Source: a virus. From it: DNA of 42,236 nucleotides. The stretch spans positions 1 to 42,236 of IMG/VR virus record IMGVR_UViG_3300050014_000806; one strand, written 5' to 3'. Under the pieces are notes generated by a model. It ran no database searches and was not told the origin of the DNA. It saw only the letters and a program-made list of their open reading frames with translations. Both the position numbers and the translations under genes were made by a program. Below, in pieces: positions 1-42,236 of the stretch; within the stretch, counting starts at the first letter, position 1, and each line of letters opens with the position of its first letter.

Positions 1-1029
1 GATCCTAAATTTCAAAAACCACCTCAGAATCCAAATAGTAAAGGTAATCAGGGGTCAAGTAAGGGTGAAGGCGGTCCTCCAGATCAAGGAGATCCAGGTG
101 AAGGCGGGGAAGGAGAAGGCGAAGGAGAAGGAGGAGAAGGAGAAGGCGATGGTCAGCCAGGAAAACCAGGAAAAGGTAAAGGAAAACCCGGTAAACCAGG
201 AGAAAAACCTATAGGTGGAGCTGGTGAATCAGGCGAAGATGAAATCTACAAACAGATGGAGGATGAAGATCCAGCTGGTACAGGTGGGGTTATGACAGAG
301 GATCAAGGTAAAAAACTTGCTAAAAAATCCGGTTATGGTGAAGATGAATCGGGTCCAGATGAAAATGCTACGGATAAATGGAGAGTTGAAGGTGCTAAGA
401 TGCTCGAACGTGCTGAGAAATCTTCAGGGAAAGCAGGCCAAGGAAAAGGAAGCGCTTTAATCAAAGCATTATATCGTTTACATAAGGGAGACGTAAACTG
501 GCAAAATCTATTCAGAAGATATGTTGCTACAGCATTATCTCCAGAAGTTTACCAAAGATTGGGAAACAAAAAGCATTTAGGAAAAGAATTTCTTCGTTAT
601 GGGGAAAAACATAAAATGGATGCTATCGAAAATATTGTTGTAATGGTGGACGTATCTGGTTCAATGGGTAAAGAAGCTCTTGAAAAGATTCTTAATGAAA
701 TCAATCAAATCATTTTCTCTAAAAAGATCAACAAAATTACCGTTGCTTTCTTTGATGATGGAGTTGATGATAAGAGTGTTCAGACTATTAAAAGAATGGG
801 AAAACCTTATATTCCTAAGAATGTTTCTGGCGGTGGTGGTACATCATTCCAAAAACCACTTGATTGGATTCATGAACACTTAAAAGATAGGGTTTCCCTC
901 TGCATTTATTTTACAGATGGATTCGCTCCAATGCCTAAGAAACCACCATTCTGGAATAAATTCATTTGGGTTATCTATGACAATCCACAATTCAAACAAC
1001 CATTTGGTAAGCAAATTAGTGTAAATTAA
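1..1029 (+). CDS. VWA-domain protein with collagen-like linker, 5' end outside window
   Basis: The reading frame is open from base 1, so the gene is truncated by the window edge; the first internal ATG is at 256. The first ~80 codons seen encode a low-complexity Gly/Glu/Pro/Lys stretch with GEG, GKP and GKG units, like a flexible collagen-like linker. The C-terminal ~140 residues form a von Willebrand A domain. A DVSGS metal-site (MIDAS) motif lies around base 650, GGGGTSF supplies the MIDAS threonine, and YFTDG supplies the second acidic loop. This arrangement resembles CoxE/YehP-type VWA proteins that work with MoxR ATPases, and a MoxR-like gene lies at 2714. The stop TAA overlaps the next ATG. 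The role is inferred as the partner or adaptor of that ATPase; the substrate is unknown. Confidence 0.75.
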   Translation, partial: DPKFQKPPQNPNSKGNQGSSKGEGGPPDQGDPGEGGEGEGEGEGGEGEGDGQPGKPGKGKGKPGKPGEKPIGGAGESGEDEIYKQMEDEDPAGTGGVMTEDQGKKLAKKSGYGEDESGPDENATDKWRVEGAKMLERAEKSSGKAGQGKGSALIKALYRLHKGDVNWQNLFRRYVATALSPEVYQRLGNKKHLGKEFLRYGEKHKMDAIENIVVMVDVSGSMGKEALEKILNEINQIIFSKKINKITVAFFDDGVDDKSVQTIKRMGKPYIPKNVSGGGGTSFQKPLDWIHEHLKDRVSLCIYFTDGFAPMPKKPPFWNKFIWVIYDNPQFKQPFGKQISVN

Positions 1030-1973
1030 TGATCGTTAGGGAAAGTTTGATAGGGTTTAATGAAGCTCAGGGGTTTACTCGTGAGGGAACACCAGTTGAA
1101 CAAATTGGAGTTGGAAGAATTGCAGTATTTCAGGAACTGCTGAAAGAGATAGCATATGATTCATTGGTAAAGAAGGGGGATTTTTCGATGTTTCCAACAA
1201 ATATGGGTGAAGTTACTCAAGACAAGATGTATATCATTGATACGAGGAAATTCATTTATGAATATGGAAATACTCCAAAAGATTCAGTCAAGTATGATTT
1301 GATGACTAAAATCATGGACAAAGTCCCCTCAATGAATCCCAATAAATTAGAACACAATGCTGCCGGGTGGGTTAGAGTATTTTTCACATTTAATAGAATG
1401 GATGAAATATGGAATGCTCCAAAGACTTGGATTAATGAACACACTTGGATAGAATTGCGTCAAATGGATGAAGATACCTTAGTTGAAAAAGCAAAAGAGC
1501 AGCTCACAGTTAATAGATGCATGGTTTTATCCACAGAGTATGGTTCTCCAAAACTACAAAAATGGGCTTTAGAGAATGGATGTACAAATGCAAACACAAG
1601 ATCAAATGAAGCTATTCAACAAGCTTCTAGAAGAGGCCAGCTTGAATTAGTAAGATTACTTTTAACCCATCCTGAAGTGGACCCAGCAGATACTACTATA
1701 GATGGTAAACGATATAAAAATGATGAACGTCAATATTGTGTAAGACAGGCTGCAAAAGAAGGATTTCCTTTAGTTGTAGAACTTCTTATGAAAGACAAAC
1801 GAGTGGATCCATCATATAGAAATAATTGGGCTTTGGCTCAAGCAGTAGCAAATCATCATATCGAAGTTTGCAAAGTTTTAGTAAGAGATCAAAGGGTAAG
1901 AGATAAAATAAATTATATGAAACCCGTTGATATAAAAAGATTCGATGAACTAAGGAGATCTGGTCAAGTATGA
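1029..1973 (+). CDS. Tagged ankyrin-repeat protein
   Basis: This 314-residue protein starts at an ATG overlapping the preceding TAA. It begins MIVRESL, followed by FTREGTPVEQIGVG, which is the window's recurrent tag (hydrophobic-x-Glu-Ser ... Phe-x-Arg ... Pro ... Ile/Val-Gly). Residues ~40-180 are unassigned. The C-terminal ~130 residues carry about three degenerate ankyrin units, recognisable from A-x-x-x-G-x-x-x-L-V-x-x-L-L and from the linker VDPADT/VDPSYR. Ankyrin repeats are protein-binding scaffolds. In this context I infer a virion-delivered or assembly-associated binding protein. It ends in an ATGA overlap with the next gene, so the two are translationally coupled. Confidence 0.7.
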   Translation: MIVRESLIGFNEAQGFTREGTPVEQIGVGRIAVFQELLKEIAYDSLVKKGDFSMFPTNMGEVTQDKMYIIDTRKFIYEYGNTPKDSVKYDLMTKIMDKVPSMNPNKLEHNAAGWVRVFFTFNRMDEIWNAPKTWINEHTWIELRQMDEDTLVEKAKEQLTVNRCMVLSTEYGSPKLQKWALENGCTNANTRSNEAIQQASRRGQLELVRLLLTHPEVDPADTTIDGKRYKNDERQYCVRQAAKEGFPLVVELLMKDKRVDPSYRNNWALAQAVANHHIEVCKVLVRDQRVRDKINYMKPVDIKRFDELRRSGQV

Positions 1974-2689
1974 AACTAGTAGAAGAAAATATTGCTCATT
2001 TTGTTCGTGGTGGCGATCCTAAAGCTGCCATGGGAATTGGTCGAGAAAAATTGATTGGAGATTTTATTGAAGAATACAATAAAAAATCTACAATGAATAC
2101 TTTTTCGAAGAAACTAACCATGGAAGACAAGCCCTGGATATTGGAATCTGCTATCAAAGCTGGCAGACCTGATATTGTTAAACTTTTAGTTACTGATCCT
2201 TCTGTGGATCCATCAGCAAGAAGAAATCATTTTTTAGATATTGCTTCTAAAGAAGGAAATGCTGAAATAATTCAAATACTTTTATCGGATCCAAGAGTTA
2301 ACCCAGCTGATCATCATAACATAGCTTTAGCTAATGCCGTCGAAAAAAATCACTTAGAAGCTGTTAAAGTTTTATTAGCTGACTCAAGAGTTAATCCAGC
2401 CGATTCTAAAATGGTATTAGACAATCAGTTTAATGAAACGCAGGTACCTAATTACATTATTAAAATAGCTGCTTTGGAAAATAATCTTGCAATCGTTCAA
2501 GAACTTTTAAAAGATCCTAGAGTTAACCCATCGCAAGCTTTAATAGGTGCAGTATCTAAATTGAATAAAGTAGGGGTTAAAGCCCCAAACTGGATTCCAA
2601 TGGTCGAATTACTTCTTAATAATCCAAGAACAGAAATAAGTTCGGCAAGAAGAGCATCAATTCAGAAATCAATAGATGAAAACAAATGA
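1970..2689 (+). CDS. Tagged ankyrin-repeat protein, paralogue of the preceding gene
   Basis: This 239-residue protein begins MKLVEEN, then HFVRGGDPKAAMGIG, a clear copy of the recurrent tag. From about residue 60 to the end there are four to five ankyrin units of 33-36 residues, with conserved ASKEGNAEIIQILLSDPRVNPA-type pattern split over positions 75-100 and again at 105-135. Each unit ends in (V)DP or (V)NPA/S. This is longer and more regular than the ankyrin part of the upstream gene, and the shared DPRVNP linker argues for duplication. It starts by ATGA overlap with its upstream neighbour. The target of the repeats cannot be read from sequence. Confidence 0.75.
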   Translation: MKLVEENIAHFVRGGDPKAAMGIGREKLIGDFIEEYNKKSTMNTFSKKLTMEDKPWILESAIKAGRPDIVKLLVTDPSVDPSARRNHFLDIASKEGNAEIIQILLSDPRVNPADHHNIALANAVEKNHLEAVKVLLADSRVNPADSKMVLDNQFNETQVPNYIIKIAALENNLAIVQELLKDPRVNPSQALIGAVSKLNKVGVKAPNWIPMVELLLNNPRTEISSARRASIQKSIDENK

Positions 2690-2713
2690 TAAATATAAAA
2701 AATAACGACAACG

Positions 2714-4270
2714 ATGAAGAAACAATTAGTATGCGAAACCCTACAAGATTATCAAATCAAAAAAGGGGATCTAAACGAAGCTATATTTAGCAAAGCAATA
2801 GGAGCTGTAAAGAAATTCTTCCAGAAACTTGGTAAGTTCTTTTTCTTTATGTTTAATGGTAAACCCGTTACAGAAGCTATAGCTCCGGTAAACGTTGGTA
2901 TTTTAACCAAGGCAGGATCCTTATATAAAGGTGTTTCCTATCTTCCTTCTCAAGCCGATAAAGATCTTGAACCAGGACTAAGTTCTCTTACTGAAGCACA
3001 GATTATGTCAAAAAGAGGTGGGGAGGATTCGGGCAATAAGACTAATAAAACTAATGAAAATCTTAATGAAGCTCGAATAACTCTAGATCACCCCGATAAG
3101 AACGTTCTTAATGTTGACAAGAAAGATCTTTATAGAAGAATTAGAATGGCTATCAAAAACCCAACCTCTAAACCTCTTATGATTTGGGGAGCACCTGGTA
3201 TTGGTAAAACCGCTATTGTTAAGGCAGTTCTATCAGCTAATTCAAAGGGGAGACTAATTGATGTTCAGACCTCTAAAATGGCTCCAGATGACTGGTCATT
3301 ACCAGCAACTTACGTTGTTGCAGAAGAAATTAAAGCAAGAGATATTCCTAAAGCTTGGTTACCTGTTTTTATAAAAAGCAATGACCCAGAAGAAAACAAA
3401 CGTAGAAATGAAATATGTAATGCTGGTGCAGGTGGAATCTTATTCTTAGATGAGCTCTCAAGAGCATCTGGTTCAGTTCAGAATACTTGTTTAAAACTTA
3501 TCGATGAAAGAATTATTGGGGATGCACAACTTGGAGACAAATGGGCAATCGTATCAGCTTCTAACAGAGCCGGTGACGATCCAGAAGGTGTTCAGAACTT
3601 CTCTACCGCTCTTGGTAACAGATTCTCCCAGGTTAACTACATACCTGATTTCAAAGGTTGGAAAGAATGGGCTATTGATAAAGTTGACCCACGTATCCTT
3701 GACTTCCTAGAATTCAACCAGGAATATTTCTATACACTTGATGATGATCCAGAAAAGAGTATCTTTGCATCCCCACGTTCATGGGAAGCAGCTTCAAAGA
3801 ACATTGCAGCTTTAATGCAAGATGCGAAAGATGAAGGTTACAGACCTACAATTAAAGATATTACAGGCGTAGTTGGTTCTGATGTTGGTGTTGATATTGC
3901 AACTGAATTTGCAACATTCTTAAAACTCCTTGAAACATTTAAGAAAGAAGACATACAGGAAGTTTTAACTAACCCAGGAAAAGCACGTATGCCTAAGAAA
4001 GCTGGTTCAGGATATGATCAGTCAGAAGCAAATGCTCTTATTTCATTAGTTTGTACAGCAACAAGAGGAAGAGACCTAACTCCCAAGGAATTTGAAAACT
4101 ATGTTGAGTACCTAATCAGACTTGATAATGCTTCACTTGCAACCCGTGGTTTAAAGATGATGATCGAAATTCACCCATACATTCACGAAGAGTTAGGTGA
4201 AGTTGAGGGAAGAGACAAATTCAAAAAAGGTATCGACGCATTTATCGCTAAGTACAAAGAGATCTTCTAG
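2714..4270 (+). CDS. MoxR-type AAA+ ATPase with tagged N-terminal extension
   Basis: This 518-residue AAA+ protein has Walker A GAPGIGKT (residues 159-166), Walker B ILFLDE (242-247), a sensor-1-like SASNRAGDD (N284) and a probable arginine finger in LGNRF (R303). The family is the MoxR/RavA-like ATPases, which remodel or activate partner complexes together with VWA proteins; a VWA gene lies at 1-1029. The ~120-residue N-terminal extension is unusual. It starts MKKQLVCET and contains five hydrophobic-x-Glu-(Ala/Thr) sites (E8, E22, E54, E94, E119), all resembling T4 prohead-protease cleavage sites. An amphipathic or hydrophobic stretch lies near residues 30-48. A weak promoter-like AAATATAAAAAATAA precedes it at 2691-2705. 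Confidence 0.85.
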   Translation: MKKQLVCETLQDYQIKKGDLNEAIFSKAIGAVKKFFQKLGKFFFFMFNGKPVTEAIAPVNVGILTKAGSLYKGVSYLPSQADKDLEPGLSSLTEAQIMSKRGGEDSGNKTNKTNENLNEARITLDHPDKNVLNVDKKDLYRRIRMAIKNPTSKPLMIWGAPGIGKTAIVKAVLSANSKGRLIDVQTSKMAPDDWSLPATYVVAEEIKARDIPKAWLPVFIKSNDPEENKRRNEICNAGAGGILFLDELSRASGSVQNTCLKLIDERIIGDAQLGDKWAIVSASNRAGDDPEGVQNFSTALGNRFSQVNYIPDFKGWKEWAIDKVDPRILDFLEFNQEYFYTLDDDPEKSIFASPRSWEAASKNIAALMQDAKDEGYRPTIKDITGVVGSDVGVDIATEFATFLKLLETFKKEDIQEVLTNPGKARMPKKAGSGYDQSEANALISLVCTATRGRDLTPKEFENYVEYLIRLDNASLATRGLKMMIEIHPYIHEELGEVEGRDKFKKGIDAFIAKYKEIF

Positions 4271-4286
4271 AAAATAATCTAGATAA

Positions 4287-4736
4287 ATGAATATTGTTCG
4301 AGAAAGAATATTGGAATTTCAGAGGGGCCAAAACCCCTCTGATGTTTTGAAATTGGGTAAGAAAAAAGAATTGGATGCATGGTTAAGACAGCATCTCCCT
4401 TCTGTATCTTACACAATCAATTCAGACTGGACTGTGGATCTTAAAAGAGATTTTATTATGCCAAAGAGTTCAAACATTATGTATGAGTTACCTGAATTTA
4501 TTCAGTTCAATGAATGTTTTGGAGATTTTTTAATCAGAGACCAATATCTTAAAACTATGAAAGGATGCCCGTATTTTATTCATGGGGATTTTATGGTTGA
4601 TGGTAATAAAATCGAGGATCTGGAAGGCTGTCCAAAACGTGTTGATGGAAACTTTTTCATCAAAAGAAATACTACCAAATTTACTAAAGAACAAATACAA
4701 AAACTTTGTCAGGTTGGAGAAATGATTATATGCTAG
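4287..4736 (+). CDS. Tagged small protein with LRR-like GCP repeats
   Basis: This 149-residue protein starts MNIVRER, then EFQRGQNPSDVLKLG, a divergent copy of the tag. The next segment, AWLRQHLPSVSYTIN, resembles QWLRKNLPEFRIS in module 3 of the nine-module protein at 17109-20426. The C-terminal half has two short repeats of the type K-x-x-x-GCP-x-x-(V/I)-x-G-(D/N)-F (GCPYFIHGDF and GCPKRVDGNF). I recognise these as the short LRR-like solenoid units common in large-phage hypothetical proteins. Function is unknown. The end overlaps the next gene's ATG by 7 bases. Confidence 0.65.
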   Translation: MNIVRERILEFQRGQNPSDVLKLGKKKELDAWLRQHLPSVSYTINSDWTVDLKRDFIMPKSSNIMYELPEFIQFNECFGDFLIRDQYLKTMKGCPYFIHGDFMVDGNKIEDLEGCPKRVDGNFFIKRNTTKFTKEQIQKLCQVGEMIIC

Positions 4737-5359
4737 TTCCTGAATCAATATTAGAGGTTCAAAATTTTGAACGGGGACCTATGAGTAAAGAAACTCTTGG
4801 AATTGGCCTTGAAGCAACCATTAATGAGTTTATGGAGGAACATTCTGGTGAACAGCCGGGATCCTGGGTTTATGATATTTTGGATAATTCAAATTTAGAA
4901 TTAGATACAGAGACTCGTAAAAAGTGGGCTCAATTTCTAATTACCATGCCTAAAAAATATGCTACAGAGGCTGATGAAAATCTTTATTATGTCTTGAAGC
5001 AAAATAATATCGAATGGATTCCTTACCTTCCTATTATGGGTAATGATTTTGGCTATACAGTAGAAGGGGACAAATATTATCTTCATTTTGGTGCTTGGCT
5101 TGATTTCAGAGATCTTTTTGATTCGCAGAGTAGAGATGTTAGTTTAGAATTTATAGGAGATGTTTTATGCGGGGAAGATTCTTACGAACATTTTGAAAGA
5201 GATATGGAAGAGTATGAAGATATTACTCAATCCGGCTGGTATTTAAGCAAAACCGTAGAAAAAGGAAATGTCCCAGCTCTTGAAGATTTAAAGACAACTG
5301 CTATAGAAATGGGGGCATCCCCAGAAAATGTTACGAGCTTAGACGATTTATTAAACTAG
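4730..5359 (+). CDS. Tagged protein of unknown function, start at ATG 4730
   Basis: I place the start at ATG 4730, 209 codons before the stop, because GGAGA lies 9 bases upstream and the protein then begins MLVPES, matching other tagged N-termini. A TTG at 4706 is less likely. The tag continues NFERGPMSKETLGIG. The rest is acidic with no family I recognise. It ends in TAG at 5357-5359. The same frame stays open beyond that stop for 111 codons of plausible coding sequence (see 5357-5473), so the intact protein may be longer, or may have been until recently. Confidence 0.6.
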   Translation: MLVPESILEVQNFERGPMSKETLGIGLEATINEFMEEHSGEQPGSWVYDILDNSNLELDTETRKKWAQFLITMPKKYATEADENLYYVLKQNNIEWIPYLPIMGNDFGYTVEGDKYYLHFGAWLDFRDLFDSQSRDVSLEFIGDVLCGEDSYEHFERDMEEYEDITQSGWYLSKTVEKGNVPALEDLKTTAIEMGASPENVTSLDDLLN

Positions 5360-5473
5360 ATAAATGATAATGAAGAGCTGGAAACTTTAAAAGAAGCTGT
5401 TCAGCGAGCATTTTCAGAAACACAGTCAGTAGCAGATGAAGATGCATGTCTAAAAAGTCTTCAAAGTGCTATT
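5357..5473 (+). other. In-frame amber codon followed by an open, startless coding stretch
   Basis: After the TAG at 5357-5359 the same frame continues without a stop to 5692. The first 38 codons read like ordinary helical protein (ELETLKEAV, then FSETQSVADEDA) but contain no ATG until 5474. ATGs at 5364 and 5370 are in another frame that stops after a few codons. Possible explanations are amber readthrough, a recent nonsense mutation splitting one gene, or a non-ATG start. I cannot decide between them from sequence alone. Confidence 0.55.
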
Positions 5474-5692
5474 ATGAAACATTTTGATTTTACTCAAAAA
5501 CCTGAATATAATGAGAAAGAAATTCTCGTAGGAGAAATTTCTAAAAAAGGATTAAAACTTCTATCATATTGTATTGCTACTGGTGATGAAAAAATAAAAT
5601 GGACTGTGCCTTCTGGTAGTGCATGGATGGGAGACTGGGAACCAGATGTTATAAATGATGCATTGTACAATGCTATGGGAGATATAGAATAA
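5474..5692 (+). CDS. Small unknown protein or 3' part of an amber-split gene
   Basis: Read from the first available ATG this is a 72-residue protein with no recognised domain. There is no ribosome-binding site ahead of the ATG. The coding frame clearly extends 38 codons upstream to the TAG of the gene at 4730, which suggests the true product is the C-terminal domain of that gene. It ends in TAA overlapping the next gene's ATG (TAATG), as elsewhere in this operon. Treat 5474 as a minimal start. Confidence 0.45.
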   Translation: MKHFDFTQKPEYNEKEILVGEISKKGLKLLSYCIATGDEKIKWTVPSGSAWMGDWEPDVINDALYNAMGDIE

Positions 5693-6930
5693 TGAAAAAA
5701 CTAGTTTGCGAATCGCTAGACCAATTATTTGAGAGTCCAGACTGGCTATCTCTTAATGGAAAGTATGACCCAGATGGTTATCCTTCTGATGCTGGCAAAG
5801 ATGTTGAGGGGGATAATTTTGAATTGGACTATGAAAGCGAAGATGCTCATCCATTTTGGATAGACGGAGAAGGAAAATTTCAATTTGGTCCTGCAAAATC
5901 TACACACCCTTATGGAGTATCTAGAAAAGATGGCATGTTTCCGGGCCGACTATGGTTTTATCATAAAATTATGAGTTTCTGGGAATATCCTGACAAAGAA
6001 GAATTCTTTGATATGGTTAAGAAAATGGGCGATGAACTCAAGTATTATTACCCAAATGATGATTACCGAATTATAAATGATCCAGAATGGCAAGTTGAAA
6101 TTATACCGGGCAATTCGGATATTGTTACAGATGATAATGGTATTATGCTTTCCGGCCCTTGGAGACATCAGGGTCAATTTCAATCTAAACTTATACCAAT
6201 TAAAGATTATCAATTTGGGGGAACCAGATCAGAAGAAGAATTGGGTAAAGAACATGCCAAATCTCCAATGTTAAAGAAAAAGAAAGTACCCCAGGGATGG
6301 GGTTCAACACATCCTAAATATCAGGAAAGGAGAGCTTGGAATATGGCTTCTCTTACTAGTGAAGGGGTGGCAGATAAGTATATGACCCAGCATTTTGGAA
6401 TAGCTGATCCAGACGAAGAATTTGATAAACAATACTTTATTCAAAAATATGGTAAACCGATTACAAAGGTTAAAAACGTTCCAATTTATAAAAATCCTAA
6501 GACCCTAGAAGGATTTGATAAAGGGGTTAGAGGAGTTGTGATGAACAATGGAGATTTATATCTTGCTTTCTCTCAGGAAGGACCAATTCATCAAACAATA
6601 ATCAATGCTCTTAAATCTGTTGGAGTAATAACCGGAAATACAGGTGGATGGGAAGATGTTGACGCTTTTAACGATTATGACTTTATTACCCTTCAAAGAA
6701 TATGGGGAAAGGATAAATTTGGTATTGGGGAGTCATATACTCTTCCGAAACCTAAACAAGACCCCGAAGGCAGAGCCAAAATTTTAAAATTATTCGAACC
6801 TTACTTATTAAAAGCCAAAAAGGTAAATTCGCAATTTGAGTGGGTTCTCGAACAAGTAAGAGTTGTCGCCAGGGGAACTCTTAATGCCACCGAATATGAA
6901 GAATTCAAATCCAAAGGTTCTGGAGCATAA
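5692..6930 (+). CDS. LVCES-tagged protein of unknown function
   Basis: This 412-residue protein starts at the TAATG overlap and begins MKKLVCESLDQLFE, matching the LVCE(S/T) N-termini of the ATPase at 2714 and the protein at 20433 but lacking the FERG...P...IG half of the tag. The body is rich in aromatic and acidic residues, contains several Trp/Gly segments (GWGSTHPKY, GNTGGWEDVD) and has no catalytic motif I can name. A lysine-rich KKKKVPQ segment lies mid-protein. Context suggests another member of the tagged set encoded here. Confidence 0.65.
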   Translation: MKKLVCESLDQLFESPDWLSLNGKYDPDGYPSDAGKDVEGDNFELDYESEDAHPFWIDGEGKFQFGPAKSTHPYGVSRKDGMFPGRLWFYHKIMSFWEYPDKEEFFDMVKKMGDELKYYYPNDDYRIINDPEWQVEIIPGNSDIVTDDNGIMLSGPWRHQGQFQSKLIPIKDYQFGGTRSEEELGKEHAKSPMLKKKKVPQGWGSTHPKYQERRAWNMASLTSEGVADKYMTQHFGIADPDEEFDKQYFIQKYGKPITKVKNVPIYKNPKTLEGFDKGVRGVVMNNGDLYLAFSQEGPIHQTIINALKSVGVITGNTGGWEDVDAFNDYDFITLQRIWGKDKFGIGESYTLPKPKQDPEGRAKILKLFEPYLLKAKKVNSQFEWVLEQVRVVARGTLNATEYEEFKSKGSGA

Positions 6931-6981
6931 ATAATTTGCAAAACATTTTTTTACTTGGGAAGTATTTTGTACATTTGCTGT

Positions 6982-7485
6982 ATGAATCACTTTCAAAGGG
7001 ATATGGACCCCAAACAAGCACTGGGGATTGGTCTTGGGCCCAAGATTAAAACAATGATGGAAGCTGAGGATAGTGTGTTTGATTATGAAAACTTTTATCA
7101 AGTATGGGAATGGGCTTTAAAAAAGAAGAAAGACTTCGTATTTCCATATATTGTTGGCATGAATGGAAAGAAGTGGGTCAATGGAGATATAATAGATGCT
7201 TCTGATAACAATAACGAATTGCTTTGGATTTCTATACAGGATGGGAATATGCAAGCAGTTAAAGCAGTTCTTACAATTCCCAATCTTTTTAGAGAAGAAA
7301 TACTTAAACTTGATCAGGGGACTTCTGAGTTAAAAGGTGAATTTTCAACAAGAAATATAAGTGTTCACGATAGTGATGGCAAAAGAGCTATGAGAGCTAC
7401 AAATTTTGGAGTCTTTGTTTCAAATGCTAAGAATAAAGAAACCAAAAATATGCTCATGAAATATTATAAAAAGGAAATTAAATAA
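6982..7485 (+). CDS. Tagged protein with a possibly damaged start
   Basis: From ATG 6982 the product is 167 residues and begins directly inside the tag: NHFQRDMDPKQALGIG. The usual upstream half (M..(I/L)VxES) is missing in this frame. A neighbouring frame just upstream encodes LLYESL, so a small indel may have separated the two halves of the tag; alternatively translation starts at TTG 6955. The remainder contains WEWALKKKKDFVFPYI and one ankyrin-like segment (LLWISIQDGNMQAVKAVL). The 3' end overlaps the convergent lysozyme gene by 8 bases. Confidence 0.55.
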   Translation: MNHFQRDMDPKQALGIGLGPKIKTMMEAEDSVFDYENFYQVWEWALKKKKDFVFPYIVGMNGKKWVNGDIIDASDNNNELLWISIQDGNMQAVKAVLTIPNLFREEILKLDQGTSELKGEFSTRNISVHDSDGKRAMRATNFGVFVSNAKNKETKNMLMKYYKKEIK

Positions 7486-8275
7486 GACCCTTTAAAAATA
7501 ATTCTCTTTCTTCTTCTCTTCTGGGTTCTAATCCCGGAAACTTAGGATCTACATTAGCAGTTAAAATGCTATCCGCAGCCTGCAAATAATCTTTATCTCG
7601 TAAAGATAAAATCATTTCAGATCCCCTTAGACCGTCTACCCCCATATTAAATGCCATGGAAACCATAGAATCCCACATATTCTGAGATATTTTTATATCT
7701 AATCCTCTGCTCTTCCATAGTCTGAATAGATCCCTAATTCCAATTTCAATAGTTTTTATATCTTCTCCGAATAATTTTGCAGCTTGTGCTTCAGAAATTG
7801 TTTGACCTTCTTTCCATTGAGATGATTCTTGAGGTTCTGCATGACCCCATCCTACTGTAATCATCCCATCCCCAATCGTATAAGCATCTAATCTAAGTTT
7901 TTCATGGTCTTTAATGAAAACCATTCCTTCCGGACTTGTTTTTAAAGTCATTGGATCCTGCAAAATATCATAATTTATTTTTGGACCATCTTCAAAATAA
8001 AGATCAAAAAGATTTTCAAATTTTTGCTGTATTTCTTTAGGTGTAAGAATTCTTTGGCTAGCAAGAACCCCAAATGTTGGATTATTCATGAGTTCCTTCT
8101 TTGAAGGAAGGTCTTTAAATCCCTTATTACTGGCTGTCATCAAAAACATTGTGGCAAGGATAGCAATTTTTTTAGCTTTATCCTTGATGGTATTGATGTC
8201 GAATTTTTCATTGAGTGTTTCCTGAGCTATAAATTCTTCATTTAGGAAGGAATACACAGATTCGTTTACTAGCAT
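7478..8275 (-). CDS. GH24 (T4-type) lysozyme with tag-like N-terminus and hydrophobic segment
   Basis: From the preferred ATG at 8275 this is a 265-residue muramidase. The catalytic region around residues 120-145 has H-E-K-L-R-L with Glu125, then IGDGMIT with Asp136 and Thr140, followed by VGWGH, the GH24 pattern. An upstream in-frame ATG at 8317 exists, but a promoter-like box lies between the two at 8284-8298. The shorter start gives MLVNES, matching the tagged proteins nearby. Residues ~37-49 are hydrophobic (IAILATMFLM), perhaps a signal-anchor. It could be a lysis endolysin or a virion-carried lysozyme; the tag hints at the latter. Confidence 0.85.
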   Translation of the reverse strand: MLVNESVYSFLNEEFIAQETLNEKFDINTIKDKAKKIAILATMFLMTASNKGFKDLPSKKELMNNPTFGVLASQRILTPKEIQQKFENLFDLYFEDGPKINYDILQDPMTLKTSPEGMVFIKDHEKLRLDAYTIGDGMITVGWGHAEPQESSQWKEGQTISEAQAAKLFGEDIKTIEIGIRDLFRLWKSRGLDIKISQNMWDSMVSMAFNMGVDGLRGSEMILSLRDKDYLQAADSILTANVDPKFPGLEPRREEERELFLKGLI

Positions 8276-8283
8276 GCCATGGG

Positions 8284-8298
8284 TTTTCTTTATATATC
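8284..8298 (-). promoter_or_regulatory. Late-type promoter box for the lysozyme gene
   Basis: The minus strand reads GATATATAAAGAAAA, one change from the box ahead of gene 25 on the other strand. It lies 9 bases upstream of the lysozyme ATG at 8275. It is similar to the T4 late consensus TATAAATA; activity is inferred. Confidence 0.5.
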
Positions 8299-8326
8299 TT
8301 TTTGGGGGAGGTTCCATTTAAACAGA

Positions 8327-8341
8327 GATATATAAAATAAA
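8327..8341 (+). promoter_or_regulatory. Late-type promoter box for the baseplate-wedge operon
   Basis: GATATATAAAATAAA lies 6 bases ahead of ATG 8348. The same or a near-identical string recurs at 21269, 35211, 36965 and 38535. It resembles the T4 late promoter TATAAATA. Together with the box at 8284-8298 it forms a compact divergent promoter region. Confidence 0.6.
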
Positions 8342-8347
8342 AGTCGA

Positions 8348-8710
8348 ATGATTCAGGACATTTACATTAGAAGCCCACGAGATCCGAATTTTATTTATGG
8401 AATTTATTCGCATTCTGATCCTATTGAAAGCATTATTGCAAAGATAAGAATGATTCTAGGAACTACTCAGGGTCAAGTTCTTGGCGACTTAAACTTTGGT
8501 GTAGGAATTGAGGATATGATTTTTGAAACAAGGATCAACAATATTGATCTTGAAGAAAAAATTTCCAAACAGATTACCCAATATATTGCAGAAGCAAGTC
8601 AATATAAAATTAAACCTACCGTATCCTTTGGTCATGCGGATGGATTCGACTATTGTGTCATTGATATTTACATTGACGACCAAAAAGTAATTGGGGTGCT
8701 CGTTCGTTAA
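8348..8710 (+). CDS. 25: Baseplate wedge protein, T4 gp25-like
   Basis: This 120-residue protein has a gp25/GPW family pattern. PRDPNF lies near the N-terminus, then DPIESIIAKIRMIL with GTTQGQVLGDLNFGVGIED starting near residue 40, and a C-terminal beta region. In T4, gp25 joins the baseplate wedge to the sheath-initiating region. Length fits the family (T4 gp25 is 132). It heads the plus-strand operon behind a late-type promoter box. A GIY-YIG gene is inserted directly after it (2-base gap), separating it from the gp6-like gene that normally works in the same wedge complex. Confidence 0.85.
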   Translation: MIQDIYIRSPRDPNFIYGIYSHSDPIESIIAKIRMILGTTQGQVLGDLNFGVGIEDMIFETRINNIDLEEKISKQITQYIAEASQYKIKPTVSFGHADGFDYCVIDIYIDDQKVIGVLVR

Positions 8711-8712
8711 TT

Positions 8713-9378
8713 ATGGAAACAAATATGAAATATTATGTTTATTTAACCACTAATTTAATTAATGGTAAACAGTATGTCGGTGATCACATGATAAATCCGA
8801 AAGAAAAAAGATATTATATCGGAAGCGGCAAATATTTTTGTTTTTCTCGAAAAAAATATGGAGTTCAAAATTTTTTCAAGGAAATTTTAGAGTGGTTTCC
8901 AACAAGAAAAGAAGCATATGAGGCTCAAGAAAAATATATTATACAATTTAATACTCTAGCTCCTAATGGATATAATCTAAGCCCCAAAGGGGGAATCGGT
9001 GTTATCGGATGTTGCTCTGAAGAAACCAAAATGAAAATGAGAAATGCTAGATTAGGAAAAAGCCCAACTAATAAAGGAGAAAAAATGGCTCAAGAAAAAA
9101 AAGATAGAATCAGCAACTCCTTATTAGCATTTTGGTCCTCCGATTCGGAAAAAACAAAGGAAGTTAGAAAAATTATTTCTTTGAATGGACAACAAATGAC
9201 TGGAGACAAAAATAGTATGTTTGGCAAAACCCAGGATCCAGAAAAAATGAAACAAAGATGGGTGGATACTTCCCATCCGTGGATTAATAGACATCATTCC
9301 GAAGAATCCAAAGAAGCTATTCGAAAAAAAGCTCTAGAACGTAATAAAATAAAAACAATCCAATGGCAGACATCATAA
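8713..9378 (+). CDS. GIY-YIG homing endonuclease between genes 25 and 6
   Basis: This 221-residue protein has a GIY-YIG nuclease domain in residues ~5-95: YYVYLTT, YVGDH, YYIGSG, then EILEWFPTRKEAYEAQE with the catalytic-type Glu. The C-terminal half has NUMOD3-like DNA-binding units (SEETKMKMRNARLGK, NSMFGKTQDPEKM, HSEESKEAI). The N-terminal domain is very close to that of the gene at 36286, suggesting a common source. Start could be 8713 or ATG 8725. Its last 16 bases overlap the start of the gp6-like gene, so the stop lies inside that gene's sixth codon. It is A-rich compared with its neighbours. Confidence 0.85.
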   Translation: METNMKYYVYLTTNLINGKQYVGDHMINPKEKRYYIGSGKYFCFSRKKYGVQNFFKEILEWFPTRKEAYEAQEKYIIQFNTLAPNGYNLSPKGGIGVIGCCSEETKMKMRNARLGKSPTNKGEKMAQEKKDRISNSLLAFWSSDSEKTKEVRKIISLNGQQMTGDKNSMFGKTQDPEKMKQRWVDTSHPWINRHHSEESKEAIRKKALERNKIKTIQWQTS

Positions 9379-11261
9379 CTACTTCAAGAATTAGGTTAAC
9401 TGAATTATTTCAAGATGCGATTAACTTTGTAAAACAATCTTATGATGATGTAGGCCAGGCGTTTACGATGGCTTCTCCAATGGGGCAGATTCTTCAGGTT
9501 GTTTTAAGTTTGGGTCGTATGATTCTTTACTATGTTGAGGATTCTATTACGGAACTTAACATTAATACTGCAACAAGGCCCAACAGTGTAAAGGGTCTGG
9601 CGAGTCTTACAGGGCATAATCCTTCTAGGGGAGTGGCCGCACGAGGAACTCTTCGTCTAATCTATAATGGAACTAAAATTGATATTTACGGCAACACAGT
9701 AGTTATTCCAAATTATACTAGAGTAACTTCTACAATTAATGGTTTAACTTATACCATTATTCTTCCGGGGCAAGAAGTTAGGCTGGACCTAACTTCAATT
9801 AGTAACTTTGTTGATGTAAATATTGTTCAAGGTAAACTTGAATATCAGCAAGCTTCTGGTACTGGAGATGCTTTACAAAGTTTTAACTTCCAAGCTAAAA
9901 AAGGATCTATCATCGATAACTATTTTGTGAATATTTATGTTGATGGAGTTAAATGGACCACCAGAGACAGTATTCTCGACATGATTATTGATGAACAAGC
10001 TGTTATGGTTAAAACAGGTCAAACTGGAGGTATTGATATTTTCTTTGGTAATGGATATAATGGTGCAGTTCCTCGTTTAGGATCTACCATTTTGGTTGAA
10101 TACCTTTTAACTGATGGGGAAACTGGTAACATTAGAACTGCCGAGGCAAAACAACTTACAAACTGGAAATTTGAAACTCGAGGTTATGCTTTAAATAGTC
10201 AAGAGATCGATCTCAATAAAATTCTAAAGGTCGTTATTCAGAAAGATGTTTTATTTGGAACTCAAGAAGAACCCCTTTACCTTACAAGATTATTAGCACC
10301 CCACACTTCAAGAAGTTTTGTTTTAGCAAATTCAACTAATTACATTTATTTCCTACGTAAGCTTAATATGTTTACTATTGTGGATGCTGTACCTGGATTT
10401 GCTACATTTGAAGACAGATATGCTGCTGACAAATACAATCAGGCTCAGACAACATATGAAAATTTAAGTGAACAATATAGAAATTTGGCATCTACTGTTG
10501 GAACCGGATCGGCTCAAGCAATAGCTTTAAAACCGCAAGTTGATGCAGCTCAACAACAAGTTTATTTTTGGCAAGCTGCTATTACCGAACAAAAGAAGGA
10601 TGACAACACAGTATATCTCTATTTAGTTCCAGATGTAAACAAACGTATCCCAGCAAATCAGAATTATTATACCTGTAGTTTGGACTCCTTTATTTTAACA
10701 GATAACGAAAAATTGGGAATATTGGACCTTATAGAAGAAAGTGGACAAAGAATTATTACGGTCGACAATGCTATCATGCAGATAAAATACCCAAGATTTG
10801 TTATAAATGTTTCCCTTATCATCTATGAGGGATTCGATTTAAACAATATCAGAGAAACTATTGTTTCCAAAACTTCGGATTACTTCTTAAAAAATACTAG
10901 AAGGGATAGAATTCCTCAATCAGATCTAGTTAGAATTATAGAACTTATTGATGGGGTTGACTCTGTAACAGTTTGGTTTGATGCTTCTAAAGATAATTTC
11001 TCAATTTATGGAAATGGTTATGGAATTGACGATTATGGGGATATTATCCTAGTAAGATATGTAAATGATGCATTTGGTAATCAGGTTCCTGTAAGCGATC
11101 TGTATCCACTCATTCGTGGCGGATTTGAAAGTTCAAATGGAATTTACTATGATGACTCCATTGTAAAAGACCGTTTATCATCGGTAAATATACAGCTTAG
11201 AGGAATTACCCCAGTTGATTTCAATTCAAACAGTAACAAAACCATAGTAAGTTCAATATAA
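9363..11261 (+). CDS. 6: Baseplate wedge protein, T4 gp6/J-like
   Basis: This 632-residue protein matches T4 gp6 in size (660) and in operon position after gp25. The N-terminal region (LGRMILYYVEDSITELNI, then RPNSVKGLASLTGHNPSRG) has the helical start and the ATRxxSV-x-x-LA-x-L-x-G pattern of Baseplate_J/gp6 proteins. The C-terminal part contains the DGVDSVTVWFD beta-hairpin segment typical of the family. gp6 dimerises to form the inner baseplate ring. There is an internal coiled, Gln/Ala-rich stretch around residues 355-405. Its ATG overlaps the end of the upstream nuclease gene, which may affect its translation. Confidence 0.8.
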   Translation: MADIITTSRIRLTELFQDAINFVKQSYDDVGQAFTMASPMGQILQVVLSLGRMILYYVEDSITELNINTATRPNSVKGLASLTGHNPSRGVAARGTLRLIYNGTKIDIYGNTVVIPNYTRVTSTINGLTYTIILPGQEVRLDLTSISNFVDVNIVQGKLEYQQASGTGDALQSFNFQAKKGSIIDNYFVNIYVDGVKWTTRDSILDMIIDEQAVMVKTGQTGGIDIFFGNGYNGAVPRLGSTILVEYLLTDGETGNIRTAEAKQLTNWKFETRGYALNSQEIDLNKILKVVIQKDVLFGTQEEPLYLTRLLAPHTSRSFVLANSTNYIYFLRKLNMFTIVDAVPGFATFEDRYAADKYNQAQTTYENLSEQYRNLASTVGTGSAQAIALKPQVDAAQQQVYFWQAAITEQKKDDNTVYLYLVPDVNKRIPANQNYYTCSLDSFILTDNEKLGILDLIEESGQRIITVDNAIMQIKYPRFVINVSLIIYEGFDLNNIRETIVSKTSDYFLKNTRRDRIPQSDLVRIIELIDGVDSVTVWFDASKDNFSIYGNGYGIDDYGDIILVRYVNDAFGNQVPVSDLYPLIRGGFESSNGIYYDDSIVKDRLSSVNIQLRGITPVDFNSNSNKTIVSSI

Positions 11262-11269
11262 TTTGACCA

Positions 11270-11566
11270 ATGGCAAACGCAATACAAAAACAGAACGCTA
11301 TTAGTAGCAATTCTCAGAAACATTTAGTTCGTCCATCATATTTGGATTCAGCTCGTCATTTAAATGACAGCTATTTAAATCTGGGATATGATTATCGAGG
11401 AAAAATACTAAAGAGAATGACTTCAGCCGAATTATGGGCTAACCCGCTTCAGCAGCCTTTATTAGCACAAATTGAAGCTATGATAAACTTTATATTGGAA
11501 AACGTCAAGTCTATCAAAAAGACATTCAGCATTGCTCATGATAAAAATACTACGAACATTAATTAA
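11270..11566 (+). CDS. Small wedge-operon protein
   Basis: This 98-residue protein lies 8 bases after the gp6-like gene and 6 before the gp7-like gene. The centre has SYLDSARHLNDSYLNLGYDYRGKIL, the C-terminal half a helix (LLAQIEAMINFILENVKSIKK). No domain is recognised. Its place between two wedge genes suggests a structural or assembly role in the baseplate wedge; this rests on position only. Confidence 0.6.
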   Translation: MANAIQKQNAISSNSQKHLVRPSYLDSARHLNDSYLNLGYDYRGKILKRMTSAELWANPLQQPLLAQIEAMINFILENVKSIKKTFSIAHDKNTTNIN

Positions 11567-11572
11567 CTAAAT

Positions 11573-14500
11573 ATGAAGACCCAAAATTGGAAAGTTTACG
11601 ATAAAAAAGGAAGCTCATTAAACCTATTTGCTGACTCATATTTAAATCTTCAATTTGTTTCTACAGCTCAGAATGCTATTGGAGCTTCAGGATATGCTAT
11701 AACCGATCCTAGTTCTTTGATTATTTATGGTTCTGATGGAGTTAAAATTACGAATTCAGGCTGGGAATATGATGCTGCTACTCAGGTAAGTCTATCCTAT
11801 ACATTTGGAACAGATCCGGGGATTTTAACTTCACAGGAAGCTTCTATTAATTTTACATACGTTTATGTTTGCAATCCATCTTGCCATAATTCTTTGGCTA
11901 TAGGTGGAGCTAATTTGGATATTAGTACTGCTTTTACATATCCTTCAGTAACTTTTACTTCAGCTATATTTTTAGATCCTGTTTCGCAGGGTTTAGTAGA
12001 AACAGAACACTTATCCTTTTTACAAAAAGATGGAAGTAAATGGATTCGTCCATACGATACTGTAAATCCCACTCTTATATTTTCTATGGATCCTGCCGGA
12101 GACCCCGAAATAAAACTATTTACCGTAGATGAGACCACTCAACTTGTTCAGTGGTCTGACGAAGTGGTTGTTGATGTGAGCGTTTATTTAGAAAATTTTC
12201 CATTAATAGCTAATATTGGGTTTCGTGCTGAAGATGAAGGAGTTTTTGAAAGAAAACTAAGAGTTTATCATTTAGTAGGGGAACAACGTTATCTACTTTA
12301 TGAAATACTTTGCAATGCCGAATCAATTGGACCTGATGAACGTTTTGATACGCTTATAACAGATTTTGGTCTACCCTCACCAAAAGCTAATCATAGATTA
12401 TTTAAGGAAGCTGATATAAATGAAGATCTCCCGGATTGGCAATTACTAAATCAAAAAGGAAAACATATCATTCTTGAACATGATAAGATTATGCCGTTTA
12501 TAGGCACATATAAAGCTCTTATCAATGCGATCAAATGGTTAGGATATGAAGATATTAAAGTGAAAGAATGGTTCAGCAATGTTAAAGATGGCACAAAATT
12601 ATCTTTAACTGTTCCTTATGAAGCTGCCGATAGAACAAAAACTATCATGTACTTTACTCCAGATGAAAGAAGAAACCTTAAAAAGTTAAATCAATTATCG
12701 CTGGTTTATTGTATTACACGAGAGACGGGTCAAGTCGATGATTATGGAACACCGATTACCGAGAATTGTTACACGTATAACCTCGATGAAATATTCGTAA
12801 AATTATACTCGCTTAAACAATGGCTCGAAAGATGGGTCATCGGAGTTAATGCCAGAATTACTGACATAACCGGAGAAGGAGTTTATTTTGAAAGATATAA
12901 AAGCATAGTTTATTCAACCCAAAACTACGGAACTGTAGCTAATTTTACTCAGTCTTTAAGTCCTATGACAGTCAATCCTGATTCCGAATTAGTTTACGGG
13001 GATGCTAGTATGCTATTAACTCTTAAAGAATTGCATATTACAGCGCCCAAAAATTTGCCACTTCGTTTTCAGGATCTTGTTTCTTATTACTGGGATCCTT
13101 CCAATGGAGCTTACTCTCCTGCAGATGCTTCAAAGTTATCTTATTACGATCCATCGACTATATTTGTAGGCAACTCTGCAAATACTCCTTTAAAAGATCT
13201 TTATGATATTCAATGGAAAGCTTCTGTTTCTAAAACTGATGCTGGAGCTATTCAAAATAATCTAGTTACGAATCCTCTTCTAATTATCGAAAATGAAATT
13301 CGTTATTTGAATATATTAGATTCTTCGTCCATATTTTATGATGTTTCAACCAAGCTAGATATTATTCTAGAAAAAGCTTATTTAAGAAGTACCGAAAGCG
13401 ATGTCTGGACTGAATCAATTGAATACCGCATTTATTCCGACCCATGTATTGGAGGATACTGGATGGATAACTCGGCTGGTGTTCACATGTGGAAATCATA
13501 CGACTATTTGACCTTTGTTCCCGATGTTAGTTCTCAACTAGTTTATGCTGTAGATAAATTTTATAAAGTTCCTCTTTTAATAATGGAGAACTATAAATTT
13601 ACCGATGCTTCTTCCGATGTTATTCACTTTCCGAAGAAATACTTTCTAGATATTCTTGATGGAAAAATTGCAATGGATTCTAGCATGCTGGGAAGTAAGG
13701 GAGAAGTAATTGATATTGAAAACTATATTAACTTTAATTATGATACATCCTTAAATGAGCAGCAGATAGTTTATAATGTTGTTTATCATTCTCCTAGAAT
13801 GTCTTTAGCTATTTATGATCCTTCAGCATATTATTGGAATTCCATGAAGAATCAAGAACCTTCTTCTAAGGTAATTGATAATGGAGTTTACCAACTTGAT
13901 GTTCATCACACAGGACCATATACTATTGAGATTTATGGATGGGATAGTCAAAACAACCTGTTCAACAATAATATAAAAACACCATATTCTGTTTGGCAAA
14001 AATTTCCAACAATACTTTCCTATTTGGATATGTCAACGAATAATTTCTTAACCATTCAGAATGTAAGTACTTTTATAACTCCAGATGAAGCGAGCACTTT
14101 AATTAGTCAAAACCTTTATCCATTATTTGATCGTCAAATTCCTCTTGAAGGATTATCTTTAGAATATGATTTACAAGGAATACCATATATTAGCGTTCCT
14201 TCTTTATCTTATTTTATTGATGTTCCAAATACAGGGGATATTACTCGTTTTTATAACTTAACAGAGCAATGCTATAACTTGGATGGTTCTACTTTAGTTA
14301 TTAATCAGAACTTTGAGAAATTCTATAATGGAGATAACGTCGTATTGGTTCAATGGGACAAACATTCTCTTTCATTCTTACAAGAAGTTAGTGCTTTAAT
14401 TACTACTGATCCTTCTTCTCTTGGAATGTTTGGCGAAATATTTGTAACCTTAAACCAGATTCCCCCTAATTTTATCGGACAAGAAGCTTCCACCGAAGTT

Positions 14501-15256
14501 TATATCTTAAATGATACAGAAAGATTCTGTAGCAATGCTTCTAATAATATTGCTACAAAATCCATGTCATTGGATATTTCAGCTTATCAATTTACAGCTG
14601 CTGAATTCCTTGATGGAAGTGACCATCAATTAGTGGGGGTTATTATTGATGATCTTTCAACAGGATACCGATGGGGAAGTTCATTTAGAGTTATAGATGT
14701 TAGTGCTTATCGTCATACTTTCCAAGGAAACCTGCCACAATTCGTTATTGGAAATCCAAGATACACTTTATCTGCTAAACATGCATTCTCTTCATTTGCG
14801 GATTTTCAGATAGATATTTCCACAGCATCTGAGGTCGATAACAATTTCGATCTTTACATGAATGATCCTCATCACACAGAATACTACTTAGACAACACAT
14901 TTGTTTTTGTAAACCTATTGTTTGATCAAGATTACGCGATAGCACAGTGGTACGATCCGTCTACGGATAACTTACTTACTAAACCTTATTATCCATTCAC
15001 CCAAGCAATAAGTGTCGACATCAGCACGCTAGTTATCTTTAGCTCGATGTATGATCCTTCAGATTATATGCTTGAACAGAGAAATATTTGGACGGTTAGA
15101 AATACAGATGATAAGAGAATGATTTTCAAAGTTTATAATAAAGTAGTTCCATTCATCTTTAATAAAGCTGGGGTCTTTGATGTTCAGCTTGAGGCTTATG
15201 ATAAATACGGCAATATAAAATCCCAGGTTTGGGAAGGACTTTTAACTGTTCAATAA
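11573..15256 (+). CDS. Very large baseplate protein, gp7-like by position
   Basis: At 1227 residues this is the largest protein on the plus strand. T4 gp7 (1032 residues) is the very large wedge initiator encoded downstream of gp6, and the position and size match. Around residue 310 there is a GTYKALINAIKWLGYEDIKV segment that recalls tail-protein-I/gp7 proteins. Most of the rest reads as repeated beta-sandwich sequence. The tripeptide Asp-x-Ser is strikingly frequent (DPS, DVS, DIS, DAS; about 25 copies). It ends TAATG, coupled to the adhesin gene. The assignment is by context plus weak motif. Confidence 0.55.
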   Translation: MKTQNWKVYDKKGSSLNLFADSYLNLQFVSTAQNAIGASGYAITDPSSLIIYGSDGVKITNSGWEYDAATQVSLSYTFGTDPGILTSQEASINFTYVYVCNPSCHNSLAIGGANLDISTAFTYPSVTFTSAIFLDPVSQGLVETEHLSFLQKDGSKWIRPYDTVNPTLIFSMDPAGDPEIKLFTVDETTQLVQWSDEVVVDVSVYLENFPLIANIGFRAEDEGVFERKLRVYHLVGEQRYLLYEILCNAESIGPDERFDTLITDFGLPSPKANHRLFKEADINEDLPDWQLLNQKGKHIILEHDKIMPFIGTYKALINAIKWLGYEDIKVKEWFSNVKDGTKLSLTVPYEAADRTKTIMYFTPDERRNLKKLNQLSLVYCITRETGQVDDYGTPITENCYTYNLDEIFVKLYSLKQWLERWVIGVNARITDITGEGVYFERYKSIVYSTQNYGTVANFTQSLSPMTVNPDSELVYGDASMLLTLKELHITAPKNLPLRFQDLVSYYWDPSNGAYSPADASKLSYYDPSTIFVGNSANTPLKDLYDIQWKASVSKTDAGAIQNNLVTNPLLIIENEIRYLNILDSSSIFYDVSTKLDIILEKAYLRSTESDVWTESIEYRIYSDPCIGGYWMDNSAGVHMWKSYDYLTFVPDVSSQLVYAVDKFYKVPLLIMENYKFTDASSDVIHFPKKYFLDILDGKIAMDSSMLGSKGEVIDIENYINFNYDTSLNEQQIVYNVVYHSPRMSLAIYDPSAYYWNSMKNQEPSSKVIDNGVYQLDVHHTGPYTIEIYGWDSQNNLFNNNIKTPYSVWQKFPTILSYLDMSTNNFLTIQNVSTFITPDEASTLISQNLYPLFDRQIPLEGLSLEYDLQGIPYISVPSLSYFIDVPNTGDITRFYNLTEQCYNLDGSTLVINQNFEKFYNGDNVVLVQWDKHSLSFLQEVSALITTDPSSLGMFGEIFVTLNQIPPNFIGQEASTEVYILNDTERFCSNASNNIATKSMSLDISAYQFTAAEFLDGSDHQLVGVIIDDLSTGYRWGSSFRVIDVSAYRHTFQGNLPQFVIGNPRYTLSAKHAFSSFADFQIDISTASEVDNNFDLYMNDPHHTEYYLDNTFVFVNLLFDQDYAIAQWYDPSTDNLLTKPYYPFTQAISVDISTLVIFSSMYDPSDYMLEQRNIWTVRNTDDKRMIFKVYNKVVPFIFNKAGVFDVQLEAYDKYGNIKSQVWEGLLTVQ

Positions 15257-16776
15257 TGTCAATTGTAAAACGTACAGACCAATTTGTGAAACGAGGACAT
15301 AGTTTTGTTCATCATGGAGGTCCTGCGCCTATTTCTTGGCCAAATGAATTTGGAACGGTAAATGGATATTCCAGTGCTGGATTCAATTTTGTTGGGTCTT
15401 CAAATTTAAACGTAAACTGGGGAGATGGAACTATTGAAAATGTAGCACCTTCTTCTTATCCGTATCATGATTATTCAGGAACGCCTCCGGATAAGTGGAC
15501 TATTCAAGATATATCTCAAATAACATATTTAGATAACGCTGGCTATCCTATGAGATATGCAATCCTTCGAAATGGAACTAATTTAAACCAAATTGCTTTT
15601 AATAGTGCCCAAGTGGAATCAATTGATATTGGAGACGGATTTACTAATTTGCAATATGTGGATATTACTTGGAGCCCTTTGACCTCTTTTCCAACTAAAA
15701 GCGAATGGCCTTTATCTCATCTTAATTTGGATGGCTGCCACTTAACTTCTTTTGATGGAAAATCTGAATGGACTAATTTAGCTTATTTGGGGTTAGGATA
15801 TAATTATGAGTTAACTGCTCCTGTATTAAAACCAGAGTGGATAAATCTAAATACTCTGGAATTATATTATTCTCCTATCGGAACTGATCCTACTCTTCCA
15901 GAATGGGTAAATTTACAATATTTAGCTTTAGATGGATGTGGGTTACATTCTTTTATTGGAAAACCAGAATTATCAAAGATGCTAAATTTATCATTGGGTT
16001 CTAATGATATATCTACACTTTATCTCCCTCCAGAATGGATCCAAATGAATACACTTCAAATATATTATACTACATTAAACACGATTCCCTGCCCTTCAAC
16101 GTGGGCAAATTTAACTCAGCTGTATTTATATTATAACTCACTAACTTCTTTTAATTCTTATCCAGAATGGGTAAATTTAACCGTATTGTATTTAGCATCT
16201 AATTTTTTAACATCTGTGGAATTACGCTCGGAATGGACAAATATGAGTAATTTGGATCTTGGTAGCAATAAACTAGGAATGGTAGATGTTCCTGCTGCGT
16301 ATACCCATTTATCGTATTTGGGATTAAACGATGCTTCTTTATCCTCTTTTACAGTTAAGCCAGAATGGACTCCATTATACTATTTGACTATTTCGGAGAA
16401 TAGTTTAACTTCTTTGGATATTCCTGCTGAACTTACAAATTTGCAATATTTAATAGCTGTTAATAATCTTATAACTTCATCCCCATTAAAACCGGAGAAT
16501 ACAATGATTTATCAAATTCAGCTCTCAAATAATAAACTTACTTCATTTACGTATCACCCAGAGTGGTATAGATTACGAGCTTTATATCTAGATAGTAATT
16601 TACTTACAGAATCTGTTGTGAATCAACTTTTAATTGATATAAGTACCAATGTATCCTCCTGGCCTCAATATGGAAATATTAATCTTACAGGTACTGGTAA
16701 TGCCGCTCCAACTGGAGATGGCTTAACTGCCAAAACTGCTCTTTTAGCTAGATCTATTTCAGTTGCAACAAATTAA
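15256..16776 (+). CDS. Leucine-rich-repeat protein, probable tail adhesin
   Basis: I use ATG 15256, overlapping the upstream TAA; a TTG at 15229 is an upstream extension without support. The product has 506 residues. Residues ~30-90 contain a beta domain with NVNWGDGT, a PKD-like turn. From about residue 110 to 470 there are roughly fifteen LRR units of ~22 residues with the pattern P-E-W-x-x-L-x-x-L-x-L-x-x-x-x-L-T-S-F. LRR solenoids bind proteins or glycans, and a position after the wedge genes fits a receptor-binding or short tail-fibre role. That role is inferred. Confidence 0.7.
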   Translation: MSIVKRTDQFVKRGHSFVHHGGPAPISWPNEFGTVNGYSSAGFNFVGSSNLNVNWGDGTIENVAPSSYPYHDYSGTPPDKWTIQDISQITYLDNAGYPMRYAILRNGTNLNQIAFNSAQVESIDIGDGFTNLQYVDITWSPLTSFPTKSEWPLSHLNLDGCHLTSFDGKSEWTNLAYLGLGYNYELTAPVLKPEWINLNTLELYYSPIGTDPTLPEWVNLQYLALDGCGLHSFIGKPELSKMLNLSLGSNDISTLYLPPEWIQMNTLQIYYTTLNTIPCPSTWANLTQLYLYYNSLTSFNSYPEWVNLTVLYLASNFLTSVELRSEWTNMSNLDLGSNKLGMVDVPAAYTHLSYLGLNDASLSSFTVKPEWTPLYYLTISENSLTSLDIPAELTNLQYLIAVNNLITSSPLKPENTMIYQIQLSNNKLTSFTYHPEWYRLRALYLDSNLLTESVVNQLLIDISTNVSSWPQYGNINLTGTGNAAPTGDGLTAKTALLARSISVATN

Positions 16777-16778
16777 TC

Positions 16779-17117
16779 ATGTCACTTGAACGTTTTTTTA
16801 GAGAAGATAAGGGTTGCCCCACAATTTCAGTTGGAAATACTGTTATACAGGTAGATAGTGTCGACTGGAGAAAACCATACGTCATTACTGTTGAAAGATT
16901 GGGTAACGAGATTCAATTAAAACTTGATGAAGATGCTGCAAAAAGAAATGTTACAGCAGTAAAATATTCGGGTCAGGATTTAGTTCCGGACTTGAGTCCA
17001 GAAAGTCTTCCAATTGATTCGAGGACGCATCTGTCTGTAGATGAAAATTATTTATATGTTTGGGTTCCGCAGGTTCAAAAATGGAAAAGAATGCCATTGC
17101 TAGATTGGTTAGGCTAA
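16779..17117 (+). CDS. Small protein closing the baseplate operon
   Basis: This 112-residue protein starts 2 bases after the adhesin stop. It looks all-beta (VGNTVIQVDSVDW, ITVERLGNEIQLKLD, ENYLYVWVPQVQKWKRMPL). The final VWVPQ..KWKR segment resembles attachment or fibre-tip peptides in phage tail proteins, but I do not recognise a family. Its last 9 bases overlap the convergent nine-module gene. Confidence 0.55.
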   Translation: MSLERFFREDKGCPTISVGNTVIQVDSVDWRKPYVITVERLGNEIQLKLDEDAAKRNVTAVKYSGQDLVPDLSPESLPIDSRTHLSVDENYLYVWVPQVQKWKRMPLLDWLG

Positions 17118-20100
17118 AGGATAATTAAAATAAAATTCCCAATTCTTGCTACTATCTGTAAAACTTCTTGCTAGACCATTGTCTTTTCCCCATTCCCATC
17201 CTTTCCAAGCTACCCAATATTTAAGAGTATGTTTATCGTCTAATTGTTTTTCAAGTACAATCCATTGACCTTTTGGACCAATCCATTTTTGAATAGGAAT
17301 GTATCCATCTTCGGGAGTATATTCTGTTCCAGATAAACCGGATTTTTCAAAGCTAAATTCTTTTGCAAAACGATCCATCTTAGAAATTTCTCTTTGATCC
17401 TCACTACCGATATCCATTTTTTCAAGTGGGGTTCCTTCACGATTAAAATGTACTGCTTCGAATAGATTCTCTTCTTGATCTTCATCAATGAATTCTTTTA
17501 GTTCAGCTAAAGCTGTTTTTGGGTCCCCGTGATGAAAAGACCTACGACTTATAGCTATAGCCAAAAAATTTCCGGCCTTGTGATTTTCCAAAACCAAAAT
17601 AGGCTCTCCTTTATAATCCCTAATAACTTCTATAATACGATATTCGTCTCTCCAGTTAGGAACAAGTTCATTGATATTCCAGGGAGTATTGTCTATGATG
17701 TTTTTATCAATTGCTGTTTGACCCACTGACATTTGTTTTTGCGGGGTTCCTACTCGAGTAAAATTAGCGGCTTCAGTAACAGATTCCAATCTGATTACTT
17801 TCATTTCTAGTTCATTAATGACCGCTGTTATATCTTTGCACCAGGTTTTTATTTCATCTTCTCCCTCTCTAAAATAATACACATAATGAGGAATTTCTAA
17901 TCCAGCTTCAAATACTAGAAAAGCACCATAAGTAATTTTACTATTTGATTTGAACTGTGCTTGAAGTATTTGAGCATCGGGAGCTAGTTGTGTAGATTTT
18001 TTATTTGTTACAACCTCAACTATCCCTGTCCCGAATTTATCCGCCATGTCATGAAGTGTTGAGAAAAGTAATTCTTTGTCATGCTGAATTTTTCTTCCTT
18101 TAATATCTCCAATTTGCAAAGTATCCAATGGATCCCCTTCCCTCTGAAAATAAACGTTTTCGTTTACTTTTCTAGCTTTGGATGCTTTAGGACTAATAAG
18201 ATATTCGTGACGTTCTTCTCCATCTGGATCTCCTCTAGATGTAAGATCTATAGCTTTAACTTTGTATTTTCCGGCTTCCCCATATTCATGAATAGCTTCT
18301 AAAATCTCTCTTCTTACAGATTGGCCAGGATAACAATAATAAGTAAAGCTTCCATCTTCATTTATGATGATTTCAGCCCCATTCCATTTTAAATAGTCTT
18401 CAATAAATTTTTTAAAACTTTCAGCTTGAGCTTCTCTACCAATCTTTAGAGCTTTAAAAGGATCTTCGTGACGTTCAAAATCTAAAGACTCGTTTTGGGT
18501 CTTCATTTTGCCATCCTTAATATCTTCATACATTCTCATGGTAGCTCTAATAATTGAGCCAGCTGAAAGTTCTTCTAACCATTCATCAAATACATTTAAA
18601 TCTTTAACACCTGAATTTTTGACAGATATTTTAGCATAATTTGTTTTATTTGGATCATGAGAAGGACCTGTCCATGATTTCTGTGTAAATTCAATGTAAT
18701 CTCCGTCTGATAAATTGATATACAATTCTGAACTATCTTCATCGGCTTCACCTTCAATGTGAGTAATTTTAACTCCATTGTAATTCCATCTCTTGGCTAT
18801 AGCTCTTTCATCATCTTCCATATTCTCAATATCCCCCGAGAATTCAACGTCAAAATGGAACATTCCAATATCCATAGAACGTATAGGATCCCCGCCTCTT
18901 TCAAAGTTAACGGATTCCTTCATTGTATTATGTTTAATCAATCTTTTTTCTCTTTGATCACGAGCATTTATTTTTCCTTTAATACTTTGAAGAGCTTCTG
19001 TTTCAGCTTTTTTCCAATCGCTTCTTAAGCCAGGATCTGAAGTAACGGCCATAATACCGCCAACAGCGTCCGAAATAATAATTAAAATTGGAAATCCCTT
19101 ATAATTTCTTATAAAAGTTCCTAGACGATAAACCTCCATAAAATTATCTGCCAAGCCCCAATCAATTTCTTGTATAAGTTTTTTATCTAAATAAGTTTGA
19201 CCAATCCCCATTGATTTAATGGGTTCTTGCCCTCTTTCAAAGTTAATAGATTCCTCAAGATTGTCATATTTCCATTCAATCTCCATAGAATAAACATCGT
19301 GTTTAATGTATCCAACATCCTGCAATCTGGAAATTCGGAATTCGGGCAAATTCTTTCTCAACCACTGATTAACTATTCCTTTGGCACTACCTCCTTGAAC
19401 ATACGGAGATACTTGTATACTTTTTCTAATATAATTATCATCGTCCACTATAGGCTCTCTCAGAAATCCAGGAAATTGTTCCTCTAGTGCTTTTTCCAAT
19501 TGTTTAAATTTGTTTATTCGTAGAGCCATTTGACCAATTTGAAGAGATTTAATAGGTTCTTGGCCTCTTTCAAAGTTTTGAGATTCTTTAAGATATGTTT
19601 TGTCCAAATATCCTTTAATTATATCAACATGAGTCATAAAAGCTCCGCCTTCAAGCATTAGACTGAACAAATCCCCTATAACAAATCCAATATTATTAAT
19701 ACCTTCTTTAAATGGATATTTTGCTACTTCTATTTTAATAAGATCTTCAAGTTCCTTTTCAGCAATATCTATTTCTTTAGATGCATGAATTGTGGATGGA
19801 GTCGAATCCGTCTTATCATATTGATCCAAAACATAATTATTATATTCAGATAAAGAACGAAATCCAGCTTTTTTTACAGCTAATTCTATTTTAGCCATAA
19901 CGGGTTTTACTTTTTCTTCAATGTCTTCTATGATATGGATAGCTAGTTCTTCGCTAGTCATATCCCATTGATATTTCTTACCAATTCTTAGTTTGTCTAG
20001 AGATTCTCCTCCTCGTTCAAAATTTATATCTTCTTTTAGCGGTTTTCCTCGCATTTTGTCTTTATTCTTTTCCCACTCTTTCCATGAATCATTTTCCTTT

Positions 20101-20426
20101 TGTATTTCTTTATCAATACTTCTTTTCAGATTAATTAAAGCTTGTTCTGGTGTTGGCTGATAATCCCCAAAAACCCCAACTCTTGAAATGGCACGAAATT
20201 GCCATGATCCCTGACTCTTATTCTTTAAAACAAGAATGGGGTATCCTCTATAATCTCTTATCAAGACAACAATATCGTATAGAAAAGCATGTTTTTCTAG
20301 ATCAATAGCCCAATCGGTTTCGTCCAGAATCTTTTGATCTTCGACTTGTGTGCCGATACCCATTTTTTTAATGGGGGCACCGGTTCGTTCGAAGTTCAAC
20401 TTCTCTGATATTGTAAGGGCTTTCAT
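17109..20426 (-). CDS. Nine-module tagged protein, candidate virion-cargo polyprotein
   Basis: This 1105-residue protein contains nine copies of the window's tag, each followed by one domain-sized segment of ~105-150 residues. The tag glutamates are E8, E132, E281, E392, E504, E646, E756, E885 and E990. In eight of nine the residue two before the Glu is Leu, Ile, Met or Val. The usual continuation is S-x-x-FERG-x-(D/E)-P-x-K-x-(L/M)-x-IG. The bodies of modules 1, 4 and 8 are related, sharing (I)R(D/N)Y(K/R)G-x-PIL(V/I) at residues ~56, 439 and 935. The others differ from each other. The hydrophobic-x-Glu core equals the T4 prohead-protease consensus, so I infer cleavage into nine mature proteins. 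No module has a recognised enzyme motif. Confidence 0.8.
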   Translation of the reverse strand: MKALTISEKLNFERTGAPIKKMGIGTQVEDQKILDETDWAIDLEKHAFLYDIVVLIRDYRGYPILVLKNKSQGSWQFRAISRVGVFGDYQPTPEQALINLKRSIDKEIQKENDSWKEWEKNKDKMRGKPLKEDINFERGGESLDKLRIGKKYQWDMTSEELAIHIIEDIEEKVKPVMAKIELAVKKAGFRSLSEYNNYVLDQYDKTDSTPSTIHASKEIDIAEKELEDLIKIEVAKYPFKEGINNIGFVIGDLFSLMLEGGAFMTHVDIIKGYLDKTYLKESQNFERGQEPIKSLQIGQMALRINKFKQLEKALEEQFPGFLREPIVDDDNYIRKSIQVSPYVQGGSAKGIVNQWLRKNLPEFRISRLQDVGYIKHDVYSMEIEWKYDNLEESINFERGQEPIKSMGIGQTYLDKKLIQEIDWGLADNFMEVYRLGTFIRNYKGFPILIIISDAVGGIMAVTSDPGLRSDWKKAETEALQSIKGKINARDQREKRLIKHNTMKESVNFERGGDPIRSMDIGMFHFDVEFSGDIENMEDDERAIAKRWNYNGVKITHIEGEADEDSSELYINLSDGDYIEFTQKSWTGPSHDPNKTNYAKISVKNSGVKDLNVFDEWLEELSAGSIIRATMRMYEDIKDGKMKTQNESLDFERHEDPFKALKIGREAQAESFKKFIEDYLKWNGAEIIINEDGSFTYYCYPGQSVRREILEAIHEYGEAGKYKVKAIDLTSRGDPDGEERHEYLISPKASKARKVNENVYFQREGDPLDTLQIGDIKGRKIQHDKELLFSTLHDMADKFGTGIVEVVTNKKSTQLAPDAQILQAQFKSNSKITYGAFLVFEAGLEIPHYVYYFREGEDEIKTWCKDITAVINELEMKVIRLESVTEAANFTRVGTPQKQMSVGQTAIDKNIIDNTPWNINELVPNWRDEYRIIEVIRDYKGEPILVLENHKAGNFLAIAISRRSFHHGDPKTALAELKEFIDEDQEENLFEAVHFNREGTPLEKMDIGSEDQREISKMDRFAKEFSFEKSGLSGTEYTPEDGYIPIQKWIGPKGQWIVLEKQLDDKHTLKYWVAWKGWEWGKDNGLARSFTDSSKNWEFYFNYPLA

Positions 20427-20432
20427 GCTTAC

Positions 20433-21173
20433 TTAGAATTTTCTGGCTAAATTCTGATCATTCTTTAGACCCTGCTTAATTATCGTGCGAAGATCTTCCG
20501 GGAATATTTTATATTCTGTTGAAAGTTTATTAACAACTGCTTTTGGTGCTTTTTCACCCAAAACTCCCCTAAGCTGATTGTATAAATCATAGGTAGCTTG
20601 AATAATTTTAGCATTTCTTTTCTGTATTTTTTCTCTTGTTTTTCTACCTTGATCGGATGTATCCTCAGCCCATTTGTCGGATCTTTCAGTAGTTGCATCC
20701 AAGTTTACAGCTTCCGAAGCTAATGAATATACATCTGCTGGCGACATTTTTTCAAATTCATCAAACGCATTAATTATCTTATCATATAAATCATTACCAA
20801 AGACTCCTTCACGATTATTTTGTAATAAAAGTCTGAATTTCGACAATGTGTAGCTAACTGTACGAGGTTTAAGATCTAATACATCTCCTAGTCTTGGAGC
20901 AGATAGTTTTTGCCAGTCTGTGATAGTTTCTTTGCCCATTTTTAGTGCATTACGTGTCAACCCGCTATCTCCTCTTCCTTGAGTATCTTCCGACCTTCCC
21001 ATAGCATCTTTCGCAGCTAAATACATGGCAGCTAATTGTGGCTTGGTTATAACATCATTGCCTCTTGATATAGCAGCTTGTTCGCCACTCGAATATTCTA
21101 TTTCGTTTTCTCCGTATAATTCTTCAAGAGATTCGCAAACAAGTTTTTCTGGGTAAAAATGGAAATTCATCAT
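20433..21173 (-). CDS. LVCES-tagged protein of unknown function
   Basis: This 246-residue protein lies 6 bases upstream of the nine-module gene. It begins with a short MNFHFYPE leader, then KLVCESLEELYGE, the tag's first half as in the genes at 2714 and 5692. The body is helical and charged. A segment SAPRLGDVLDLKPRTVSYTLSKFRLLLQN (residues ~91-119) looks like a winged-helix or similar DNA-binding helix-turn-helix, and the C-terminus is Lys-rich. A DNA-binding, perhaps DNA-packaged protein is possible, but no family is recognised. Confidence 0.6.
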   Translation of the reverse strand: MMNFHFYPEKLVCESLEELYGENEIEYSSGEQAAISRGNDVITKPQLAAMYLAAKDAMGRSEDTQGRGDSGLTRNALKMGKETITDWQKLSAPRLGDVLDLKPRTVSYTLSKFRLLLQNNREGVFGNDLYDKIINAFDEFEKMSPADVYSLASEAVNLDATTERSDKWAEDTSDQGRKTREKIQKRNAKIIQATYDLYNQLRGVLGEKAPKAVVNKLSTEYKIFPEDLRTIIKQGLKNDQNLARKF

Positions 21174-21192
21174 AGTTGGAAGTTTTATTTAT

Positions 21193-21270
21193 TTATCCGA
21201 CGGGTAATGGCGTAAATCCCGGAAATTCTGAAGGAGGGGGAAAAGCTGAAAATCCAAAAGATGTTTTTGA
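21193..21270 (-). pseudogene. Orphaned C-terminal coding remnant of the gene at 22080
   Basis: Read on the minus strand this intergenic stretch encodes 25 codons ending in TAA: SKTSFGFSAF, then PPPSEFPGFTPLPVG. The end resembles the C-terminus of the large tail protein across the nuclease gene (YGFPGGNPLPL): both have FPG, two residues, then PLP. The simplest reading is that this was the original 3' end, displaced when the GIY-YIG gene arrived with a new 3' end. Similarity is short, so this is a hypothesis. Confidence 0.5.
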
Positions 21271-21283
21271 TATATAAAATAAA
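21269..21283 (+). promoter_or_regulatory. Late-type promoter box for the antisense GIY-YIG gene
   Basis: GATATATAAAATAAA, identical to the box at 8327-8341, ends 6 bases before ATG 21290. Its presence means the inserted endonuclease probably carries its own late promoter, antisense to the structural operon. Confidence 0.6.
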
Positions 21284-21289
21284 TAAATT

Positions 21290-22147
21290 ATGTATAAGGG
21301 GATTATTTATTGTGCAACAAGTCCATCAAATAAAAAATATTATGGGCAATCTATCGGTAGTTTAGAAAAAAGGGTTAAAAGACATTATTCTTCTAGAAGT
21401 TCGAACGATAATACTATTTTTCATAATGCTTTAAAAAAATATAAGGATCAGATTTTATGGGAGACTGTGGAAGCTTATGAATTTGCAGAAAGAATTGATT
21501 TAATTAATAAATTAAATGAAAGAGAAATATATTGGATTGAAACAAACAAAACATGCATAAGCAAATTTGGAAAAGAATTTGGGTATAATATGACGGAAGG
21601 GGGTCAAGGTGTTAAATTTTATCATCATACGGAAGCTACAAAAGAAATAATTCGAAAAAAATTAAAAGGAAAACCCAAATCTTTAGAATCTAGAGAAAAT
21701 TACCGATTAGCTAATATCGGAGAGAATAATCCAATGTATGGAAAAGAAGGAGAATTACATCCTAGATTTGGTAAAAAAATGACTTTAGAAAATAAGGAGT
21801 TTTTAAAAGATTTATATTTAGATAAGACTTTCGAAGAAAGGCATGGAGAAAAAGAAGCTATAATAATAAAAAATAAAATATCTGAAAATAGAAGGGGAAA
21901 AGGACTTGGCGAAAAAAGCTTAGAGACAAAAGAAAAAATTAAAAAGAAACTTCAAAAAAGATTTGAGAATCAGAATGAAAGAGATAACATAAAAATTCTA
22001 ACTCGAAATGCTATGCAGCGTCCAGATGTGAAACAAAATCTAATAAATGGAATACGAAAATACTGGGCAGAGAAAAAAGCTAAAGAGGTAGTGGATTCCC
22101 GCCAGGAAAACCATACGTCTGCGCTCCTTTCGGTGCCCATGATTTAA
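21290..22147 (+). CDS. GIY-YIG homing endonuclease antisense in the tail operon
   Basis: This 285-residue protein has a GIY-YIG domain in residues 1-100 (GIIYCATSP, YYGQSIGSLEKRVKRHY, and NEREIYWIE with the catalytic-type Glu). It then has NUMOD3-like units (TEATKEIIRKKLKGK, NPMYGKEGELHPRFGKKM). It lies on the plus strand between minus-strand structural genes. Its last 68 bases overlap the 3' end of the gene at 22080, so its final ~22 residues are read antisense to that gene's C-terminus. It belongs to a different sub-branch from the genes at 8713, 35684 and 36286. It has its own late-type promoter box. Confidence 0.8.
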   Translation: MYKGIIYCATSPSNKKYYGQSIGSLEKRVKRHYSSRSSNDNTIFHNALKKYKDQILWETVEAYEFAERIDLINKLNEREIYWIETNKTCISKFGKEFGYNMTEGGQGVKFYHHTEATKEIIRKKLKGKPKSLESRENYRLANIGENNPMYGKEGELHPRFGKKMTLENKEFLKDLYLDKTFEERHGEKEAIIIKNKISENRRGKGLGEKSLETKEKIKKKLQKRFENQNERDNIKILTRNAMQRPDVKQNLINGIRKYWAEKKAKEVVDSRQENHTSALLSVPMI

Positions 22148-25100
22148 GTAAGAATGCCATGTATGGTAAATTAGTCGGTTTTAAGTTCTCATATTTTGGG
22201 AATGGATCTTTTTGAATTAATGTTGTCATGGAAGCAGATAAGGTAGCTTTATAAGATTTGTAATTGACTACGCTCTTACTTAATACACTGCCATAATTCG
22301 TATTCATAAAGTCTGCATTGTTCAATTCAAAATTGGCAATGATTTTATCTAAGGGGCCTTGAGCAATAGTTTGATCAATATCTTTGGCAAAGTTAATAAC
22401 TGGCTTTGGATTCTTAATTGTAAAAGCAAAGTTCGCTGTTTCTGGCTTAGTATTTATGGGTAAAGGTGCCAAAACGTCATCTACTTTCTGAATTATAACG
22501 TCTAATTTGTCGAACTGACTATTAATCGTTTGTTCTGCTTTCTCCATGGATTTAATAGTAGGATCTGGATGATCTTTAACTGGAGCACCACTGATAGCAT
22601 CCTGTACGATTTTATATTTGGTTTCAGCAACCATTTGTTTCCTTTTGGCATCCAAAGTTCTCTCATCTATAGCAGCACCATTCGTATTCCATTTTGCTAA
22701 TGCATCTGTATAACGTGGAATATCAATGTACGGTTTAACAGTTCGGTCTCTTTTAGGTTTTGCTGCTTTGTGATTTCTTTTTTCAATTACTAATTCGTCT
22801 ACTACAGCTTTCGCATTATCTACGTCTACTTTAAGCTTCTTTAGATAATTCTTTAGTGTAATCTTTTTGAAGTTTTGAATTTGTTTTGTAATTTCTTTCT
22901 TCAAAACATCAACTTCATTCTGAATAAGTGTTACTGGATCAGCAAGAGGAATATGATTCTGAGTTGACCAGTTTACAAATAGAATCCAAGGGAATGGATA
23001 TATTCCTGTAATAGTTAAACCCAATACAATCATCCCCCATTTAGCTTGGAATGCTTTAATGGGAATATAAACAGTCGGGAAAGGAATAGGTCCAATTGGT
23101 GGCGGAAATCCTGTTGACCAAGCTGTTGCAGGATTTACAACGCTTGCAAGGGTAGCAAAAGCACAATATCTAAGCCAATACTTCTTATCGCTATATCTCA
23201 TTTTAGTTTTAGGACTTAAATATGGATCTGATTCATCAGGAGCTTCGCACGGATCTGTATCAAGTGTGTACCAACGATATTCCTCATTGTCAATGTTGAT
23301 GATCGAATATGATTCGAAAACTTGGTTAAGGGCATCTAAATCAGCTGTAGCTTGATCTATTTCACCCGGTAAAGCTTTATATCTCTTCCATAAATTATTG
23401 AAATATCCTTCAATCCAAATACCTTCATTCTGAGTTTCCTGTAGTCTTGTTATCTTTGGAGCAAACCCTGTTTTTAAAAGATCCTGAATAGTTAACGAGA
23501 AATTAAACAAAAATAGAATAAGATTAATCTCGGCATCTATTTGGGTAGAAGATAATTTTGTATTCTTGGTAGTTAGAGAAGTCAAATAGTCTTTTGCAGC
23601 CTGGGATTTTTGATTCGGTTGAGAATTAGTCGCTGCATCATATTTTGTTTTCATTACTGCATAGAAGTCTGGCGTGTTTTTCGTTGTGAAGTTCATCCCC
23701 TGTGCTAACTCCTTGCAATATGAATTTACTTTATCTTTAATCTTTTGTAAGCTATATTGATCTAAGAAATATCTATTGGTTAAAAAATCCTGTATTTGTT
23801 TTATAAAAGTAACCACAGTTTGACTTGTCTGGTCATAATATGCAATCAAATCCTGTAATAATGTGAAATAAAATTCAATCATTACAAGTTCTTTAGGATC
23901 TGCTGCTGTTACTCTAGCCTGGGCAATTCCATTTCCTGCATCACTATTCAAATTACTAAATAACGTATCATCACTATTATCCAATTCTGTTTTGATCCCC
24001 TCAACATTTTCCTGGTCACATTTAGTTTTCACATTATCCTTGCCTGCTATCGTATTAGTTCTTTTTTGCCAATCTTTTATTTGAGCTTTATATGAAGTCA
24101 TTATTCCATTCCAGCGGGTAATTACTCCTCCTGTTTTATAAATGACCTTTTTTAATTGTTCGGCATTTATACTAGGATCTATGCCTGGTGCATCTTTAAG
24201 CATAACAGGATAGAAGCTTGGAATATAAAATTCTCTAATAAATCCTTTAATATCTACTTGTTCCGCATATTTGTCTTGAAGTTTGGATATTTTTTCACCA
24301 ATATCATTATTTGCTGGTTCAACAATATCCATAGTGTATATTTTATTCACATCAATTTTCTCAACAACTCCATTGAGTGGCGGATAGATGTTGTTGCCAT
24401 CAAATACGGCAAATGGTTTATGAACATCCAAAGTATCGTTGGCGCTTACCAATATTTTGAATGGCTTTAATGTCTTATTTTCAAATAAAGCTTTTGTCGC
24501 AGTATCTTCTCCAGATACCTGGTTAATGCTAACATCTGGATTCAATACAACTTCACAAGATAAATTAAGTAGCTTATCTTCAATAGGAGTATGCGGCACA
24601 ATATTTGTGTCCGGACTTGTAAGACAGGTTTCTAATTGAGCTAGAGTTGGTGTTGTTTGTGTATATGCACTTGGATCCGGAGTTGTTTCAGCATCAGTTA
24701 ACATTCTTGGTGTTGGAATACAGGATTGAGCCCCAGCTGTTTCTGCAAATGATTTCAAGGCTGCTTGTTGAAGAATATGTCGGTTACGAAGATACACAAA
24801 TGTTGCCAGTAAGGATCCAACAATTATTGTGTCCAGTTTTTTGAGGGTATTTAGCATTGTATTGATTTGATTCAATTCATCCTTTGCTAAACCTACTGCT
24901 CCCGGAATGATTTTACTTGCTGCTTGACCTTCTTGACGAATTCTTGCCTTAAGAACGGCAGTCAGCGTTCTAATGAGACGCTGGATATATTTTCCTCGAT
25001 ATGGTGACGGGTAATCATTCTGAGTTAAAAATTCTTTAACTTTTAGAATAATCATATACGCCATAAATGCCCATGGAAGAATACCATTTATTTTAGAAAT

Positions 25101-25610
25101 AAGGCCTGCTAGATCTGTAGCAATTCTGGATGTTTCGACTTTAAGATCCAAATCACTTTGCTCATCTGCAACTCTCATAAAATCGTCCTCAGTAAGATTC
25201 TGATCTCCGAGTAAGGCCATAAGAGCATTTGCTTGATTATCGTATGCACTTGGGTCTTCACATTGTAATAGAATATCCGAAGTTAGAGAATTACCAAAGT
25301 CCTGATCAACATAATGAATGAATTGCTGTAGATCTGGACTATGCTGAACATAGTTATTTACATCATCATCGGTAATATTATTGGGGTCTTGGATATAAGC
25401 AAGTGCAGGATCAGAACTTTTACTTAAAAGCCCCTGAATTTTTTTCTGAAGTAATTTCTGAAGATATATGAGTAATGGAGTTACGGCAGCTAAAGCCGCA
25501 AGCTTAAGAGCGATAAGAAGATTCGGCTTTTTTAAAAGGTTTTTGAATTTCGTTATCTCTGCATTGAGTACGCCCAGTGCAGCAGCTATTAATTTACTTT
25601 TTAGGCTCAT
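22080..25610 (-). CDS. Very large tail protein with membrane-like segments
   Basis: This 1176-residue protein is encoded in the tail/baseplate operon downstream of the spike and one tagged gene. There are hydrophobic segments at ~31-50, ~177-195 and ~261-274, and a longer hydrophobic, Pro-rich region about two-thirds of the way along (GFPPPIGPIPFPTVYIPI and WGMIVLGLTITGIYPFPWILF). Long helical, Lys/Asp-rich stretches lie between them. Size and hydrophobic segments would suit a tape-measure or DNA-injection protein, but I do not recognise a family. The 3' end ends in TAG inside the antisense nuclease gene and may have been replaced during its insertion. The start overlaps the upstream gene by 17 bases. 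Confidence 0.6.
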   Translation of the reverse strand: MSLKSKLIAAALGVLNAEITKFKNLLKKPNLLIALKLAALAAVTPLLIYLQKLLQKKIQGLLSKSSDPALAYIQDPNNITDDDVNNYVQHSPDLQQFIHYVDQDFGNSLTSDILLQCEDPSAYDNQANALMALLGDQNLTEDDFMRVADEQSDLDLKVETSRIATDLAGLISKINGILPWAFMAYMIILKVKEFLTQNDYPSPYRGKYIQRLIRTLTAVLKARIRQEGQAASKIIPGAVGLAKDELNQINTMLNTLKKLDTIIVGSLLATFVYLRNRHILQQAALKSFAETAGAQSCIPTPRMLTDAETTPDPSAYTQTTPTLAQLETCLTSPDTNIVPHTPIEDKLLNLSCEVVLNPDVSINQVSGEDTATKALFENKTLKPFKILVSANDTLDVHKPFAVFDGNNIYPPLNGVVEKIDVNKIYTMDIVEPANNDIGEKISKLQDKYAEQVDIKGFIREFYIPSFYPVMLKDAPGIDPSINAEQLKKVIYKTGGVITRWNGIMTSYKAQIKDWQKRTNTIAGKDNVKTKCDQENVEGIKTELDNSDDTLFSNLNSDAGNGIAQARVTAADPKELVMIEFYFTLLQDLIAYYDQTSQTVVTFIKQIQDFLTNRYFLDQYSLQKIKDKVNSYCKELAQGMNFTTKNTPDFYAVMKTKYDAATNSQPNQKSQAAKDYLTSLTTKNTKLSSTQIDAEINLILFLFNFSLTIQDLLKTGFAPKITRLQETQNEGIWIEGYFNNLWKRYKALPGEIDQATADLDALNQVFESYSIINIDNEEYRWYTLDTDPCEAPDESDPYLSPKTKMRYSDKKYWLRYCAFATLASVVNPATAWSTGFPPPIGPIPFPTVYIPIKAFQAKWGMIVLGLTITGIYPFPWILFVNWSTQNHIPLADPVTLIQNEVDVLKKEITKQIQNFKKITLKNYLKKLKVDVDNAKAVVDELVIEKRNHKAAKPKRDRTVKPYIDIPRYTDALAKWNTNGAAIDERTLDAKRKQMVAETKYKIVQDAISGAPVKDHPDPTIKSMEKAEQTINSQFDKLDVIIQKVDDVLAPLPINTKPETANFAFTIKNPKPVINFAKDIDQTIAQGPLDKIIANFELNNADFMNTNYGSVLSKSVVNYKSYKATLSASMTTLIQKDPFPKYENLKPTNLPYMAFLLKSWAPKGAQTYGFPGGNPLPL

Positions 25611-26721
25611 AAGGATTCTTGTATGATTTCCTCCATTGCGGATCCATCCATCTGCCTTTTTTCTTCAATATTTCAAATCGATCAACATCCATCCACTCTT
25701 CTTCAACTTCAGTTACACTTTTACGTTTTAATTCTGGCATAATTTCTACCCATAATTGATTTGGATTCGTTTTGTCTTTTTCATTTCGCATCAAGGAAGA
25801 GCCATACCAAATGGCTAAAGAATCTTTTTCTTCGGGGGTAAGATCTTTATACTTTTCAACTTTTAATACATTGCAAAGTCCTCTTCCTTCTAAATAAGCA
25901 GGAGCAAATTGTCCAACACCTGGAGTAGATCTTCCTATTCCAAGTTTTTTAAGAGGTTCTCCTGTACGTTCAAAATTAACAGATTCCCTTATACCTCCAT
26001 TTGGATCAAAAGCTGCTTTGAAAGCATCCCAATACGGTGAACTAACATAGACTATGAATTTACTTCTCCAACTTCCCCCTCTTTTCATAATATCCCTATG
26101 TTCTACTTCACCTTCAAAATAATTTGGGCTAAGACATTGGTAAAGATAATCCGTGAATCTTCCGTTGCCATTATAGTCATCGATACTCAACCAGACTTCA
26201 TCTTTGTTACTCATGATACTAATTGAACCAATTCCTGGGGATAATCTAAGACAATTTAATCCTTTTTTAACTTTGTCGTATATTCCAAGACTCAATGCAT
26301 CAAATGGTTCTTTGTGTCTTTCGAAGTCCAAACTCTCTTCCATTTTTATAAAATGAAAAGAGGTAGGGATTTCTTCAAATATATGTTGTAATTCTTTTTT
26401 TACTTTAAATCTAATCGTGTATCTATTAGAGGTTTTTTCCTCAATTTGGCCTTTACCATCGAAATACTGATCCAAACCATATTTTTTAATCAAGCCATTA
26501 ATATAGTTTTTTCCTCCCTCGCCATAAAAACAAAAAGAATCCTCACCTGATGGATAAAAACTATACATAAATCTTGGATCCCCTAATCCTGTTCCCCCAA
26601 TCATTTCATTATCCACAAAAGATCTTAATTGGCTATAGATCTTCTTTTTTATGCCAATATTCAAAGCGTCTATCGGGTTCTGACTTCTTTCAAAATCTAG
26701 AGATTCTCTAACTATTTTCAT
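25594..26721 (-). CDS. Three-module tagged protein
   Basis: This 375-residue protein has three tags: MKIVRESLDFERSQNP (Glu6), MEESLDFERHKEP (Glu129) and IRESVNFERTGEP (Glu246). Each is followed by a segment of ~115-130 residues, and in each the residue two before the Glu is Ile, Val or Met. The first two bodies look related in length and in a YING/YNGNG-like middle; the third differs and ends in a basic WRKSYKNPYEPKK. This is a smaller version of the nine-module protein and is likewise inferred to be cut into separate products. It lies between spike and large tail protein, with a 1-base overlap with the spike gene. Confidence 0.7.
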   Translation of the reverse strand: MKIVRESLDFERSQNPIDALNIGIKKKIYSQLRSFVDNEMIGGTGLGDPRFMYSFYPSGEDSFCFYGEGGKNYINGLIKKYGLDQYFDGKGQIEEKTSNRYTIRFKVKKELQHIFEEIPTSFHFIKMEESLDFERHKEPFDALSLGIYDKVKKGLNCLRLSPGIGSISIMSNKDEVWLSIDDYNGNGRFTDYLYQCLSPNYFEGEVEHRDIMKRGGSWRSKFIVYVSSPYWDAFKAAFDPNGGIRESVNFERTGEPLKKLGIGRSTPGVGQFAPAYLEGRGLCNVLKVEKYKDLTPEEKDSLAIWYGSSLMRNEKDKTNPNQLWVEIMPELKRKSVTEVEEEWMDVDRFEILKKKGRWMDPQWRKSYKNPYEPKK

Positions 26722-27491
26722 TACTGCGAAATTAATACGTTAGTTGAGGTAGCTGCTTGTTGAGCTGCTTTTACTAAGCCAACATTGACTCCTGGTGTTT
26801 GAGGCATTTTAGCATCAATTGCTGTTGCCATAGTTTGTAACAAAGGAAATAATATTTCTGCCATTACAGCATGGTTATAAGGCCCAGGTCCTAGCTTAGT
26901 TACTTGGTTACCTGCTGCCTTTACTTCATCAGCTGTAACTTCTACTTTAGCTGCGGCAGAGATAGCAATTTCATTCTTGGTAACAATACTCATCTTATCT
27001 CCGTTTAGCTGGATTAGGGATTCATGATTAGCATGCTGAATCGTAATCATATTATCTGGAGAGATCTGAATAAAACTGCCACGATAAAACATTTGAAATC
27101 CTCTTTGACGCTGATAAATAACGTTTAATTCTTCATCGGGGTCATAAAGTAGAACGTGGGTTCCATCGTAATCATTTTTGATCTCATCTATAAGCTGAGT
27201 ATCAATATTTTGAATAGTTGTGTATTCTGGAGAATATAAGTCCCCGTTATTAAACTGAACCCTTACAATCTGACCAATTTTTGGAGTCGAAATTGACCCT
27301 GCTCCATCTCCAGCAAATATAGTGGAGTTAATTGGAACAGCCCATGGAAGATCCTTAGAATTTAAGTTATCAAATAACCTAAATACTCTTACTTGTGCTC
27401 GTCCTGAAAAAAGTGTATCCACATTGTTTTCGATAATGCCTAACCAGTCATTATCATGTAGATCTTTCATTTGTAAGTGTAGACTTTCCAT
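26721..27491 (-). CDS. Baseplate spike protein, gp5/gpV-like
   Basis: This 256-residue protein has an N-terminal OB-fold-type region (residues ~15-100: LGIIENNVD, GRAQVRVFRLFD, STPKIGQIVRVQFNNGD). These are hallmarks of gp5/gpV/VgrG spike proteins. It is followed by beta-helix-like repeats (ITIQHANHESLIQLNGDKMSI and TADEVKAAG regions) of the needle. There is no lysozyme domain between them, unlike T4 gp5; lysozyme activity may be supplied separately by the gene at 7478. It lies in an operon with the hub-like protein. Confidence 0.65.
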   Translation of the reverse strand: MESLHLQMKDLHDNDWLGIIENNVDTLFSGRAQVRVFRLFDNLNSKDLPWAVPINSTIFAGDGAGSISTPKIGQIVRVQFNNGDLYSPEYTTIQNIDTQLIDEIKNDYDGTHVLLYDPDEELNVIYQRQRGFQMFYRGSFIQISPDNMITIQHANHESLIQLNGDKMSIVTKNEIAISAAAKVEVTADEVKAAGNQVTKLGPGPYNHAVMAEILFPLLQTMATAIDAKMPQTPGVNVGLVKAAQQAATSTNVLISQ

Positions 27492-27802
27492 TACTCTTTA
27501 AATTTGTTGTAATATTTTGTAAGAATTCTATCGAATTTATCTATTTCTTCTGGCCACATTTCCTCAAAGCATTTAAAAGCATTTCCCCAACCACAGCTTG
27601 CTAATAATCTTTCTGGAATGGCAGCACTAATTTCATTGGAGAAACTTTTTCTTTCAACGCCAAGATTAAAGTGTAAAACTTTTTTATACATTGCTTCTAG
27701 CTCTTTCTCAGTTTTCTTATGACCAATATTAAGAGTTCGAAGAGGATCGTATTCGTTTCCTCGTTCAAAATTTACTTTTTCAAATATGAATTCGGCTCTC
27801 AT
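27491..27802 (-). CDS. Small tagged protein inside the tail operon
   Basis: This 103-residue protein begins MRAEFIFEKVNFERGNEYDP and then LRTLNIG, the full tag with I-F-E as the putative cleavage site. The body is a compact helical domain (KKTEKELEAMYKKV, ERLLASCGWGNAFKCFEEMW) with no known family. It is coupled on both sides: ATGA overlap with the tube-like gene upstream and a 1-base overlap with the spike gene downstream. Tight coupling to structural genes argues for co-production during virion assembly. Confidence 0.65.
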   Translation of the reverse strand: MRAEFIFEKVNFERGNEYDPLRTLNIGHKKTEKELEAMYKKVLHFNLGVERKSFSNEISAAIPERLLASCGWGNAFKCFEEMWPEEIDKFDRILTKYYNKFKE

Positions 27803-29643
27803 TTTTGTATAGTTCCTATTGTTGCTTCACTTTTTGGTGCAGATGATAGATGAGTATTTCCTTGTAATGCCCCTACTGTTGCTTCACTTGGTACCACAGA
27901 TGGTTTTGGTCCAACATTAATATGACCTGATGTTGCTAAACTAGAAGGAATAGCTTCAATTATAGGACTCCCAACTAATGTGTTTCCATTTGCATCGGTT
28001 GCAAAGGATAGAAATCCTCCTGTTTCAATTTTGGCAATATCCCTCTCAGTATTAGGATTCTTTAGAGCATTTGTTATATTTACTTCCCCTGTTTCTCTTG
28101 AAACCAAATCGGTAGCTAATGAGTAATCCATAAGTTTTTGCCATTGACCTCGATCATTGAGAATCTGTTCTGCAGCTTTAACAAGTTCTTGAGTTGGAGG
28201 AGTCGTAGCTTGTGAATGAGCAATTCCCCTAAGAAATGCTTTTAATCCTTGTTCTATAATTTTATGATCAAGTTCCTGCGAAGGAGTTGTTTTAGCAACT
28301 GATTGAGTAATTGCTTCCCTTGCAAGAGCAAAGACTGCAAATATGTTTTTACTCTGAATTGCAGATAAAGCTTCATTAAATGAGAATCCTAATCCAGGAA
28401 TCTTGGTAACCTGGGCTTTATTAACCTGAGTATTCACCAAGTTTTTAACTAATGCTTTTCCTAATGTCAAAGTATTTCCTAACCAAGTAGATGGTTGAAC
28501 AGGATCTACTGGATTAAGATCTGCTGAAGGACCCTGCATAGCTTTTTGAGCATTTGATATATTTGAAGCTCCAGAACCAACAGGATCTACTGGATTAAGA
28601 TCTGCTGAAGGACCCTGCATAGCTTTTTGAGCATTTGATATATTTGAAGCTCCAGAACCACCAGTTTCGATAAATGGATGATTTTCTGTATGAGGCCCGC
28701 CAGCTACTGTTTCCTGATTTAAAAATTGAATTTGTCTATTTTTATATGAAGTTCTAAGAACTCCGGATGGATCATCAGCTGTTCTGTTCTGACCATTTAA
28801 ATCCTGATCCCAATACCAATAGTCCAAAATAGGGTTTACATACTCATCAGTTAACTGGCCAACTTTAATATCGAAAGTAACTTCAGTCATAGTTTCTTCG
28901 TTAACTTTCAAATCAGTAATCCAGGAGTTTAGAGAAGTAATATCAAATTCGCATCTTTCACAATGTAAAACCCAAGTAGGCATTACATCTCCCATGACTT
29001 TTAAAACCATTTCACCGCTTAATTCAGGGCCGGAACCTAAAGCTGCCTGTTCGGTATATGAAGATTGATGGAATGAACGGAATTCTGTGATGTAAATATT
29101 CATTGCAAAATATCTCATCATATCAGGAAGCATCCATCTTTGATAAACATCGTCCCAAGCAATTTTTCTGTAAAGATTAAGTAAGTGAGTAATTCTCCAG
29201 TCAAGACCTTCAAGCATTGACATGGTAACTTTTCCCTCTGTGCTTATACGAATGCCTCTCTTAGGATCTACAGCAAATAAATCATTTAAATTAGAAATTC
29301 CCTGAAAATACCACTGAAAATTATTTTGAACTATATTCCAGCCATTGATAAAACTAGCCATCATTTGAGCACGGCCAACTTCGTTTGAATCTTTTAAATA
29401 ACTTATAGCAGAATAATTGTTACGAACATCAATATCTTCATCTGATAAACTAAATAATGGCATTGGCATCCTATCATAGTTTGTGGATTCCATATTTGTA
29501 TTCATAGGAAGAAACTCCACTCTAAAAGTTAGATAGGTTGGCTCATCAAATGTTTTCGTAATCCCTTTTGTAGGATCTAGAAATATACCAGGGACATTTA
29601 ATATGTGACCAGGTACTTTAAAATCTTTAAAAATATTTGCCAT
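27799..29643 (-). CDS. Tail tube- or baseplate-like structural protein with duplicated linker
   Basis: This 614-residue protein has an N-terminal ~300-residue domain (LTFRVEFLPM, AISYLKD, LDWRITHLLNLYRKIAWDDVYQRWMLPDMMRYF, then WVLHCERCEFDI) resembling a conserved structural family of large phages that I associate with tube-like or tube-cap proteins. That assignment is uncertain. The C-terminal ~300 residues are Ser/Thr/Gln/Ala-rich linker and helix. The linker includes an exact 27-residue tandem duplication starting GSGASNISNAQ (bases 28499-28660). It overlaps neighbours by 1-4 bases. Confidence 0.5.
   Translation of the reverse strand: MANIFKDFKVPGHILNVPGIFLDPTKGITKTFDEPTYLTFRVEFLPMNTNMESTNYDRMPMPLFSLSDEDIDVRNNYSAISYLKDSNEVGRAQMMASFINGWNIVQNNFQWYFQGISNLNDLFAVDPKRGIRISTEGKVTMSMLEGLDWRITHLLNLYRKIAWDDVYQRWMLPDMMRYFAMNIYITEFRSFHQSSYTEQAALGSGPELSGEMVLKVMGDVMPTWVLHCERCEFDITSLNSWITDLKVNEETMTEVTFDIKVGQLTDEYVNPILDYWYWDQDLNGQNRTADDPSGVLRTSYKNRQIQFLNQETVAGGPHTENHPFIETGGSGASNISNAQKAMQGPSADLNPVDPVGSGASNISNAQKAMQGPSADLNPVDPVQPSTWLGNTLTLGKALVKNLVNTQVNKAQVTKIPGLGFSFNEALSAIQSKNIFAVFALAREAITQSVAKTTPSQELDHKIIEQGLKAFLRGIAHSQATTPPTQELVKAAEQILNDRGQWQKLMDYSLATDLVSRETGEVNITNALKNPNTERDIAKIETGGFLSFATDANGNTLVGSPIIEAIPSSLATSGHINVGPKPSVVPSEATVGALQGNTHLSSAPKSEATIGTIQK
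28499..28660 (-). repeat. Perfect 81-bp tandem duplication in coding sequence
   Basis: Bases 28499-28579 and 28580-28660 appear identical. The unit is 27 codons, keeping frame and duplicating a flexible linker in the protein at 27799. Identity without synonymous differences indicates a recent event, or an assembly artefact. Confidence 0.85.
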
Positions 29644-31271
29644 TATATTATGATGTTATTTTCAGGTGGGGGTGGAACGTTTGGGGTAGGTTTAACAGGG
29701 TCTACAGGAACGGGAGCAGGCCATTCTCTTCTCGTAAGTAAAAAGCTTTGAGAGAAGTTAGAGAATAATGGGGACATGCCTCTAATCCACGAAAGGGTAA
29801 ATCCTTTCACATAGAACCATCCCGTATAGAAAAATTCCAAAGCTTCGCTTAATTGAAAACTAGGATCAACAATAAGATTCTCTACTCTATCTTTTTGAAC
29901 TAAAACAATTGGCAATTTATCTCCTTTTATAATGTTGAGGTTAGTTCCCTGTACATTTATTTCCACATTTAGCTTATCCAATTCTACTAGGTTCAAAATA
30001 TTTTGAACTTGAGCTCTTAAATAATTTCTGTGATGATTTCCTGTCCATTTGCTATTATCTTCATTTGGATTAGAAATTGTATATTGAATTCCAAGCCAAG
30101 GAGAAACATTGTAAAGTTGCAAGAAATCATAATTAGCTTTTGCCGGTTCATTTGAGTTAATGGAAGGATCCCATTTCGCACGACCTCGTAAGAGTATGTG
30201 CGAATTTATTTTCTGAGGATCATAAGCGGGTTCTACTTTAAAACTCCAATATTTTGTTTTATTCGGATCTCTATAAAGAACGTCATTAGATTCAAAGAAG
30301 GTCGCTTGAATAGAAGTTCCGTAGTCAAAAGTAATTTGAGAAGATTTATTAATAGGTCTCCAATCGGTAATATAGAAACTGGTATTTCTATATCCCGCAT
30401 AATTTGAAAATACCTTTGGCGTTTCAACTGTGGTGCTTTTGTTACTCCCCCATACATATTCTGTATTGCTATTATTTAAAAGAGCAGCAGAATCCACTTC
30501 ATTCTCCTGGGATAGTAATTGTTTCTGAACATTTACAAAGTTAAGAGTGTAGTAAATATCAATCCACCAATCAAAGAAGCTATTTTCATCTTTCCATGAC
30601 CTTGAAACTATTTCTTCAATAGTCTTATCAAAAGCTGTAGTAATAATCCAAATTTGATGGTCGTCTGTAAATTCTTCATTTGAGGAGAATCCAAGACCAA
30701 GTTCTCTAGCAATGGATTTTAATGCTTCCATTGAAGTCATATTGAAAGCTACGTTTCCTTTATAGTTATTAAATCCGGGTATAAATAAATCTCCAAAGAA
30801 AGTTACTGTAAGAGCATGTTTTATGGTCGTACTTTTCTTAAGAGGAGATACCCCCGTAATAATATAATCATTTCTTATCGGGTTTAACAAATTACTTTTA
30901 TTCATGATAGCAATAGAAATCATATCTCCATCTTTTGGAAGATTCTTTGTCATGAATAAATCATTTTGAAAGCTAAGAGTTAATGTAATTCTTGGAAGCG
31001 AATCATTTGTATCGATTTTAAAATAATCAATTTCTTCTACCCCTACCATGTAATCGTTAATCTTGATTAGTGGGAACTCCATTGAAGTAAAATCTTCAAG
31101 CTGACGAGTTTGTTTACTATCTGGATCTTCTCTTTTCTTTAGAGACAATTCATCCAATACAATTGTGGGCTTAATTGTTTGTCTAATTCTATATGTCTCT
31201 CCAGAAGAATTTGGATTTGTTGATGCTGGTGGAGTAGTTTTATTAGGTGGTACAAATGTATAATCTGCCAT
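29643..31271 (-). CDS. Baseplate hub-like protein (gp27/gpD type)
   Basis: This 542-residue protein has a hub-like organisation. A beta domain (ITLTLSFQNDLF, GDMISIAI, RNDYIITGV) is followed by SMEALKSIARELGLGFSSNEEFTDDHQIWI and a conserved SWKDENSFFDWWIDIYYTLNFVN segment, as in gp27/gpD/VgrG-N hub proteins. The hub trimer holds the spike at the centre of the baseplate. The Pro/Asn-rich C-terminus looks unstructured. It precedes the tube-like and spike genes with one-base overlaps, as expected for a hub-spike operon. Confidence 0.6.
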   Translation of the reverse strand: MADYTFVPPNKTTPPASTNPNSSGETYRIRQTIKPTIVLDELSLKKREDPDSKQTRQLEDFTSMEFPLIKINDYMVGVEEIDYFKIDTNDSLPRITLTLSFQNDLFMTKNLPKDGDMISIAIMNKSNLLNPIRNDYIITGVSPLKKSTTIKHALTVTFFGDLFIPGFNNYKGNVAFNMTSMEALKSIARELGLGFSSNEEFTDDHQIWIITTAFDKTIEEIVSRSWKDENSFFDWWIDIYYTLNFVNVQKQLLSQENEVDSAALLNNSNTEYVWGSNKSTTVETPKVFSNYAGYRNTSFYITDWRPINKSSQITFDYGTSIQATFFESNDVLYRDPNKTKYWSFKVEPAYDPQKINSHILLRGRAKWDPSINSNEPAKANYDFLQLYNVSPWLGIQYTISNPNEDNSKWTGNHHRNYLRAQVQNILNLVELDKLNVEINVQGTNLNIIKGDKLPIVLVQKDRVENLIVDPSFQLSEALEFFYTGWFYVKGFTLSWIRGMSPLFSNFSQSFLLTRREWPAPVPVDPVKPTPNVPPPPENNIII

Positions 31272-31306
31272 AATTAAAAATGAATATATATTTAAAGTGG
31301 TTAGCT

Positions 31307-31336
31307 TTATTGGCGTAAAGCAATTAGAAGGTTAAA
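31307..31336 (-). pseudogene. Possible displaced C-terminal remnant of the gp53-like gene
   Basis: The 116-base gap between the hub gene and the antisense nuclease gene contains, on the minus strand, FNLLIALRQ then TAA. It loosely resembles the end of the gp53-like protein (EFLTAIIKSRNV) and lies 35 bases before the next gene's ATG. The layout is the same as the better-supported remnant at 21193-21270, but the match is short and weak. Confidence 0.25.
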
Positions 31337-31387
31337 CTAACTGTCCCACTTTTATTATATATTCCCTTAAAATAAAAAGGTTAAAAT

Positions 31388-32197
31388 ATGAAACATTTTA
31401 GAAAAAATCAAGAGGGGCTTTTCATTTGTGAAGAGTGTAATCAGCTTTTTGTTCAAAAAGAAAATTTGGTGAGACATATAAATAAAAATCATCAGAGCAT
31501 AAAAGAATATTGTGATAAATGGAGAAAGGAAGCCGGGGATGGGATTTGTCAGACCTGCGGAAATGAAACAGATTTTCATAAAGGAGAATATCGGATATTT
31601 TGTAGTACCAAATGTGCAGCCAATAATAAAAAATTAACCAAAATTAAGAAAAATACTAAGATAGAAAAATACGGGGATGAAAATTACGTTAATCCTGAAA
31701 AAGCTAAAAAAACAAATTTAGATATATGGGGGTGTACCTGCACTTTATATAATAGAGACATTAATAAAAAAGTAAGAAATACTATTTTAAAAAATTTAGG
31801 ATGCGAATATCCTATGCAAAATAAGCAGCTATTTGAATCTGCACAGAAAAAAGCATTTTGGTCTAAAGAATATAAAGGCATAAATTATAGGGGTTCTTAT
31901 GAATTGGATTTTCTTGAAAAATATCAGAAAATATTTCCAAACATAATTAATGGCCCAACAATTAGGTATCAATATAAAGGAAAAAACAAAATTTATTATC
32001 CGGATTTTCTAATTCCTTCTCTTAATTTGATAATAGAAATAAAAAATTCATATCTTTATCAAAGAGATATAGAAAAAATAAAAGAAAAAGAAAAAGCCAC
32101 TATCGCTAATGGCTTTAACTACATATTAGTTATTGATAAAAATTATGATAAACTTCAAAATATTTTAAACATTTCTGCTTTTGATGATGGCAGTTAA
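31388..32197 (+). CDS. Zinc-finger PD-(D/E)XK homing endonuclease, antisense
   Basis: This 269-residue protein combines a C2H2-like finger (C14, C17, H30, H35), a second Cys cluster (C54, C57, C72, C76) and a middle part with repeated KYG/KKT DNA-binding-type segments. The C-terminal nuclease core has E172 in YELDFL, D206 in YPDF and EIK (E217, K219), the PD-(D/E)XK/Vsr-like pattern. Such proteins are free-standing phage homing endonucleases. It is plus-strand, inserted antisense between two tail genes, and overlaps the 3' end of the gp53-like gene by 33 bases. It is A-rich. Confidence 0.75.
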   Translation: MKHFRKNQEGLFICEECNQLFVQKENLVRHINKNHQSIKEYCDKWRKEAGDGICQTCGNETDFHKGEYRIFCSTKCAANNKKLTKIKKNTKIEKYGDENYVNPEKAKKTNLDIWGCTCTLYNRDINKKVRNTILKNLGCEYPMQNKQLFESAQKKAFWSKEYKGINYRGSYELDFLEKYQKIFPNIINGPTIRYQYKGKNKIYYPDFLIPSLNLIIEIKNSYLYQRDIEKIKEKEKATIANGFNYILVIDKNYDKLQNILNISAFDDGS

Positions 32198-32809
32198 AAA
32201 TTCTCCGGAAGACATTCCATTTTGTAAACAAGCACTTTGACCAATTCCTTCTCCAAAGTAAACTCTTCCATTTCGATAAGTTACCTGATTCTGACCTTCT
32301 GGTGCAATATTAGGTGGCAAGGCTTCTTCAAATGATAATTCGTTTAATCCCTGGCCATTTGCTGCCGCAGTTCCGCCAGGGTTATTTTGTAAATTTCTTG
32401 CATCAAATTTAATAGCAGTTGGATCTGCAGTTGGAGCTTTAGTGGGGTCAATATATTTGTAGGATTTTCTAATCTTACTTTCTGCTGTATCTCCAGCAGC
32501 TTCTTGTTCTTGTTTTACATTTTGTTTAGCAGAGTTTAAGTCAGGTACAAGAATTATATCTCCATTTGAGATGGTGAAAGGATTCGAGATGCCATTAAAC
32601 TTCAGAATATATTCTGCATAAATCGTATTGTTATAAACCGCCTGCGAGATTAAATCGCATCGCATCTGATATTCCATGGGAACTCTATATGCTTGATATG
32701 AAAGATAATTAGATGTCTTAAAATCAAACATAGATTGACTTAAGTCTCTGATTATATTACCATCATCCTTTTGGAAAAGGGGTTTTCTATCTAAGCTATT
32801 TAAAAACAT
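32165..32809 (-). CDS. 53: Baseplate wedge protein, T4 gp53-like
   Basis: This 214-residue protein has an N-terminal ~100 residues with the gp53 pattern: YRVPMEYQMRCDLISQAVY, then a Tyr-rich helix, KFNGISNPFTISNGDIILVP, a LysM-like ending. The family joins baseplate wedges around the hub. T4 gp53 is 196 residues. The C-terminal half is Gln/Ala/Asn-rich and probably disordered. The 3' end overlaps the antisense nuclease gene by 33 bases, so its last ~10 codons may have been rewritten by that insertion. Confidence 0.65.
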   Translation of the reverse strand: MFLNSLDRKPLFQKDDGNIIRDLSQSMFDFKTSNYLSYQAYRVPMEYQMRCDLISQAVYNNTIYAEYILKFNGISNPFTISNGDIILVPDLNSAKQNVKQEQEAAGDTAESKIRKSYKYIDPTKAPTADPTAIKFDARNLQNNPGGTAAANGQGLNELSFEEALPPNIAPEGQNQVTYRNGRVYFGEGIGQSACLQNGMSSGEFLTAIIKSRNV

Positions 32810-32810
32810 T

Positions 32811-35201
32811 TTACTTAAGTGATTTTAGTGAAATCCATTCAGCAGCTCTGAAGGCACTCCTATTTAGTATTGCTTGGTTTCCATTAGGATCCTTAGAAAT
32901 AAAATCTAAGTTCTGTGTTGTAGAAACTGATGCAAATTTTTCTCTATTCCAAACACTAACGGCTCCTCCTAATTTATTAGTGGAAACAGCCGATTTCCCA
33001 ACATTTCCGCCAGTTTGGCCAGAAGTAGCAATATTTGTTCCCCCTGCAAAATATGGTTGAGTTCCGGTTTTACTTTGGTTACCGGTAACTTTATCAACTC
33101 GAGTTTCAAAGTCAGCGCTACCAGTCATATCATCTGAAAGATCATAAATTCTACCCATACCTCGGTTAAAGATGGATTCGATTGCGTCTCTATCTCTTGG
33201 CATTCCATGATCAAGTGAAACTTTAACTTTAATATCAAGGGGAAAGTCATCAGGGCCTAATTCATCGCCAAACTCAACTTCTATCTTGGTACAAATAAGG
33301 TTCCCAATCATTGCAATTGGGTTAAGAGGATTTCCTATTGTAACATGCCATTCTCCAACAGGCTCACCAATTAAAAGAGAACGAAGTCCTGTTAGGTAGG
33401 GGATTTGATCTTTTGATTTCTCAGCTGCAATAGCTTTAATAGAATTACCAGCAACATTATTACCGCTTAAAAGATCCATAATTCCTCCAAAGCCACTTGC
33501 ACCACCTCCCTTTCCGAGTAAAGTATTGAAGAAGTTTTTAGCAAAATCCCCAATTCCTTTTCCAGCAGAGGTTAAATTACCAGCAAATTCGGTTACTGAA
33601 GTTTTAGCCCATTCTAGGGGTTGACCGCTATACCATTGTTGAATACCTTTATTTCCTCCAATAAATGGATAACGTTGTGGTTGAGCCATAAATCTATGTT
33701 GACCTCCCCAGAACATAGCTGACGCTGTTCCAATTACAAGGAAGTTAGATAATATGTCTAACAGAACTGCTTTAGTATTCACCCCGCCAATTGGTCTAGC
33801 CACATATTCAAAAGTTATCTCTATTGGGTTTTCAAATTTTAGACCAGCCTCTCTTTTCTTAACAGTATCGATTCTGTTTACAGGACCGATAACTCTATTT
33901 TCATAAGGACCATTTGCATATGGGTCTGGTGGTAGGTTACCCTGATTTAAAATAGCACTGTTATTAAAGTTCCCCGTTGCTACGTTTAACATCTTAGATA
34001 GTGAAGTTAATGAACCAAACATACCTGCTGGACCATGTTCAACATCGGGATTTGACTGAGTGTTTACTTCATAAACGTTTGCCTGAACTTCACCCCAGTT
34101 TAAACCTGCGCTGAATTTTAGAATCTCACTTAATTTATTATCAGTTTCATCTCCAAAGTACGTAACTGCTGTAGCCATTGGTGGAAAAGATACTCTTTTA
34201 CCTGAACCATTATCTGTAGCTTCTGTATCTAAACTTGTAGCAGTAGATCCAGTTCCCCCTGATGAAGGAGCTTTTGTAGTAGCATCCCCAGTAGCAATGT
34301 TTCCATCCATTCCTGGGAATTTCATGTTATCTAAGATAGGAGCAGCAAATCTTCTTAATGTAATAAGACGGTTATTTGGAACTCTATTCCAGAATTTTGA
34401 GAATACAAAATCCGTAAAATGATAAGGGGTTCGTCCATAAGGATCTCCATTTCCCCAAGATATAAGAGAAGTTGTTGTAGGTGTTAAAGTGAATCCTAGC
34501 TGATCATTAGAAGTTTGATCGACTTCATACCATTTCCTTCTTCCTTTTGCATTTATAAGATAATCCCCGCCATCCGTTCCATAAAGACGGGTCATAGCAT
34601 AAGTATTGATAAGGGAGGGAACCCCCATAAAGAAAACATCTTTCGACATTTCATTTCTTTTTTTCTTCAGATTATCCAATATATCGTTTTTGTTTTCGAC
34701 ACTGGACTCTTCTACTTTTTTATCAGATACTAAATATCCTGTTGTTGCTACCGAGGCAAAACGAGTATCATAAGGAGTTATGACGCTATCTTTTCCATCA
34801 GAACCCTGATAGATTCTTTGCATTCTTCTATCAAAAGGAGCTACAGAACCTGCTCCCTGATCATTAGTTCCATCATTAGAAGTTAAAGTAACATTTTTTG
34901 TGGCCTGAGATTGAGCAGCAAGAACATCGTCCTTTCTCAAAGAATCCTCCAAAGCAACTTTAGCTTCATCCAATGCTCCTTTCCAAACTCTTGCAGCAGT
35001 CTCAAAACTAATTAGACCAGTACTGGTACCAATAGTCGAACCCAGGGGAACTATGGAATTATAGATTCCGATGATTTTTGCATTATAATCTGGCAAAAGA
35101 ACACAATAATTTAATATTGCGCTTGGTGAAGAAGTAATTTGGTCAAGAGCTGCCGAAATTTTCTGGTCAAGATTGTTAGCACTGCTTATATTGTCAGCCA
35201 T
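32811..35201 (-). CDS. Large baseplate or tube-associated structural protein
   Basis: This 796-residue protein heads the tail operon behind a late-type promoter box. Distinctive segments are GDPYGRTPYHFTDFVFSKFWNRVP near the middle, and VGEWHVTIGNPLNPIAMIGNL followed by GPDDFPLDIKVKVSLDHG and MPRDRDAIESIFNRG towards the C-terminus. The IGNP...P pattern recalls tube-cap proteins (gp48/gp54) and homologues in large phages, so a tube-cap/baseplate role is likely but not proven. Gly/Ser-rich linkers lie in between. One base separates it from the gp53-like gene. Confidence 0.5.
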   Translation of the reverse strand: MADNISSANNLDQKISAALDQITSSPSAILNYCVLLPDYNAKIIGIYNSIVPLGSTIGTSTGLISFETAARVWKGALDEAKVALEDSLRKDDVLAAQSQATKNVTLTSNDGTNDQGAGSVAPFDRRMQRIYQGSDGKDSVITPYDTRFASVATTGYLVSDKKVEESSVENKNDILDNLKKKRNEMSKDVFFMGVPSLINTYAMTRLYGTDGGDYLINAKGRRKWYEVDQTSNDQLGFTLTPTTTSLISWGNGDPYGRTPYHFTDFVFSKFWNRVPNNRLITLRRFAAPILDNMKFPGMDGNIATGDATTKAPSSGGTGSTATSLDTEATDNGSGKRVSFPPMATAVTYFGDETDNKLSEILKFSAGLNWGEVQANVYEVNTQSNPDVEHGPAGMFGSLTSLSKMLNVATGNFNNSAILNQGNLPPDPYANGPYENRVIGPVNRIDTVKKREAGLKFENPIEITFEYVARPIGGVNTKAVLLDILSNFLVIGTASAMFWGGQHRFMAQPQRYPFIGGNKGIQQWYSGQPLEWAKTSVTEFAGNLTSAGKGIGDFAKNFFNTLLGKGGGASGFGGIMDLLSGNNVAGNSIKAIAAEKSKDQIPYLTGLRSLLIGEPVGEWHVTIGNPLNPIAMIGNLICTKIEVEFGDELGPDDFPLDIKVKVSLDHGMPRDRDAIESIFNRGMGRIYDLSDDMTGSADFETRVDKVTGNQSKTGTQPYFAGGTNIATSGQTGGNVGKSAVSTNKLGGAVSVWNREKFASVSTTQNLDFISKDPNGNQAILNRSAFRAAEWISLKSLK

Positions 35202-35210
35202 GAGATACTT

Positions 35211-35225
35211 TTATTTTATATATTC
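35211..35225 (-). promoter_or_regulatory. Late-type promoter box for the tail operon
   Basis: The minus strand reads GAATATATAAAATAA, 9 bases before the ATG at 35201, directly downstream of a terminator. It is the same box as at 8327 and 21269 with one change. Confidence 0.6.
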
Positions 35226-35231
35226 ACCCAT

Positions 35232-35261
35232 AAAAAAAGTCTAACCTAAAGGCTAGACTTT
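35232..35261 (-). terminator. Intrinsic terminator overlapping a stop codon
   Basis: On the minus strand AAAGTCTAGCC pairs with GGTTAGACTTT (11 pairs including one G-U) around a 4-base loop, followed by a run of seven T. The TAG of the gene at 35253 lies in the left arm. It separates that gene from the tail operon. Confidence 0.8.
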
Positions 35262-35687
35262 CCAATTTATTTCTTTAATAATGGGTTTACATTCTATTAA
35301 TCGTATTTTCTTGACTGACGGGAAGAAAATGATCTCTCTAAAATAGGGATAATATCGTTGAAGTTTAGGAATATTGTAGTCATCCAGTACAACAATATCT
35401 GAAATTTTTTCTACATCTTCTAATTCATCAAAAAGATTACCTATAATTGCACCGCTAAGGTTAGGATTAGAATAAATAATCCCCCTAATCCTTTTGGACT
35501 TCACATAATTGGTTATCAAGCTCATTATTCTCTGATTAACAATAAAAGCACCATAGTCATCGATAGTGGAATAAGTATATCCAAGATCCGATAAAATTTC
35601 TGGTACGTTTATTACTGAATATAACTTTAAATTGAGAAAAGACCTTTTAAGTTTTTGAATACCCTCAACTGTTATATAAAACTTCAT
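35253..35687 (-). CDS. Unknown protein whose 5' end is duplicated upstream
   Basis: This 144-residue protein of no recognised family is Ile/Tyr-rich, with alternating beta and helix (RGIIYSNPNLSGAIIGNLFDE, KISDIVVLDDYNIPKLQRYY). Its first 20 codons (MKFYITVEGIQKLKRSFLNL) recur, one residue different but with many silent changes, at the start of the nuclease gene at 35684. It begins by ATGA overlap with that gene and ends in TAG inside a terminator stem. This appears to be the target gene of the endonuclease insertion, with a repaired 5' end. Confidence 0.65.
   Translation of the reverse strand: MKFYITVEGIQKLKRSFLNLKLYSVINVPEILSDLGYTYSTIDDYGAFIVNQRIMSLITNYVKSKRIRGIIYSNPNLSGAIIGNLFDELEDVEKISDIVVLDDYNIPKLQRYYPYFREIIFFPSVKKIRLIECKPIIKEINWKV
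35628..35687 (-). repeat. Duplicated 5' coding segment, copy in the target gene
   Basis: These are the first 20 codons of the gene at 35253. The copy at 36224-36283 encodes the same peptide except Ile to Val at residue 10. The two differ at about eight bases, nearly all third positions. Confidence 0.8.
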
Positions 35688-36283
35688 ATTTCTATTTTTG
35701 GTTTTTTATTATAATGAAGGCCTTTATGAGATAACCCCATTTTATCTTTAGATTGCTGCGAATAGGATTTTCCGAGTCTCTTTTGTCTCATATCCTCATT
35801 TTGTTTTTCTGTATGAGTTTTTCCTTTATTACCTAACCCGATTTTTAGATTATGATTTTTTGAATGAGGTCTAGGTACTCCTTGACCGGATTTTCCTATT
35901 TTATCTTTTGTTTCATCACTATGGCATCCTCTGACGCCTAATCCTCCGGTGGGGCTTATATTATATCCATTTGGAACTAAAGTACAAAAATAGCTAATGT
36001 ATTTTTCTTGAGCATCAAAAGCTTCTTTTTTAGTTTCAAACCATTCCAATATTTCTTTGAAAAAATTGCATTCACCATATTTCTTTACAGCATCTTTAAA
36101 ATATGGTTTACCACTTCCAATATAAAACTTTTTTTCTTGGAAATTAATAATATGATCCCCAATATATTGTTTACCATTAACTAAATTAGTCGTTAAATAA
36201 ACATAATGATTCATTAGGTGGTTGAGATTAAGAAAAGACCTTTTAAGTTTTTGAACACCTTCGACTGTTATGTAGAACTTCAT
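35684..36283 (-). CDS. GIY-YIG homing endonuclease fused to the target's leader
   Basis: This 199-residue protein has residues 1-20 copied from the neighbouring gene at 35253. A second Met at residue 24 starts the normal endonuclease sequence (MNHYVYLTTNLVNGKQYIGDH, YIGSG, EILEWFETKKEAFDAQE). NUMOD3-like units follow (SDETKDKIGKSGQG, NLKIGLGNKGKTH). It could be expressed as a fusion or from the internal ATG at 36214. The product lacks the long tail of some relatives. It lies 2 bases after another GIY-YIG gene and overlaps its target's ATG. Confidence 0.8.
   Translation of the reverse strand: MKFYITVEGVQKLKRSFLNLNHLMNHYVYLTTNLVNGKQYIGDHIINFQEKKFYIGSGKPYFKDAVKKYGECNFFKEILEWFETKKEAFDAQEKYISYFCTLVPNGYNISPTGGLGVRGCHSDETKDKIGKSGQGVPRPHSKNHNLKIGLGNKGKTHTEKQNEDMRQKRLGKSYSQQSKDKMGLSHKGLHYNKKPKIEI
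36224..36283 (-). repeat. Duplicated 5' coding segment, copy fused to the nuclease gene
   Basis: This is the partner of 35628-35687: 20 codons of the target gene placed in frame ahead of the endonuclease. Mostly silent differences show the copies have evolved apart under protein-level constraint, or that the copy came from a diverged relative. Confidence 0.8.
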
Positions 36284-36285
36284 AT

Positions 36286-36960
36286 TTATTTTGTTAAAAT
36301 TAACCCCTTATTCCATGGAACCCGATTATATAAATTTTTCTTTTGTTCTTCAGTCCAAGTCTTCCCCGTATTCCATGGTTTGCATCCCTTTTTCCCATTG
36401 CTCATATTTTTTTTAACATCATCTGATAGAGGCCCTGTTATTTTATTTTTATTCCATGGAATTCGTCCCCCCATATTTTTTTTTGCCTCTTCGGATTTTG
36501 GTTTTTGCATATGTTTTTTGTGTTCCTCCGATAAAGTTCTGCCTTTTAAAGAGATTTTATTGGCTTCCCCAATTAATTTTTTTGTTTCGGCAGACATGGG
36601 ACCCCATTTTTTGCCAGTATTTATTTTCCTTAATTTTTCTTTTGTTTCTTCTCCTAAAAATGATTCATTTACCCCATATCCTCCTTTTGGACTTATATTA
36701 TATCCAGAAGGACTTAAAGTATTAAATTGTATAATATATTTTTCTTGAGCTTCATATGCTTCTTCTCTGGTTGGAAACCATTCCAAAATTTCTTTAAAAA
36801 AATTATGGGTACCATATTTCTTTTTTGCTGATTCAAAATATGGTTTACCACTACCAATATAATACCTTTTTTCTTTTGGGTTTATTGTATGGTCACCAAC
36901 ATATTGTTTACCGGTAATTAAGTTTGTAGTTAGATAAACATAGTGAGATTTTTCTGACAT
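36286..36960 (-). CDS. GIY-YIG homing endonuclease
   Basis: This 224-residue protein has YVYLTT, YVGDH, YYIGSG and EILEWFPTREEAYEAQE in its N-terminal ~95 residues, then repeated NUMOD3-like units (EETKEKLRKINTGKKWG, AETKKLIGEANKISLKG, SEEHKKHM). The C-terminus has repeated (P)WN(K/T)(G/N)K motifs (IPWNKNKITG, KPWNTGKTW, VPWNKGLIL), which are DNA-binding-type units. The N-terminal domain closely matches the gene at 8713. It has its own promoter box at 36965 and forms a tandem with the nuclease gene at 35684. Confidence 0.85.
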   Translation of the reverse strand: MSEKSHYVYLTTNLITGKQYVGDHTINPKEKRYYIGSGKPYFESAKKKYGTHNFFKEILEWFPTREEAYEAQEKYIIQFNTLSPSGYNISPKGGYGVNESFLGEETKEKLRKINTGKKWGPMSAETKKLIGEANKISLKGRTLSEEHKKHMQKPKSEEAKKNMGGRIPWNKNKITGPLSDDVKKNMSNGKKGCKPWNTGKTWTEEQKKNLYNRVPWNKGLILTK

Positions 36961-36964
36961 ATAG

Positions 36965-36980
36965 TTTTATTCTATATATC
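36965..36980 (-). promoter_or_regulatory. Late-type promoter box for GIY-YIG gene
   Basis: The minus strand reads GATATATAGAATAAAA, 4 bases before the ATG at 36960. It is identical to the box at 38535-38550, which also precedes a GIY-YIG gene. Confidence 0.6.
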
Positions 36981-37265
36981 TTAGGCCCCAAACTCTTTTT
37001 TTGCTTGTTCAGTTGCAGAATATAAATCAATTCCAGTTGGCCCAAGCATTAATTGAATAGCTCGGTCAGCAACTTTTTTATTTAAATCCGATATTTCGGC
37101 TTTGTTTTGTTCAACGCGGACTTCTTCTTTTTTCTTAGTCTGAGTTTTTTTTCCTTCGATGATGTTTTCACGAATGATTTCCATCTTTTTTCCTAGAGGT
37201 AAAGAATTACGGTATTTGGATATACCTAACTTCTTTTCCATTGCGCGTCTTTCTCTTCTGTTCAT
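36981..37265 (-). CDS. Small basic protein, unknown
   Basis: This 94-residue, strongly charged protein begins MNRRERRAMEKKLGISKYR. The opening is a common phage and bacterial basic-helix start seen in nucleic-acid-binding hypothetical proteins. The middle is Lys/Glu-rich and probably helical, and the end (LMLGPTGIDLYSATEQAKKEFGA) is more ordinary. No family is named. It is followed by the GIY-YIG promoter. Confidence 0.6.
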   Translation of the reverse strand: MNRRERRAMEKKLGISKYRNSLPLGKKMEIIRENIIEGKKTQTKKKEEVRVEQNKAEISDLNKKVADRAIQLMLGPTGIDLYSATEQAKKEFGA

Positions 37266-37276
37266 GTATTTAAGTT

Positions 37277-37570
37277 TTAGATTGTAGTAGGTTTCTCTGA
37301 AATAGTTTCTGCTTCTTTTGAACCTTGTACATGTTCTCTGAGAAGCTGATTAATCATCATTGGAAAAATATCGATATTGAATTTTTCGGCTAATTCATTA
37401 ACTTGACCAAGTTCAAAGATGCAAGTTACCTGATTACCATTGATTTCAAGAATGATCTTTGCTTTGCTATCTTTATTTTTTTGAAGAAATTCGCTAAGAT
37501 CTTTTAATTGCTGATCAGCAATTGTGTCGAGTCTTTTTTCGGTTTCGGTTTTTTCTTTTAATAGTTCCAT
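37277..37570 (-). CDS. Small unknown protein, start at 37570
   Basis: I prefer ATG 37570, one base after the preceding gene's TAA, giving 97 residues. An in-frame ATG at 37600 would overlap that gene by 29 bases. The helical N-terminus (MELLKEKTETEKRLDTI) is followed by a beta region (AKIILEINGNQVTCIFELG) and helix. No family is recognised. Confidence 0.6.
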   Translation of the reverse strand: MELLKEKTETEKRLDTIADQQLKDLSEFLQKNKDSKAKIILEINGNQVTCIFELGQVNELAEKFNIDIFPMMINQLLREHVQGSKEAETISEKPTTI

Positions 37571-37571
37571 T

Positions 37572-37871
37572 TTACCAAAGATAAGGGAATGTTCTGCCAT
37601 CTGTTGAATATTTATCGAACTCTTCTTTGGAGATGAGTCTGACGGTAAACTTTAACTTAGCAAAATCTTCCTCGTTAATATAATAAGTTTCAATGTTTTT
37701 TAAGGCTGATAATCTAACAGGAAACCCATCAATGGATCTTCCATCAGGATTTTTAGGTGTGCGTAAATCAAAAATATGAGGATCTTTGAGACCTTGAATA
37801 TCTTTAAGAGCTTGAATATCCGATTCCGTTAATAATCTAAAGTGATTGTTGTATTCTTTATCTGGATCCAT
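37572..37871 (-). CDS. Small unknown protein overlapped by a nuclease gene
   Basis: This 99-residue protein begins [17 protein letters not shown]. Its first 14 bases are shared with the end of the GIY-YIG gene at 37858. The mid-part ([23 protein letters not shown]) is hydrophilic and no family is recognised. Expression is probably coupled to, or perturbed by, the upstream nuclease gene. Confidence 0.6.
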
Positions 37872-38529
37872 ATACGTTTTTGTTGATTAAAAATCTTTTT
37901 ATTCGGTCTTTGTGCATATTTATTTCAATTGATATTCTGGAATGAGTTATATGTTCTTTGCAATATCTTTTTAAAATGTATTCTTGATCTTTCTCATTTA
38001 TAGGTTTAAAATTTCCTGGGGTTTTTCTATTCCTTGCACTAGTAGACATTTGTTTTTTTGAATCTTCAGAATAAACTGTTTTTTTTCCGATTCTAGAAGT
38101 AATTAAAGCATTTTTATGTATTGGGTTTAAATGTTTTCCCCACATGTGATGCTTTTCTTTTTTCTTTGATCCATTTTTCTGGAATGTGTTACTAATTTTT
38201 TGTTTTGTTTCGTCAGATTTTGGGCATCCCGAAGAACCATCCCCTCCAAAAGTTAAATTGTATCCTTTTCCAAATTGAACATGTGATTTTTTAGTTTCAA
38301 TCCAATATTTTTCTTTTTCTCTCCATTCTGAAGGATCAATATGCTCTAAAATTTCCTTGTAGAAATTTTCAACTCCGTATTCATTTATTTTTTTGTTGAG
38401 CAATATTCCACTCCCTAAATAGCCATCATCTAAATTATTCGTAGCATGAAATCCAACATAATAATGATCATTGAGACGATTTTTAGTTAAGTAGATAAAA
38501 TTGTATTTATACGGATATCTTAATAACAT
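37858..38529 (-). CDS. GIY-YIG homing endonuclease
   Basis: This 223-residue protein has a variant GIY-YIG core: [27 protein letters not shown], then [25 protein letters not shown]3-like [12 protein letters not shown] and an HTH-type C-terminus ([30 protein letters not shown]) follow. It is more distant from the 8713/35684/36286 group. The last 14 bases, including its stop, lie inside the next gene. It is preceded by its own promoter box. Confidence 0.8.
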
Positions 38530-38534
38530 ACAGA

Positions 38535-38550
38535 TTTTATTCTATATATC
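38535..38550 (-). promoter_or_regulatory. Late-type promoter box for GIY-YIG gene
   Basis: The minus strand reads GATATATAGAATAAAA, 5 bases before the ATG at 38529 and overlapping the stop of the gene at 38549. It is identical to the box at 36965-36980. Confidence 0.6.
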
Positions 38551-39091
38551 ATTTTTTCTCAAGGCTCTTTACGTAGAAATAATTGAAGAGTCTGAAGTAA
38601 GCTGCCAAGAATAATACTTCGTCAGTTCTGATAACACTGGAGGAACTCATAATTTTGAATTTTTTCCTCTTATCAGTTTGCTCTACATCTTCCTGTATTT
38701 TGATATTGGTAATGTCGACAGCATATAATTTAATAGGGGAGTCGGAAGTTAAGTTGCTATAAACAGCACCCAAATACATCCATTCCGTTGCCTGGGTAAT
38801 ATTTACTCCGGTAACTTCAAATAAAATACGGTTAGCAGCTACCAAGTCAGTTGGATCATCGGTAAAGATGTAACCATTTATAAGAGTGAGTACCTCTTCT
38901 TCTTCAATAAAGTTCCAATCCTGAATAACTCTGATCTGATCGAGTAATCCTTCAGCTGAAATAGTGTAAGGAAGAATACAAATTTTATCTTTCTTATCTA
39001 GTAAATAAAAGTGGCCATCGATTTCAATTACGTCTTCGTAGTCTCCTTGTTTTACAATTTTCTTTTCTATTTGTTTTTCTTCCATTGCCAT
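38549..39091 (-). CDS. Unknown protein with a degenerate NUDIX-like region
   Basis: This 180-residue protein contains ICILPYTISAEGLLDQIRVIQDWN and, near residues 105-135, NGYIFTDDPTDLVAANRILFEVTGVNI. That layout recalls NUDIX proteins of large phages (R-E-x-x-E-E-x-G box). Here the box reads R-I-L-F-E-V-T-G-V, missing the metal-binding Glu pair, so hydrolase activity is unlikely. It may be a structural NUDIX-fold relative. Start 39091 follows the upstream stop closely. Confidence 0.5.
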   Translation of the reverse strand: MAMEEKQIEKKIVKQGDYEDVIEIDGHFYLLDKKDKICILPYTISAEGLLDQIRVIQDWNFIEEEEVLTLINGYIFTDDPTDLVAANRILFEVTGVNITQATEWMYLGAVYSNLTSDSPIKLYAVDITNIKIQEDVEQTDKRKKFKIMSSSSVIRTDEVLFLAAYFRLFNYFYVKSLEKK

Positions 39092-39096
39092 AGCAA

Positions 39097-39954
39097 TTAT
39101 TTTACTTCTTGAAATGTTCCTTCTACTGCAACAGGACCACTAATTTCGGGTTCTTCAACAGTTTCAGGAATAAACATACCTTCGGGTAATACTTTTTTGA
39201 TTGGAGCTGGAGAATCATCATAAGCTTCCATAAGAGCAATTTTAAGTGCATCTTTGATCTTTTGATTGTCCAGGTTCTGAATTATATATTCTACAACTTT
39301 TTCACCTCCACTTTCGAAAGATTCTTTAGCTACATTGTAAAAACTCTTCTTTGGTAAGGAAATTGTAAGTGTTAAATTAACAGGAGTATCGAATTTTTTC
39401 GAACTGTTACACATCAGCCATACAGGATCATTTGAATTTGTTTGAGGCTGTGCGTTAGCTTGTGTCTGCTGAACTTTCGTATTTTGTACAGGATTATCTA
39501 TAACATGTGAAGGAGTCACTGTAGACGACTTTATTTGACCAAATACGGAATGGTTTGGTGGGGTGGTTCTTGGAGGGATTAACTCAATAGCTCTTTTCTT
39601 TTTTCTGGGGTTTACAACACCAGTTTCGCCAGTTAAGTCTGCATGAACAAAATCATCAACTGAGGGTATTTCATAAACCTCCCCGGTCTGTGCATCTTTC
39701 TCCAATCTTGGTTTTGAATCCTCATCTGGTTTTTCAACAAATCTCCAACAGTTTGAGGGATGGTCAATTTCTGCCATCATTTTTTCTGTAACAACTTTCT
39801 GGTTAATTTGTGCTACAAGATTTTCATTAATTCGGGACTCATCCTTAAACTTAATGTAAATATCTCCGTCTTCACTTTCGATTCTATCTAATACTAAAAC
39901 CTCTCCTCTTCGGGGTCCTGCTAGAAATTGAAAGTACCTTGTTCCTTCTGCCAT
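39097..39954 (-). CDS. Unknown two-part protein
   Basis: This 285-residue protein has an N-terminal ~60 residues that look like a small beta-barrel (YFQFLAGPRRGEVLVLDRIE, DIYIKFKDESRI). The middle (100-175) is Pro/Thr/Gln-rich and probably disordered. Residues ~190-255 resume an ordered alpha/beta domain (VNLTLTISLPKKSFYNVAKESF, EYIIQNLDNQKIKDALKIAL). No family is recognised. The start is preceded by GAGG, one of few plausible Shine-Dalgarno sites here. Confidence 0.55.
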   Translation of the reverse strand: MAEGTRYFQFLAGPRRGEVLVLDRIESEDGDIYIKFKDESRINENLVAQINQKVVTEKMMAEIDHPSNCWRFVEKPDEDSKPRLEKDAQTGEVYEIPSVDDFVHADLTGETGVVNPRKKKRAIELIPPRTTPPNHSVFGQIKSSTVTPSHVIDNPVQNTKVQQTQANAQPQTNSNDPVWLMCNSSKKFDTPVNLTLTISLPKKSFYNVAKESFESGGEKVVEYIIQNLDNQKIKDALKIALMEAYDDSPAPIKKVLPEGMFIPETVEEPEISGPVAVEGTFQEVK

Positions 39955-40002
39955 TATTCCTCTATTTTAATTTTTTTTATTTTAACTTCCTTTACCTCAA
40001 CG

Positions 40003-40329
40003 CTAAGCGATGAAGCGGGAGAATTGGGTTCGATACTCTTGACTCCATTCTGTGGTAAATCCTTCTTCTTTCCATTCAAGATAGTCTGTACAAAATTGTC
40101 GAAGAGCGTCTTTAAAGTGTGTTTCATAATCCCCCGAGCTTATAAAGTTCATTCTCAAAACTGGAATAACAAATGTGTGCTTTGTCCCCTTTACTCTCCA
40201 GAAATAAGAAGGAGTTCCTTGATGCATTCCTAAACCATATTCCACGAAAATTGGGTCAACCCATCCCTCAACATGAAGTTCAGCCGATCGAAGATTCTGT
40301 ATGTCTGAAAAATCGTGATTAAATGGCAT
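40003..40329 (-). CDS. Small unknown protein
   Basis: This 108-residue protein is rich in aromatic residues (HEGW-type turns, TPSYFWRVKGTKHTFVIPV) and probably all-beta with a C-terminal helix (FKDALRQFCTDYLEWKEEG). It starts 2 bases after the membrane-protein gene and ends in TAG. No family is recognised. Confidence 0.55.
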   Translation of the reverse strand: MPFNHDFSDIQNLRSAELHVEGWVDPIFVEYGLGMHQGTPSYFWRVKGTKHTFVIPVLRMNFISSGDYETHFKDALRQFCTDYLEWKEEGFTTEWSQEYRTQFSRFIA

Positions 40330-40331
40330 AT

Positions 40332-40673
40332 TTAAGTTGTTTGTCCCTCTTTTCCATTATCAGCCGATTCTGCTTTGGTTGCTGTATCAGTAATTGTTGC
40401 GTCTGCATCGGCTAAATTTTTACTATTGAAGTCTCCAGATAATCTTCTAACCCCAAGTAATATTGTTGCGGCAGCTACTAATTTTAGCATCACCCCTAGA
40501 AATTCAAGAGTATTGGGCAAATTGAAAAAGTATCCAAATGTTCCTGCTACTATTCCTGCTCCCGCAATAAGTGATAATATTACTCCAATAAATCCGGATC
40601 CTGATGTTTTCCCAGATTGGTTATTAAACGTCTCTGAAAAGACAAATTTCGATCTATTGTAACCCATTCCCAT
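40332..40673 (-). CDS. Small two-segment membrane protein
   Basis: This 113-residue protein has two predicted transmembrane stretches: residues ~25-47 (FIGVILSLIAGAGIVAGTFGYF) and ~52-75 (LEFLGVMLKLVAAATILLGV), separated by a short NLP turn. The hydrophilic, Asp/Ala-rich C-terminus would face the same side as the N-terminus. A holin is one possibility given the topology, but there is no lysis gene next to it. Function is undecided. Confidence 0.55.
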   Translation of the reverse strand: MGMGYNRSKFVFSETFNNQSGKTSGSGFIGVILSLIAGAGIVAGTFGYFFNLPNTLEFLGVMLKLVAAATILLGVRRLSGDFNSKNLADADATITDTATKAESADNGKEGQTT

Positions 40674-40676
40674 AAC

Positions 40677-40720
40677 ATTAATTTTAGTTAGTATATTTTA
40701 TTTATCTAACTAAAATTAAT
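40677..40720. repeat. 15-bp perfect inverted repeat between genes
   Basis: ATTAATTTTAGTTAG (40677-40691) and CTAACTAAAATTAAT (40706-40720) are perfect complements with a 14-base AT loop. It lies just upstream of the ATG at 40673. There is no GC clamp or T-run, so an operator or an RNA stem in the leader is as likely as a terminator. Confidence 0.65.
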
Positions 40721-40742
40721 GAGGGCAAGGATTTTATGAAAA

Positions 40743-40955
40743 TTATCGAATAATATCAATGATATTTGTAACAACTATTGAAGAAACAGTGTAATCTTCA
40801 ACACTTCCTTCCATATGCTTAGCTAATTTAGCTTCAACATCTGTCGGGCTTATTGCCTCAACGATATAGGGTTCTTTTCTTGATTTGAGTCTTCCTTTTG
40901 CGTCTTCGAAATCGATTTTGATAATGGCTTTGTAAAAAGAGCGTTCGTCTGTCAT
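40743..40955 (-). CDS. DUF4494-like small protein
   Basis: This 70-residue protein has the layout FYKAIIKIDFED..., KEPYIVEAISPTDVEAKL and YTVSSIVVTNIIDII. I recognise it as similar to DUF4494 proteins (K-V-x-Y, then E-x-Y-L-V-D-A-x-S-x-T-E-A-E-A), which are typical of Bacteroidota and their phages. Function is unknown. If correct, it supports a Bacteroidota host. Confidence 0.5.
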   Translation of the reverse strand: MTDERSFYKAIIKIDFEDAKGRLKSRKEPYIVEAISPTDVEAKLAKHMEGSVEDYTVSSIVVTNIIDIIR

Positions 40956-41012
40956 GATATATAATTTTTAATTGGTTAACATTCATTATATCCGAAAAAA
41001 ATAAAAAGTTCT

Positions 41013-41636
41013 ATGGAATTTTATGTTTATATTACAACAAATTTAAAAAATGGTCATCAATATATTGGGGATCGAACTTGTTTTGATTCAAAAAATGATA
41101 ATTATTTAGGAAGTGGAAATCTATTAAAAAAGAAAATCAAAGAATATGGAAAAGATAATTTTAAAAAAGAAATTTTAGAGTTCTTTCCATCTAAAAAAGA
41201 AGCATATAATGCTCAAGAGAATTATATTAAATTATATAAAACTCATGTTTCTCAAGGCGGATATAATATAAGTAAAAAAGGTGGATATTCTTCTGTTGAA
41301 ATATTAAAGGAGTCAAGTAAAGCAAATCTCAGAAAACCCAAGTCTGAAGAAACAAAAAAATTAATGAGTGCAGCTAAACTCGGAAAACCCCATCCGCATA
41401 AGGGTCATAAGATCTCCGAACAGGCAAAAAGTTTAATGAGTAAATCTCTTATGGGAAGATCTTCAAGCCGTCTTGGAAAACATCATTCAGAAGAATCCAA
41501 AAAATTAATGCGGGAATCCAAAATCGGAAATACTTATCGAATAGGAAAATATCATTCCTCAGAATCTAAATATCAAATTGGAAAATCCAATTCTGTAGCT
41601 TTGCAGGGAAACCAAAATGCAAAAAAGCCAAGATAA
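41013..41636 (+). CDS. GIY-YIG homing endonuclease, antisense to its neighbours
   Basis: This 207-residue protein has YVYITTN, YIGDRTCFDSKNDNYLGSG and EILEFFPSKKEAYNAQE, then several NUMOD3-like units (SEETKKLMSAAKLGK, SEQAKSLMSKSLMG, SEESKKLMRESKIG, SSESKYQIGKSN). It is plus-strand between two minus-strand genes and, unlike the others, does not overlap them. Its stop codon lies in the loop of the terminator hairpin at 41623-41648. It is very A-rich. Confidence 0.85.
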   Translation: MEFYVYITTNLKNGHQYIGDRTCFDSKNDNYLGSGNLLKKKIKEYGKDNFKKEILEFFPSKKEAYNAQENYIKLYKTHVSQGGYNISKKGGYSSVEILKESSKANLRKPKSEETKKLMSAAKLGKPHPHKGHKISEQAKSLMSKSLMGRSSSRLGKHHSEESKKLMRESKIGNTYRIGKYHSSESKYQIGKSNSVALQGNQNAKKPR

Positions 41637-41648
41637 ACCTTGGCTTTT
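41623..41648. terminator. Bidirectional intrinsic terminator
   Basis: AAAAGCCAAG and CTTGGCTTTT form a 10-bp stem around a 6-base loop that contains part of the nuclease gene's TAA. T-rich sequence follows on both strands (GTTTT on plus, a run of six T on minus), so it can end both the plus-strand nuclease gene and the convergent gene at 41652. Confidence 0.85.
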
Positions 41649-41651
41649 GTT

Positions 41652-41936
41652 TTATATAATTTCCTCTAATCTCTCTAATATAATTCCTAATTGATAATTC
41701 AATCCTGAAAAACATTTTAATTTTCTTTTGAATCGAATAGTGTACTCATCAGTACTTTTTTCAATTTGATCAGGTTCATTATCCGATTTTTCCGGATCCT
41801 GAATTTTGAGCTTATCTACCTTATTTCGAATTGAAATTACCAATTTTTGATAATCCACTAATTCTTGCTGAAAATCTTCATCTATTCTTGCTAAAATAGC
41901 TTGAGTAGTTTCACCTTCTTGTTTTTTTTCGTCCAT
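41652..41936 (-). CDS. Small helical unknown protein
   Basis: This 94-residue charged protein is largely helical and probably coiled-coil (LARIDEDFQQELVDYQKLVISIRNKVDKL). It lies 11 bases downstream of the zinc-ribbon gene and ends at the bidirectional terminator. No family is recognised. Confidence 0.6.
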   Translation of the reverse strand: MDEKKQEGETTQAILARIDEDFQQELVDYQKLVISIRNKVDKLKIQDPEKSDNEPDQIEKSTDEYTIRFKRKLKCFSGLNYQLGIILERLEEII

Positions 41937-41947
41937 TGTGTTTAATT

Positions 41948-42236
41948 TTATTCGTTTTTGGAAACTGAAAAAGGAACTTGTTTGGTTTGTTCTTCAGGTC
42001 TTGGAACTGGAGTTGTTTTAATCTCATCGGGTAAAACATTCTGCGAATCAAATATCTGAGGGACTTTACCACATTTTTCACATACGAATACAGGCATTGG
42101 GATCATTTCAGCTTTTCCACTTTGTGAAAGTAATGGGGAAAGAACTTTGAAAAATACTTTTTCACTGAAAAGCATTCCGCCGCATTCGCAGGTTATAGTT
42201 TTTGATGCTCTGATTATCTCTGGGGTAATTCTTACT
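41948..42236 (-). CDS. Zinc-ribbon protein, 5' end outside window
   Basis: An ATG at 42175 would give 75 residues, but the frame is open to the window edge and adds ITPEIIRASKTITCECGGM. That supplies a C-x-C knuckle pairing with the CEKCG at residue ~32 of the short form. The start is therefore upstream of the window. This is a treble-clef or zinc-ribbon protein with a Pro/Thr-rich tail; such small proteins bind nucleic acid or protein. Function is unassigned. Confidence 0.65.
   Translation of the reverse strand, partial: VRITPEIIRASKTITCECGGMLFSEKVFFKVLSPLLSQSGKAEMIPMPVFVCEKCGKVPQIFDSQNVLPDEIKTTPVPRPEEQTKQVPFSVSKNE

Follow-up and report, generated by a model that had tools for sequence, protein, structure and literature searches.

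The 42,236-nucleotide stretch of DNA analysed here (hereafter the window) comes from a large uncultured phage with kinship to the T4-type huge phages; in it, a single chain of 1105 codons carries nine copies of a short tag. We propose, with a probability of roughly 0.55, that this chain represents nine separate virion cargo proteins that are packaged by means of the tag as a label, cut at Glu sites in the maturing head and ejected along with the DNA. The N-terminal label would consist of two modules, a short leader ending in hydrophobic-x-Glu (h-x-E), where the phage's S77 prohead protease is predicted to cut, and then a FERGxDPxxxMxIG address. Such a label would draw the chain and its single-tag sister proteins into the prohead, where the units would be separated at the Glu sites as the head matures, and the freed cargo would accompany the DNA out of the head and act on the host after the manner of the T4 internal proteins and Alt.

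The nine-tag chain and its Glu sites

As claimed in the initial annotation, the chain is one open frame with nine tag copies: all 1105 codons are uninterrupted, and the pattern F-x-R-x3-[PS]-x3-[LM]-x-[IV]-G and a tag HMM (19-43 bits) both match nine times, with the F of the tags at chain residues 12, 136, 285, 396, 508, 650, 760, 889 and 994. The spacing between tags is 105-149 residues, and the units, tag included, are 124, 149, 111, 112, 142, 110, 129, 105 and 123 residues long. The range of 105-150 residues given previously for the domain after each tag is thus correct for whole units, but because it counts the tag in, the bodies alone are about 80-125 residues. Paralogous copies of one domain (28-39% identity) are found in units 1, 4 and 8, and the other six have only the tag in common. 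Recent tandem DNA duplication of the tags was considered and ruled out, as 80% DNA identity is reached by one pair only. No family was found for the chain in Pfam or PHROG, no sequence homology to T4 IPI, IPII, IPIII or Alt was detected by Pfam, PHROG or tblastn of 50,697 phage records, and a related-locus search with the whole chain returned none.

In the AlphaFold2 model of unit 4, built from a shallow alignment, the tags are below 50 pLDDT and the domain is at about 90, so that in this single modelled unit the tag is predicted to be unfolded and not buried as a core element of the domain, the arrangement named earlier as evidence against the cleaved cassette. A Foldseek search of the unit-4 model against the PDB gave nothing below E 0.06. 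The leader and FxR of an LRR-like single-tag protein (4287..4736) are likewise of low confidence in its AlphaFold2 model, also from a shallow alignment.

The residues at the predicted cut sites of tags 1-9 (slash, predicted cut) are ISE/K, LKE/D, LKE/S, LEE/S, MKE/S, QNE/S, VNE/N, VTE/A and LFE/A. The reported (L/I/V/M)-x-E at eight of nine tags is therefore borne out, the exception being QNE/S of tag 6, while the strict L/I-x-E of T4 gp21 type is found at five of nine. Throughout the whole family, 50 of the 59 internal tags in the non-redundant set retain [LIVMF]-x-E, where chance at the exact offset in the same proteins is 2.4% per position. A hydrophobic residue stands two before E in 86% of internal tags, versus 5% and 22% for the positions on either side, E itself is present in 95% and S follows it directly in 64%; P2 is free, and P3 and P1 are fixed. 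The alternating hydrophobic pattern of the tag could also be that of a binding strand. Cargo bodies avoid h-x-E/[SAN], with an observed to expected ratio of 0.81 versus 1.32 in untagged proteins of the same contigs (log ratio -0.49, 95% CI -0.80 to -0.21), and the controls h-x-D and h-x-K show no such avoidance. The spacing from E to F varies (0, 3, 4 or 5), and the most conserved text of the tag (F, R, P, M/L, I and G of FERGxDPxxxMxIG) lies downstream of the predicted cut, for which reason the tag cannot be equated outright with a T4 propeptide.

The tag in the window and in related phages

The initial annotation had presented the chain as a single self-contained cassette, which did not hold up: seven further ORFs of the window have the tag, one of them in three copies, and the tag is a genome-wide label (Table 1). 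These seven ORFs, and the spread of the tag among related phages, had been overlooked. In both the window and its syntenic relative G005, baseplate and tail genes lie between the tagged ones.

Table 1. Positions of tags, tagged proteins and leader-bearing proteins in the window (slash, predicted cut)
Feature	Positions	Strand	Remarks
Nine-tag chain	17109..20426	minus	1105 aa, about 125 kDa; ATG start, no internal stop
Unit 1	20055..20426	minus	Domain family common to units 4 and 8
Unit 4	18939..19274	minus	Domain family of units 1 and 8; AlphaFold2 model: confident alpha-beta domain flanked by disordered tags
Unit 8	17481..17795	minus	Domain family of units 1 and 4
Tag 1	20352..20411	minus	ISE/KLNFERTGAPIKKMGIG; tag HMM
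Tag 2	19980..20039	minus	LKE/DINFERGGESLDKLRIG; tag HMM
Tag 3	19533..19592	minus	LKE/SQNFERGQEPIKSLQIG; tag HMM; junction KGYLDKxYLKESxNFERG also in G006 chain
Tag 4	19200..19259	minus	LEE/SINFERGQEPIKSMGIG; tag HMM
Tag 5	18864..18923	minus	MKE/SVNFERGGDPIRSMDIG; tag HMM
Tag 6	18438..18497	minus	QNE/SLDFERHEDPFKALKIG; no hydrophobic residue two before E; tag HMM
Tag 7	18108..18167	minus	VNE/NVYFQREGDPLDTLQIG; tag HMM
Tag 8	17721..17780	minus	VTE/AANFTRVGTPQKQMSVG; tag HMM
Tag 9	17406..17465	minus	LFE/AVHFNREGTPLEKMDIG; tag HMM
Second chain	25594..26721	minus	Three tags (26653-26712, 26284-26343, 25933-25992)
Single-tag protein	27491..27802	minus	MRAEFIFEKVNFERG...
Single-tag ankyrin protein	1029..1973	plus	
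Single-tag ankyrin protein	1970..2689	plus	4-nt overlap with ORF 1029..1973
Single-tag LRR-like protein	4287..4736	plus	AlphaFold2: residues 1-13 disordered
Single-tag protein	4706..5359	plus	
Tag without leader	6955..7485	plus	MNHFQRDMDPKQALGIG
AAA ATPase	2714..4270	plus	Leader MKKQLVCETL without FERG tag
Leader-bearing protein	5692..6930	plus	Leader MKKLVCESL without FERG tag
Leader-bearing protein	20433..21173	minus	Leader KLVCESL without FERG tag; gene directly upstream of nine-tag chain; 85% identical in G005
Phage lysozyme	7478..8317	minus	Leader-like LVNESV near N-terminus

With redundant copies counted once, at least 165 tags were found in about 35 IMG/VR contigs, each standing either N-terminally on a small single protein or within a chain of 2-9 units. 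The single genes are often arranged in ATGA-overlapping arrays, and 39 close junctions of neighbouring tagged ORFs include 22 with an exact 4-nt overlap and 5 with a 1-nt overlap. The tag is joined to unrelated folds (ankyrin, LRR-like, GNAT, 2H phosphoesterase and many unknowns), and unit families are found as standalone proteins and at N-terminal, internal and C-terminal positions of chains, which indicates movement between single-gene and chain positions. The nine-tag locus is found at the same place in G005 as four overlapping ORFs, which, together with the unit families that are separate genes, supports several independent proteins in one frame. Because the tag recurs on dozens of small, separately encoded proteins in sister phages, it resembles a shipping label for packed proteins. 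The leader and the FERG part need not act together, since 20 N-terminal tags begin directly at M-N-F-E-R-G and some leaders occur without FERG. The leader alone is a weak identifier of cargo, as proteins with leader-like starts are only slightly more frequent than expected in PTm1, pT24 and Lak-C1.

No match to the chain or to the consensus tag was obtained by tblastn in INPHARED phages, a weak indication of absence for the tag because 25 residues is about as short a motif as such a search can detect, and tblastn of two other chains gave either nothing or short matches that lay in the bodies, away from the tag. In bacterial and archaeal genomes the tag pattern has three scattered single matches in unrelated bacteria, probably by chance. 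PADLOC gave a single candidate family, to which six members matched. A description of the tag or of phage cargo polyproteins was not found in the literature.

Prohead protease, scaffold and alternative readings

An S77 (T4 gp21-type) prohead protease, assigned by PHROG as head maturation protease, is encoded by the tag-bearing contigs G005, G010 and G018. The search for such a gene proposed at the outset succeeded in these contigs but not in the 42-kb window, a fragment in which no head cluster, protease or capsid gene was seen. In G005 and G010 the protease is fused to a scaffold, h-x-E/[ASNT] is overrepresented in the C-terminal part of this fusion (9 versus 3.3 and 10 versus 3.5, P 0.004), and their gp23-type capsid protein contains HALNE/AEMGG, whose N-E is invariant in five relatives. 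The polyprotein reading of the initial annotation gains from this protease and the capsid site, from units that occur both separately and chained, from the retention and avoidance of h-x-E and from the unit-4 model; its equation of the tag with a plain T4 propeptide calls for adjustment. Judged from sequence, the chain is probably a variant of T4 internal-protein targeting, with separation at h-x-E by the prohead protease.

The conserved F, R, P, M/L, I and G run well past the Glu, the alternating h-x-E-x-h-x-F could make a strand and chains of 2 to 9 would provide multivalency, all as might be found if the tag were a short binding motif and the uncut chain were beads on a string that nine copies tether to a common partner such as a scaffold, a tail part or the host surface. 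We consider this unlikely, as a binding motif would not account for a free P2 between fixed P3 and P1, an inconstant E-to-F spacing, a site that cargo bodies avoid, leaders and FERG parts that occur without each other, or units that are also separate genes at the same locus. Quite unlikely in our estimation is a label that serves, with or without cleavage, as the address for another site (tail or baseplate, membrane or replication compartment): a tail location is conceivable since tagged genes lie among tail genes, and the leader is also on an AAA ATPase and a lysozyme, but the leader fits the type of prohead-protease site found also in capsid and scaffold proteins, and T4 has comparable short leaders that direct proteins to the core of the head (PMC9026906).

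A cut at another position in the chain, for instance behind the Gly of M-x-I-G, or one made by a host protease, with the tag as a removable spacer, is improbable. This Gly is invariant in 59 of 59 internal tags, the residue after it is free and the domain helix of the unit-4 model begins right after it; however, the analysis identified no protease with this specificity, a relative offers both a candidate enzyme for the Glu site and substrates independent of the tag, and in the LRR-like family the P-x3-L-x-L-G half belongs to the first helix of the domain (AlphaFold2). An accidental nine-unit fusion with no role of its own, arising from assembly error or as a decaying fusion of an ATGA-coupled gene array, would be eased by the ATGA overlaps and agrees with the separate ORFs of G005, one of which has an apparent internal deletion. 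It is nevertheless very improbable given a frame open for 1105 codons, the recurrence of chains of 4-6 tags in several contigs and a unit 2/tag 3 junction that is kept in G006 with third-position changes in excess (52, 37 and 72 differences at codon positions 1, 2 and 3).

For cargo packaging and cleavage at the Glu sites, the wider implication is more tentative: at somewhat less than even odds, the tag is, in a clade of large T4-related phages, a genome-wide, transferable virion label on dozens of small cargo proteins, some of which are packed as polyproteins of up to nine units and separated inside the prohead, with the address staying N-terminal after cleavage. If so, the phage head would have a natural multi-cargo loading system in which a label of about 20 residues serves unrelated folds, single or chained, and the injected cargo of an entire phage clade could be listed from sequence alone. 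The ankyrin, GNAT, 2H phosphoesterase, LRR-like and many unknown domains would be candidates for host take-over and counter-defence, and the tag would be a portable one to try in protein packaging. Whether tailed DNA phages have cargo polyproteins also becomes a testable question.

Comparison with known systems

The gp21 protease of T4 cleaves after L/I-x-E, the cut in Alt is at ITE-6 and 10 residues of IPIII suffice for packaging (PMC9026906, PMC5694885). Like the tagged proteins, T4 IPI-III and Alt combine a short N-terminal leader ending in hydrophobic-x-Glu with diverse small cargo (PMC9026906, PMC5694885), and the six-residue leader of Alt is about as short as MIVKE or MKLVRE here. The S77 protease, the gp23-type capsid protein and a scaffold with the same kind of site are also shared with T4, here in the syntenic relative. 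Unlike in T4, where each protein has one label whose targeting text is upstream of the cut and removed, there are up to nine labels per chain and the text is mostly downstream of the predicted cut; packaging, moreover, is a prediction here, and homology to the T4 internal proteins was not detected. The phiKZ and SPN3US ejection proteins, cut by gp175 and gp245, share a Glu-specific prohead protease, several related head cargo proteins and multi-site propeptides, but their propeptides are mostly long (20-254 residues in SPN3US), the site is A/S/G-x-E, each cargo has its own gene and the protease belongs to another family branch (phiKZ gp175, S80 type) (PMC10052503, PMC5694885).

The closest named relatives by tail and capsid genes are Lak megaphages and large phages of Tenacibaculum and Flavobacterium, which likewise have the S77 protease (Lak-C1, PTm1 and pT24) but lack the FERG tag in the genomes searched (Lak-A2, Lak-C1, LR756500-502, LR745206, PTm1, pT24 and MaF61). 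From the kinship with these phages a host among the Bacteroidota may be suspected. RNA viruses and retroviruses translate several proteins as one chain with repeated cut sites, and the nine-tag chain resembles their polyproteins in holding several proteins with repeated predicted cut sites. It differs from them in belonging to a dsDNA tailed phage, in cuts that are predicted and in having the same label before every unit and also on separate genes.

The nine-tag chain and its surroundings

The open frame with nine tags that the initial annotation placed at 17109-20426 is real: it lies on the minus strand, begins with ATG and encodes 1105 aa with 0 stops. The F of each tag is found at residues 12, 136, 285, 396, 508, 650, 760, 889 and 994, with tag HMM scores of 19-43 bits. 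As claimed, [LIVM]-x-E is found four residues ahead of F in 8/9 tags, the exception being tag 6 (QNE). The unit size also holds (105-149 aa), except that this figure includes the tag. Units 1, 4 and 8 are paralogues (28-39%), while the tag is the sole part shared by the remaining six. As the DNA of the tags is diverged, with one pair at 80%, recent tandem duplication as their origin was ruled out. The window, which spans the entire record, holds T4-like baseplate and tail genes, whose nearest named relatives are in Lak megaphages and in Tenacibaculum, Chryseobacterium and Flavobacterium phages, and seven further ORFs bear the tag.

Tagged ORFs beyond the nine-tag chain, and GIY-YIG-like ORFs (by eye), in the window
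Feature	Position	Strand	Content
Second chain	25594-26721	-	three tags
Single-tag ORF	27491-27802	-	tag
Single-tag ankyrin protein	1029	+	tag, ankyrin
Single-tag ankyrin protein	1970	+	tag, ankyrin
Single-tag LRR-like protein	4287-4736	+	tag
Single-tag ORF	4706	+	tag
Single-tag ORF	6955	+	tag
GIY-YIG-like ORF	8713-9378	+	
GIY-YIG-like ORF	21290-22147	+	
GIY-YIG-like ORF	41013-41636	+	
GIY-YIG-like ORF	35684-36283	-	
GIY-YIG-like ORF	36286-36960	-	
GIY-YIG-like ORF	37858-38529	-	

The GIY-YIG-like endonuclease ORFs, at least six, are dispersed across the tail gene cluster, with similar ones in related contigs. Within 35253-36283 (-), the ORF 35684-36283 and the next gene, 35253-35687, share ~20 opening codons (MKFYITVEGxQKLKRSFLNL), as if a mobile gene had been inserted past the start and the 5' end re-created. 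At 256-1029 (+) and 2714-4270 (+), on either side of the two tagged ankyrin ORFs, lie genes for a VWA-like protein and a MoxR-like AAA ATPase (assigned by eye). 15229-16776 (+), which has a TTG start and lies amid conserved tail genes, encodes a repeat protein of 515 aa that looks LRR-like by eye and lacks a homologue in the related contigs.

Distribution, modularity and predicted structure of the tag

Two DNA patterns, for FERGxDP...(L/I/M)GIG and for FERGx(D/E)PKx(A/S/T)(M/L/I), located the tag in about 40 IMG/VR contigs, to which a third pattern added 0. From about 35 of them, 165 non-redundant tags were collected (106 N-terminal and 59 internal), about 37 being in the 133-kb syntenic contig G005 by itself. 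Chains elsewhere in the family have 2, 3, 4, 5 or 6 tags, and the window's chain of nine is longer than any other observed. No tag occurs in the whole genomes of Lak-A2, Lak-C1, LR756500, LR756501, LR756502, LR745206, PTm1, pT24 and MaF61 or in G001, a 323-kb tail-gene relative, in a search that recovered 37, 20, 6 and 9 tags from positive controls, so the tag marks one clade.

Unit-body families are found standalone and as first, middle or last chain members, and chain units and single-tag proteins are similar in size. Pfam assigned unrelated folds to the 103 single-tag proteins: ankyrin (7), GNAT (2), 2'-5' RNA ligase/2H phosphoesterase (1) and LRR (1), the others being unknown. The GNAT and 2H phosphoesterase cases have an internal tag with the known domain ahead of it: in two contigs (L155:1008-1634 (-) and L131:13780-15018 (+)) a GNAT acetyltransferase domain precedes the tag and another unit follows, and in L140:584-1486 (-) the preceding 2H phosphoesterase-like domain has two H-x-T motifs. 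Of 39 close junctions between adjacent tagged ORFs, 22 have an overlap of exactly 4 nt and five an overlap of 1 nt. G005 has the nine-tag locus in the syntenic position, with homologues of 20433-21173 (85% identical) and 16779-17117 on either side, split into four overlapping or abutting ORFs (tags: one, one, one degenerate and four), so that the same set can exist as a single chain or as several genes. A chain in a related contig, G006, keeps the unit 2/tag 3 junction (KGYLDKxYLKESxNFERG).

Burial of the tag as a core element of each domain, named in the initial annotation as evidence against its reading, was not seen in the one chain unit modelled. In the AlphaFold2 model of unit 4 and the tags on either side of it, built with nine relatives (a shallow alignment of 10 sequences), residues ~40 to 120 reach about 90 pLDDT or more, and the tags are mostly <50 yet hold the most conserved columns, which argues that the tag is not a buried core element in this unit. 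The model matched no PDB fold. In the model of LRR-like 4287-4736 (shallow alignment, 17 sequences), residues 1-13 are <50 pLDDT, and the domain's first helix begins with the P-x3-L-x-L-G half of the tag.

Leader sites and the prohead protease

Leader and FERG occur separately. The leader h-x-E-[SNA]-h (h, hydrophobic) without FERG is found in the AAA ATPase 2714-4270 (+) (MKKQLVCETL), 5692-6930, 20433-21173, lysozyme and several G001 proteins, and about 20 proteins begin with M-N-F-E-R-G or similar without a leader. In the phage lysozyme, 7478-8317 (-), the leader-like LVNESV is followed by a hydrophobic stretch and the catalytic domain, and is conserved in G005 as MFIAESV.

The proposed search for a prohead-protease gene yielded Peptidase S77 (T4 gp21 family) above the curated cut-off in the tag-bearing relatives G005, G010 and G018, that of G005 being labelled head maturation protease by PHROGs. 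In G005 and G010, S77 continues into a long fused extension at its C-terminal end that is enriched in h-x-E↓[ASNT] (arrow, predicted cut; 9 sites against 3.3 expected and 10 against 3.5, P 0.004), among them leader-style ones (EVVKESI, ELVSESK). This scaffold-like part has 550-650 residues (entire fusions: L106:768-3302 (+) in G005 and L118:3915-6260 (-) in G010; G001 likewise), and S77 frames are also long in Lak-C1, PTm1 and pT24 (531-597 aa). The gene next to the fusion encodes a gp23-type capsid protein (PHROG 138, PDB gp23 match) with HALNE↓AEMGG, its N-E invariant among relatives to about 33% identity; the T4 gp23 cleavage site is FLTE↓AEIGG.

Proposed function and relation to T4

The nine units are most likely cargo proteins labelled for the prohead. 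They would be synthesised in a single chain, which the S77 protease would cut apart at h-x-E, and then be ejected; packaging, cleavage and ejection are inferred, as is the part played by FERG. Chief among the rivals is a chain that is never cut and acts as a multivalent string. If h-x-E↓[SAN] is cut, it should be rare in cargo bodies, and compared with untagged proteins from their own contigs these do avoid it (O/E 0.81 vs 1.32; log ratio -0.49, 95% CI -0.80 to -0.21), with no like shift in the controls h-x-D↓[SAN] (+0.30) and h-x-K↓[SAN] (+0.14), in a comparison where paralogous units are only partly independent and several patterns were tried; when shuffles are the sole reference, the site is weakly depleted (P 0.10). 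Less probable than the uncut string is a tag that serves as an address elsewhere, to the tail or a compartment, and less probable again is cutting at the tag end instead of h-x-E. Internal tags have h-x-E at the exact offset in 50/59 cases vs 2.4% by chance, E in 95% and S after it in 64%; a hydrophobic residue occupies the position two before E in 86%, vs 5% one before and 22% three before. The E-to-F spacing is variable (0, 3, 4 or 5).

Searches of the open literature turned up no account of the FERG tag, nor of a cargo polyprotein in a phage. For T4, two sources (PMC9026906, PMC5694885) describe gp21 cleavage after L/I-x-E, cutting of Alt at ITE-6 and a requirement for ten residues in the packaging of IPIII. 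The tag system would work like T4 internal-protein targeting, but because the tagged proteins have no homology with T4 IPs and, unlike in T4, most of the conserved tag text lies downstream of the predicted cut, it is not classed here as belonging to that system.
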